From Benincasa hispida (lineage: Eukaryota; Streptophyta; Magnoliopsida; Cucurbitales; Cucurbitaceae), in assembly GCF_009727055.1 (NCBI RefSeq), contig NC_052351.1, positions 12,032,439 to 12,096,438 of the forward strand: a stretch of 64,000 bases of DNA, written 5' to 3'. The notes under the pieces are model-generated. The model saw only the letters and a list, made by a program, of their open reading frames with translations, was not told the DNA's origin and did not search any database. Positions 1-64,000 of the stretch are shown here, piece by piece (the first letter of the stretch is position 1; every line of letters starts with the position of its first letter). A program made the translations under genes and the position numbers.

Positions 1-1174
1 CTGTTCCCATGTCTTGAACAAGGGGCCCCATCCTCTCATTGGTATGAGAGGGAATGAATTTAGTGATTAATATCCTAAATCAGTTGTTCATTAGAGGGAT
101 AGTGGTACTTAAGGAGAAAAGATGTAACTTAGGGGTAAAGCGATAATTGGTCTAGATGAGGTTACGAACAACCTGTGAAGGATCAACTTATCGATGATGG
201 TTATATCAAATGGGCATATAATATATCTACAGTGAGGTGAGTGAAACTACAAGCTATAGTGGACAGTCTTGTTATTTAACGAATGTTGATTAACAAAGTT
301 AAAGATTTTGATCGGTTAGTCTCGGATCATTGGAGCCCATGATTTGCAGGTCCATCGGGTCTCTTTGCTAGCTCACTATGGACAAAATTGAAGAACTAGG
401 TGTAGTGAGAATTTGTGTTCAAATTCGGTCTTTAGGGAAAATTGTATTTTATATAAGATATAATTTACAATTAATTAATTATTTTTGGAAAGTATGTTTT
501 AAATAAAATATTAGCATGAAAGTGTATGAAATCTGATTAATGTGATTATTCAAAATTAGGTGTCAAAGTCAATTTAATATGTGATATTAAATTTTATTTA
601 ATTTATTTAATTAAATAATTTCTAAAATATGAAAATAGTATTCCATATTTTGTCAAAAATTTATTTTATTATAAGTTTATTTTAATAAAAAATTAGTTAG
701 TGGAAAAATCTAATTGTTGAATTCTTTTACTAACTAAGTGAGTTTTGAAATGGCTTGTGCTAAGCTTGACACCTATTTTGTTCATGCTAATGGAGTTTGA
801 GGTAGAGGTCATGCAAGATGGTTTTTGCATGTATTTTGTTTATAAATAGGTTTTGATTTTCAAAAAATTAAAACTTAATGCTTCCTTGAATATTCAATAT
901 ATTTCTTCCACAAATTCTTTTTGACTCTCCAATTTCATTAGTGAAATTCCCTATCTTTCATTAGAGTTTCGGTCCCACAACCGTGTTCTTCAACCGGAGA
1001 ATAGCGAGGATTTACCATTGGTGGTGCCAATTGCTCGTGGAGACGAAGATTCTTGTGGAAACTACGAAGGTTGTATTTCTAACTCTCATTGCATGCTTAT
1101 TCCTAGTTAATTAATTAAATTAGAGCGTTTATGATTCGTTGATTCCATTCTGCATGCTTCTTTTAATTCCAACA
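1..1174 (+). mobile_element. LTR A: 3' portion of a copia LTR, cut by the window edge
   Basis: This is the 3' part of a plus-oriented LTR of the ~2-kb copia family that recurs across the window. The order of conserved blocks matches the other copies: the 'ttcattagagg' block near 90, the 'gtggacagtc' block near 260, the 'tccatcgggtc' block near 350, then AT-rich sequence and a TATA-like 'tataaatagg' at about 840. It ends TTCCAACA at 1174 and is followed two bases later by a primer-binding site, so it is a 5' LTR. Its start lies before base 1. Almost no internal region follows, because an inverted LTR takes over near 1245. Confidence 0.8.
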
Positions 1175-1240
1175 ATTGGTATCAGAGCATGCTATAACTC
1201 TCTTTTAATTCCAACAATTGGTATCAGAGTATGCAATTAG
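1161..1240 (+). repeat. Tandemly duplicated LTR end plus primer-binding site
   Basis: The LTR terminus and the adjacent PBS occur twice with a 42-bp period. The first PBS, TGGTATCAGAGC, is at 1177-1188 and the second, TGGTATCAGAGT, at 1219-1230. Each is preceded by 'ttttaattccaacaat'. TGGTATCAGAGC is the plant copia PBS complementary to initiator-Met tRNA. The duplication probably arose by slippage or repair after insertion. Confidence 0.8.
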
Positions 1241-1244
1241 CGAA

Positions 1245-2978
1245 AGAAATCAGGATCATTAAGCACTCTAATTCATCAATTTTAGCATCTAAGTAAGCAT
1301 GCGCATAAGATACCTTTGAAGACTTCAAATTCTTCAAGTTCCAGCTTTAAGTAAGCATGTGCATCGAAGTAAGCAAGTGCATAAGATAAAAAGAGAGTTT
1401 CTGAAAGCATACCTTTGAAGATTTCAAATTCTTCAAGTTCCAGCTTGAGTCTCCACACCAAAACGGTTGTAGACCACCATTGGATCTTTCCTGCTATTCC
1501 CTTGGACCTTAGTTTGGAAGGTGGATTCCAAAATGAGCTGAAGGGAATCTAGTTTGCATGGATCACCGTCTCAACAAAATGGGGTTGGTATTTTTGTTTA
1601 GACCAAGCATGCAATCAGATTGTCTCCAAGATTGATAGCACCTTCTTAAGATTTTTGGGTGGAATTGTGAGTAAACATTGGAAAAACCCACTAATGGGTT
1701 TTCTAAATTAAAATTGAATTTCCAAAAAATAAATTCAATTTTCTTTTTAATTTTGAAACTAATTTTCAAAATTAATTTTATAGTTAATATGAAATTTCAT
1801 TAGTTTTACACCAAATTAATTCAATAATTAATTTTTAAATAAAATTAATAATTAATTGAATAATTTAATTAATTATATTAATTTAATATCAAATATTAAA
1901 TTGATAAAACAAAAATTCCTCAATCATGAATCTCTATTCATGTAATTAATATTTAAATCGAATTTAAATATTTAATTCTCCAATTTAATTTAATTAAACG
2001 TGTAATCATATATAATTACTAATCCCTTAATTCGGATTTGAACGCTTCAAATTTGCTCATCGCTCTATTCTAAGGTTTAATCCGTTTGTGAGTTAGTAGG
2101 GGGACCTAATGGACCTACAAATCATGAGCTCCAACGATCTGAGATTAATTGGCTAAACTCTTTAAACCAAATCAATCAACATTCGTTTAACTGTCGAGTC
2201 ACTCCACTAAAGTTTAGTAGTTGCACTCCCTAGATATATTTTTGTCCACTTGATTTAACCATAATCAGTAAGTCGATCTTTCATAAGTTGTTCATAATAA
2301 TGGCTAGGACAAATATTGTTTTACTCCTAAGATTACATCTTGCCCCTAAAGTCCCGTTGATCCTCTAATGAACAATTGGTTCATGATCCAATCACTAAAC
2401 CAAATCCCTCTCATGTTAATGAGAAGGTGGGGCCCCTTGTTCAAGTCTTGGAGTCAGTACTTTATAAAACAACCTCTCTACTTTCCCTAAAACGTAGGTA
2501 AGAGTGTATTTCGTCTTGCACCTTATGTCTCTAGCTATCTACCCGATCTTATCCCTAAAATGAAAGACTTATTGAGCTGACGCTATTAAACCAACCTTCA
2601 CCTATGCAATCTAAGGATAATCCCAAATAAACAAGAATGCATAGTTAGCTCAGGATTAAGGTCGAGTTACCTAGGTCATCGATTTGAAACAATCAGTCTT
2701 AAACAATAAACAACATTATAAAGTAAGAGTGACTTGTTTCTCGGTACGGTCTTATACAAACTCATTACATAGGACGACCCCACTCGTATGTCTCCACACA
2801 AAAAATTTAGGATCACATCGTTTGTACTAAATACAAAGTGGGTCGTATCCAATAGTGTTATCAGAATAAGATACCCAACCTTATTCGTATGCTATAGACC
2901 ATTTTGACTATCTACTTGAACCTGATCCTCCTTATGTCTGTACATAAAGTCCAAATACTCATAGAACAACCATGGATC
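1245..2978 (-). mobile_element. LTR B: minus-oriented copia LTR, inverted relative to LTR A
   Basis: Read on the minus strand, this segment repeats the blocks of LTR A: 'gggacctaatggacc' near 2100, 'ctctaatgaacaat' near 2353 and 'ggggccccttgttcaa' near 2430. A and B therefore form an inverted pair that nearly meets at 1190-1250. The beginning of the LTR (right side) lacks about 100 bases and joins LTR C abruptly near 2978. Within it, a block beginning 'acctttgaaga' is duplicated (1310-1350 and 1410-1445). The left boundary is approximate. Confidence 0.7.
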
Positions 2979-4777
2979 TTAGTGAAGAACAAATTTCTTT
3001 ACGAAAATTCCCTTCTCTAGATTGTCACGAAAAAAACACGATCGATCTCCAAATGACTACCACCACAAAATTTTCCTTTCTATTCTCTAGGATGATAATC
3101 CAAGGAGTTGTGTGGCCTCTTGGAATTTTGGAGAGAGGGAGATTGAGATTTGAGAGGGAAAAGAGACTGGAAAAATCGTAAAGAACCCCACGTATGAAAA
3201 AGAGAGAAAAAGATCAAGCAAAAACCGCTTTGTCCCTAACTCTCTATCACATATGAAAAACAGAGAAAAAATGGGGAGGGTGTAACTCCCTCCCATAATT
3301 AAATTCACATTTTAATATTAAATAAATATAATAAAATATAATATATATTTATATAATAACTAATTTATCATATAATATATATATTAAACCATATGTTATA
3401 TCGCATATAACACATAACCTATAGTTTTTTATATTGTATCAAATATAATATAACCTATAGTTTTTAATTCTCTCATTAATACATGGTATTTAATATGAAT
3501 CTCATTTATATTAAAATTAATTATATGAATCCAATTTACATAATTAATATTTGAATCATATCCAAATATTTATATCCTCTCAAATAAACTTTATATGATA
3601 ATATATCAAATACACTATAGTAATTATATCATATATAATTAAATTAAATTAATTATATCGCATATAATTAATTTTCTCAATTAATTTTAACAATTCAAGT
3701 TAATCCAAAATTGATTCTCATTAAATCCCTATTAAGCTACAGAGGGGACCTTATGGACCTGTAGCTAGAAGCTTCAATGGTACTTGAATAATTAAGCTCC
3801 AATGGATGTGGAATAATTTAATTAAAGAAGTTTAATTAATTATTCAACATCTATTAACTGTCGACACTCCACTAAAGACTGACAACTACACTCTTTGCAC
3901 TACAGATACATTTATGTGTCCTTTGGATATAACTAGTGAACAGTGCGATGAGCCTTCACAAATTGCTCGCAAGTATAGCTAGGCAAAATTATCGTTTTGC
4001 CCTTGTAGTTACATCTAACTCCTCAAGTACCACTAATCCCTCTAATGAACAATAAGTCATTGTCCAACTATGACCAAACATCTCTCGAGCCAGGAGAGGG
4101 TGTGGCGCCACATTCTTCAAGCCACGAAATCCGCTCTTAAGGGAGCAATTTATCTAATTTTCCCGATGTTGGGGAAGGAATGAATTCCGTCATTTATAGT
4201 TGTGTTCCCAACTCCCCAATCAGACCAATCCCCAAAATAGTAGGCTTTTTGACTCGGCAATTTGGCCACTCTCACCCATACAAATCAAAGGACCGCCTTC
4301 ATAGGCAGAAGTTCACAACTCACTCGAGATTCAGGTCATGTTACCTATGGTCATCCTGGTGAAATGTAAGTCTCTATTATGAACGAAGTTATATAATGAG
4401 ACTAGTTGTTTCGTGGTCTGGTCTTATATATATAGAATATCCCCTCACATGTCTCCACATGATTGATTAGGATCATATCATTTATAGCACTCTACAACAT
4501 TTTGTAACAACTATAAAGCGGACCTGGATAAGGTATCCAACCTTATCCATCTACCACAAACCATTGAGGTTATCACTTAAACATGATCCACCTGTATGTC
4601 TCTACATACATGTTTAAGCTATAGACGATAACCTTGGATGTTAGTTTATTGGTTTGTGGGTTTAATACTACTAAATGTCAAATAAAATATCTCATATTTT
4701 ATTAAATAAATAAAATGTTTGTACAATACAATTACAATCTACAAGACCCTACGAGATTTAGGGCATCTATCTCAACA
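2979..4777 (-). mobile_element. LTR C: 3' LTR of element 1
   Basis: Right boundary (the LTR start on the minus strand) is TGTTGAGATAG at 4777, directly next to a purine-rich tract. The left end lacks about 170 bases found in the partner LTR G (15148-17168) and joins LTR B abruptly, so the outer TSD is lost. The AT-rich part at 3300-3720 is rich in 'catataat' repeats shared with G. Confidence 0.8.
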
Positions 4778-4788
4778 ATCTCCCACTT
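4778..4788 (-). other. Polypurine tract of element 1
   Basis: On the minus strand this reads AAGTGGGAGAT immediately before the TGTTGAG start of the 3' LTR. This is the expected place and composition for the plus-strand DNA primer of reverse transcription. A second similar run (AAGTGGGAGAT, near 4858-4868) lies about 80 bases inside the element. Confidence 0.7.
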
Positions 4789-4889
4789 GTCCAAAAGCTA
4801 GTAGGGTGTACAATATACAAGTACACAAAGCAATAAACTAGGGCATAACCAGTACAAAATCTCCCACTTGCTCTAGTCTAAAGGCGACC

Positions 4890-6400
4890 TGTCCCGTAGA
4901 CCCATACTCTGCAGGTGACCCTCAAACACCTTAGCCATGAGGACCTTTGTAAATGAATTAGCAATGTTGTGCTCCGAAGCAATCTATGTGACGATCACGT
5001 CCCCTCGAAGCACAATCTCTCAGATGAGATGATACTTCTGCTCTATATGCTTCTCGCGCTTATGACTCTGAGGCTCTCAGGAATTAGCCACAGCATCACT
5101 ATTATCACAATAAAGGGTGATGGCTTTGACATATCTGGAACTAGTTTTAGATCTGTCAGGAATTTCCTAAGCCACACAACTTCCTTAGAAGCTTCAAAAG
5201 TTGCCACGTACTCAGCCTTCATGCTGGAGTCAGCAATGCACCCATGCTTGGTGCTTCTTTAGACTATTACTCCTCCATTAAAAGTGAACACTGATCCCTA
5301 TATGGATTTCCTAGAATCTTTATTAGCCTGAAAATCGGAGTCCGTGTATCCTGTAAGGATTAAATCTTTAGAACCATACACGAGTTTGTAGTCCCTCATC
5401 CTTCGTAGATACTTGAGGATGTTCTTAACGGCGGTCCAGTGATCAAATCCTGGATTAGGCTGATATCTACTGATTATCTCCACTGCATAGCAGATGTCAG
5501 GTCTAATGCATAACATCACATACATTAGGCTGCCAACGGTCGATGCATAAGGAATTTGTCTCATTTCCTCAACCTCTTGAGGTGTCTTAGAGCACTGTTT
5601 CTTAGAAAATATAACTCCATGCCTGAAAAAGAGTAGATCTTTCTTGAAGTTATGCATAAAACATTTAATAAGCATCTTGTCATTATACGATGCTTGATAC
5701 AGGGCTAACGTTTTGTTCTTTTGATCTCTAAAGATCTGAATGCCCAGAACAAACTGTGTCTCTCCCAAATATTTCATTTAGAATTAGGTCGCTAGCCAAT
5801 TCTTAATTTCAGTCAGTAGACCTACATCATTCCTAATGAGTTGGATATCATCTACATACAACATTAGAAAGGCTACTGAAATGTTGATGATTCCCTCGTA
5901 AACACAAGGCTCATCAACATTTTGATCAAAGCCATAAGATTTGATTGTAGTATCAAATCTTATATTCCAAGATCGAGAAGCTTGATTCAATCCATAGGTG
6001 GACTGATTAAGCTTGTAAACCTTTTGCTTTTAACCTTGGGTTATGAATTCCTCAGGATGTTCCATATAAACGGTCTCCTCAAGATTGTTATTAAGAAAGA
6101 TAGTCTTGACGTACATTTTCCAAATCTCATAGTCATAATATGAGGCAATAGACATGAGGATTCAAATAGACTTCGACATGGCAACAAGTGAGAAAGTATT
6201 CTCATAGTTAACTTCTTCAACTTGAGTATAACCCTTTGCCACAAGTCTAGCCTTGAAGGTTTGCACCTTTCCATCAACATCCCATTTTCTCTTGTAGATC
6301 CATTTACAACCTATAGGTTTAACACCATCAGGTTGATCTACAAGATCCCAAATAGAATTAAAGTACATAAACTTCATTTCGAGACCATAGCTTTAATCCA
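4890..6400 (-). pseudogene. Element 1 reverse transcriptase / RNase H remnant
   Basis: Minus-strand frames give the copia RT start near 6377 (IGCKWIYK, KARLVAKGYTQVE), the catalytic YVDD motif at 5858-5847, then LGIQIFRDQ, the RNase H block TGYTDSDF near 5350, and further right-to-left the C-terminal stretch EKHIEQKYH and ASEHNIANSFTK near 5060-4950. Catalytic Asp residues of RT (DD of YVDD) and of RNase H (DSDF) can still be read. The region is split over at least four frames by frameshifts and stops, so it cannot encode an active enzyme. The order RT then RNase H after integrase is that of Ty1/copia. Confidence 0.85.
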
Positions 6401-6779
6401 CTCATCTTTGTCAACATCCTCCATTGTCTTCTTGTAACATAGTGGATTCTTAACATCTCCGTCAGCTACCATAGCTAGGATTTCTATTAAACCCATATAA
6501 CGGATAGATGGGTTTGCAACCCTCCCACTCGTCGAGGTTCCCTTAATACTTAAGGTGGATTTGACTTACGAGATGAACCAACTTCAACAACTATTGTTGA
6601 GTTGTTGACTTCTTCAACAATTCTTGTTGAAGGTTCATTAGTTTCCTTGGAAAGTTCCTTCAACACAATCTTACTATGGGACTTATACTCCTTTATGTGG
6701 TCATCTTCGTAGTATTTTTCGACATAAATACTTTATTTTCTTTAAGATCGTAGAATGAACCACCTCTCGTTCTTTTAGG

Positions 6780-7960
6780 GTAGCCTATAAATAGACACAA
6801 TTTTGAAGGAGGTTCCAGTTAATTAGGAATTATCTCAAGCACATGTGCTGGGCATCCTCAGATCCTGAAATGGCGTAAACTAGCTTTACGACCATTCCGT
6901 AATTTCAAAGGTGTTCTCTTAACACTCTTGGAAGGAACACAGTTCAAAATATAAGTTGCAGTCTATATTACATAACCCCAAAACGAGTCAGGTAAGGAAC
7001 TATAACTCATCATAGACCGAACCATGTTCAACAGGGTTCGATTTCTCCTTTCTAATACACCATTCTGCTGAGGTGTACCAGGCCTGAGAGTTGAGATACT
7101 ATTCTATGTTCTATCAAATAGTTCTAGAATGTAAGATCCAAAAACTCTCCACCTCGATCACATCGAAATGTCTTAATTGTTTTATTTAATGCATTTTCAA
7201 CTTCAACCTTAAACTTTTTTAGATTTTCAAAAGCTTCAGACTTCTACTGAATTAAATAAACGTACCCATATCTTGAATAATCATCAGTAAAATTGATGAA
7301 ATATTCAAACCCTCCTCTTGCTTTAAAATTCATCAGACCACAAAGGTCTGAATGTACAAGTTCCAAGGGTTCTTTGGCCCTATGACCTTTTCCAATAAAA
7401 GATCTTTTAGTCATTTTTCCTTCAAGGCATGACTCACACACAGATAAAGAATTTTCTTCTAACTCGCTTATAAGTCCATTCTTAACAAATCTCTCAATCC
7501 TATTGAGATTGATGTGTCCTAACCTTAGGTGCCAAAGACGTGTATTTTCCTAACGATAAATTTAAGTCTTTTATTTTGGGTTACCACGGTTTTCAACATT
7601 TAGGAGGACTTTAGTTGCTAACGGTCTTAGTACATATAAACTATTTTCCAGCTTAGCAGAACAAATACCTACACCATTTTTGGAAATAAAAGCGTTATTT
7701 ACAAAGAAATTAACAGTATAGTTTTGTTCAATCAAACACTTTACAGAAATTAAGTTCCTTTTAAATCAGGAACAAAAAATTCTTTTTCAAGTAAAATATA
7801 TTTATTCTATAAAGTAAGTTGGAATCCTCCCACTGCCACAGCCGAGATGACGTGCCCAATTCCAATGCATCGTCATTTTTCCTGAAAATACATCTACCTA
7901 AACAAGTCTGAAATGAAGAACAAACATGGTTAATGGTGCCTGAATCAATTATCTAGGCCG
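6780..7960 (-). pseudogene. Element 1 protease / integrase remnant
   Basis: The protease motif IIDSGTINHV lies near 7955-7925 on the minus strand and matches the copia DSGAT-NHV active site. The integrase zinc-binding region follows (WHLRLGHINLNRIE near 7530-7490, then CESCLEGK at about 7440), then the start of the catalytic core (VHSDLCG near 7350, FTDDYSRYGY near 7280). The rest of the core and the C-terminal region run to about 6780 with stops. This is a broken polyprotein segment continuous with gag on the right and RT on the left. Confidence 0.8.
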
Positions 7961-8024
7961 AATCATAATTCTCCACTAAACAAGTCTTCAATACAAGTAA
8001 ATTACATCTACCTTACTTGGCCTT

Positions 8025-10850
8025 CTTCTTTTCCGCCAAGTACTTGGGATAATTCCTCTTCCAATGTCCCTCATGATTGCAATGGAAACATATTCCTTTG
8101 TAGCCTTGGCCTTCTTGTCCTTCTAAGTAGCAACTGGTGAGTTAAATTTCCCTTTCCACCTTTCTTCTTCTTCCACTTTTTAGTGTCGGAAGAAGAAGGT
8201 ACATACTTAGTCTCAAAGGTAAAACCTCTATAGAACTTCTTGGAGGATGAACAACATTTGCCTCACCCTTTTGTTCCTTGGATTTCATCAAGGTTTGAAA
8301 TGTCTGAAGCTCATTGAGCAAGGTGGTCAGGTTGTAGTCAATCCTATTCATAACAGCATTACAAAACTATAGGAAACTTTCAAGAAAAGATTCCAAGATG
8401 AAGCTGTTAGGATTGATTTCCCAATTCTCCTGGTGGTCTCGTAGTTTATAAACACTTTGTAAACATATTGTTATTAATAAAATAAGTGTTATTTTATAAG
8501 CATTTAGTCAATCCAATAAACTAAGATCCGTGATTATTTCATGTAACTTAAGCATGTATGTAAAGACATACAAGTGGATCATGCCTTAAGTAATAACCTA
8601 AATAATCTGTAGTATAAGGATAAAGGAGGGATACCTTATCCTGGTGACACTACAGATACGGCTCGCCCGTTTTTAGATGTTACAAGTATTGTAAAGTGCT
8701 ACAAATGATTTGATCCTGACCATTCATGTGGAGACATGCGACCGGGGGTATCATATACAAAGGGTTTGTATAAAACCGGACCACGAAATGATTAGTCTCT
8801 TTATGTAACACCGTTCATAATTGAAACTTACATTCCACTAAGATGACTATAGGTGACATGACCTTAATCCTGAGTGAGTTGGAAACTCTGCTCATGAGAG
8901 CGGTCATTTGATTTGTATGGGTGAGAGTGGCCGGATTACTAACTCAACAAGCTTACCATTTTGAACTTAGTGGTCACCCCCTCTATTGGGAAGAGAGGAC
9001 TCAGTCATAGTAGGACTATGGCTTATTGTTCATTAGAGAAATCAGTGGTACATAAGGAGTTAAATGTAACTATAGGAGCAAAACAGTAAATTGGCCCATC
9101 TATACTTACGAGCGATTTGTGAAGGGTCATCGCACTATTGATTGGTTATATCCAATGGACACAGAAATATGTCTATAGTGCGAAGAATGCGACTGTTGGT
9201 CTTTAGTGGACTGACCAACAGTTAACGAATGGTGGATCTCGTGATTAAAGAGTTTAGTTTATTATTTACGTATCGTTGGAGGTTCAAGCTACAGGTCCAT
9301 AAGGTCCCTTTGGAGCTTCAAGCTACAGATCCATAAGGTTCCTTTGGTAGCTCAATGGGTTCAAGTTGAGAATCAGATTTTGGGTTAATTTGAAGTGTTC
9401 AAATTAACAAGAGGAAATTTAATTATATGTGATATAATTAAATTAATTCAATTATAAGTGATATAATTTATATGATGTATTAGATACATTAATTGAAGGA
9501 ATTAATATAAATATGATTTATATTAAATACCATAACATAGAAAAAGAAATATGGTTTATATGTTTCACATGATGAAATATTAAAACCATAGGTTATAAAT
9601 ATAATATGATAAGTTGGTAATATATTAATTATATGATAATTATATTTTCTTTTTCTTTAATAACCAATTTGAGTGGGAGGTTATACACGGTTATGTTAAA
9701 TGTGAGATAAAAGAAAAATGGTTTTCCAAAATCAGATGATTATTCATTTTGTGTCGTTTGACAAAAGAATTAACTATCGAGTAAAAGCGTTTTACTAAAC
9801 GATAGTGTCTCACAGCCTAAACAATCAAGTATCGAGTTTACTATACGATAGTTACTCGTTACTACATGATAGAGTAGTAAATCTATACGATAGGCTTCTT
9901 CTTTCTAAACGATCGAGTATCTAGTCTATACGATAGACTTCATCCATCTCCCACTTACTAGATTGTCTACCTTCTTCATTCCTCTATCTGAAGTGATATA
10001 GAGCCCACAACTCCTGAATTCTCACACCGAGAATACCAAGGTAACTCTTGTGGTGGTGTTCTAGTTCTGTTCGAGGTTCGAGGATCGTGTTGAACTCAAT
10101 TTTGATCGAGGTTCATCCAATCATTCGTTGAGATTGAGTTCTGGTCGTTGCGTTTAAGTTCGTGCTGTTGAACCAGTTGCTGAACGATCGAGGGATACTT
10201 GAAGAAAGGTTCTTCAAAGGTTTTCATACTTTATCCCTTGTCTGTTCATTCAATGAAGCATGTTGTAATTTATTGTTTATGCATAATTTGTTCTCGTTAG
10301 ACTGTAATTGTTTGTGTTCTTTCTCAATGTGATTTGGAACCACTTCCGCTCACATGGATTTCTATTTAAAGTTCCTTCGGAAGCTAACCTAACTGGCCTC
10401 ATTGATGCCAGATTTATTTATCTCTACCACGTTTAAGTGAACCATCATGTTGAGAACGTGTTATTTAATAGATGCCCCCTCTTGCATACGGGCATTGAAG
10501 ATGTGTTTTAGAGCGTCATGCCTGAGTTGTGCAGACGATTGTCTGAACATCTCCTACAGGGACTCCATGATCTCACGAGCAGTGAGCATGAACTCATGCT
10601 TCTTGGCCAAGACTTCAGGAAGGCTTGCTAAGATATATGCTTAGGCCTTTTCATTTGCCTTTATCCAGTGCTCGTATGCCTCTCAGACATTTCGAGTGAC
10701 ATTTTGAGCAGGAATAAGAGGGCAATCCTCCATTAGAACAAAACGAAGATAATCGATGATTAGTATTATGTTGATTGTGTTTTTTCATGTTGTATAGTTT
10801 TCGCCGGTAAGTTTGTCGGCAGTGAGTAAATTCAAAGTCGCGGAAGTCAT
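8025..10850 (-). pseudogene. Element 1 gag remnant, split by solo LTR D
   Basis: gag starts at an ATG whose complement is at 10848-10850 (MTSATLNLL). It runs left to 10380, is interrupted by the solo LTR at 8405-10379, and resumes at 8404 to about 8025. The frame is largely kept but has in-frame stops, for example at codons 22, 56, 70 and 99. They read TGA, TGA, TAA and TAG, each one G-to-A or C-to-T step from a sense codon. The zinc knuckle near 8100-8055 reads CFHCNHEGHWKRNY: the last Cys of CX2CX4HX4C is Tyr. This is the UBN2-type gag of copia elements. Confidence 0.85.
8405..10379 (+). mobile_element. Solo LTR D inside element 1 gag
   Basis: This 1975-bp plus-oriented LTR starts TGTTAGGATTG and ends GTTCCTTCG; the family end is TTCCTTCA. 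It is flanked by a 5-bp duplication GAAGC at 8400-8404 and 10380-10384. Removing it and one repeat restores gag continuity relative to the paralogous gag at 21180. It is closest to the LTRs at 23371-25490 and 31972-33984. No internal region is present, so unequal LTR recombination is likely. Confidence 0.88.
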
Positions 10851-12809
10851 AATGTAATTTGCTGAAACCATACAATTTATTTATATGAGTACACTAAGCA
10901 TTAACCCATTTAAAAAAACCAATCAAATTTAGCAAAATAATCTAATGCACCCTAAGTGACATCTATTTTGCAATGATGTTTCAGTGAGACAGGGCAAAAG
11001 CCATCGTAGAGTGATCAGGTACCCCTTCACTGAAATGAGACTATCTGAATCAATAGACAAAATAACTCCTTGTTATTGTAACGATCAATCACCATTGTTC
11101 GATCTAGAAATTTTTAAACCTGCTTAACATTTTCTTGTAAGTGTAACACCCCATTTCAGATTCTAGAGTTCTACCCCAATAAGCCCTGTAAGGAAAAACT
11201 GATTGGGACAAAAACTAAAGCAACCCTATCCATTTATGGAGATTGAAGTAAAGAATCATGCAAATGCTATCCGTATCGAGACACAAGAAAAAGTGCCTCG
11301 AGACCGAGCATGAAACTTTACTACAAACTAATGAGAGAGGCCATAGGATGTGTTGACCACGTCCTGCTCTCACTTACTATAAACACTCTCTCCATTCACC
11401 TTGATATTGACCTATACAAACACCATCTGTAGGGGGACACAAACAAAGGTGCCTCGAGGCAGAGTATAGATCTCACAGTGTGAACTTTTATGGAGAAATG
11501 TGAAAAGGTAAAATGAAGTATCATATACCATATTTTCATCCCACTGAGTTTTTTACCTATGTTTATTTAACTTAGGAAAATCTGGCTACTGATTTGAACT
11601 AAGTGATTGTTTGAATTTGCCCAAAAGTAACATTTACTTTAGATGGTTAAACAACTTTGATTAATGTTTATTAAACAATTTAAGAAACCTCAATCACCAT
11701 TTCATGCTTGTAGCAAATCTATATAATTCACCTTTCTAGGTAAGTTCCTAGGTAGGGGTGTTACGTTTCTGTCAACTTAAATACCCTAACCTAGATAGAA
11801 CTAGCCTTAGACAAAAGGTCACTTATTGATACATTTGCTACAAATTTAAGCTTTTAATTAAGTATCAATTTAATCCTATTAAACTGATTAAAAGATTTAA
11901 CTTAATTTCTAATCTTATTAGAAATGTGATCTTAGGTCTATCTAAATCTTATTTTAAAACTATTTTAAAGAATGATTTTAACCTAAGGTTTTCATGTAAT
12001 TTTGAATTATTGATTTTAATTTCTAATTTCATTTAATTATAACTTTTATAAAATAAATGTAATAAATTAAAACCATACCATTATATTCATTGACACGCTT
12101 AGTAAAAATATAACAATTATAACATTACCTAAAGTAGTGTCATGCTTCATGCAATTCCATTTCATTACTAAACATACATAACACTTATATATTGTATAAA
12201 AGTAAATATACATACACTCTATATATTATCTCTTATAATATAAATTATGCATGGATATGTTATTAATGCATGCATGCATATACTGTAACATTTATATTAT
12301 ATGATGCACGAGCATACTATAAAAATAAAATCATGCAACTATATATTATAACATTTATAATATAAATGATGCATGAATTATACATAACCTATGGTGGGAT
12401 TTTTACTATATGGCATATATTATGACATATAATAATAAAATAAATCATACATCAAATGCATAATTTTAAATAACAATTTTTAGATGGGGATTGGACTCCT
12501 AAATAATTAATTAAATTAATGTAACACTTATATTAATTTAATTAATTAAAACAGTTAACTATTACAAATTAATAGCCAAACCAATATGAAACAAGTGAAT
12601 AGGGTCTTGAGCCGAATGAACCGAACTGCCCAACACTCGAATCGGACCGAAACCACTTGAACCAAGCGAACTAGTCAAGTCACGAAATGAACCATACTCG
12701 AACCAGTTCATCCTTTCCATCTTGAAGCATTACAACACTGTGACTGATAACGGGCAGAAATGCACGTTATTACAACGCAAAGACATAAAACAATGTAGCA
12801 TTGCGACGG

Positions 12810-14722
12810 TGAAAATATGTAAAATCGTGTCCAAAAGCATTAAGTTGAGCACATTGCGATCGCATGTGTCTATTGCATTTAAGTAGCTAATTTATGTATT
12901 TTGTGTAGGAAAATGCATTGGCGCAAGGCAGAATTGCGATCCAAGGAATTCAGCATCCGAACGCATTAAAAGATTGCGATCGCAAGGCTATGCGATCGTA
13001 TGCGTTCGAAAAGATCTACTCAAGAAGGTTAAGTTGAGAACATTGCGATCGCATGCGTCCATCACATTTAAGTAGCTAATTTACGTATTTTATGCAGGAA
13101 AATGCGTTGACGCAAGGTAGAATTACGATCCAAGGAATTCAGCATCCGAACGCATTAAAAGATTGCGACCGCAAGGCTATGCGATCATATACGTTCGCGA
13201 AGTTCTGCTCAAGAAGGTGGCCATATCAAGACGGTGCATCAAGGTGGATGCTTAATAAATCATGATGGGACAGAAAGCTAATGACGGTCGAATTCGAATT
13301 AAGTTGACAAGCCGTTAACGACACACTGTAGCAAGTACACTCAACTTTTCGGGGACAATTAATCAACACATCAGACAGAGAATTAATGACATCCTATTAG
13401 TGCAATCATTTGAGAGAAAAGCTCTTCATCCTGAAGCTCTATAAATACTGAAGGCCACCTTCATTAAAGAAGTTCAGCTGTTCAGAATTTTGGAGTTCTT
13501 CTTTGCCATATACATAGATAGTCGTAGTCTGTAATTTTTATACTTAGAAAGCGGAGGCGAGAGAAAAGAGAAAACGCCGAAAGATTGTCTTGGTTAGCTT
13601 GGAAGAGTGCCAGGAAGCGTTGAGAACAAAGAGAGGGCCGACGCTTGCAGAAGCAATAACATTCTTTTGGGCAGAGTAGAGAAAAACTCAGTGTAAAAGC
13701 CTTTGGAAGCAAGACATTGCTACTAGGCTCTCTATCCCTATTTTCCATTGTCATTCTGTATTTTGATCTTATTTATAAAATGGAATTTACATCTTTACAT
13801 CTGTTTACTCTCTTTACATTATGCATGAGTAACTAAACTATCGAATGGGTTAAGAAGCATTTAGCTAGCATAACCTGAGATCTTCACTTTATGCGATCAT
13901 CTTGTATTATGTAGGCATCATTCGTCCTTTAGAGATGCTCGAGAGGGTGGTCTAAGGATAGAATCTAGGCTTAGAAAATTCAGATTAGAATCTAGACTCG
14001 GAAGAGTCAGATTAGAACCGCATAATCAAGAGATAGAAACTTAGGAATAAGTTCTGTTTGCTATTAACGCATCGCATGCACCCTAGAGATAGGATATGAT
14101 AGTATGCGGTCACCTTGTATATGTGTGCATCATTCATCATCGCATAGACAAGAATAGAGACTTAGGAATATATCCTATCGACATCATTGCATACATCGCA
14201 TGTGTCCTAGAAATAGAAGCTATGGCATTTTACATTGGAAGATGAATTGTTGTGGTGTGTGTGTATCTTGATCGCATAGCTTGAACGCAATATCAAGAAG
14301 CGCTAGCTAAATCCCTTCTCAACCCGTTCCCCCGCATACTCATTGTAACTTTCGTTGTTATTAACTCTTTTCTCAATTCCATCGCATAGAATCTATACCT
14401 TAAATAAACATACCAACCAACTCATTGTTTTATTTGTCAACGCAAAGTAATCTAAAATTACCGTCGCATACTGTCTCCATAGTCCCTGTGTTCGACCCTG
14501 ACTTTCATCGAATATGGCTTTCCACAGAATTCTATATGTATCTATGAGATCGAGTATAGAATTCTGTTTACTCACTTTAAATTGAGTATCCGTTTCCCTC
14601 CCTTTCCTGCTAGGATTGGAATTAGATCTTGCTAGGAAAATTTGAATGCACAACGCCTACATCATCATCGCAATATACACCATTATTTCATCATATTCGC
14701 AACGCATCAAGTTTTTGGCACC
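12810..14722 (+). mobile_element. Gypsy-like (Tat-type?) LTR-derived insertion Y1
   Basis: This segment is foreign to the copia leader. It is rich in 'gcgatcgca' and 'aacgca' words, has a TATA-like 'ctataaatac' at about 13440, a 'ccctgtgttcgaccc' block near 14485, and ends near TTTTTGGCACC (14712-14722). That end resembles the TTTTTGGCGCC junction of Tat/Athila-group gypsy elements. A related segment is at 29889-31477 (blocks near 12810 vs 29892, 14070 vs 30930, 14485 vs 31240). No protein domains are visible. The 1.9-kb length fits an LTR or a non-autonomous derivative. Boundaries are approximate. Confidence 0.5.
12841..13218 (+). repeat. Two tandem ~189-bp units in insertion Y1
   Basis: Unit 1 (12841-13029) and unit 2 (13030-13218) both start TAAGTTGAG, contain 'gatccaaggaattcagcatc' and end CTCAAGAAGG. 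They differ mainly by C/T and G/A changes. Confidence 0.85.
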
Positions 14723-15133
14723 TAGTATTGCAACGCTATGGGAAAAATGATCCGTCTGCCCTTCGCAACGTCGCATTGCTAGGGCACAGCGTTGCAACGC
14801 TGTTGTACAGTCGCCTACAGTACAGATGCGATTTTCATCTAATTTTCTTCGATTTGGGCCTTTCTCCAGAAAATCACTAGGAACAACAACAAGCGACTCA
14901 ATACATTAAATTATAAACACTATTGCAATTTATGCTAAAAAAAAAAGGACCCTTATAAACCAATTTGTAAAATAAACAACAAATTAATTCAGTCAAATCT
15001 CATAGACATCCAAAATTGCAAACTATCATTCAACAAAACATTCATCGCATGAATAAATTTTACAGAATGAACACCCACCAAAATTGTAATTCAATTATGG
15101 AAAGTTAAAAAAAAATTAGGGACCAAAAACGAC

Positions 15134-15145
15134 GTTCTGATACCA
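15134..15145 (-). other. Primer-binding site of element 1
   Basis: The minus strand reads TGGTATCAGAAC two bases inside the 5' LTR end (..CCTTCA AT TGGTATC). It matches the initiator-Met tRNA type PBS with one or two substitutions. Confidence 0.85.
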
Positions 15146-15147
15146 AT

Positions 15148-17168
15148 TGAAGGAACCTATGAAGGCCCTAAGCGAAAACGTGGAGATCGGTCCCAATTTC
15201 AATTTTACAGGATACCAATTTATAGTAAACAATTATGCAATTCAATTAAAATTTACAGCATGCTAATTGAATAAGAAAAGAGAAAACGATATTAAGGTTT
15301 CAAGAAACTCTTACCTTTGAAGAAAAATTTTCTTCACGAAAATTCCCTCCTCCAGATTGTCACGAGAAAAACACGATCAATCTCCAAAAGGCCACCACCG
15401 CGAAATTTTCTTCTGTATTATCTAGGATGAGAATCCAAGGAGTTGTGTGGGCTCTTGAAATTTTGGGAGAGAGAGATTGAGATTTGAGAGGGAAAAAAGA
15501 TTGGGAGAAAATCGTAGAGAACCCCAAATGTTTACTTAATTCTTCTGTTAAGAAGATCAAACAAAAACAACTCTATCCCTAGCCCCCTATCACATATGAA
15601 AAAGAGAGAAAAGATGGGGAGGGAGTTACAACTCCCTCCCATATTTAAATTCAAAATTTAATATTAAATAAATGTAATAAAATTTAATATATATTTATAT
15701 AATAATTAACTTATCATATAATATATATATTAAACTATATGTCATATCGCATATAACACATACTCTATAGTTTTTATATCGCATATAACACATACTCTAT
15801 AGTTTTTTATATTGCATCAAATACAATACAACCTATAATTTCTCTCATTAATACATGGTATTTAATATAAATCTCATTATATTAAAGTTAATTATATAAA
15901 TCATATTCACATAATTAATATTTGAATCATATACAAATATTTATATCCTCTCAAATAAACTTTATATTATAATGTATCAAATACATTATAGTAATTATAT
16001 CATATATAATTAAATTAAATTAACTATATCATATATAATTAAATTAAATTAATTATATCACATATAATTAATTTCCTCAAATAGTTTGAACAATTCAAAC
16101 TAATCCAAAATTGATTTTCATTAAATCCCTGTTGAGCTATGGAGGGGACCTCATGGACCTGTAGCTTGAAGCTCCCATGATACTTGAATAATTAATTAAA
16201 CTAATTAATTATTCAACATTCATTAACTGTCAAGCATTCCACTAAAGACCAACAATTGCACTCTTCGCACTACAGATATATTTATGTGTCCATTAGATAT
16301 AACCACTCAACAATGCAATAACCTTCACAAATTGCTCGTAAGTACAACTAGGTACAAAGTACCGTTTTACTCATGTAGTTACATCTAACTGCTTAAGTAC
16401 CACTGATCTCTCTAATGAACAATCAGTCATAGTACAACTATGACCAAACCCCTCTCAGCTAGGATAGGGTGTGACGCCACATTATTCAAGCCCTAGAATC
16501 AGCTCTTAAGGGAGCAATTTATCTACGTTTTTCGACGTTAGAGAATGAGTGAATTTCGTCTTGTATAGCTGTGTTCTTAACTCCCTAATCAGACGAATCC
16601 CCAAAATGGTAGGCTTATTGAGTTGGAAATCTTGCCACTCTCACCCATACAAATCAAATGACCGCCTTCATAGGCATGAGTTCACAACTCACTCAGGATT
16701 CACAACTCACCTATGGTCATCCTGTTGAAATGTAAATCTCTATAATGGGACTAGTCATTTTGTGGTCTAATCTTATACAAACTCCTTGTATAAAATACCC
16801 CCGCTTACATGTCTCCACATGAATGATCAGGATCATATCATTTGTAGCACTTTACAACAATTGTAACATCTACAAAGCGAGTCATATTCGTAGTGTCACC
16901 AGGATAAGGTATCCCAGGATAAGGTATCCAGCCTTATCCATCTACTACAGACCATTTAGGTTATCACTTAAACATGAACCACATGTATGTCTCTATATAC
17001 ATGTTTAAGCTACAGATGATAACCTTAGATGTTAGTTTATTGGTATGTGGATTTAATGCTACTAAATGTGAAATAAAAAATCTTATATTTTATTAAATAA
17101 ATAAAATATTTGTACACTACAATTACAAACTATAGGACCCTACAAGATTTGAGGCATCAACCTTAACA
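15148..17168 (-). mobile_element. LTR G: 5' LTR of element 1
   Basis: A complete 2021-bp LTR. On the minus strand it starts TGTTAAGGTTGATG at 17168 and ends GGTTCCTTCA at 15148, next to the PBS. It pairs with LTR C. A short block ('catataacacatactctatag', near 15750 and 15780) is duplicated inside its AT-rich part. To its right, the RT domain of another copia element begins at 17169, so element 1 abuts or is inserted in element 4. No matching TSD can be read because the left LTR is truncated. Confidence 0.85.
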
Positions 17169-18180
17169 TGCATTTCCTTATTCATGGCTTCAATCCAACT
17201 TCTTGCATTAGGACCACTTGTGGCCTCTTCAAAGGTAGTTGGTTTTTGATCAGTAAGAGCCACTACAATATTAAACACTAAGTTCATATAGTTCATTTCA
17301 GTATACCTAGCTGGAGGAGTAATAACTTTTCTTTGTCTGTCTCTAGCTAAGGAATATTGGCTTAAATTAGGCTGAGTATTGATGGTTTCAACATGTTCCC
17401 ATGTTTCTTCCTCTTCTTCATCTTATGAAACACTAGGTAGATTAGGTTCTATTGGTTGCTCAGTAGGTATCTCCACCTCAATTTCTATGGTAGAAGTTTC
17501 AGCTTTATCTTCTGGCTTTTCTTCCTTTTGCATAAACATTTTTTGCTCTTTGAAAGTGATGTCTCTCAAACTAAATGCAACCCGAATATATCTTCCATAC
17601 ATTGACTCCTTCAATAAAGCCAACAAACATACACTTAGTAGCTCTAACCTTCCTTTTTCCCTTGTTTTGGTGCGCAAACCCCACACACCCAAATACCTTA
17701 AGGTTATCTAGATTATGAGGATGGTTAGACCACTTCTCTTCAGAGGTAAGTAACTCTAGAGAGGTATGTGGGCACCTATTTAGGGTGTAGACTATATAAG
17801 CTGCAACTTCTACCAAAAAAAAATTCACTTAGAATAGCATCAAACAACAAACACCTTACCCTTTCCACTATTGTTCAATTTAGCCTCTCAGCAACCTCAT
17901 TCTATTGAGGTGTATACATCACAGTCCTACATCTTGTTATTCCATTTTCATTACAAAACTTATTAAAATCTTCATTACAAAACTCAAGCCTATTGTCAAT
18001 TCTAAAGTACTTTAACCTTTTACATGTCTGATTTTCTATCATTATTTTCCAATCTTTGAACTTCCCAAAAACTTGATCTTTGGTTTTTAAGAAGTATATC
18101 CTGCTTTTTCTAGAAAAATCATCTGTTAAGGTTAGAAAGTATCTTGAGCCACTAAGGCTTGGAATCGAGGATGGTCCTCA
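17169..18180 (-). pseudogene. Element 4 copia pol fragment (integrase to RT start)
   Basis: On the minus strand, right to left: integrase core (LTDDFSRKSRIYFL near 18130-18090; RIDN..LEFCNEDF near 18005-17960; YTPQ-stop-NEVAERLN near 17915-17870), the C-terminal region LKVFGCVGFAHQNKGKRK (about 17710-17650), and the RT start (EATSGPNARSWIEAMNKEMH, about 17230-17170). The stop in the integrase replaces the second Gln of the PQQN motif (CAG to TAG). The sequence differs from elements 1-3, so this is another copia lineage. Its N-terminal part continues at 34911-36441, beyond the nested insertions. Confidence 0.8.
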
Positions 18181-19684
18181 TGTTGGGTTGTATGTCCTAA
18201 AACTTGCAGTTTGTAATAATTAAATATATTCTATCTACAATAAAGATGTTATTGAGATTTATTCAATAAAGTTGTTATTGAATGTATAAAGTTGCACTTG
18301 TAAAACCTAAATCCAATAAACTAACGAACCTCTGGCTGTAGTATGAATACTTAAACCTTATGTGGAGACATAAAGGAGGATTAGGTTTAAGTATATAGCC
18401 AAAATGGTCTATAAGTATAAGAATAGGGTTGGGTACCTTATCCTCGAGATATTATAGATGCGACATGCTTTGTATTAGATACAAATGATATGATCTCGAA
18501 ATCATTCATGTATAGACATACAAGTGGGGGCATCCTATGCAAAAGATGTTTGTATAAGACAGGACCACGAAATAGTCATTTTTCTTTATAACGACCGTTT
18601 ACTGTTAAAACTGACTATTTTAATCTGATGACCTAAGGTAACTTGATCTGAATCTTGAGCTAACTATGAACTCCTGTTTACTCAAGATGTCCTTTAATTT
18701 GCATGGGCAAGAGTGACTCAACAACGCCACTCAATAAGCCTCCCATTTTAGGGGTAAGACATTCTCTCCTGCCCGTTTTAGGGTTAGCAAATAGATTGTT
18801 CCCTTAAGTACTGACTCCTAGTTTTGAACAAAGGGGCCCCACCCTTTCTATGACTGTGAGGGACTCAATTTTTTGGTAGAACCATATACCAATTGTTCAT
18901 TAGTGGATTAATGGAGATTTAAGGAGCAAGATATATTATAGGGGTAAAACGGTAATTTTGATCAAACTATAAATACGGACAACCTGTGAAGGATCGACTT
19001 ACTCATCCTGATTAAATCAAATGGACAAAAATATATCAATAACGAGGAGAGTGCAACTACTGGCCTTTCATGGAGTGATCTAGTAGTTAAAGAATGTTGA
19101 TTAATTCGATCAAAAGAGTTTAGCCAATTAATCTCAGATCATTGAAGCTCATGATCTGTAGGTCCATTAGGCCCCCCTACTAGCTCACAAACGGACTAAA
19201 CCTTAGAATAACGTGATGAGAAAATTTGAAACGTTCAAGTTGATTTGAGGGAATTATTAATTATATGCGATATAATTAAACATTTAATTAAATGATATTG
19301 GAGAATTTGAGAATATTTAAATATGATTTAAATATTAATTACATGAATAGAGATTCATGTTCTGGAATTAATGTTATATTAATTTAATATTTGATATTAA
19401 TTTTATTAAATTGTTTAATTAATTAAAAATAATTATTAGATTTAATTTTGTTTAAAATTAATAAATTTTATTTAAAATATTAATTATTGAATTGATATTT
19501 TATTAAAAAAATTCATTTTAAACTTGAAATTTGAGATTTCAAATTAAATTGATTTATTAAACAAAATCAATTAAAAATGAAAAATTAGGGTGAAGTGGGA
19601 ATTTACCACTTCTCCCACTCAATTTTATACCTAAAAATCCACTTCCAATCGAGTTGGATTGGTGTCACTCAATTATGTAAGTTG
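18181..19684 (+). mobile_element. LTR E: 5' part of a solo LTR inserted in element 4
   Basis: It starts TGTTGGGTTG at 18181 and is interrupted at 19684 by element 2. Its 3' part is at 34520-34905. Together they make a plus-oriented LTR of about 1890 bp. The outer duplication reads CCTCA (18176-18180) and CCCTA (34906-34910). Both are one C-to-T step from CCCCA, which restores the WGPS reading of the integrase on the other strand. Confidence 0.85.
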
Positions 19685-20810
19685 TGAAAGAACTCTTATA
19701 CAAGAGTGCCTCTAAGCGGAAGCGGATATTTCCAAAAGCATTGTGCCAGAATTACCACATTTACATTTACACATACAGATTGCATCATAATACTAAATTA
19801 CTGACATGCTTAGAGATAAATAAAAAGAAGAACAAGTAAATTTACTGTTGAAGACTCTCTTCACAACAAATCTCGCTTTCCCTGGAACGACAAGCTATTG
19901 TTAAGCAACACCCAATCGTCTACCACAAATAGTCTCCACACGAACAGATGAGGAAAAGGGACGACACTTACCACTTGGAACCCTCAGTATTCCCAGAGTG
20001 AGAATCCAAAGAATGGGCTCTGTTCGGATTTGGTATATGGGAAGAGGAAAAGAGATCGTATACAACGATCAAGTAAGTGAGAGAAAGACTCGTATACAAA
20101 ATGCTTGATCGTTTAGGTGAAGTATACGATTGTGTAGGAAAAGCTAAGCGATCGTCTATACAATTGTGTAGGAAAAGCTAAGTGATCGCCTATACGATCA
20201 TTTTGTAAAGCTCGGGCGCTAAACAATCGTTTAGTAAAAGATAAGCGATCGTTTAGTATGTAGCATGCACGGGTGTAAATGATCATTCAGTAAACAACAC
20301 TATCATATAGACTCTGTTTTACTAAGCGATGACCCTCTTAAAACACTCTGCGATCAAATGCTTAATACACCGTGAGCTATTTAAGCGTATCAAAAATGAT
20401 TCTTAATCTTACTCATCAGTTACGAAAACAGAAGATACACTGGCAAATTATCCCATAATTGTCCAATTAATAAATAATAAATATAATCACATTATATTCA
20501 TAACGTATGGATTAATATCATATGTTAATCATAGTATTTTTCCCCAACTAGATATAAATCATATTTATATCCAATTTTCTCCAAATTAATGTATCTCATA
20601 CATAAAGACAATTATATCATATATAATTAACTAGTTCAATTATATATAATTGAACTTCCTCTTGTCAATTTGAATATTTCAAACTGACCCAAAAACTGAT
20701 TCTCAACTTGTATCCAAGCTACCAATGGGACCTTATGGACCTATGGCTCGAAACTCCAACTGTATGTAAATAACTGACTAAACTCATTAGCCACGATATC
20801 CATCATCCTT
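19685..20810 (-). mobile_element. LTR F: truncated 3' LTR of element 2
   Basis: The left terminus TGAAAGAACTC matches the left terminus of LTR V (TGAATGAACTC at 49481). It includes the 'cgatcgtttag'-type motif array near 20100-20300. The right part is deleted: 'atccatcatcctt' is followed at once by gag sequence at 20811. Confidence 0.8.
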
Positions 20811-21637
20811 CAGATAGCGAGGACAATTCCTCTTCCAGTGCCCATCTTGGTTGCAGTGGAAACATGTTCCTTTTTCAACCGGCTGTGGATGCTTCTTCTA
20901 GGCGATAGGTGGCGGGTTAGTAGGCGCTTTCCCTTTCCCTTTACCACCATTTTCTTCTTCCCCTTTCCAAAGTTGAAATTAAAGGTGCAGACTTCATCCC
21001 AGAGGTCGAACCTCGATGGAACTTTTTAGAACACGAGTCAACATTTGCCTCACCTCACCTCTTCTTCTTACTTTTCAGCAAATATTGGTAAGTCTGCAAC
21101 TTGTTGAGGAGAGTATTAATGGTATATTCCACTTTGTTAAGAATCGTATTGCTAACAAAGTAGAGGAAGCTCTCCGGTAATGAATGTAGGATAATGCTAA
21201 CCTGACTGCCCTCATCAATTTTAGACCCATTCATCTCCACCACGTTAAAGTGGACCATTATATTAAGGACGTGTTCACGAACAAAGATGTCTTCCTCCAT
21301 TTTGGAGTTGAAGATGCGTTTCAGAGCCTCGTGCTTGAGCTATCCAAACATTCCCCGTAGGGACTCCATGATCTCACGTGCTGAAACCATGGACTCATGT
21401 TTCTTGGCCAACACGCCACTAAGACTGGCCAAGATATAGGCTCAGGCCTTCTCGTTTGCTCGTGTCCATCACTCGTACGCCCCTCAAACATTTCGAGTAG
21501 CGTCTTAAGGTGGAATAGGAGGACAGTTCTCCGTAAGGACAAACTTCAGATCCTCGATGATGAGTATCGTCGTGATCATATGTTTCCAACTCGAGTAGTT
21601 TTTCGGTGCTTAGTAAACTAATAGTGGTTGTAGCCAT
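20811..21637 (-). pseudogene. Element 2 gag (UBN2 type with zinc knuckle)
   Basis: The start codon complement is at 21635-21637 (MATTTISLLSTEKLLELE). Central gag is read near 21290-21070 (VREHVLNIMVHFNVVEMNG, ILHSLPESFLYF), then an intact zinc knuckle CFHCNQDGHWKRNC near 20875-20830, which satisfies CX2CX4HX4C. The product would be the capsid/nucleocapsid protein of a copia element. Frameshifts after residue ~20 and stops (for example TGA in the NVW-AYE region) make it a pseudogene. It ends at the deletion junction with LTR F, with no protease following. Confidence 0.85.
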
Positions 21638-21950
21638 TTTTAAAACTGTAGTTGAAAACGAATAAACTTTTATAAGATTTTGAAAAACCACATTTTAACC
21701 AATTAGTTTTAGCAAAACAGTTTCCAAGTACCCTAACTGATAAGACTTCTATTTTGCAATGATGCCCCAGCGAGGCAGGAAAAAAGTCGCTGATGGGGCG
21801 ATCAGATGTCCCTCCATTATGATGAGACATTCTCAACCATTAGGCAGAACCAACTCTTGGAACTGAACCTAACAGCCACCATTTGTTTAGTTCAGAATTG
21901 TTAACCCTTAACAATTTCACGTAAGTATAACCCTTCGTTTTCGATCCCAA
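21638..21950 (-). mobile_element. Element 2 leader remnant
   Basis: This matches the gag-proximal leader of element 1: the 'cttctattttgcaatgatg' block near 21745 corresponds to one near 10965. Near 21900 it has the 'cttaacaatttcacgtaagtataacc' region, also present in elements 1 and 3. Just beyond, the sequence jumps into the LTR at about 21950, deleting most of the leader, the PBS and the LTR end. Confidence 0.65.
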
Positions 21951-23370
21951 ATTTACCAGTTGAAGACTGCCTTCACAGCAAACCTAGCTTTCGCTTGAAC
22001 GACAAGCTATCGTTCCGCAACACCTAATCGTCTACCATGAATAGTCTCCACACGAATTGATGAGGAAAAGGGACGACACCACCACTTGGAACCCTCAGTA
22101 TTCTCAGAGTGAGAATCCAAAAAGTGGGCTCTATTCGGATTTGGTAAAAGGGAGGAGGAAAAGAGATTGTATACAACGATCAAGCAAGTGGGAGAAAGAC
22201 TCGTTTATCGTATAGATATAATGTTTGATCGTTTAGGTGAAATATACGATCGTGTAGAAAAAGCTAAGCGATCGTCTATATAATCATGTAGGAAAAGCTA
22301 AGCGATCATCTATACGATCGTTTAGTAAAGCTTGGCCACTAAACGATCGTTTAGTAAAAGATAAGCGATCGTTTAGTAAGTAGCGCGCGTGGGTGTAAGC
22401 GATCGTTGAGTAAACAGCACTATCATATAGGCTTTGATTTATTAAGCGATGACCTTCTCAAAACACTATGCGATCAAATTCTTAACACACCGTGAGCTAT
22501 TTAAGCAACTTAAAACGATTTTTCATCTTACTCATCAGTTATGAGAATGAAGAGACACTGGCCAATTATCCCATAACTGTTCAATTAATAAATAATAAAT
22601 ATAATCACATTATATTCATAACCTATGGATTAATATCATATATTAATCATAGTATTTTTCCTTCACTAGATATAAATTATATTTATATCCAATTTTCTCC
22701 AAATTAATGTATCTCACACATTAAGACAATTGTATCATGTATAATTAACTAGTTCAATTATATATAATCGAACTCCCTCTTGTCAATTTGAACATTTCAA
22801 ATTGACCCAAAAACTAATTCTCAAATTGTATCCAAGCTACCAAGGGGATCTTATAGACCTATGGCTCAAAGCTCCCACGGTACTTGAATAACTGACTAAA
22901 CTCTTTAGTCACGATATCCACCATCCGTTAACTACCAGGCATTCTACTAAAGACTGACAGCTAAACTCTTCTTACCATAGATATATTTCTATGTCCATCG
23001 GATATAACCAATCATTAGTACGACGACCCTTTATAGATGCTCGTAAGTACAGCTTGGCCAATTTACCGTTTTTACTCTGTAGTTTCATCTTACTTCTTAA
23101 GTACCACTGATCCCTCTAATGAAGAAAACAACATAGTCCTACTATGTGTGAACACGTCTCGGACCATGAGAAGGTGTTTGGCGCCACATCGTTCAAGCTC
23201 CAAGATCAACCCTTGAGGGAGCAATCTATCTACTTACCCCTGCTTTAGGGAAGGAGTGAACTCCATCTTGTGTAGCGGAGTTTCCAGCTCCCAAATCAGA
23301 CGAATCCCCAAAGTGGTAGGTTTGAGCAGGCGCTCTGGGCACTCGCACCCAAGCATATCAAAGGATCGTT
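21951..23370 (-). mobile_element. LTR H: main part of the element 2 5' LTR
   Basis: Minus-oriented LTR, close in sequence to LTR F over the 'gaacgacaagctatcgtt' and 'gatcgtttagtaaa' blocks. It stops at 23370, where element 3 begins with TGTTGGG. The continuation is at 33985-34514: 'caaaggatcgtt' here and 'ccgtcttcaatggcag' there are adjacent in other LTR copies. Confidence 0.85.
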
Positions 23371-25490
23371 TGTTGGGATTTGTGTCCTAATTCTCCCAGA
23401 GTCTCGTTGTTTTGTAAAGATACACATATTTTAATGAATAAAATAAGTGTTATTTAATTCTGGCATTTACTCATATACAATAAACAAAGCTCCTTGGTTA
23501 TCTTATGTGAACTTAAACATGTATATATGATATACAAGTGGATCATGCCTTAAGTGATAACCTAAAAAGGTTTGTAGTATAAGGATTAAGGTGGGATACA
23601 TGATCCTAGTGACACTACGGATATGGCCTCCTTTGTAGATGTTTGTAAGTGTTGTAAACTACTACAAATGGTAGATCCTGACCATTCATGTGGAGGCGTG
23701 CGAGCAAGGGTATCCTATACAAAGAGTTTGTATAAGACTTGAACCATGAGATGACTAGACTCTGTATATAACGCCGTTGATACTAGACACTTGCATCTCA
23801 CCTAAACGATCATAAGTGACACGACCTCAATCCTGAGTGTTTTGGAAACTCCTGCCTTTGAGGGTGGTTCTTTGATTAGTATGGGTGAGAGTGGCCAGAT
23901 TGCCAACTCAACATGCCTACTTTTTTGGGGACTTGTCTGATCTGGGAGCTGGGAACTCAATCCACAATATGGAATTCACTCCTTTCCCGAAGTAGGGATA
24001 AATAAAGAGATTGCTCCCTTAAGGGTTGATTTTGGGGATTGAACATAGTGACCACAGCTTCTCTTTGGAAGAGAAGACTCAGTCATAGTATGACTATGAC
24101 TTATTTTCATTAGAGGGATCAGTGGTACTTAAGGAGACAAATGTAACTACAGGGGCAAAACGGTTATTGGCCCAACTATATTTACGAGCAATCTGTGAAG
24201 GGTTGTCACACTACTAATTGGTTAAGATGGACACATAATATATCTGTGGTAAGGAGAGTTCATCTATCGGTCTTTAGTGAAGTTCCTGGCAGTTAACAGT
24301 TGGTGGATCCCGTGACTAAAAAGTTTAGTTAGTTATTCACGTATCGTTGGAGCTTCGAGCTATAAGTACATAAGGTCCCCTTGGTAGCTCAATGAATTTA
24401 GCTGGGGATTAGTTCTTGGTGTTGATTTGAAATCTTTAAATTGACAAGAGGTATTTTGATTATATATGATATAATCGGTATAATGTATGAGATACATCTA
24501 GTGGAGGATTGATGTAAATGAGATTTACATTAAGTACTATGGAATAGAAAAAGAACTGTGGTTTGTATGTTTCATGAGATGAAATATTAAAACTATATGT
24601 TATAAATATTATGATAAGTTGGTTATCGTTTATATTTATAATAATATTAATTACTAAATAATTAATTCTTTTTCTTTAATAACAAAATGAGTGGCTGGTT
24701 ATTGGATTCATGGTAATTGTGAGTTTAAAAGCAAAGTGGTTTTCATATTTTGAAAAAATGATTTACAAACTGTTGAAAAGTTCTCGTAAATTTTTTTTTT
24801 GAGTTTTCTCTCTCGTGCAAAAGAAACTAACGTAGTAGGAAAGTAAATACGAATTTACTAAACGACAGTTGGGCGAGCTAAACGATCGTACAATATTTAC
24901 CAAACGATCACATAGTTTTGCTAGAAGATTGCTTGCCCAAAGTTAACGATCGTGTAATGTCTGTAGGCGACAGACCGTGCTAAATGATGAGCTAGAAAAT
25001 CACAAAGCTTTATCTAAACGATTAGGCATCGACCTATACGATAGGTCTTCGCCATCTCCCACTTGCCTAGTCGTGTACACAATTGGTGCTTTCCTCCTTC
25101 GTCTGCCTCATACAAAGTTCAAACAGAGCCCACCCTCTAGATTCTCATACCGAGAATACCAAGGTCGCCTTGTTAATGGTGTGTTACTTAACTCGACAAC
25201 GCCGAGGTTCTGTGGAGGCCATTTGTGCTTTTACTAAGGAGTTCATGGCCGAGGCGATCGTTGAGGACGAGTGCGAAGAGTTCGTGCTGTGTTGCGGTCG
25301 TGTAGATCGAGCGTTCAAGGTTGCTGTTGTTTGAGTGGTCGTGCGCAACGGAGCATGGAGATGCATCTTCAAATGTTCGTAGAGTTTCTCTCTCCGTTCA
25401 TTTGAGTTTTTCATGCTGTAATTTTTGTATGAATATTATAATCGCTTGTTTGAAGTCGACTGTAAATGTAATGTTCATTCATGATTGTAG
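23371..25490 (+). mobile_element. LTR J: 5' LTR of element 3
   Basis: Starts TGTTGGGATTTGTGTCC. It is visibly closest to LTR K, with long shared stretches such as 'tgcgcaacggagcatggag' and 'gatgcatcttcaaatgttcg' allowing few substitutions. The right edge is approximate, because the LTR passes into the leader without a readable PBS. Confidence 0.85.
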
Positions 25491-27655
25491 TTAGCAAACT
25501 TCATCACTTAGTTACTACATATGAGATCGCGCGTATGCGATACGGAGGCGCTAGCTAAGCGATCTCTTAGGCTATGGTGCTTTGCGACATTATAGTCGCT
25601 TAGATGATCATGAAAGGCGGGCGTTTTGCGAAGCGTGCTAAGCGATCGTGTACTTCAGGCTTCATCGGTTAGTAAAGGTACACGATCGTGTAGTAATAGC
25701 TAAATGATCGTTTAGATTTTTCTGAACGATTGTATAGTATATGTTAAACGATCGTTTAGCTCTAGGAGCGTTGGTAAATGATAGAGCAAAGCATTTGTTT
25801 TATCGTGTAGACGATCGTGGGGTGCTTAGTATACGATGGATAAAGGAGTGATGCTTTGCCCGAGCGGTTCAAAACCCGGTTCGCCTATTTGAACCGGAGA
25901 CTCCTTTTTGTGTAATACTTAGCTTTTCTTTTGTGTTTTTAAGGCAATTTTACCTGGTTCATGAACATTGGTTGTTTATACATGTGATTTATGGTAGTTA
26001 TATGCCAAAGTGTTTATCATATAGTTAAAACCCACCTTAGGTTGTGCAATTATTCATGCATCATGTATTATAATTGTTATAATATTGCATGAATAAATTA
26101 CTTAAAAGCATGAGCATGCATCATGAAATATAAGAGTTATATTTTGCATGCAGTGAGCATTATCATGCATCATCCTTTTATTATAAATGTTATAGTCTAA
26201 GGGAGAATGGAAGCATCTTTTGCTTGTTTCATTACGGTTTTGTATAAGTATTATATAAAAGAAGTAGCAATGAATGGACAATACATTAAGCATGACACTT
26301 AGGCTATTTATAAGCATTATCAATGCTTTGAATGTATTAGTTTCGCATTGTGGTGGTTGTTTCCGTTTATAAGTGTTATAAAGAAAATTAGACCTAAAAT
26401 CAATAATTCAAAGTTGCATGTGGACTTAGGGTGAACTCAAGTTTTTTAAAAGGATTTTAAAATTGTATTGAGATAGATCTAAGTTCAAATGGTTCTAAAT
26501 TGTTTAGTAACCTAGATTAATCTTTTAAAATCAATTTAATAGGATAAAATTGGTTGGAATAAAAGATTTAAATTTGTTGTAAACCTATCTATAAGGGACC
26601 TTTTGTCTAAGGTGGGTTCTGGCTAGGCTAGGGGTCTTAAGTTGACGGAAACGTAACACCCCTACCTGGGAAACTACCTGGAAAGGTGAATTAGATAGAT
26701 TTTTAACAAGCATACGACGATTTGGTCAAAGACTCTGTTAAAGAGTTTAATGGATGATGATCAAAAGTTGTTCGACTATCCAAGGTAAAAGTTACGCTTG
26801 GGAAAACCTAAAAGTCACTTAGTTAAAATCCTTAGCCGTGTTTTTTCTAAGTAAGCTAAACCCTAGGTTATAAAATACTCAGCGGGAGGAAGAGGCATAT
26901 GAGATATGTCTATAATTCCATGCACGTTTCTCCCTGTATGTTCACACCGTGAGATTCATGCTTAGCCTTGTGGTGCCCAGGATGCATCCCTCTTCAGATG
27001 GTGTTTGCATTAGTCAATATCAAGGTGTACGGAGATAATATTTATAGTAAGTGGGTGAAGGGTGTGTGTCAACATGTCTTATGGTCTCTGTCATTGGTTC
27101 ACACCATGAGATTATTCTGTACGCCCTTGTGTCGCCTTCGAAGCGTCCCCCTTCGGATGGGTTTTGTGCAATTGGTCAATATCAAAGTGAACTCCAGAAA
27201 TGGATATGGTACTTTAAGTTTTGCCCCAATCGGATTTTTTCCCTTCAGATTGGCCTTTTGGGATGGACCTCTAGGGCTTAAAATGGTGGATTATATTTAC
27301 GGGAGATTGTTAAGTAAGTTAATGATCTCTTGGCTAAATCAATGATGGCTAGTCTTTATAGGAGCAAGAGTTGTTCCGATATTAATGACTGGTTGAAAAC
27401 TTCTCAAGTCAGAGGAGGGATAACTGACCTCCCTTCAACGACTTTTGTTCTAAACCTTTGAAGCGTCATTGCGAAACTAGATGTCACAAGGGGTTCTTAT
27501 TAGTTTTGCTAAAACCTTATTGGATGTTGTTTTGTTTTACAACGGGTATTTGCTTAAAACCTAACGTAGGTCAATATGTTTTTCTTTTCAGAAACTCATT
27601 AGTATTTCCGTTTAAAGCTTTTATAAATGACCGATTTCTTACAGTGAAAAGAATC
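25491..27655 (+). mobile_element. Element 3 long 5' leader
   Basis: This ~2.2-kb non-coding stretch corresponds block by block to the element 1 leader. Part of it (26930-27200) is a diverged tandem repeat, with 'ttcacaccgtgagat'/'ttcacaccatgagat' and 'gtgtttgcattagtcaatatcaa'-like copies. 27460-27650 matches the gag-proximal leader. Open frames in 26968-27345 are by-products of this repeat and show no protein family. Confidence 0.6.
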
Positions 27656-28975
27656 ATGTGAAACAAATTTCGTGGCAAACGACCTCGATCCCACTACTCT
27701 TTAAAAGAAGAGACAAGAGAGTAAATATGATTTATTGGTCTTGGAGACATATCTGGTAGAGAATGATGATTCTACCTGGATCCTCGATTCAAGTGCTACC
27801 AATCATGTCAGTTCCTCTAACCAAGGATTCAATTCCTAGCAAACGTTGCCACAGAGAAAGATGACTCTTCGAGTCGGTACTGGTGCGGTTGTTTCAGCTG
27901 TTACTGTAGGCAGGCTGAAGTTATTTGTTGACAAGAAATGTTATCTATTATTGGATAATGTTTTTGTAGTTCCTCATATTATTGGATTACGAGGAACTTA
28001 ATCTCAGTTTTTTGTCTCATTGAACAAGGCTACACCGTCTCCTTTCTGAGAATAAAATGTTTATTTTCAAGAATGGACTGGAGATTGGTTATGGTTCAAT
28101 GAAAAATAACTTATATGTACTAAGGTTGTTAGTCATAAAAGCCTTGTTTAACACTGAAATGTTCAATACGACAACAACAGCTAAAAGACTAAACGTTTCT
28201 CCAAAGGAAAACGCCCTTCTTTGGCATCTTAGGTTAGGTCATATCAACCTCAATAGGATTGAGAAGTTGGTGCAAAGTAGACTTCTAAAGAGTTTAGAAA
28301 AAAACTCCTTGCCGGTATGTGAATCATTCCTCGAAGGCAAGATGACCAAACGACCTTTTACTGGAAAAGGTTACAGAGCCAAAGAAGCCTTGAAGCTTGT
28401 ACATTCAGACCTCTGTGGTTCGATGAATATTAGAGCTTGAGGTGGGTATGAATATTTCATCTCTTTCATAGATGATTATTCAAGGTTTGGGTATCTCTTC
28501 CTAATGCAACGTAAGTCTGAAGCCCTTGAGAAGTTCAAGAAGTATAAGGCTGAAGTTGAAAACTTGTTAGGTAAGAAGATAAAAACACTACGATCTGATC
28601 GTGGTGGAGAATATATAGACCTTCAATTCCTAAATTATATGATAGAACATGGGATTGCATCCCAACTCTCGACCCCTGGTACACCTCAGCAGAATAGTGT
28701 ATCAGAAAGGAGAAACAAGACCTTGTTGAACGTGGTTCGGTCTATGATGAATTATGCTCATCTTCTAGACACGTTTTGGGGTTATACAATACAGACTGCA
28801 TGTTATATCCTGAACAACATTCCCTCGAAAAGTGCTTCTAAAACACCTTTTGAGTTATGGAGAGGACGTAAAGGTAGTTTACGTCACTTCAGGATTTGGG
28901 ACTGTCCGACACATGTGCTAGCGACTAACCAAAGAAGTTGGAATCGCATTCATAGGTTTGTCTCTTTGTAGGCTA
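27656..28975 (+). pseudogene. Element 3 protease and integrase remnant
   Basis: The gag ATG may be at 27656, but gag is almost wholly deleted. The frame picks up at the protease: LVLETYLVEND then STWILDSSATNHV near 27770-27810 (copia DSGAT motif with Ser for Gly). Next come the integrase zinc-binding segment (WHLRLGHINLNRIEKL, 28215-28265; CESFLEGK, where the second Cys is Phe) and the catalytic core with the expected acids: VHSDLCG near 28400, SDRGGEY near 28600, NSVSERRNKT near 28700. Stops (for example TGA at 28438) and frameshifts split it. Confidence 0.85.
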
Positions 28976-31971
28976 CCCCAAGGAAACGAGAGGTGGATAT
29001 TTCTATGATTCGAGTGAGAATAAAGTGTTTGTTTCCACTAATGCTATCTTCTTGGAAGAAGACCACAGGGATCATAAGCCACGAAGTAAGAACTCGTTTT
29101 ACAATAAGATCTCTAGTGAGACTAAGACTGTTAGGGCTTCAACAAGAATGTTTGCAGAGGACGGGACGTCTAGTCAACCAGCTCAAGAGTGAGACTGCCT
29201 CGACGTAGTGGGAGGTTATGAACCATGGATCGCTACATGGTATGACTGAAGCCAAAATGTCATTACAAATGAGATCCGTTGTCTTTTAAGAAAGTAATGA
29301 AGGATGTTGACAAGGATGAATGGGTTAAAGCCATGAACCAGGAAATGGAGTCTACATACTTCAATAATGCCTGGGAGCTTGTTGATTCACCTGATCGGGT
29401 AAGACCTATTGGGTGTAAGTGGCTCTACAAGCAAAAGAAAGGTGTAGATGGAAAGGTGCAAACCTTTAAGGCTAGGCTCGTGGCAAAGGGTTATACTCAG
29501 GTTGAGGTAGTTGACTAAAAGGAAACTTTCTCACCTGTTGTCATGCTGAAGTCTATCCAGATTCTCCTGTCCATAGCCACATTTTATGATTATGAAATAT
29601 AGAAAATGGACGTCAAGACTGCTTTTCTTAATGATAATCTTGAGGAGACCATCTATATGACTCAACCAGAGGGATTCATCGTTTCAGATCAAGAACAAAG
29701 AGTTTGCAAGCTTAATAGGTCCATTTATGGGCTGAAACAAGTATCTCGATCTTGGAACATCAGATTTGACACTACTGTCAAGTCATTTGGCTTTGACCAG
29801 AACATTAATGAGCCTTGTGTTTACAAGAAGATCATCAACAGCTCAGTATCCTGTACTGTATGTGGATGATATCTTACTCATTTGGAATGATATATGGTGA
29901 TAACTTGTTGAAATACAAGTTATTTTTGCTCTTAAGTTGGAACAACTAAGGTTTTTAATGATAAATTCTCCTCATTTTTAGAAGAAACGCATGGATTTAT
30001 TCAAACGTTAGCAAACTCATACAAAAGAAGTTTTATTACTAAATATTGCGACACTGACGCATTGTATTACAGGATTTCAACGCAAGGATTAATGCTAATG
30101 CATTAGACAAGTGCCGCAGGAAAAGCTCTAATGCATGGGCCATGCGTTGGAGGGAGTTCAATGTAGAAAAGATTCATTACTTCAGGCTGATTGTGTCACA
30201 TCACCACTTGCAAGTATGGGCACCTGCAGCAGGCGGCGTCTGAAAAGCTTCCACGCAGTAGACGACGTCTGAAAAGCTTCCGAGAGTCAAGCGGCTAATC
30301 AGGGCATGGACTTTAATGCTGCCTATTCACCAAATGAACGTGACCAACACCTATAAATAGATGAAGTCCCTCCAGAGTCAAGAAGTTCGAAAATTATCAA
30401 GATCCTTACTCTCTGTATATTATAGACATAGTTTTAGTTCTTAGAAGTTGTGTTATGGTGCCAGACGATCAGAAGGGTTGAAAACCACCACTACCGCCGG
30501 TCAGGGAGTGGAGGAAGCTACTCTTGAGAAAGACACTTCATCCAATTCCTATTTAAGTGATTGTACACAACGAGATTGAGCCAAAGAAATACAAGAGATT
30601 GTATTCTTTGGCTTGACTATGTTTCTTTCATCTCATTTATTGCTTTCATTTCATTTGATTAAATATTGCTTTTGTAAAGACTCTTTGTTTCTTTACAAAA
30701 TCCATATATTTGATCCATCATACTTACCATTGTTTATTTCTTGTTTATGTTGAATGCATTAATACTTTATGCCAAACTTCATTCCAACGCTCAAGCCAAC
30801 TTGAAAAATTGGTAAAAAGCATATTTAACTTAGATTGTTCGAGAGAATAACTAAGCTGCATCAAGTAGAACGCATAGTACAGTTAGAGATAGACTTACTG
30901 GTGTCTATTGCATTCTGTGTTAGACGCATGCATCCTAGAGATAGGTTTTGTATGTTATTCAAATTGAGAAATGTTGAATGAAGTCTAAAGCATGAACAAA
31001 AGATAAGCAAATCACTCCATCCCATCCACATCACATCCTTGTTTGTGTACATTCATCTTAGATCGACGTGTCCACTTACATTAAACTCCATTCTCACATG
31101 ATCCATCACTAACTACTCAACACTTTTGCATCTCTTGCACAGGCACATCAATTTAGTGTAAATAACACATTTCTCACATTTATTTAGGAAAAACCCCTAC
31201 AATAGATACAACGCAAGGTCTGCGTTTGGTTAATTGAATCCCTGAGTTCGACCTTGGACTTACCAGGAACCTAAATTAGAATTATACTTGGGTCTGGTTT
31301 AGGAAAACTTGAACGTCATTAGGAGTTGTGTGCGTTCTGTTGCATATATCTGACGCCCCAACGTGTTACAATTACTTAAATGCATCAAAGCATAAATGCA
31401 TCACTTATACCTAGAACTTATTCTTCCAATTTATTTTATACAAAATACTCTTAGAGCGAATCATCATAGCAACGAACATAGGGTATCTAACTGACATTAA
31501 GAGTTGGTTAACTGCCCAGTTCCAAATGAATGATTTGGGTGAGGCAGAGTATGTTATCGGGATCCAGAATATTCTGGAACGCAAGAACAAACGGTTAGCC
31601 CTGTCTCAAGCATCGTATATTGATCAAATGTTGATCAGGTACAGGATGCAGGATTCCAAGAGGGGTTTGTTACCCCATCAGGCATGGAATCATTCTGTTT
31701 AAGGATCAATATCCTAAGACACCTCAAGAGGTTGAGGAGATGAGACGGATTCCCTATGCTAGGAATCTTGATGTATGCAATGTTGTATACCAGACCCGAC
31801 AATGCAGTAGGGATTGTCAGTCGGTATCAGTCCAATCCAGGATTTGATCACTGGACGGCGATCAAGACGATCCTCAAGTATCTTCGAAGAACGAGGGACT
31901 ACATGCTTATGTATGGAGATAAGGATCTAATCCTTACAGGATACACGGACTCTGACTTTCAGACCGATCGA
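28976..31971 (+). pseudogene. Element 3 RT and partial RNase H, split by insertion Y2
   Basis: RT begins near 29279 (DEWVKAMNQEME, GCKWLYKQKKGVDGK, KARLVAKGYTQVE), followed by MDVKTAFLN (29606) and YVDDILLI (YVDD at 29859-29870). The gypsy-like insertion starts just after. RT resumes at about 31478 (GYLTDIKSWLTAQFQM) and runs through LGEAEYVIGIQ to the RNase H start (TGYTDSDFQTD near 31935-31970). There it fuses to the interior of LTR K, removing the C-terminal half of RNase H. Several frameshifts are present. Confidence 0.85.
29889..31477 (+). mobile_element. Gypsy-like insertion Y2 in element 3 RT
   Basis: About 1.59 kb between the YVDDILLI and GYLTDIK motifs of RT. It begins TGGTGATAACTTGTTGAAATAC and ends near GAACA. 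It has a TATA-like 'cctataaatagatg' near 30350, 'aacgca' words, and the 'ccctgagttcgacc' block near 31235 typical of gypsy LTR ends. It is the same family and orientation as 12810-14722. No ORF of a known domain is present. The flanking duplication is decayed and not certain. Confidence 0.55.
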
Positions 31972-33984
31972 GCTTCTCACATTTACTCATATCCAATAAA
32001 CAAAGTTCCTTGGTTATCTTATGTAAACTTAAGCATGTATATGTGATATACAAGTGAATCGTGTCATAAGTGATAATCTAAATAGATCTGTGGTATAATG
32101 ATTAAGGTGGGATACCTGATCCTGATGACACTACGGATACGGCCCGCTTTGTAGAGGTTTGCAAGTGTTGTAAACTACTACAGATGGTAGATCCTGACCA
32201 TTCATGTGAAGACGTACGAGCGAGGGTGTCCTATACAAAGAGTTTGTATAAGACCTGGACCACGAAATGACTAGACTCTGTATATAACGCCGTTGATACT
32301 AGAGATTTGCATCTCACCTAAACGACCATAGGTGACACGACCTCAATCCTGAATGTTTTGGGAACTTCTGCCTTTGGGGGTGGTCCTTTGATTAGTATGG
32401 GAGAGAGTGACCAGATTACCAACTCAACAGCCTACCTTTTTGGGACTTGTCTGATCTGGGAGCTGGGAACTCAATCCATAATATGAAATTCACTCCTTTC
32501 CCGAAGTAGGGATAAACCTTAAGGGCTGATTCTGGGGCTTGAACATAGTGACCACAACTTCTCTTTGGAAGAGAAGACCCAGTCATAGTTTGACTTTGAC
32601 TTATGTTCATTAGAGAGATCAGTGGTACTTAAGGAGACAGATGTAACTATAGGGGCATAACGGTTATTGGCCCAACTGTACTTACGTGCGATCTGTGAAG
32701 GGTTGTCGTATTGTTGATTAGTTAAGATGGACACATAATATATCTGTGGTAAGGAGAGTTCAGCTGTCGGTCTTTAGTGAAGTGTCTGGCAGTTAACAGA
32801 TGGTGGATCCCATGACTAAAGAGTTTAGTTAGTTATTCACGTACCGTTGGAGTTTCGAGCTACAAGTTCATGAGGTTCCCTTGGTAGCTCAATGAATTCA
32901 GTTGAGGATCAGTTCTAGGTGTTGATTTAAAATGTTCAAATTGACAAGAGATATTTTGATTATATATTATATAATCAGTATAATTTATGAGATACATCTA
33001 GTGGAGGATTGATGTAAATGAGATTTACATTAAGTACCATGGAATAGAAAAATAACTATGGTTTATATGTTTCATGAGATGAAATATTAAAACTATAGGT
33101 TATAAATATAGTATGATAAGTTGGTTATCATTTATATTTATAATAATCTTTTTTTAATAACAAATCAATGAGTGGTTATTGGATTCATGGTAAGTGAGTT
33201 TAAAAGGAAAGTGATTTTCCTATTTTGAAAAAATGATTTAAAAATGTTGAAAAGTTTTATAAAAAGTTTTTTGAGTTTTCTTCTCGTGTAAAAGAATAAT
33301 GTAGCCAGCAAGTAAATACGTTTACTAAATGCAACTGGGCAAGCTAAATGATGAAAGTGGGAGTAATGATCGTACAATATTTAAACGATCACATAGTTTT
33401 GCTAGACCATCGCTTGCCAAAAGTTAACTGTGTAATGTCTATAGGTGACAAACGTGCCTAAATGATGAGCTAGAACGATCGCATAGCTTTATTAAACGAT
33501 TGGGCATCGACCTGTATGATAGGTCTCTGCCATATATCCAGTGTGTACAATGGTTTTTTTTGTGTAACAAGTTGACATAAGATTTTGGATTTAAAAGATA
33601 AGATCGCCTTGTTGGTGGTGTCTTACTCAACTCGACACCGTCGAGGTTCTATGGAGGTCGTTCCTGTTGTTGCTGAGGAGTTCGTGGCCGAGGCGATCGT
33701 TGCGGATGAGTACGAAGAGTTCGTGCTATATTGCAGTCGTGTAGATCAAGCGTTCTAGGTTGCTATTATTCAAGCAGTCGTGCGCAACAGAGCATGGAGA
33801 CGCATCTTCAAATGTTCGTAGAGTTTTTCTCTTTTTTCATTTGAGTTTTTCATGCTATCATTTCTATATGAATTATATAACCGCTTGTTTGAAGTAGACT
33901 GTAAATTTAATGTTCATTCATGATTGTGATGTGGAATAATTGTTCTTCCACTAATCATGGAAATCTCGAATCCGATTTCCTTCA
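31972..33984 (+). mobile_element. LTR K: 3' LTR of element 3
   Basis: It lacks about the first 90 bases relative to LTR J: it begins at 'cacatttactcatatccaataaac', which corresponds to base ~23463 of J. It ends TTTCCTTCA at 33984. It also has small deletions in the 'cgatcg' motif region (33300-33500). Confidence 0.85.
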
Positions 33985-34514
33985 CCGTCTTCAATGGCAG
34001 AAATTCCCAACTCACTCAGGATTGAGGTCATGTTTCTATGGTCATCCTAGTGAAGTGAAGCCTTTGTCATGAACGGGGTTATATGACAAGACGTTAACAC
34101 TTCTTGGTCAGATCTTATACAAACTCTTTGTATAGGACACCCCCGCTCGCACGTCCGCACATGAATGATCAGGATTAGATCATCTGAAGCAAGTCTTAAC
34201 CTTTGTAACTATTCCACAAAGCGGGCCGCATCCGTAGTGTTACCAAGATAAGGCTTCCCTCCTATATCCATATACTATAGACCATTTTAATTATCACTCA
34301 AGACATGATCCACTTGTATGTCACCACATACATGCTTAAGTTACATACAGATAAATAGGGATTTTATGTTTATTGGTTTGTGGTAAAGCAAATAAAATAT
34401 CCAAATGTGCAAAGTCAATAAGTGAAGTAAATATCATATATTATACATCACAAGCATTCGTACAATCTATTTACAAACTACAGGATACGAGACTTTAGGG
34501 CATCAACCCCAATA
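33985..34514 (-). mobile_element. LTR N: remainder of LTR H (element 2 5' LTR)
   Basis: This continues LTR H after the element 3 insertion: 'cttcaatggcagaaattccc', the 'actcactcaggatt' and 'ctatggtcatcctagtgaa' blocks, then the LTR start 'gggcatcaaccccaata' at 34514. It is followed by the AGTTG target-site copy. Confidence 0.85.
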
Positions 34515-34519
34515 AGTTG

Positions 34520-34905
34520 CATGAGGATTTTGAATAAAAAAAGGGAATTCAAATCAGCTGAAGAAGGAGATGCAAAATTGGATTTTGCTGAAAACCAATT
34601 CTTCATTCTCTTGACACCAAAACCAGATAGCTCTCCTTAAAATTCCCTTGAAATCCTAGTCATTTTGGAGCCCACGATCCAATCTAAGCTCTTAGAGAAT
34701 AGTAAGAAATATCAAATGGTTGTTTTCAAGGATTTGGAAAGGAAAAACGAGCAAGATGTTGCGGAATTGAGGAGATCTTCAAAAGTAAAGCATTCTGAAA
34801 CCCTAAATGTATTTTTATGTTCATGCATGCTTGTTACTTAAATTAATGAAATTAGAGTGCCTAATGATTATGCTTGCTTCTGCTTCTTGCATGCTAGTTT
34901 TATCA
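34520..34905 (+). mobile_element. LTR O: 3' part of the solo LTR begun at 18181
   Basis: It carries on from the sequence interrupted at 19684 and ends TTTTATCA at 34905, followed by the CCCTA target-site copy. The 'tgaaattagagtgcctaatgat' end block is shared with LTRs A and B. Confidence 0.8.
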
Positions 34906-34910
34906 CCCTA

Positions 34911-36441
34911 TAAGTCAGAATGAACATAGCCAAGTATTTCTTTGTAGTATGCTGAGATTTTATAAAGCTTTTCCTAGTAGCTTTCCCTAATATGCAATGT
35001 TCACAAAAGGAAAGATGTTCAATGATCCTTTTAGGCAGTATACCTTACTTAGATAGAATTTACATCCTTTAGCACTGATATGTGACAATCTTTTGTACCA
35101 TAAGTCTGCTTCTGTCAAGGCTATTATAGAAATAGCATAGGATCCAATCATCATTTCTACTCCTCTAACAATATAAAAGTCATTTACTTTCTCACCAACC
35201 AAGACCATCTTAGAATCCTTAATAACCTCTATGATTCCATTCTTTCCCCTGAATTCACACCCTATGGAGTATAACATGCCCAAAGATATCAAATTTCTCT
35301 TGAGTAAGGGTACATGTCTAATATTTCTAAGAATCTTGACTGATCCATCTTTCAATTTTAAAGATACTGAACCAATTCCCTTGATCTTACAGGATTCATT
35401 GTTCCCCATATACACCAGCTCTCTATCTAAATCTTTGTAGATGTTAAACCAAGGTCTAAAAGGTGTTATATGAAAGGTACAACTAGAATCTAGTACCCAA
35501 TCATGCTTCCCTAAAGGACTTACCTGGTTGGTTTTATTCTTTCTAGAGGCTAAGGCATCAGAATAGAAGTATGAACCTTCGACAACAGAGGCTTCAGGCT
35601 GTTTTCCTTTATAATCCTTCTCCTTTTATTAATTCTTTCTTTTTAGACTATAACAATCTCTCATAAGATGTCCCTTCTTCTTACAGTAGATACACCTCAG
35701 TTTAGTTTTAGGCTTGTGTTCTTCACTAGGCTGCTGTTTACCACCTTTAGATTAGTTCTACTTGTTCTTGCCTTTGACAAATAGTCCTACATTAGGCTGT
35801 TTCTTCTTGATGACTTAAAGCTCTAACTCTCTAGTCCTTAATGGTGAAATAATGGCATCAGTGGTTATTGACTCTCTATCATATTTCAAGGCATTTTTCA
35901 CCTCCTTACAGGCTTCGAGTGAATTCAATAGGACAAAAGCTTTATTTTCATCACCAATCTTTTCCCCAAGGCTCTTGAACTCAGAAATTATTTTTAAACT
36001 CATCCAAATTTTCAAATAGTGTTTTAGCATAATCCATCTTGAATGTGAAGAATTTTTCTCTTAAAAACATCTTGTTAAGTAGATCTTTTGTGGCATAAAG
36101 ACCTTCTAGCTTAGTCCACACCTTATAAGTTGTGTCTTGGTCAATTACTTGTCTTAAGATGTTGTCATTAAGATTGAGAACTAATGTTCCATATCTTTTC
36201 TTTTTTGTGATGTAATTTTAGGAGCCAGAGTAGATGGATTCGAGAGGGCCTTGTGGACTTTCTGTTGTCCTAGTATAGCCTTGATTTTGGCCTTCCATAA
36301 GCCAAAATCACCCTTTCCATCAAATTTTTCTATTTCGAACCTTGCAACAACTACTTCTTGATCTAAAAACTAGTCTTGAATTACCAAGATTTATCTTCTT
36401 GAATATCTTGATGCTCCAAGAAAAGCTAATCTTATGATCTT
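34911..36441 (-). pseudogene. Element 4 gag, protease and integrase N-terminus
   Basis: Minus strand, right to left: gag (SLGEKIGDENKAFVLLNSL near 35970-35910), zinc-knuckle region near 35700-35650, GAG-pre-integrase and protease-proximal region (GIGSVSLKLKDGSVK, LRNIRHVPLLKRNLISLGML near 35380-35270), then the integrase zinc site (FCEHC, GKATRKSFIK near 34985-34940) and YVHSDL followed by TAG at about 34912. The last codon fits the Trp start of the WGPS sequence that continues at 18175. This fragment and 17169-18180 are therefore one polyprotein interrupted by the nest. Stops and shifts are present. Confidence 0.8.
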
Positions 36442-36454
36442 GGCTCTAATACCA
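36442..36454 (-). other. Primer-binding site of element 4
   Basis: The minus strand reads TGGTATTAGAGCC. It lies four bases inside the LTR end GCCCAACA and is one base from the usual TGGTATCAGAGCC. Confidence 0.85.
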
Positions 36455-36458
36455 GTTT

Positions 36459-37151
36459 TGTTGGGCTATCTCTTTTAATTTTTAGGTCCACAGAAACCAA
36501 CTGAAGTTCAAGTTATCTGCAAAGAAGGCCCAAATGGATTGAATTCTGATGCAATGGAAGCTTGATTGAAAGGAAGTGGTTGGTTTTACAAGATCGCGTA
36601 GATAGCGTTATCTCTATACATGTATGGGGATAAAATTCTGCTTCTTCATATCAAATTGATGAAAAGAAAAAATTCATTTGGTAAATATCCCCTCTCTCTC
36701 TTATCTACGATTATTTCAACTTCTTTTCATATTAGGGTTTCTTCAGCTAATTCTTTGTTGATTTTGCAGAGTTAAAATGTTGCATAGACAAACTAAAGAT
36801 GAAAGAAGGAAGAAGATGAACACATAAGAAGTAACGTGGTTCGGCCAAACATGCCTATATCCACGGGAAGGACTCTTTTATTTCTTGAAGATTGTTTAGA
36901 CTTGTAGTTTTTCTTTTACAATGTAATTTTTGCTTTCTTATGTAAACTAATCTAATTTTGGTATTTATAATTCATACCATATAAGTTACAAAATTGAAAA
37001 TTTTTTATGTAAAAGTATAAAAACTAGTCGTCGGATGTGTTTAGAGTTAGCTTCTTTAGGTATATTATGTTGAACCTCCAATCATACATACCTATAAGAG
37101 GAAGGGTAAAAAGGGAATCACACCAAATATTGTGGGAAGGGAAAATAACTG
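36459..37151 (-). mobile_element. 5' LTR of element 4 (possibly truncated)
   Basis: The inner end is TGTTGGGC at 36459 (minus strand ...GCCCAACA), adjacent to the PBS. Its sequence is unrelated to the ~2-kb LTR family. The outer end cannot be fixed, because another LTR starts at 37152; about 690 bp are visible. Confidence 0.6.
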
Positions 37152-37742
37152 TGTTGAGATTGGTGTCCTAAATCTCTTGTATTCTCGTAGTTTGTAAACA
37201 TTGTATAAACAAATTGTTATTAATAAAATATTGTTACTTTATGAGCATACACTCAATCCAATAAACTAAGATCCTAGGTTATTTTATGTAATTTAAACAA
37301 GTATGTAGAGACATACAAGTGGATTTTGTTTAAATAATAAACTAAATAGTCTGTATTAGATGGATAAAACTAGGTACCTTATCCTGGTGACACTACAAAT
37401 ACGAGCCGCTTTGTAGATGTTACAAGTGTTGTAAAGTGCTACAAATGATCTAATCCTGATTATTCATGTGGAGACATGTGAGTGGGGTATCCTATATAAA
37501 GAGTTTATATAAGACTGGACAACGAAAAGATTAGTCTTATTATATAACGTTGTTAATAATAAAGACTTACATTTCCCCAGGATGACCATAGGTGACATGA
37601 CCTAAATCCTGAGTGAGTTGTGAACTTCTGCTCATGAAGGCGGTCCTTTGATTTGTATGGGTGAGAGTGGCCAGGTTTCCAACTCAATATACCTACCATT
37701 TTGGGAATTCGTCTAATTGGAGAGCTGGGTACACAACTACAT

Positions 37743-40171
37743 TATTGGGTTTTGTGTCCTAAAACTCGTAGTTTGTAAACAATAAAACTTATTCTGAAAA
37801 TTCAATAAAGTTGTTATTGAATATATGAATTGCTTATTTTGTTTTAGAAATAAATCCAATAAACTAAAAGATCCATGACTATTATATGAGTACTTGAACT
37901 CTATGTTAGAGTTGGCAATGGGGCCAGGGCGGAACAGTGGAGCGTTTCTCGTCCCCATCCTTGATGGGGGATTTTACCTCCATCCCCACCATTTCAAGGC
38001 GGGGACGAGGATTCCCCGTTTTCCCTTTTATTTCCCTATAGGGACTTTTTTTTAATTTTTTTTTTTTTTTTGTAAAATTATCTTTGGTTTGGGCTTAGAC
38101 ACTTTAGTTGGGCTTAGTATGGGTTAAATTAAAAACTAAGCTAAATGTAAAAAGTTAAATACCTAATATATATAGAGAGAGAGAGAGAGAAAATATATTT
38201 AAAAATCTAATTACACATATAGAAAAAATATTTAAAAACCTAATCGAGGCAGGGTTAGGGTCGAGGATGGGGCGGGGACACCCTCCCAATCCTTGCCTCG
38301 TCCCAGGATCGAGAACCCTAAAGAGGTCCCTAGTTTGACCCCATCTCCGGTCAAATCGGGGATTCCCAGCCCCGATCGGGGCAGGTCCCCGTGGGAAATT
38401 TTGCCAACCGTACTTTATGTGGAGACATAAAAGTGGATCGAGTTCGAGTAAAAAATCAAAATGGTCTATAGTATATGAATAAGATTGTGTGCCTTATTCT
38501 GGTAACACTATCGGATGCAGCCCACTCTGTAGTTGTTACAAGTAGTTGTAAAGTGCTATAGACGAAGTGATCCTAATTCGTACATGTGATGAAATAGGAG
38601 TAGGATCGTCCTGTGCAATGAGTTTGCACAAGATCGGACCACGAAATAAGCTGCTCTTACTTTTTAACATTGTTTACTGTTTAAGACTGACTATTTCAAA
38701 ACGATGACCTGGGTAACTTAACCTTAATCTTGAGCTAACTATGAACCCCTGTTTATTCGGGATTAACTTTAAATTTGCATAGGTGAGAGTTGGCTCAACA
38801 GCGTCGGCTCAATAAGTCTCACATTTCAGGGATAAGACCGGGTAGACAGCTGGGCATAGGGTGCAAGATGAAATTCACTCCTATCCGCTTTTAGGGATAG
38901 TAGAGAGTTGTTCCCTTAAGTGCTAACTTCGGGTCTTGAAAAAAGGACCCCACCCTCTCATTGGCTCGAGAGGAACTCAGTTTGATGATCGAATCACAAA
39001 CCAATTGTTCATTAGAGGATCAGTGGGACTTAAGAAACAAGAGGTAATCTCGAGGGTAAAACAACTATTTGACACAACCATTATTACGAATAACTTGTGA
39101 AGGGTTAACTTACTAATCTTGGTTATATCGAGTGGACACAATATATCTACAGTGAGAGTAGTGTAGCTCTGGGCTTTAGTGGAGTGACCCAGTAGTTAAC
39201 GAATAGAGGTTAATTCGGTGTAAAGAGTTTAGGTCGATGGAGCTCATGATCTGTAGGCCCACTAGGTCCTCTACTAGCTCACAAACGGATTAGCCTTAGA
39301 GTAGCGCGATAAGTTGATTTGAAACGTTCAAATTAGAATTAAGGAAATTAGTAATTATATGTGATATAATTACACGTTTAATTTTGGAATTAAATGAAAT
39401 TGGAGAATCAATTAATACTTATATATAATCTAAATATGAAATTCATGAATAAGGATTCATGATAGTGAAATTGGTGCTAAATTAATTTAATATTAAATTA
39501 ATTGAATTAATTAAATTATTTAATTAATTATTAATTATTTTATTTGAAAAATCAATTTTGAATTAATTTTTTAAAAAATTAATAAAATTTCAGTTTTTTT
39601 TATTAAAAAAACTGAAATTAAGGTTTAGTTTAAACATAAATTTCAAATTAAAAAGAAAAAGAAGAAAATTGGAAATGAAAAAGGTGGGGGTTTTCCACTT
39701 TAGGTGCTAGCACCTTAGTCACATTCCATGAACTCTTCCAGTCCAATTTATCAAGCATTAGCTGTAATGCATGCAGGAAATCCATTTGCATGAAATTCAT
39801 GCTATAAATAAACCAAATTGGAGTGGAAATTGGGCATGCATCAAAGGTGTTTTAGCTTAAAGTTTCAAGAGTTGAAAACTGGGTTTTGAGCTGAAAAACC
39901 AGAGTCCCCTCTCATTTTTTCCCTAATTTAAGCTTATTTTGAGTCCGACAACTCAATCTAAGGCACCAAGAGGATAGTCGGGAAGATCTTGTGGTGGTTC
40001 ACATCCATAGAAAGGGAGAATTGCAGTTGGAATTTGTGATTCAAGGGTATCTTCAAAGGTTAGTGTTGAACCCTTTTTTATTTTACGAGTATGTTGTTTT
40101 GGAGCCAAAATTAATAATTAGAATGCTTATGATTATGTTTTGCTTCCACTACTTGCTTTCTTATTCCAACA
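37743..40171 (+). mobile_element. Solo LTR R nested in LTR Q/T
   Basis: Starts TATTGGGTTTTGTG (TG changed to TA) and ends TTCCAACA at 40171. It is flanked by TACAT (37738-37742) and TACAC (40172-40176), a 5-bp TSD with one C-to-T difference. It is 2429 bp, or about 1.9 kb without the MITE it contains. Confidence 0.85.
37906..38411. mobile_element. hAT-like MITE with GC-rich ends inside LTR R
   Basis: A 506-bp segment absent from the homologous site of other LTRs. Flanks are ACTCTATG (37898-37905) and ACTTTATG (38412-38419), an 8-bp TSD with one mismatch, as for hAT transposons. The ends are imperfect inverted repeats (TTAGAGTTGGCAATGGG and, on the other strand, TACGGTTGGCAAAATTT). The interior has GC-rich 'gggcgggg/ccccgcc'-type arms, a T-rich run near 38047-38071 and a GA microsatellite near 38171-38190. 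There is no transposase. Confidence 0.8.
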
Positions 40172-40756
40172 TACACAAGATGGAATTCACTTCTTCCCTG
40201 ATGTCGAGGTAAGTAGATAAATTGCTCACTTAAGGACTGATTCCGAGGCTTGAACTATGTGATCACACCCTCCCCTGGCCCGGGAGGGACTTGGTCATAG
40301 TTGGTATAACTTATTTTTCATTAGAGGAATCAGTAGTACTTAAGAAGTTAGAAAGTTAGATGTAACTACAAGGGTAAAACGATAATTTTGGCCCAACTGT
40401 ACTTACGAGCAATTTGTGAAGTATTATCGCACTGTTGACTCGTTATATCCAATGGACACATAAATATATCTGTAGTGCGAAGAGTACAACTGTTAGTCTT
40501 TAGTGGAATGACTGACAGTTAATGGATGTTGGGTAATTTAATTAAAAAGTTTAATTAATTATCCAAGTAGAATTTGAGCTTCAATCTACAGGTCCATAAG
40601 ATCCCCTCTGTAGCTCAACAAGGATTTAATTGAGAACTAATTTTAGATTAATTTGAATTGTTCAAATTAATTGAAAGAAATTAATTATATATGATATAAT
40701 TATTTGAATTAATTATATGTGATATAATTGATATAATGTATTAGATACATTATAAG

Positions 40757-40932
40757 GATAGTTGCAAATATAGACATTAAACCCAAAGTATTAGCAGATA
40801 TAACATAATATAAAAAAATTGCAAATATGACCAAACTTAAATAGTTTATCAGTAATAGACCATATTATTGGTAGGAGTCTATCAGTGATAGACCATATCA
40901 CTGGTAAGAGTCTATCAGCGATAGACTACTAT
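40757..40932. repeat. MITE-like insert with TCTATCAGTGATAGAC repeats
   Basis: This breaks LTR T between 'agatacattat' and 'tttagtataaatatg', which are adjacent in other LTRs. It contains three near-copies of a palindromic 16-mer, TCTATCAGTGATAGAC, at about 40885-40928 and upstream. Only one end of an inverted repeat structure is visible. Confidence 0.5.
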
Positions 40933-41225
40933 CATTTAATTTAGTATAAATATGATTTATATTAAATGTCATACATTGTTGGGAGAAAATAAAACTATAG
41001 GATATATTATATTTGATACAATATATATATATAAAAACTATAGGTTATGTGTTATATTTGATATAACATATAGTGTGTGTATATATATACTTATAGTCAT
41101 TCTTCTTGTTATTCTGTTTCATACTTCTCTTTTTTAGTGTATTCATTTTACTATCCTTCGATTTCAATAGACATCATGACAAAGAGTGTTGAACTGTTTT
41201 ATTGGTTTCTTTTGTGTCCTTGTGT

Positions 41226-41781
41226 TGTTGGGCTTTACTGAGTACAGGGAAGTAGATACTTAACATATTCCAACTCTCATATGCTAAATATACTTGTTGG
41301 CACGAGAAACTCATGTGCGTTTGTTGTCGCCACAGACCATTTGTGGGCTATATGTTGGCCCACTTCTCCTAATCATCCTTTGAACTGACTCATGTGAGAG
41401 TTACTCACACTAGTGTGGTTCTGAGCTTACCACATTCCAATGCGTAAGTCAATACAAGGAGTGTATTATTCAGCTAAGTACAGAGAGTAGAGAGTAAAGT
41501 TAGAATTCTCATTTGGAGTTTACTTGTTTCCTCTCTTCGGGAATCTAGCTATTTATAATGTCTTTCCTCTAACTCTCACTTAGGTCTAACATCAGCAAAG
41601 CATCAAAACGAGTTGAACTCAATTATTTCTCGATTTAGATATTCCTTTACTCTGTTGGTTGGCCTGGAACTCGAAATTTCCAAATTTTCCTTTTTGGGAT
41701 GCTCGTTTCCCATGTTGCCTCCAATTTTCTTTGAGCTTAGACCCATGAGGTTTTAGACTTTGCCTATGGCAACCCTAACAA
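41226..41781 (-). mobile_element. Possible short solo LTR
   Basis: The segment is bounded by TGTTGTTGGGC and CCCTAACA. On the minus strand it has the TATA-like 'attataaatagctag' near 41550. No flanking TSD and no PBS were found, so this could be chance. The surrounding 41091-41900 holds no coding region I can support. Confidence 0.3.
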
Positions 41782-41978
41782 TATTTATTCAAGACAGCTC
41801 TAAAGGTATGGATCTCATCAAGGAATGGCCAAAAATTCCAAAACTTAAACTCCCAAGTCTAACAGCCCATACTTTTTGCAGTGAAATTCAAATTTCTAGG
41901 TAAAGAAGAAGCAATTTGGCCTTAAAAAAGGTACAACTTTCAACATAATTCCACCTGTTGATTTCTTGGGAATCGCCC

Positions 41979-42164
41979 TCACTTTTGTACTTCACTCGAG
42001 TTCTTTTGATATAATTCATCAAGTGCTCTAGTAGAAGCTTGGTAGTTAGAAGGCATGTGAAGCCAACCAGAAACCTTCTCTTTTGCCATCTCTTTTTTGA
42101 AAAAAGCTTTAAAATCCTTCCTTTTATCATAATCAAAAGATCCCCCCATGCCACAAATGTGCAT
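41979..42164 (-). other. Unrecognised 61-codon reading frame
   Basis: It starts MHICGMGGSFDYDKRKDF and ends SSEVQK. It contains a lysine-rich amphipathic stretch and reads more like a protein than the neighbouring AT-rich frames. I do not recognise the family. It could be a fragment of a retroposed gene or chance. It lies 5' of the OVATE gene on the opposite strand. Confidence 0.2.
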
Positions 42165-42491
42165 ATCTCAATAACCATTCTTTAATTGTAACTGAAAGAC
42201 TTGGCAAAATCAGTATCACTCAGTCGCCATAGATGCACTGAACAGTTCATCCTCACTCCAAAAAAAGGAAAAGCTTTTCATTTTCATGATTCCCTCAAAA
42301 GGAAATTATTAGAGGTCTACTCAAGCATCATCATTACTTTCCCCCAATTCCTGTTCCCCCTCTGTTTTATCCCTTCTTTCCAATAACCACAACTTGAAAC
42401 ATTCTAAATGCAAAAAAAGAAACAAGACCCACTTTGCCAATTGTGCATAAATGATTATTTTGGCCTCCAAATTCCCTTCAAAGCAGTGAGA

Positions 42492-42977
42492 ATGAAAGCA
42501 GGAGGCTCAAGCCATCAGCATCAGCAAGAACAGAGAGCATACAGAGCCTTGTGCTGTGGATGCACTTGCAACTGCAGATTGAGTTTTTCTTCTTCAGAAG
42601 AAACAGAAAGCTTCAGCTCTGAGCGATTCCCATCAGTTTCCAGCATCGCCCACGCCATGGTTCAGGAGAAACTCGATCAAATGATAAGGGAAAAACGAGA
42701 GATAAGAAATGGTAAAGAAAGAAAGAAACAGAGAAGTGAAGATACCAAATTTGTTGTAATGGTGGCTATGGAGAAATGCTCTGATGACCCTAAAGAAGAC
42801 TTTAGAGTTTCAATGACGGAAATGATTTTGGCTAATCGAATTGAGAAGCCAAAGGATCTACGTAACCTCTTGAACTATTATATCTCCATGAACTCAGATG
42901 AATGTCATGGTGTTATTCTCGAGGTATTTCATGAGGTTTGTAGCAAATTGTTTTTGGCTTGTGAACGCTATTGGTAG
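42492..42977 (+). CDS. OVATE family protein (transcriptional repressor), single exon
   Basis: Encodes a small OVATE-family protein (OFP) of 161 residues if translation starts at 42492. OFPs are plant nuclear transcriptional repressors that bind TALE homeodomain proteins and affect organ shape, elongation and cell walls. The conserved C-terminal OVATE domain covers residues ~86-154: [15 protein letters not shown], then [27 protein letters not shown] and the end [14 protein letters not shown]. The N-terminus has a Cys-rich patch (CCGCTCNC) and a Ser-rich stretch; the middle is basic (KERKKQR). An upstream in-frame ATG at 42408 would add 28 residues, but its -3 base is T, while 42492 has A at -3, so 42492 is preferred. 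No intron, as usual for OFPs. It converges on CHRC. The exact OFP subgroup is not resolved. Confidence 0.88.
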
Positions 42978-44515
42978 AGAAATTTACTAATTTAGCATTC
43001 TTTTTCACATGTTTAATCTTGCTTTTCTTTAAATTTCCAAAAAGAAGGCAAGAATTTCAGAGACTACAGAATTTTGAAAAGTAAAATGGTCTTTGATAGG
43101 GAAAATGGAAAGTTCTGGTGTTTTTAATAGGTGGATTATAATCCTCCTCTATTATAGTTCTCTCGTTAAAACAGAGAAAATCAAAACAAATTGATGTGAC
43201 TTGATCAAAACAATCCAAACCCAATTGAATGGTTCGTATAATTCATTGAATAAGCAGAAAATCTTACTCGTTTGGCTTCATTGATGAACTTAATTGGGAA
43301 GAATCCATTTTCTCATTCACCGACTTCAAAAGACCATTTTCCTCCATAATGTGTTGTGTGTAATGAAAGGTGTCCTTTTCAGTTTTCAGTTTTCAGATCC
43401 ATTTACTAACATTCTCGAAACGATCAAATGGTAAATTATGATACTAATTTCACTGCTATCAAGTAAAAAGTACATGGTAAAACAAATAATGAGAAAGAAA
43501 AGGCTAATATCAAGGTAGTAGTTGGAGGAGTTTGTTAGATGATCATAAAGATTTACTTTTCAATGTACTATAATTGGGAAAAAAAAAATTAGTGTTGTTG
43601 CAACCATCTATTATGCAATTCAGACGACCCCCAATCAACATCTATCACATGGTAAAAAAAAAATTGATTTTTTTCTATTTTTTCATACATATTCCTAGTA
43701 AGTATGAAAATTGTCCCTAACTATTGTCCTTTACAATTGGTTGAAAGTTTGAACCCACTTTCTACTTTGGCCGGCTTATTTGAATAAGAGAGAGAAGAAG
43801 ATTTTAGATAAACAGAAAACTCTATAGCATACACTTTATTGACAATAAAAGGAATTCAATAGCTATCTAAAAAATAATTCTCATCTTTTCAATATGAAAC
43901 TCCCCCTCATTTTCAACAATTACGTCTGATTAAATATCTATTCATAATAATTGTTGGATGTAGATCAGATACAAATTAACCTCACCGGAAGGCTAACTCC
44001 TCTGTTTTGCAAGCCTTTCTCTTGGCTCAAACCGATCACAACACTTATTTCTTTCTTTTCTTTCTTTTTTTCTTTTTTTTTTTTCTAACAGAAATTAACT
44101 AATAAGATATAAAATATTAATTGACAAGTCAATGTAAGCCTAACTCAAGCGTGCGAATGGCCTCAACTTTAGCCTTCAATAACAAAAATGAAATAGAAAA
44201 GTATTCAAAAAAAATTATTGCACTGGCAGTTCAATCCAAACAAGCTTTTCACACCTTTTGATTAACTTTGATTTTTGTACTGTGTGGTACAAGATTAATG
44301 GTGTTCCTTTCCCCAAAAGATACTCAAATGACAAAAGACATGGATAATTGAAGCTGGCCCTTTTATTAACAGGAGGCAATACCATTCACTATTTGAGAAG
44401 AAACTACAACACGTATAGCAGCATTTTTAGATAATAATTTAGTTTCGTATGGACCCTTTATAGAACTCCATTATCCCCTCGGAACAGCAGAGGATAGTGA
44501 GGAGAGTGGAGATAT
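42978..44515. other. Intergenic region between the convergent OVATE and CHRC genes
   Basis: No coding region or retroelement is visible. It is AT-rich with T- and A-runs, notably near 43581-43590 and a pyrimidine tract at about 44055-44090 ('ttctttctttttttc'). Both genes would end transcription here. Confidence 0.6.
44362..44367 (-). terminator. Candidate poly(A) signal of CHRC
   Basis: The minus strand reads AATAAA about 150 bases past the CHRC stop codon, in 'gttaataaaaggg'. Position and sequence fit a plant near-upstream polyadenylation element; no transcript data support it. Confidence 0.45.
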
Positions 44516-46399
44516 TTAGGGAGATAAGAGAGCACTGCCTTCCTTGATGAGTACAAACACGCTACCACCATCTCCTCGTGAAATTCGAAGATCTTCATCG
44601 AGATAAGTAGTTAGCAACCAAGACTCGGCATTGCTGTTAGGGATTGAGAACTTGATCGGTGGTTGGCTCGATATCGTCCTGGCCACATTTGAAGCAGTAT
44701 CTTGAATGGAGGATATGATGCCATTGAATGGTGAAAGGTCAATCTTCTGCCCAAGAAACTCCACATTTTCTGGTATCACTAATGAATCCGTTAGCTGGGG
44801 AGTCCCAATGACACCTTCTTCAAACTTGATCTGGAAAAATAGTTGAGTGTGAAAATAAATATTATTAGCTCATTACAAAGTCAAAAGAGTTGAAATTGAA
44901 CCTACGGACAAGAAAACCGAAAGATTCTAGCTTACCTGTACACGCTGGGGACTTCTAACTTCAAACTTTGCATTAGTACTAATGGAAGTGGTGGCTAGAG
45001 GGCCGGAAAACTGGACGGAGTTTTGGACGGTGAAGCTCTCTGAATCAATTGTTTGTGAAATTTCTTCCACTTTGACCAATGGAAATGTACTCCTAGACAA
45101 CAGTGGGTACATACCCGAGAACGATGTGTACCTACATCCAAACATTCATATTAAGAAACTTAGGGTGACAAAATTTTGTAATGCAGAATTGTTGCAACCA
45201 ATCATCTGCTAGTACGTAATAGACAGCGAATAGATTACAACAAAAGACAAGAAAAGGGGACAAAAAAAGTTTTAGCAGGTTATAATCATCCTCTAGACAT
45301 TACAACTCTGGCCATATAAAATTAAGGCAGGTTTGTCAGGTGTAAAAAGCTACTGTAAAGACTCCCTTGATTTCCCTCTAAGGTTTAGTGAAGCAAAGAT
45401 TTAACATAACAACGCTAGCAACTTCGGCTAGCTGACCACATTCAAAGAATGATACAAAACCTGATGCAAGGACAATTGCAGTCACCTCAATCACAAGTCT
45501 GAATCCCATCAAGGAAACCAAAACTTAATCAAACCTTTTCTAAATGGCCCATAGATTCTAGTTTAACACAGAACAATATGACTCGCCCAACAGGAAGTAG
45601 CTGAAGTAACAACGCCACATGGTAGGTCGATACTAAGTCCAAATATGATATTCAAGATCAACATGTACAAGAAATTACCGCCAATATTTAAAAATTCGTG
45701 AAGCTTTGCAAGGGAGATGTGTGATTAATCGGCAGAAAAGAAATTCGATTAAACTCGTTCCAGCTTTTCAGTCATCCGAAAAAAATTACTAGGTTTCGTT
45801 GATTCGGGATCTTTTTCCCGATTCATGATACGAAGTTCAATCATATAGTACAAAGAGGAAGCTGTTATTAAAACAACTGTTGAAGAAATAACCAACCAGG
45901 TTACTAGTATCAAGTTTGGTATTATTAAGAGAACTTACGCGAGAATCCATTTGCCGTTGAGCAGAGTCAGGGCCTCAGTAGGAGCAGGTGTTGGATTCTT
46001 CGCTTCGAGTTGCGTAATCAGCTCGACAATCTCCGCCCTAGTTTCGCTAGACGCTCGTAATCCACGATCGGTCCCGTCAAAGGAGTCCACCAACGCCTTC
46101 TTCAGCTTATAAATCTCCGATGGCTCCAGAGGCTTCTCCTCCTCCTCTTCAGCTACCGCCACAGCCGGGCCATCTCCATACGGCTCGTCCTTCTCCGCGC
46201 CCCACTCGTCATCGTTCACCACCGCACGGACCTTGAACGCAGGTCTAGCTGAGATCGGCGACTTCCCCGCCGCGGCTCTGACGCCGGCCCCAATCGAACC
46301 GATGGGGACAATCGAGGGCTTGGAAATCAATTGAGGCTGCGGTGGATTCAATGAGAGAGTCTTGCACGGAAGTTGATTTAATTGAGAAACAAACGCCAT
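44516..46399 (-). CDS. CHRC: Plastid-lipid-associated protein / fibrillin (CHRC-type), three exons
   Basis: Exons on the minus strand: 46399-45939, 45131-44936 and 44830-44516 (TAA stop at 44518-44516). Introns are 807 and 105 bp, both GT..AG (donors gtaagttc and gtaagc; acceptors gatgtag and ttttccag). Phases fit exactly: 461+196+315 = 972 nt, 323 residues. Residues 1-60 form a Ser/Ala/Arg-rich chloroplast transit peptide, 62-94 an acidic linker ([13 protein letters not shown]), and 95-315 the PAP/fibrillin domain, with [24 protein letters not shown], the [14 protein letters not shown] region and the C-terminal [14 protein letters not shown]. The length and sequence resemble cucumber CHRC. 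The protein coats carotenoid fibrils and plastoglobules in chromoplasts and is induced in petals, fruit and under stress. No defect is seen. Confidence 0.93.
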
Positions 46400-46720
46400 T
46401 GATTTCTCTCCACTTCCCTAAATCAGACAAACAATCACAGAACACAAAGTGAAAGACGGGGACTTGCACAGCTGCTGCTACGTTTTAAAAATCTTTCAAA
46501 AACTAGCAACCGAGAGGGACGATTAAATAAATACGAAAAGGCAGTTAAAAAGACGATTCTACCCTTGATCTTCGCGACTGTTCCGAAACTTGTCATTGTT
46601 TTGGAGGCCAAATTGGACCTTGTGAAGTTAAATGGCTTGTTTGATAATTGCACGCAACGTGGCCCGTTGAGATTAGTACACGTGGCATACGAAGAGGGAG
46701 AGTACAAAACACAGGGAGGC
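46400..46720 (-). promoter_or_regulatory. CHRC 5' UTR and proximal promoter
   Basis: On the minus strand a TATA-like TATTTAT lies at 46532-46526, about 130 bases upstream of the ATG. Two ABRE cores ACGTGGC are on the plus strand at 46657-46663 and 46680-46686; the second is within ACACGTGGC. A TGGCCTCCAA word sits on the minus strand at 46610-46601. These fit a gene regulated by abscisic acid or stress and possibly gibberellin, but this is inferred from motifs only. Confidence 0.5.
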
Positions 46721-47125
46721 AGCCTAAAACGAGCCAACCGAAGCATGTGAGGCGCGAAATGAATGAATAGAGAATACACTTTCGTGCTTTAAGAACCAAT
46801 ATTCTAAAAACGGCACCACGGTACCCAAAACTTTATGTTACGCGCGTGTTTTCGATCATTTTTTAAAATAGATGGATGCATGTATCTTAATGTGATGTCT
46901 ATAAATATTTATGAACGTAAATTTATGATATAAATAAAGAAAGTGAAAGAAGAGTATTGGATTTCCGTAATACTAATAAAATTCTCCTCTGACAAGTATC
47001 ACACGAATCATCGTATGTCAAAATATCATCCGTTCCGTAGTAGTTTTTTAAGAAAAATAGGTCGAATGGGTCAAGGATTTATTGATACAAAATTGAAAAA
47101 TGGAGTCCCTATTCGATAACTATTT
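46721..47125. other. Upstream intergenic sequence
   Basis: No coding region or clear repeat is visible; moderately AT-rich sequence between the CHRC promoter and the MITE cluster. Confidence 0.5.
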
Positions 47126-47437
47126 AGGCTCCGTTTGATAACCATTTAGTTTTTTATTTTTTGTTTTTAAAAATTAAATATATAGACACTACTTATACCT
47201 CAAAATTTCTTCCTTTATTATCTACATCTTACCAATGGTTTAAAAAACCAAGACAAATCTTGAAAACTGGAAAAAAAAAAAGTAACTTTTAAAAACTTGT
47301 TTTTGGTTTTAGAATTTGGCTAAGAATTCAACTATTGAACATAAAAAAGATGCAAATTATTGTAAGAATTTGGGAGAAAATAAGCTTAATATTGAAAAAC
47401 CAAAAACAAAAAATGGAATGTTACCAAATGGGCCCTA
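47126..47437. mobile_element. MITE with long inverted ends (GGCTCCGTTTGATAACC type)
   Basis: The left arm AGGCTCCGTTTGATAACCAT is matched on the other strand by the right arm AGGGCCCATTTGGTAACATT. Both are followed by T-rich 'tttttt.tttttgttttt'. Length is about 310 bp with no ORF. The same arm type occurs at 56681-56950 and 60403-60654. Confidence 0.65.
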
Positions 47438-47700
47438 GTTTTTAGTTTTGTATTTTTAAAAATTAAATTTTTTTCTCTCAATTTCTTACCATAGTTTACA
47501 TACTTCTTAAGTAAAATAGTTTAATTCTTAGTCAATTTTCCAAAACAAAAATTATCTTTTAAGTTTCTAAAACTTGACTTGATTTTTTATAACAACAGTA
47601 AAAAGTAGATAACAAAGCAATAAAATAAGAGGTGGAAGAAGTGTTTAATTTTCAAAAGTCATAAACCAAAAAACAACTTGTTCCTAAATGGTACCTGAAA
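47438..47700. mobile_element. Second MITE-like segment abutting the first
   Basis: Begins 'tagtttttagttttgtattttt' and ends 'ccaaaaaacaacttgttcctaaatggtacc', imperfectly complementary arms of the same style. The centre has 'ttctctcaatttctta' opposite 'taaaataagaggtggaag'. It may be a related MITE or a rearranged half. Confidence 0.4.
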
Positions 47701-48099
47701 GGTCTATTAGATACATAAATGAAAGTTTAGGGATTCATTTAACATTTCTTAAAGTTCATGAATTTAATTGACATAAAATAATATATTTATTTGACACAAT
47801 ATTAAAAGCGGATACAACTTAAACTTCAATTCAAGTTCATAAGTTATTTAAAAAAAAAAAATCAAGTTCATAAACCTAATATTAACTATTAAACTAGTGT
47901 GAAAAATCTAGCCACCAATGAATGAAAATAAAATTGTGTTGTGCAGCTCGTGCATTAATATATATATTGAGACTGAGAGAGGTCTAAATTCTAATCACGT
48001 GTTTAATTAAATTTGTTTTGTAGCGTCAGCATATGTGCAGCTGGTACTTTACATTTAAAATAATGGCTTGGATTTTTTACATCTACTATTGTGACTTCA

Positions 48100-48282
48100 G
48101 GAATACTTATACAAATATATCAATTAACAAAAAAATAAAATAAGAAAAATTTCTAAAATCTTCTTTTCTCCAATTTTCATGAATTTTGCCTAATGTTTGT
48201 CATTCAAAACTCATCAAATGTCACTATTTATAGATAATTTGGCAAGTATTAGGTGGATTACATGGACACTAAGAATCTCAAA
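48100..48282 (-). mobile_element. Element W 3' LTR (partial)
   Basis: It shares 'ctccaattttcatgaattttgcc', 'caaatgtcactattta' and 'ggtggattacat' with 54940-55035. On the minus strand it contains the TATA-like 'ctataaatagtg' near 48228. Its left side is truncated or diverged. On the right it meets the end of the polyprotein. Confidence 0.7.
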
Positions 48283-49480
48283 GCCTGCGGTTGGTAATGA
48301 TTTTGTAAATAAATCTATTAGGTTATCCTTTGAAAAAATTTGTTGTGCAGCGATGTCACTATTTTCTTCAAGATTATGAGTGTTGAAAAACTTTGGTGAA
48401 ATATGTTTTATTCTATCTCCTTTAGTATATTCTCCTTTGATTTAAGATATGCATGTTGTGTTGTCTTCGTATAATATCGTTGGGAGATTTTTATTAGAAG
48501 ACAAACCACATGTTCCATGAATATGCTGAGTCATTGATCTTAGTCATACATATTTTCAACTAGCCTCATGAATTACAAGAATTTCAGCATGATTTGAGGA
48601 AGTAGCCATTAGGGTCTGTTTCACTAACTGCTACGATACAACAGTTCCTCCATATGTGAATAAATAACTTGTTTGAGATCTAGTTTTGTGTGGATTAGAT
48701 AAATATCCACAATCTGCATAACCAATTAGATCAAATTTCGATTTATTTGAATAAAACATACTCATATCAATCGTTCCTCAGAGATAACGGAGTATATGCT
48801 TAATCCCGTTCCAATGTCTTTTCGTTGGAGAAAAACTATATCTTACTAATAAATTTACTGAAAATGCAATATTTGGTATTGTATTATTAACAAAATACAT
48901 AAGTACGCCAATTACACTAAGATACGGTGTTTCAGGACCAGAAGTTCCTCATTATCATCTCGAGATTGCAATATATCTTTTCACATCTAGTGAACAAACT
49001 TCCATTGGAATGTTCAATGGATGTGCTTTGTCCATATAGAATCTTTTCAAAACTTTTCATGTATAAGTTGACTAATGAACAAATATCTCATCTGTTAAAT
49101 GCTTAATTTGCAAGCCAAGGTAAATTTGTTATCCTGAATCTTTCATCTCAAATTATTTTTTAAGATATTTTATTGCTTTTGAAAGCTCTTCAGGAGTCCC
49201 AGTTATATATAAGTCATCGACATATACAGTTATAATAGCAAATTATGACTGTGATTTCTTTATAAAAACACATAGACATATTGGATTGTTTTGATATCAT
49301 TCTTTCAACAAATATCTACTTAGGTGATTGTACCACATTCGTCCTGATTGTTTCAATACATATAGCGATCTCTGTAACTTTATTAAATACAATTCTCGAG
49401 AATTTGAATTATATGTTTCATGTACCTTAAATCCTTATAGGATTCTCATATAAATATCATTATCAAGAGATCCATATAAA
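48283..49480 (-). pseudogene. Element W RNase H and RT C-terminal part
   Basis: Minus strand, right to left: 'GFKVHETYNSNSREL' near 49440-49395, 'MWYNHLSRYLL' near 49340-49315, the YVDD motif at 49224-49213 (ITVYVDDLYITG), LGLQIKHLTDEI near 49120-49085, then RNase H blocks and the copia C-terminus DLFTKSLPTAGFEI near 48320-48280, immediately before the LTR. Multiple stops occur. This lineage has a short LTR, and its polyprotein ends at the LTR, unlike elements 1-3. Confidence 0.8.
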
Positions 49481-51546
49481 TGAATGAACTCTTATCAAAG
49501 AGTACCTATGAGTGGAAGCAAGATTGTTCCAAATTCATTGTGACAGAAATACAAGCATTCACAACATACATACAAGTTATGCATTTACTATCAAATTATG
49601 GCATGCTTTTAATAATAAATACAAATGACAGAGAGACTCATCTTTGAAGAATGTTTCTTCTCTTGATCTCTCGCTCTCGTCAAGAACAGCCTCTCTCGCT
49701 GTCGCTACAACACCAAGCCAATCGTCTACCAAATCTCGTTGTCGCTCAACCAACGAACGACCTTCTACACGAACAGGCAGAAACTTGGACACCACCACTC
49801 AATGACCTTGGTATTCTTGGAGTGGGAATCCATGAGGTGTGGGCTCTATTGGATTTGGTAGAGGAAATGAGGAAAGAACGATCGTATTCAATGACCAAGC
49901 AAGTGGGAGAGGTTTGGAGTCTATCGTATAGAATGGTGCTTGATCGTTTAGAAAAGGTGCACGATCGTTTAGGTAAACGGGTATGATCGTTTAGGTAATC
50001 TCGCTCACGCACACGATCGTTTAGGTAGACTACACGTGTACACGATCGTTTAGGAAAACGTGAGTTGTCGTGTAGGCTCTCGTTAATTATACGATGGGCA
50101 GTGTACAACTTATCAAGTGATTCTCCAAGCCCATAGCAAAATGAAAACTATTTTCATTTTATCATTCAATTATGAAAACTGAATGCAACTTCCCACTTTC
50201 ACACACGATTATGGAGAAAACCACCAACAATTATCTCATAATTGTTTAATTATAAATAAATATAATAGCTAACTTATCATATTATATTTATAACATATAG
50301 TTTTAATATCACATCATATACAACATTTAAACTATAGTTCTTTTCTCCTCTACTAGATATAAATCATATTTATATCATTTTCCTCCAATTAATGTATTTC
50401 ATACATCATGTCAACTATATCATATATAATTGACCAGTTTAATCATATCATATATAATCAAACTCTATCTCGTCGATTTAAACACTTCAAACTGACCCAA
50501 GAACTTATTTTCAACTTGAATCCATTGAGCTACCAAGGGGACCTTATGAACCTGTGGCTTGAAGCTCCAACGGTACGTGAATAGCTTACTAAACTCTTTA
50601 GCCACGAAATCCACCATCCGTTAACTGCCAGACACTCTACTAAAGATCGACAGTTGCACTCTTCTCACCACAGATATATTTATGGTTCATCGAGATATAA
50701 CTAGTAATAGTACGATAACCCTTCACAGATACTCGTAAGTACAGTTGGGCCAATTTAACGTTGTCCCTGTAGTTACATCTAACTCCTTTAAGTACCACTG
50801 ATCCCTCTAATGAACAATACAATATAGTCCTTACTATGTGTGGACACCTCTTGGCCATGAAAGTGTGTGTCCACATCGTTCAAGCCTCGAATCACCCTTA
50901 AGGAGCAATCTATCTACTTACCTCTGCTTCAGGAAGGAGTGAAATCCATCTTGTGTAGTTGAGTTCCCAAATCCCAAATCAGACGAATCCTCAAAGTGGT
51001 AGTTGAGTTGGTAAACGACCACTCGCCCCCATACAAATCAAAGAACCACCCTCAAATGCAGAAGTTCCCAAACTCACTCAGGATTAAGTCATTAACCTAT
51101 GGTCATCCTAGTGAAGTCAAGTCTCTGTCATGAATGGCGTTATATAACGAGATTATTACACTTCATGGTCTCTTTTGTATAGGACGCCCCTGCTCGCATT
51201 TCTCCACATGAATGATCAGGATCAGACCATCTGTAGCATGTCATAACACTTGTAATAATCTACAGAGCGAGTCGCATCCGTAGTGTCACCAGAATAAGGT
51301 TTCCTTCCTATATCCATATACTATAGACAATTTTGGTTATCACTTAAGACATGATCCACCTGTATGTCTCCACATACATGCTTAAGTTAGAACGACAACC
51401 AGGGATTTTAGTTTATTGGTTTGTGTTAAAGCAATTAAAACATCCCATGTTTCATAGACAACAGTGAAGAAAATTACAAGCGTTTGTTTAATACAGTGTT
51501 TATAAACTATAGGACCCAAAGACAGTTTAGGGCATCAACCCCAACA
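49481..51546 (-). mobile_element. Solo LTR V inside element W
   Basis: A 2066-bp minus-oriented LTR of the ~2-kb family, starting TGTTGGGGTTGATG (right, 51546) and ending ..GAGTTCATTCA (left, 49481). It is flanked by a perfect 5-bp TSD ATAAA at 49476-49480 and 51547-51551. Removing it rejoins the RT reading 'HIYGSLDNDIYM' of element W. Five GATCGTTTAG motifs lie at 49942-50053. The perfect TSD suggests it is among the younger insertions here. Confidence 0.92.
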
Positions 51547-51551
51547 ATAAA

Positions 51552-53700
51552 TATGTCATGACTACAACCATAAGATGCATGTCTAGATTTTCATACACAA
51601 CCAGACCAATTAAATATCTTAATGTAATTGCATCCACCACCGGAGATACATCTCCTCATAATCAATATCAGGTCTTTGTGAAAAACCTTGTGTAACTAGT
51701 CTTGTTTTATATCATGTGATGACATTATTTGCATTTCTTTTCCTCACAAATACCCATTTGTATCCCACATGTTTGGCACCTTCTGGTATTCAGACTACTG
51801 GTCCAAAAACCCGACGTTTTGAAAGTAAGTTTAATTTTTCCTCGATTGCTTATTTCTATTGAAGTCAATCTTTTCTATGTCGACATTCTTCAATAGATTT
51901 TAATTCAAGATCCTCACTTTCAGATATAATATCAAAAGTAACATTATAGGTAAAAATGTTGTCAACAACGACATTAGTTCGATTCCATCTTTTTCCTGTC
52001 ATGACATAGTTTATTGAAATTTTATTTACTTTTAGGTATTTCACCTTCCTCACTAGTCATGTCAAGAATTTCTTCATGGGTATTTATATCCTCAACCAAG
52101 ACTTCTAGACTATTTATTATTTTTCTTTTTCGAGGATTTTTATATTTGGAACTCATTGGTCTACCAGGCTTCTGGCGTGTTCCAGATTCATTAGTGACAA
52201 CTTGCTGTGTTGAGATATCAATTTTCGATAGAACACTTGCAGTTGATATATGTGACTTAGTTACTTTCTTTGCATCTATAAATGCATCTGATAACTGATT
52301 TACTATATTTTGCAGATGAATTATCTTCTGAACTTCAAGTTTACATTGATTTGTACGAAGATCCAAATGAGACAATAATGATGCATTCCATATAATTTCT
52401 TTTTCCAACTTTTTAATTCCTCTTCATAATGTTGAAAAAATTGTCTCATTAAAATGACAATCAACAAATTTTGCAGTAAATACAGCACCTATCAGGGGTC
52501 CAAGATATTTAATAATTGATGGGGAATCATATCCAATATATATTCCTAACCTCCTTTGAGGATCCATCTTAGTGTGTTGTGGTGGAGCAATTGGAATATA
52601 TACTGCACATCCAAAAATTCTCAAATGGGTAATATTTGGCTTATGGCCATAAGCTAATTATAACGGCGAGTATTTATGATAAGCTACTGGCTTAATGCGT
52701 ACAAGTGACGTTGTATGCAAATAACATGTCCCATTATAGATGTAGCAAGTTTAGCTCTCACAAGCAATGGTCTAACAATTAACTGCAAATGTTTTATGAA
52801 TGATTCTACTAAACCATTTTTGTGTATAAACATGAGCTATAGGAAGTTCAACACTTACTCCAATTAACATACAATAATTATTAAAAGCTTGGGATATAAA
52901 TTTACCAGTAAATACACCAGCATTATCAAGACGAATGGTCTTAATTGTATAATCAGGAAATTATGCTTTTAACTTAATTATTTGAGCAAGTAATTTTGCA
53001 AATGCAAGATTTCGACCCGATAATAAACACAAGTGTGACCATTTGTTTGATGCGTCTATTAATACCATAAAATATCTAAATGATCTACTTGGTGGGTTAA
53101 TAGGTCCACATATATCGTCATGAATTTATTCTAAAAATACAGGTGATTAAATCCCCCACTTTAGTTGATGGCAGTCTAATTATCAATTTTTCTTAAGAGC
53201 AAGCATCACATGATAATTCATTAGATTGAAGAATCTTTTGGCTCTTCAATGGATGTCCATTTGAATTCTCAATAATTCTTCTTATCAATATAGACCCTGG
53301 ATGAACTAATCTGTCATATCAAATTGTAAATATGTCTTGATTCAAGAACTTCAGGTTCATTGTTGCATATGTTTCAATTACTCGTATATGAGTATAATAT
53401 AATCCATAAGATAAAGTAGGCAACTCTTCTAATATAAGTTTCAACATATATTTTTAAAACTAAGTAGATTTCTTTTTTATTAACTAGAGAACAATGCATT
53501 GTCAATTGTAAAATTTGTTCCTCTAGGCAAAATAGTATTTACTTTTCCAAAGTCTTCAATCAGGTTTGCAGAACCTGATATCGTATTGATCTTTGCTTCC
53601 AACATTGTCAGTTTGGAAAAAAATGTTTTCTACTTGTAAATATTGTATGTGTAGTTACACTATCTGCTAGACATAGATCTTCTTTACTCATTTTTTAGTC
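51552..53700 (-). pseudogene. Element W RT start, integrase and protease region
   Basis: Minus strand, right to left: the protease-like LADSVTTHTIFTSRK near 53675-53635, NTISGSANLIEDFGKVNTIL near 53590-53530, integrase core sequence around 53150-52900, then RIFGCAVYIPIAPPQHTKMD near 52620-52565 and LGIYIGYDSPSIIKYL near 52550-52500 (integrase C-terminal region). A linker (52408-52022) follows, then the RT start near 51830-51560. Stops and shifts throughout. The order matches Ty1/copia. Confidence 0.8.
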
Positions 53701-54738
53701 ATCCAACATATTAAAATGATACAGGTTTCTTCATAAAAGAAAATAATTACAATAAGAAAAACAACATTTGGAATATTCAAAGGTTAACATCTACTAAGAG
53801 AAGAAAAAAAATATGGAGATGAATAAAAAATAACAACACTAAATCTAGATATTTTCAAAGTCAAAGGAAACACTTGATGTTCCATCAATTCTGGCAATTT
53901 TCTCATAGACTCAAAGAAGTCCGTCACATCCAAATTTGTCATATGGGATGGGTCAAATATGTCATTATCCTTATATACAAAATTTGCTTCAACATTTTTT
54001 TCTTTTTCCTTCAGGGAGACTTGATAGAGATCATCTAAATATTTCGACGTACGTGACCAATGCCCAGTCATTCCGCATCAGAATTATTTATTTTCAACAC
54101 TTTTTGAACTATCTTGTAGAGCTTTTCCTTTGTGATCATCATTTTGTATGGTTCTTTTGAAATTTGAATGATTAAAGTGACCACCACAAAAATAATAATT
54201 ATTTCTTCCTTTGTCACGTTCACGACCTTGACCTCGACCACAAATGGTGTGTTCAGTTGTTCAAGATTCATGATTTTTCATCAATAACCCTTTATTTTGT
54301 TCGACCACGAGAAGACGTGAAATTAGTTCAAAATACTGTTTAAAACATTTATCTTGATATTGCTACTGCAAGAGCATATCTGAAATGTAGAAAAATATAT
54401 TCTCTAACATATTGATTTAAAATTTTAGAGCCTCAAGTACGTCCATTTACGACGAGCTTTAGGAAGATTTTTTTTTCCTGATGATCACATTTTTATGACA
54501 TCCAGGTATATTTTGGCATCAAACACTAATGACAAATAATTATTACCATTAATATCAAATGCTACAAATTCTAATTTTATCATATTTTCATGGCAACACT
54601 ATTATAAAAGGTTATATTTATATTAGAAATTTAATACATATCAAATATGTAAAACAACATTTAATTTATTAATTATAACGAAGAGAGAAAAATCGACATA
54701 CCTTTAGGACTTACCTTTAGCGAGGAAAAACGATAGAA
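53701..54738 (-). pseudogene. Element W gag remnant
   Basis: The zinc-knuckle end CGMTGHWSRTS is near 54070-54035, followed by DDLYQVSLKEKEKNVEANF near 54030-53975 and DVTDFFESMRKLPE near 53930-53890, a C-terminal gag signature common in this copia group. A Gly/Arg-rich stretch (GRGQGRERDKGRNN) precedes the knuckle near 54230-54190. The N-terminal half (54300-54700) is badly decayed. Confidence 0.75.
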
Positions 54739-54752
54739 GCTCGTGCTAATAA
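54739..54752 (-). other. Primer-binding site of element W
   Basis: The minus strand reads TTATTAGCACGAGC, two bases inside the LTR end ..GACAACA. It is a variant of the TTATCAGCACGAG form used by some plant copia elements. Confidence 0.65.
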
Positions 54753-54754
54753 CT

Positions 54755-55040
54755 TGTTGTCAACTCTAGGAGCACAATAGAAACACGGGTACCAATAAAA
54801 TATAATATTAAAATAAATATAATATAACAATAATATATAATAAAATAAATAGATATCAAAATAAATAACACATAATATATAAATAAAATAAAATAAAATA
54901 ACAAAATATGAGATAAAAATTTTATCTAAAATCTCCATTTTCTCCAATTTTCATAGATTTTACCCAATGTGTGCATTTCAAAACCCACCAAATGCCACTA
55001 TTCATAGGCAATTTGACAAGCAAGAGGTGGATTACATGAA
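54755..55040 (-). mobile_element. Element W 5' LTR
   Basis: The inner end is TGTTGTCAAC at 54755. It carries 'ataaaataaaataaaata' sequence and the blocks shared with the 3' LTR ('tctccaattttcatag', 'gccactattcatagg', 'ggtggattacatgaacactaag'). Homology to the 3' LTR stops at about 55040, so the outer end is set there. Confidence 0.7.
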
Positions 55041-55925
55041 CACTAAGAATGAGTATTTATAAGACACATGACTATATATATGGAGTGTAGGGGGAGTGAC
55101 ATTTGGCTTTTTTACACTAAAAATTGGTATCTATTTTACACATAATTTATGATATTTATAATATGTATAACTTTTTTTAAAATATTGTATTTCTTGGTTG
55201 TTCATGCATTTCTGTTAAGCATATGAAATCAAAGCAACTCTAAGGAGTTGTTTGGGAGATTTTAGTAGAATGAGTTTGTAATGTAATGTAATCTAAAACT
55301 CATGTTAGATTGAGCGTTTTGAGTCCAATTTATAATACCAATCTCATTTATAATACCAACCTCATTTCAGTTCTCACAGTTTTCAACCCAACCCGCTTTC
55401 CCACCATTTTTACATTTTACGATCTCATTTTCATTCTTCCCTCAACATTTTAACATTCTTCATATTCTTAGTAATTCTGGTTACATTTATGTGAACATTC
55501 ATGATGATTTAATTTATATTGTTTTGTTTTTCTGATAATTATTTTTTAGTTAAAAGAATGTGAGATAGGGGAAGATAGATGGACAATGTTATAAACAGTT
55601 AAACTATAAACTCTAAGGTTAATTTTAATATTTAACTATTTAAATAGGCTTTAGCCTTTTTTTTATTAGGTGAGCCGTGAGGGATAAAAGTAAATAAGAG
55701 AAACAAATTTAGGTAATTTGCACGTGTATCTTTTTTATATATATATAATTAAGGAATTCAACTAGAATGTTTCTTAAAAATAATAAATAAATAATTAACG
55801 AATACATAAAACAAAAACAAAACAAAACTTTTTTAATGTAATCAGTTAGATTAGCTTAAATGGGTTTAGCCAAAATAAGTTTGATCCATTGCTATTAGTA
55901 TAAGCTCCATTATAAGATGTGGGTG
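55041..55925. other. Non-coding spacer
   Basis: AT-rich sequence with no coding region, RNA gene or recognisable repeat beyond short A- and T-runs. Confidence 0.5.
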
Positions 55926-56680
55926 TTCAATTCTCCACTTTCCATTTTTTTTTCAAAAAAAAAAAAAAAAAAAAAGAAAGAAAGAAAGAGAAAGAGAAAG
56001 ATGGTTTATTATTATTGTAAGGTTTAAATCTATTTTCATGTTGAACTTCGAGTTTTGTTTTATTTTGGTCTTTGAACTTTTAAAACGTCTGCTCCAATCC
56101 CTAAACTTTTAAATTGTGTCCATTCTGGTTTGTTGTTAATTCTTTCGTAATTAATTAACAGAATGATAATGTGACATCTGATGTGTGTGGATAATTTGTT
56201 GCTAGGAAAGAAAATGAATTTTATTTAAGTGGTCTTTTCTCGTTCTCTTCCCATAGAAAAAAAGGTTTTTGCAATTCCCAAATGTCTATTAAGAGGGAAT
56301 ATTCCTAATTCTCCATCTCCGAGTCAATAGTTGTGCGAAATTCTCTCCTAATTTCCTCCCTCCACTATTTATCTTGACAGAAAAACTAGAGAGAGAGAGT
56401 GAGCAAACATTTGAAGAGTAATGGTAAAGAGAAAATAAATAAAAAAATTTAAAAAAATTTAAACTAGATGTCACATCAACTAATTAACAAATAATTAACA
56501 GCAAAGACTAGAATTGATACATTTTAAAAGTTTAAAGACTAAAATAAACGTTTTAAAAGTTCAGGGACCAAAATAGAACAAAATTCAAAATTTGGGGACT
56601 AAAATAGAATTTAACCTTATTATTATTATTTTAGACACAACTATATTCACTCGAGAGGTGGTCTTTGATCCAAATGTTTA

Positions 56681-56950
56681 AGGTCCGTTTGATAATTATT
56701 TGGTTTTAAATTTTTTAGTTTTTGAAAATTAAGTCTATACACTCTTCCACCTCTAGACTTTTTTCTCTGTTATTTACTTTTACTATTATTTTCAAAAATC
56801 AAGTCAAGTTGAAAAAAAAAAGTTATTGAAATATGGAATTTGACTAAAAGTTTAATTATTTTACTTAATAATGATGTCAACCATTTTAAGACGTAGAAAA
56901 AAAATAAGTATAATTTTAAAAAACAAAATGGTTGCCAACATAGAGCCTAA
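56681..56950. mobile_element. MITE copy in duplication copy 1
   Basis: Arms AGGTCCGTTTGATAATTATT and, on the other strand, TAGGCTCTATGTTGGCAACC; the same family as 47126-47437. The paralogous copy is at 60403-60654, so it predates the tandem duplication. Confidence 0.6.
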
Positions 56951-57018
56951 AATGTTTTATACTAGCATGAGAATCTGATTCACGAATAACAAAGTATAAG
57001 ATTATTACGTGAAATCCA

Positions 57019-57598
57019 TGAAGGAACCCAAATGGAAGGGAACCATAAGCGGAAGCAAGATCGACCTAAATTCCATTTTTCGTAAAACAAAGAAACAATA
57101 TATGCATTTATATGTAAATTACAGCATGCTAACAAAAGGTTTTAGAAACCTTACCTTTGAAGACTTTTCTTCAAGATTCCCTCGAACAGCACACGAACCC
57201 CTTGAAGACTTTCTTTGAGAAAACTTTGAACAAGAACGAATACGACCACAAAGACTCCCTCGGTATTCTCAGGCTGAGAACCCAGGAGTTGTGGGCTCTG
57301 ACTATTTTGGATTGAGGGAAACTTAGTAGAGAGAAAAAAAGAAGATTTGCTAATTGTTCAGCAACAATTCCAAAACAAAGAACTCTTCTCTCTTTTTTCA
57401 CTGTAAAAAACGATATCTCCCTCTCGCAAGAAGGAGAAAAAACTCTTTTTCAATATACCAAAAATATCAATTATCCACTTACATGGGTGGAGAGAAAAGA
57501 GGGGGAAGGGAGTTGTAACTCCCTTTCTTATTTTTATTTGAAAAAAATAAATTTATATATATATAAATATAATACTACAACTTATCTTCATTATAATA

Positions 57599-57684
<86 letters not shown>

Positions 57685-58669
57685 TTAATATATATAAAAT
57701 ATAATATATAACCTATAGTTTTAATATGGCATCACATACAATATGACTATAGTTTCTTTTCTCTCTTATATGACATTTAATATGAATCATATTTATATTA
57801 AATTAACAACTATGAATCTAACTCATAGAATTCATATTTGAATCTTATTCAAATATTTATTTTCTTTCATCAAAGCTATAATGTATTAAATACATTATAA
57901 TAATTATATTACATATAATTAAAACAACTTAATTATATCATATATAATTAAATCCCTCTACTAATTTGAACAATTTAAATTAATCCAAAAACTGATTCTC
58001 AGTTAATCCTATTGAGCTACCAAGGGGATCTCATGGACCTGTAGCTTAAAGCTCCAACGATACATGAATAATTAATTAAACTCTTTAATTAAATTATTCA
58101 CCAACCATACATGAATAATTAATTAAACTCTTTAATTAAATTGGGTTCCAGCTCCCCAATCAGACGAATCCCCAAAATGGTAGGCAAGTCGGCAATCTGG
58201 CCACTCTCACCCATACAAAACAAATGATCGCCCTCATAGGTAGGAGTTCACAATTTACTCGAGATTCAGGTCATGTTACCTATGGTCATCCTTGTGAAAT
58301 GTAATTCTCTATCATGAACGGCATGATATATATCTCCGCTCACATGTCTATACATGAATGATCAGGACCATATCATTTGTAGCACTTTACAACAATTGTA
58401 GCACCTACAAAGCGGGTCATACTCGTAGTATCACTAGGATAAGGTACTCAACCTTATCCATATACTACAGACCATTTAGATTATCACATTATCCACTTGT
58501 ATGTCTCTATATACATGTTTAAGTTACAAGAATAACCTTGAATGTTAGTTTATTAGTTTGTAGTTAATGAAACTAAAATATCACATATTTTATTAAATAC
58601 ATAATGAATTTGTTCAATAATGTTTACAAACTATAAGACCCTACGAGATTTAGGACATCAACCCTAATA
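57019..58669 (-). mobile_element. Solo LTR S in duplication copy 1
   Basis: A 1651-bp minus-oriented LTR of the ~2-kb family, with left terminus TGAAGGAACCC and right terminus ACCCTAATA. TSD ATCCA (57014-57018) and ATCTA (58670-58674), differing by one C-to-T. Copy 2 of the tandem duplication keeps the empty site ('gtgaagtccacgaatgagac', near 60695). It contains a long AT microsatellite and lacks several hundred bases relative to full copies. Confidence 0.9.
57598..57680. repeat. (AT)n microsatellite within LTR S
   Basis: Nearly uninterrupted TA dinucleotides over about 80 bases; length is likely variable between individuals. Confidence 0.9.
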
Positions 58670-59433
58670 ATCTATGAATGAAACTTCTTTAATAAAATGC
58701 TCGAATGTCATCAACAAAACTTTCCACCATAATTGAATGGTACATGCCTTCTAGCAATTTTCAAATAATCATAAAATAGTCTCCACCTACAAAGTATGGT
58801 TTATAGTTGAACTGGAAAATCAAAATCAACTTATAATCTAAGTTTTGAAGATTGAATATTTTTTAAAATTCTAAATTAATAACTATAATTTTAAATTTTC
58901 ATAATTAAATCAATTTAGACTCTTCAAAGAAAATGTATCCACAATTTATTTTCTATTTAAAAATTGTTAATCATAATTCTTATGATTAAATTCTTAAATT
59001 TCTATAAGCAAATAAATTTAACTTAATCAATTTCCATTTGAAAATCGTTAATGCATATTCTTTAACGCGTGCCTGTGTTTTTAAAAATAGGATATCAACA
59101 AAATTTCGAGGAAGATAATAATATCAAGTGTGTGGTGGCAACTTTGAGCTTTCATCAATAATGGGCGGGTTTTCTTTTTTCTTATCTTATTTTCTCTATT
59201 TTTCTCCCTTATATATTTAGGGAGAAGTGCATGACATTATTCTTCTCTTATAACATTAGCAAGAAAAGAAAATTGTCATATAATTAATTATCCTTAAATA
59301 AAGTAGACCAAAAATATAGGAAAAAAAAAGATGAAAAACTATTTCAATGGATGAAAGTCAGCTACCACTTCTTTTATTCCAACATTTTTTTCCAATGAAG
59401 TCTAGTTTCAATTCTTCACTTTTCAATTTTTCA

Positions 59434-59470
<37 letters not shown>

Positions 59471-60402
59471 ATTATTGTTAGGTTTAAATCATATTTTAAC
59501 TTTGATTTTTTTTTTTTTATTTTGGTTCCTGAACTTTTAAAATGTCTACTTTAATCCCTAAATTTTTAAATTATGTTCATTCTAGTCTTGTTGTTAATTC
59601 TCTGCTAATTAATTAACAGAATGGTAATATGACATCTAATGTGTGTGGATGATTTATTGCTAGAAAAGAAATGAATTTTATTTATGTGGTATTCTCTCGT
59701 TCTCTTTGCATAGAAAAAGAGTTTTTGCAATTTCCAAATGTCTATTAAGAGGGAATAGTCCTAATTTCTCTTCCTGTCAGTATTTATGCGAAATTATCTT
59801 CTAATTTCCTCCCTCCACTATCTATCTTGAGAGAGAAACTGGAGAGAGAGAGTAAACGTTTGTATTTTAGAGAGAGGAGGAAGCTTAAAGCTTATATTTT
59901 TGCACTTTTTGAGATCTAGGAAGAAATGTTTCTATTTTTCTATAACTTCTTAGAGAGAGATGAAAGGGAACACCATATTAAAAAAAATCGTATAAAAGAA
60001 TTGAGAAGAATAAAACAATCACCAATAATTAGTAAAAATACAAAGGGATGAGGATGAGAAAATGTAGAGAAAATGGGTTGTTGAAGAGAGTCCACAGAAT
60101 GATTCAAGATTCAGACACTGGGTTTAAGGGAGGTATAACTTTGAAGAAAACTAATGGTAAAAAGAAAATAAATAAAACTTTTTTTTTAAAAAATTAAACT
60201 ACATGTCACATTAACTAATTAACAGCAAAAACTAGAATGGACACATTTTAAAAGTTTAGGGACTAAAATAAACGTTTTAAAAGTTCGAGGACCGAAATAG
60301 AACAAAACTCAAAATTTATGAACCAAAATAGAATTTAAACTTTATTATTATTATTTTAGGCACAACTATATTCACTCGAGAGGTCTCTGATCCGAATGTT
60401 TA

Positions 60403-60654
60403 AGGTCCGTTCGATAATCATTTTAAAAATTAAATCTATAAACATCTCTTCTACCTCTAAACTTTTTTTTTTCTGTTATCTACTTTTACTATTATTTTAA
60501 AAAATCAAGTCAAGTTGAAAAAAAAAAGTTATTGAAATATGGAATTCGATTAAAACTTAATTATTTTACTTAATAATGATGTCAACCATTTTAAGATATT
60601 GAAAGAAAATAATTATAATTTTAAAAAACTAAATAATTGCCAATATAGGACCTA
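60403..60654. mobile_element. MITE copy in duplication copy 2
   Basis: Arms AGGTCCGTTCGATAATCATT and, on the other strand, TAGGTCCTATATTGGCAATT; paralogous to 56681-56950. Confidence 0.55.
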
Positions 60655-61177
60655 AAATGTTGATCATCCTAGCACGAGAATCTACACGAATAACCTATTA
60701 TGTGAAGTCCACGAATGAGACTTCTTTGATAAAATGCTCGAATGTCATCAACAAAGCTTTCCACTGTAATTGAATGGTACATGCCTTCTAGCAATTTTCA
60801 AATAATCATAACATATTCTCCACCTACAGAGTATGGTGTATAGTTGAACTGGAAAATCAATAATCCAAATTTTGAAGATTTAATATTTTTTAAAACTCTA
60901 AATTAATAACTACAATTTTAAATTTTCATAATTAAATCAATTTAGACTCTCCATTTTATTATAAGAGAAAATATACCTGTAATTTATTTTCTATTTGAAA
61001 ATTGTTAATACGCATAATTCGATTAATTTATTAAATTTCTATAAACAAATAAATTTAGCATAATCAATTTCCATTTGAAAATCGTTAATGCGTATTCTTT
61101 AATGTGTGCCTGTATTTATTTAAAATAAGATATCAACAAAATTTCGAGGAAAATAATAAAATCAGGTGTGTGGTGGC

Positions 61178-61763
61178 TAGCGGGGTTGAGTTGAAAAACT
61201 TTTTAGACTCAACCCAATTGTTCGGGTTATAAATTTCTTCAACCCAAATAACTCTTATTAAAAAATGCACCCAACCTAACCCAATCATGAAATATTTGGA
61301 TTGGGTTGATTTGGGTTAATCGGGTCATTTGTTTAAAACTTTGTTCTAAAAAGAAACACAACATAATATGTAAAAATCTTATTTAATTATTTTCATATAT
61401 TGAATTAAGATTAACAACTCAATTTCAATTTAAATAGTGAAAATTTTCTTTCTAAAGTGTAGTTGTTGAAAAATAAATTATTCAAAAAGTATTGGAATTA
61501 AATAAAAATAAAATCAATATATGTATATAAATAATTGTGTTATAAGTAATAAAAAACATATTTTAGAGGTAATAATAAATTCGGGTTGGTTCGGATTGGT
61601 TTGGGTTATATTAGGTGACCCCTGAACCAACCCAATTCATAAAATTTTCATTTATTTGAACTAAATCCAACCCAAATGAGATAACTCAATCCAAACCATG
61701 CAGGCTAGGTTGGATTGATCGATTTTTTTGGATCATTAAGTTTTTTTTGAAAAATCCCTAATA
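61178..61763. mobile_element. Non-autonomous DNA transposon (GGGTTGAGTTG type), private to copy 2
   Basis: A 586-bp insertion flanked by GTGGC at 61173-61177 and 61764-61768; over eight bases the match is 6/8 (GTGGTGGC, ATAGTGGC). The homologous position in copy 1 (59130-59145) reads straight through as 'gtgtgtggtggcaacttt'. The ends are TAGCGGGGTTGAG and, on the other strand, TATTAGGGATTTTTC. The interior is full of 'gggttgg'/'ccaaccc' words that pair with each other. hAT-like by TSD length and TA-G ends, with moderate certainty. No ORF. Confidence 0.75.
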
Positions 61764-61898
61764 GTGGCAACTTTGAGCTTTCATCAATAGTGGGCGGGTT
61801 TTCTTTTTCTTTTATCTTATTTTCTCTATTTTTCTCTCTTATATATTTAGGGAGAAGTGCATGACATTATTAAATTGTCATATAATTAATTATCGTTA

Positions 61899-63531
61899 AA
61901 TTGATTAATAGAAATTTTGATGATATATTTATTAATTTGAGACATCAGATCATTGTGCATTAACCAGTTGTTAGAATCAATAAAATAACTCAATTATAAA
62001 GCTTTAGGATTTGAATCAATTCGATTTATAAACTTAAAAAGAGTTGTTTGACATGTTTAGGCGAGCGCAAATGTGTGTAGAATTTATATATTTGTGTTTT
62101 TTATATTTGGGATGCTGAGTTTATATGTTAAAGGTATTTATATAATAACATGTTTTTATGATAATTATTTTTATTTGAGAATTTTTTTATTCGACGATTC
62201 TACATATATATTTTTTTAATAAACTATAGTTTGCATTTTATTTTGTTGTTGAGAGTTTTGGGAAATGAGATTTATGATTTACTTTTGCAGCATGTATTTC
62301 ATTTATTATTATTATTATTTTTTAGTTTAAACAATTATTTTCAAATTCATGATGCCATATTTCTAATTAAGTCATTTTTATTTGAACACTTTTGATAAAA
62401 ACTTTTAAAATAAAAACACTCATGTGTCTAACAATTTTTTTTCTCAAAAGTATTTTTACATACAAATTTGTTTAATTTCTTACATGATGAAAGTGATTTT
62501 ATCAATGTTAAATTACTATAAAGAACGACTATAGAATACTATGAATTAATATTAAAAAAAACCTCGAGAGTTCAATGTTTTGATGAAATTTACATACTTT
62601 TGTGTCAACAAATGTGTTTATATTGACAACATTATGCGTCAACTTAAATATAAACACTTATTGATGTTTTATATATATTTTTAAATTAATAATTATTTTC
62701 AAGTAAGATTTTATTGACGATTTTATATCACAAGCATAAAAAAAAAAATGGGTCAACAAAGTCCAAATTTGTAGTAGTCATAATTTAAAATGATGGTAGT
62801 TGAAATTGGTGGAATGGCTGCCGTCAGAGGTCGACAGAAATGGTTGCAAGAGTTAAGCAACGAGGAATTGGTGGTGATGAGGGTTGAGCACACTGTTCAT
62901 GAACATGGTATAAAATATTGATGATATACAAAATTAGTCTCCGAAACAATGAATTGAGTTCATATTTCAACTCATCTTATTTCATCTTCTCAATCCAAAT
63001 GCTCGGTAAAAGTTGAAAAGTGTTTTAGATATTTGTTAAAGGAGAAAAAAGTGTCCCATATCCACGTTTACGTATTGGAATAGAAGTACGTAGGGTGGTT
63101 GACAACTACCGAATATTAATTGTGATCATAAATTGGAATAAATATTTATGTGGAAACACAAATCCAGGATTGATAAAGTTTTGAAGAACGCATTCCTATA
63201 TTCCGGGTTAAGTTTCATCGTCCTTTCCGTCGAGGACCACAATATGTCTTCATTGCGTTTCGTTTTTTCGTTATTGACATTACATGTGAACCTATGATGT
63301 CTTATTTTTCTCTTTATCAAATTATATTTTTCTTAGCTTTTGTTTGCTAGTTGAAATGAAAATCAATTTAATATCAACCATTTCATAATTATTTGATTTT
63401 TTAAAAAAATTAATTTCATAAAGACTTATTTCACCTTTAAATGTCATGTTTTGTTATCTATTTTTTATCATTATTTAAAAAACCTAGCGAAAATTTAAAA
63501 CTAAAAAAAGGTAGTTTTTAAAATTTGTTTT
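61899..63531. other. Non-coding stretch
   Basis: AT-rich sequence. The only readable frame is a 34-codon one at about 62830-62934 (MAAVRGRQKWLQELSNEE...), which may be a chance or decayed fragment. No repeat with defined ends was seen. Confidence 0.5.
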
Positions 63532-64000
63532 TGTTGCGCCCATATATACGATGAGTTGCTTAAAAATTTATAAGGAGATCAATCGTTGTTGCGTCCGTTT
63601 TTTGCAAGACTCATATAAAGAAAGGAAGAAGGCTCAAGAACATTTGTAAAAGCAAATATTTTGGAGGAATGAAGCTGTGTTTGCTAAGGGTCACAATCGC
63701 TCTTTCGGAAGCTTCTCTTAGCGATTGTGCGGCACTTGTTCCCGCTCACGAATAAGTCAGCCAACTCGAATACGGACTGCCGGTGGCACATCGAGTGCCT
63801 CTCGCAACCTCCACCCACGTTTTAGGGAAAACAGTTTTAGAAAACAGGTTTGGAGAAAAGGTTTTCGTAAGCAGTTTTTGAGAGTGTGAATAAAGAAAGA
63901 AAGATTGTAGTAGGCTAGAAAGCAATAAGCAACAACAACAGCTTTATAGAATACTACTTCGGGTATGGGGAAGTGATGAATAGTCTTATCCCCATATAGT
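63532..64000 (+). mobile_element. Possible start of another LTR retroelement, cut by window end
   Basis: From TGTTGCGCCC at 63532 the composition changes abruptly to a more GC-rich sequence with blocks such as 'gcggcacttgttcccgctc' and 'ggactgccggtggcacatcg', a pattern seen in gypsy LTRs. No second LTR, PBS or ORF lies within the window, so this remains a suggestion. Confidence 0.3.

What the first reader, a model, noticed from the sequence alone, without database searches (positions are those of the whole stretch)
17169..37151. Five-level nest of retrotransposons whose order can be read from target-site duplications
Element 4 (copia, -) is cut in its integrase by a solo LTR (TSD CCTCA/CCCTA at 18176 and 34906). 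That LTR is cut by element 2 (perfect TSD AGTTG at 19680 and 34515). Element 2's 5' LTR is cut by element 3 (TCGTT/CCGTC at 23366 and 33985). Element 3's RT is cut by a gypsy-like insertion (29889-31477). Each junction rejoins a coding or LTR sequence seen elsewhere in the window, giving a relative chronology from sequence alone.
Basis: partly seen in the sequence, partly recalled or inferred. Interest (0 to 1): 0.75.

Follow-up and report, generated by a model that had tools for sequence, protein, structure and literature searches.

The report
Five-deep retrotransposon nest in wax gourd
A stretch of wax gourd chromosome holds five jumping genes stacked one inside another, so that their order of arrival can be read directly; the stacking is real, but such nests are ordinary in large plant genomes.

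Summary
The nest is real. Five LTR-retrotransposon insertions lie on one line: a copia element (E4, -), a solo LTR, a gutted copia element (E2, -), a copia element (E3, +), and a second solo LTR. Each has target-site duplications (TSDs), two of them perfect, two matching at only 3 of 5 positions. The two flanks of each inner junction align side by side in relatives: one protein for the first junction, three of five relatives tried for the second, 12 of 13 printed for the third, five of five printed for the fourth.

- The innermost insertion is 29898-31478, TSD TATGG/TAGGG: a solo LTR of a Ty3/gypsy family.
- E4 does not end at 17169 or 37151. Its 5' LTR is 36459-37058; its 3' LTR lies 16 kb left of the window. 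GGTAT flanks both ends, so E4 spans about 53 kb.
- E2 and E3 have lost internal and terminal parts.

LTR divergence does not reproduce the order: K2P is 0.116 (E4), 0.126 (E2), 0.136 (E3), with overlapping intervals and a trend the wrong way. Nesting alone gives the chronology. A published survey reports such inversions in 25% of nested pairs, and wheat 3B has nests of up to 8 layers. This is a new example of a known kind.

The parts
17169..18180 (-). Level 1: element E4 (Ty1/copia, -), integrase core to start of reverse transcriptase; continues left of the window
   Evidence: PF00665 rve profile positions 22-102 in 17902-18177; P0006 residues 169-197; the RT start is read by eye from the translation, Pfam gave no hit to 17123-17419
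34906..36458 (-). Level 1: E4 gag, Pol_BBD and start of integrase, with PBS at 36443-36454
   Evidence: PF22936; gag by homology to P0015, no Pfam hit of its own; P0006 residues 1-160; PBS with one mismatch
36459..37058 (-). Level 1: E4 5' LTR
   Evidence: 88% BLAST identity to L002 3825-4411, K2P 0.116 over 590 columns; lies between PBS and TSD
37059..37063 (.). TSD of E4, right copy GGTAT (left copy at L002 3819-3823, window coordinate -16181 to -16177)
18176..18180 (.). TSD of level-2 solo LTR, left copy CCTCA
34906..34910 (.). TSD of level-2 solo LTR, right copy CCCTA
18181..19684 (+). Level 2: solo LTR, left part (TG at 18181)
   Evidence: alignments to relatives L002, L003 and L007 start at the same base
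34515..34905 (+). Level 2: solo LTR, right part (CA at 34904-34905)
   Evidence: L002 aligned to 34517-34905 next to the left part
19680..19684 (.). TSD of E2, left copy AGTTG
34515..34519 (.). TSD of E2, right copy AGTTG
19685..20808 (-). Level 3: E2 3' LTR, truncated (only its 3' part)
   Evidence: 88.5% identical to the E2 5' LTR over 968 columns; L001 4851 corresponds to 19685
20809..21948 (-). Level 3: E2 internal remnant (gag only)
   Evidence: PF14223 in 21058-21339; 21699-21941 matches E3 27523-27280
21949..23370 (-). Level 3: E2 5' LTR, left part
   Evidence: L001 4690-3350, 85%
33985..34514 (-). Level 3: E2 5' LTR, right part; its outer end reads TA, not CA
   Evidence: L001 891-414, 87%
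23366..23370 (.). TSD of E3, left copy TCGTT
33985..33989 (.). TSD of E3, right copy CCGTC
23371..25488 (+). Level 4: E3 5' LTR; its 3' end and the PBS lost by deletion at about 25486-25492
   Evidence: sister of the 3' LTR in a tree of the LTR's 5' half, 95/91; relatives L018 and L019 run past the deletion point, and L019 keeps a PBS
25489..29897 (+). Level 4: E3 leader, gag-pre-integrase, integrase, first part of reverse transcriptase
   Evidence: PF13976, PF00665, PF07727; L019 89.9% over 25985-28749
31479..31973 (+). Level 4: E3 rest of reverse transcriptase and start of RNase H; PPT and first 86-87 bases of the 3' LTR deleted
   Evidence: L010, L012 85%
31974..33984 (+). Level 4: E3 3' LTR
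   Evidence: right end equals the LTR end before the PBS in L019
29893..29897 (.). TSD of level-5 solo LTR, left copy TATGG
31479..31483 (.). TSD of level-5 solo LTR, right copy TAGGG
29898..31478 (+). Level 5: solo LTR (1581 bases) of a Ty3/gypsy family
   Evidence: 37 of 42 genome matches (the window's own included) share both ends within 2 bases; eight same-strand pairs start 8.6-13.1 kb apart; inside one pair, RT-RNase H closest to Ty3 and then integrase

Best explanation
Five ordinary LTR-retrotransposon integrations happened one after another, each into the previous one. E4 (copia) integrated first; the 419 and 88 bases examined just outside it have no relative in the 284 kb sampled. A second element, with LTRs related to those of E2 and E3, integrated into E4's integrase and later shrank to a solo LTR by LTR-LTR recombination. 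E2 integrated into that LTR, and E3, whose LTR is homologous to E2's, integrated into E2's 5' LTR. A Ty3/gypsy element integrated into E3's reverse transcriptase and also shrank to a solo LTR. E2 and E3 lost parts by deletion. Shown: the junctions, TSDs, collinear flanks, the LTR nature of the innermost piece, and the missing parts of E2 and E3. Inferred: that the solo LTRs arose by recombination, that the losses came after insertion, and any statement on absolute time.
For: TSDs at all five levels, E4's and E2's perfect; 20 of 25 matching TSD positions were reached in 0 of 400,000 random draws, best 19. J1: P0006 residues 1-160 align to 35409-34931 and 169-197 to 18177-18091, both minus. J2: both flanks in order in 3 of 5 relatives tried. 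J3: 12 of 13 relatives printed read straight through. J4: 5 of 5 printed read straight through; in L012 the two flanks overlap by exactly 5 bases. E3's LTRs are sisters, 95/91, among 20 rows. The innermost family forms LTR pairs.
Against: J1 and J3 TSDs match at only 3 of 5 positions. The ends of J4 and E4 were set by eye with the TSD in view; E4's 3' LTR begins AG instead of TG, and two outer ends (E2 right, E4 right) read TA instead of CA. J1 rests on one of 15 protein homologues; a third, weaker piece of it (157-179, 48%) runs some 35 bases past the junction into the solo LTR. In L003 and L007 only the left flank of J2 was found. L008 has a short deletion at the J3 site. E2's two LTRs are the closest pair by distance but not resolved as sisters, 56/38, and a first tree on 231 columns put the 3' LTR with L001, weakly. 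LTR divergences rise inward (0.116, 0.126, 0.136), the wrong direction, though not significantly. E4's central reverse transcriptase was not located. Assembly error is not excluded by reads; the published assembly used PacBio subreads averaging 6.1 kb (PMC6856369, passages).
Confidence: 0.95

Rival explanations
1. The nest is an assembly artefact: repeats joined wrongly during gap filling.
For: The assembly used Illumina contigs with gaps filled by PacBio subreads of 6.1 kb average (PMC6856369, passages), and the neighbouring stretch L013 has 2580 N.
Against: The window has no N. Wrong joins would not be expected to fall at LTR ends with TSDs on both sides at five levels, nor to leave collinear host flanks in relatives.
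Confidence: 0.03
2. Some pieces were brought together by recombination between related LTRs or by segmental duplication, not by successive insertion; above all E2 is a composite of two elements.
For: Many related LTRs lie close together. E2 has a very short internal part, and its LTRs are not resolved as sisters.
Against: E2 has a perfect TSD at both ends. Its LTRs are closer to each other (K2P 0.120) than to the nearest relative seen, L001 (0.153 and 0.167), over about 900 columns. E3's LTRs are sisters.
Confidence: 0.05
3. The order is right but the insertions fell in one short burst, so the chronology carries almost no time depth. (Compatible with the best explanation; it concerns timing only.)
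For: LTR divergences of E4, E2 and E3 overlap. With 4.5e-9 per site per year (PMC6856369, passages) the ages are 12.9, 14.0 and 15.1 million years, with 95% ranges 9.8-16.3, 11.6-17.2 and 13.1-17.2.
Against: The wide intervals also allow several million years between steps. Gene conversion can reset LTR divergence (PMC7251063, sections 13, 15, 17). The published wax gourd LTR peak is later, near 9 million years (PMC6856369, section 8). The two solo LTRs cannot be dated this way.
Confidence: 0.35

Closest known systems
Nested LTR-retrotransposon clusters of cereals (wheat 3B: 30,199 nested insertions, up to 8 layers, clusters up to 301 kb; PMC4290129, passages)
   Same: LTR elements inserted into older elements, order read from interruption
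   Different: A cucurbit; one example of about 53 kb with five levels on one line; not deeper than published cases
Nested pairs with inverted LTR divergence (PMC7251063: 1042 of 4126 pairs, 25%)
   Same: Inner element E3 has LTRs at least as diverged as those of outer E2 and E4
   Different: Here the differences are within error
Autoinsertions, nesting into the same family (PMC6911290, passages)
   Same: E3, E2 and the level-2 solo LTR share LTR homology, and E3 sits in E2's LTR
   Different: That survey found LTRs not commonly targeted; here two of the four nested insertions lie in LTRs
Automated nesting chronologies such as REANNOTATE (PMC2672092, passages) and TE-greedy-nester (used in PMC7251063)
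   Same: Same logic of relative dating
   Different: Done by hand here, with relatives from the same chromosome

Membership tests
Ty1/copia (E4, E3, E2) | Integrase before reverse transcriptase in the polyprotein, RVT_2 type RT | tested here: met
   Met for E3: PF13976, PF00665, then PF07727 in this order on +. E4: PF22936 then PF00665 on - and an RNase H piece next to the 3' LTR by comparison with L010 (45 aa, 38%); E4's own RT core was not found. E2: only gag PF14223, so its placement rests on gag and LTR.
LTR retrotransposon (E4) | Paired LTRs, PBS, PPT, TSD | tested here: met
   LTRs 36459-37058 and L002 3824-4413, K2P 0.116 over 590 columns; TSD GGTAT on both sides; PBS 36443-36454 with one mismatch; purine tract before the 3' LTR read by eye
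LTR retrotransposon (E3) | Paired LTRs, PBS, PPT, TSD | tested here: inconclusive
   LTR pair and a 3-of-5 TSD present; no PBS hit; PBS and PPT regions fall in two deletions of about 0.6 kb judged against L019 and L010
LTR retrotransposon (E2) | Paired LTRs, PBS, PPT, TSD | tested here: inconclusive
   LTR parts and a perfect TSD present; no PBS hit in its span; leader missing by comparison with E3, and only gag found in the 1140 bases between the LTR parts
Solo LTR (18181-19684 with 34515-34905) | One LTR, TG to CA, TSD directly at both ends, no internal part | tested here: met
   the TSD matches at only 3 of 5
Solo LTR (29898-31478) | One LTR with TSD at both ends; family known as paired LTRs elsewhere | tested here: met
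   no same-strand partner nearby among the 42 listed matches (40 of 2842 candidates were scored)
Ty3/gypsy (family of 29898-31478) | RT-RNase H before integrase; RT of Ty3 type | tested here: met
   Inside the pair at C10:3348826/3357718, in order on the minus strand: RT_RNaseH PF17917 and PF17919 with RVT_1 just under its cut-off (28.3 against 29.6 bits), Integrase_H2C2 PF17921, then an integrase-type ORF. The RT-RNase H piece is closest in the PDB to Ty3 (4ol8, 7q5b; E 3e-28 and 5e-28).
Athila lineage within Ty3/gypsy | Lineage-specific RT and integrase phylogeny | not tested
   Recalled resemblance only; a PF20167 hit just under its cut-off (43.6 against 45 bits) does not decide

The most novel reading that the evidence does not exclude
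At least three levels of this nest (E4, E2, E3) accumulated within a time too short for LTR divergence to resolve, new copies landing in copies not long integrated, two of them in LTRs of related elements. That would mean homology-linked or chromatin-linked targeting during one burst, rather than random re-hitting over many million years.
Probability: 0.1. Interest if true: 0.4.

Novelty: new member of a known kind. Interest (0 to 1): 0.2.

Why it matters
It is a sequence-verified stratigraphy in a cucurbit whose large genome is attributed to LTR elements (PMC6856369, section 8). It gives an internal check on LTR dating: the true order is fixed by nesting, and LTR divergence does not recover it here. 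The estimated ages lie near the reported split from watermelon (about 16.3 million years, same source), so presence or absence at the watermelon locus would test the clock.

Tried and rejected
17169 is where another LTR (15318-17168) cuts E4's RT, and 37152 is the start of another, + strand LTR, so neither is E4's end.

Considered and rejected: reading the LTR pair of E3 as older and therefore nested wrongly. The intervals overlap, and the nesting evidence is independent.

Led nowhere: a search for E4 copies genome-wide. The queries for the left half and the right half did not complete. E4's internal part has no relative in the 220 kb of neighbouring DNA (E-value 1e-10). No other cucurbit genome was at hand, so the orthologous-locus test was not done. 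A literature search on deletion by short repeats returned one paper, not read; one on gypsy lineages led to passages of PMC6317226, which settled nothing here.

Not followed: copia lineage names for E2, E3 and E4.
Full report
Source. The window is C3:12,032,439-12,096,438 of a 912.9-Mb genome. It is wax gourd, Benincasa hispida: contig C10 of this genome has 62,154,845 bases, the same length as a contig that carries Benincasa proteins, and the published assembly is 913 Mb (PMC6856369, passages).

Junctions. I checked each junction by searching its two flanks apart and asking whether they land side by side in relatives.

J1 (solo LTR in E4's integrase). Among 15 protein homologues of E4's right half, one, P0006 (197 aa), aligns on both sides: residues 1-114 and 118-160 to 35409-34931 (two frames), and 169-197 to 18177-18091, all on minus. 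A further weak piece of it, 157-179 at 48%, runs from 34943 to 34875, past the junction. The alignments of the other 14 end before the junction. No DNA relative of E4's internal part was found in the window (two 500-base flanks) or in 220 kb of neighbouring DNA.

J2 (E2 in the solo LTR). Of five relatives tried, L002, L004 and window 1150-3000 (minus) carry both flanks in order; L003 and L007 matched the left flank only. In L002 the left flank matches up to 19639 and the right from 34517, with 35 bases between them there against 47 left over here. The identities of these matches are 62-72%.

J3 (E3 in E2's 5' LTR). Seven relatives in the window and six places in neighbouring loci were printed. 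I picked them by hand from the hits (in the neighbours 34 for the left flank and 31 for the right), and did not use hits that stop short of the site. Twelve of 13 read straight through; L008 has a short deletion at the site. Two of the 13 are E3's own LTRs.

J4 (innermost insertion in E3's RT). Five of five printed relatives read straight through (window 5.8 kb; L009, L010, L012, L015). In L012 the two flanks overlap by exactly the 5-base TSD. A sixth, split over the adjacent loci L011 and L010, has the right spacing but was not printed.

TSDs. The five pairs match at 5 (E4), 3, 5, 3 and 4 of 5 positions. Twenty of 25 matches were reached in 0 of 400,000 random draws; for the four inner levels alone, 15 of 20 in 9 of 400,000. 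The draws do not allow for the ends of J4 and E4 having been set with the TSD in view. Four of the five mismatches are C/T differences, as expected from decay of methylated cytosines (general knowledge).

Innermost insertion. It runs from TG at 29898 to CA at 31478. A genome search gave 42 matches (2842 candidates, 40 scored), of which 37, the window's own included, share both ends within 2 bases. Eight same-strand pairs start 8.6-13.1 kb apart, so it is an LTR, and here a solo one. A relative in L001 (77-81%) starts at the same left base. Inside one pair (C10:3348826 and 3357718) the order on the minus strand is RT-RNase H, Integrase_H2C2, then an integrase-type ORF. The RT-RNase H piece is closest to Ty3 in the PDB. 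The integrase-type ORF had no Pfam hit of its own but 4895 homologues, 8 of the 120 listed bearing PF00665. So the family is Ty3/gypsy. The Athila lineage is a recalled guess.

Element 4. Its PBS is at 36443-36454 and its 5' LTR at 36459-37058. A matching LTR lies at L002 3824-4413, 16 kb left of the window on the same strand, with a purine tract and an RNase H end beside it. GGTAT flanks both outer ends. E4's central RT was not found (with E3's RT as query). The 419 and 88 bases examined outside E4 matched nothing else in the sampled 284 kb.

Elements 2 and 3. E3's LTRs are sisters (95/91, 20 rows, LTR 5' half). E3 lost its PBS with the end of the 5' LTR, and its PPT with the first 86-87 bases of the 3' LTR, in two deletions of about 0.6 kb relative to L019 and L010. 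The alignments on the two sides of these points overlap by 7 and 5 bases, a sign of short shared words (sequences). E3's right end at 33984 equals the LTR end that stands before the PBS in L019. E2 keeps only gag between its LTR parts. Its LTRs are the closest pair by distance but not resolved as sisters; a first tree on 231 columns placed its 3' LTR with L001, weakly.

Ages. K2P is 0.116 [0.089-0.146] for E4 (590 columns), 0.126 [0.104-0.155] for E2 (968 columns) and 0.136 [0.118-0.155] for E3 (1933 columns). Bootstrap differences between levels include zero; the outer element has the lower value in 70%, 74% and 87% of draws for E4/E2, E2/E3 and E4/E3. Over the LTR part that E2 retains, E3 gives 0.162 [0.137-0.189], still overlapping E2. 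So the LTR clock neither confirms nor refutes the order. PMC7251063 (abstract and sections 13, 15, 17 read) reports inverted divergence in 1042 of 4126 nested pairs and proposes gene conversion as a cause.

Limits of the chronology. It orders insertions only. When the two solo LTRs lost their internal parts is not fixed by the nest.

Comparison. Nests of this kind are long known. Wheat chromosome 3B has up to 8 layers (PMC4290129, passages). I found nothing that sets this nest apart in kind.

Noticed in passing
2983-4777 and 15318-17168: Two related minus-strand LTRs, sisters in the tree (95/93), K2P 0.141, with a PBS-like site at 15134-15145. They probably belong to one element inserted in E4's reverse transcriptase; no matching TSD was seen at 2983 and 17168.
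   Followed up: partly
L001 409-4864: Close relative of E2's LTR that seems to carry an insertion of its own (about 898-3295), some tens of bases from the position where E3 cut E2's LTR.
   Followed up: no
37152-37745 and 37743-39659: Right of E4, a + strand LTR starting at 37152 appears to be cut by another LTR at about 37743, so nesting continues outside E4.
   Followed up: no
42408-42977: ORF with an Ovate domain (PF04844), a plant gene just right of the nest; a possible anchor for finding orthologous loci.
   Followed up: partly
45935-46417: Reading frame with the start of a PAP/fibrillin domain (PF04755 positions 2-58 of 198), probably an exon of a plastid-protein gene.
   Followed up: partly
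12840-13218: Tandem duplication of 190 bases, 90% identical.
   Followed up: no
L013: 2580 N in the 10 kb just right of the window, an assembly gap.
   Followed up: no
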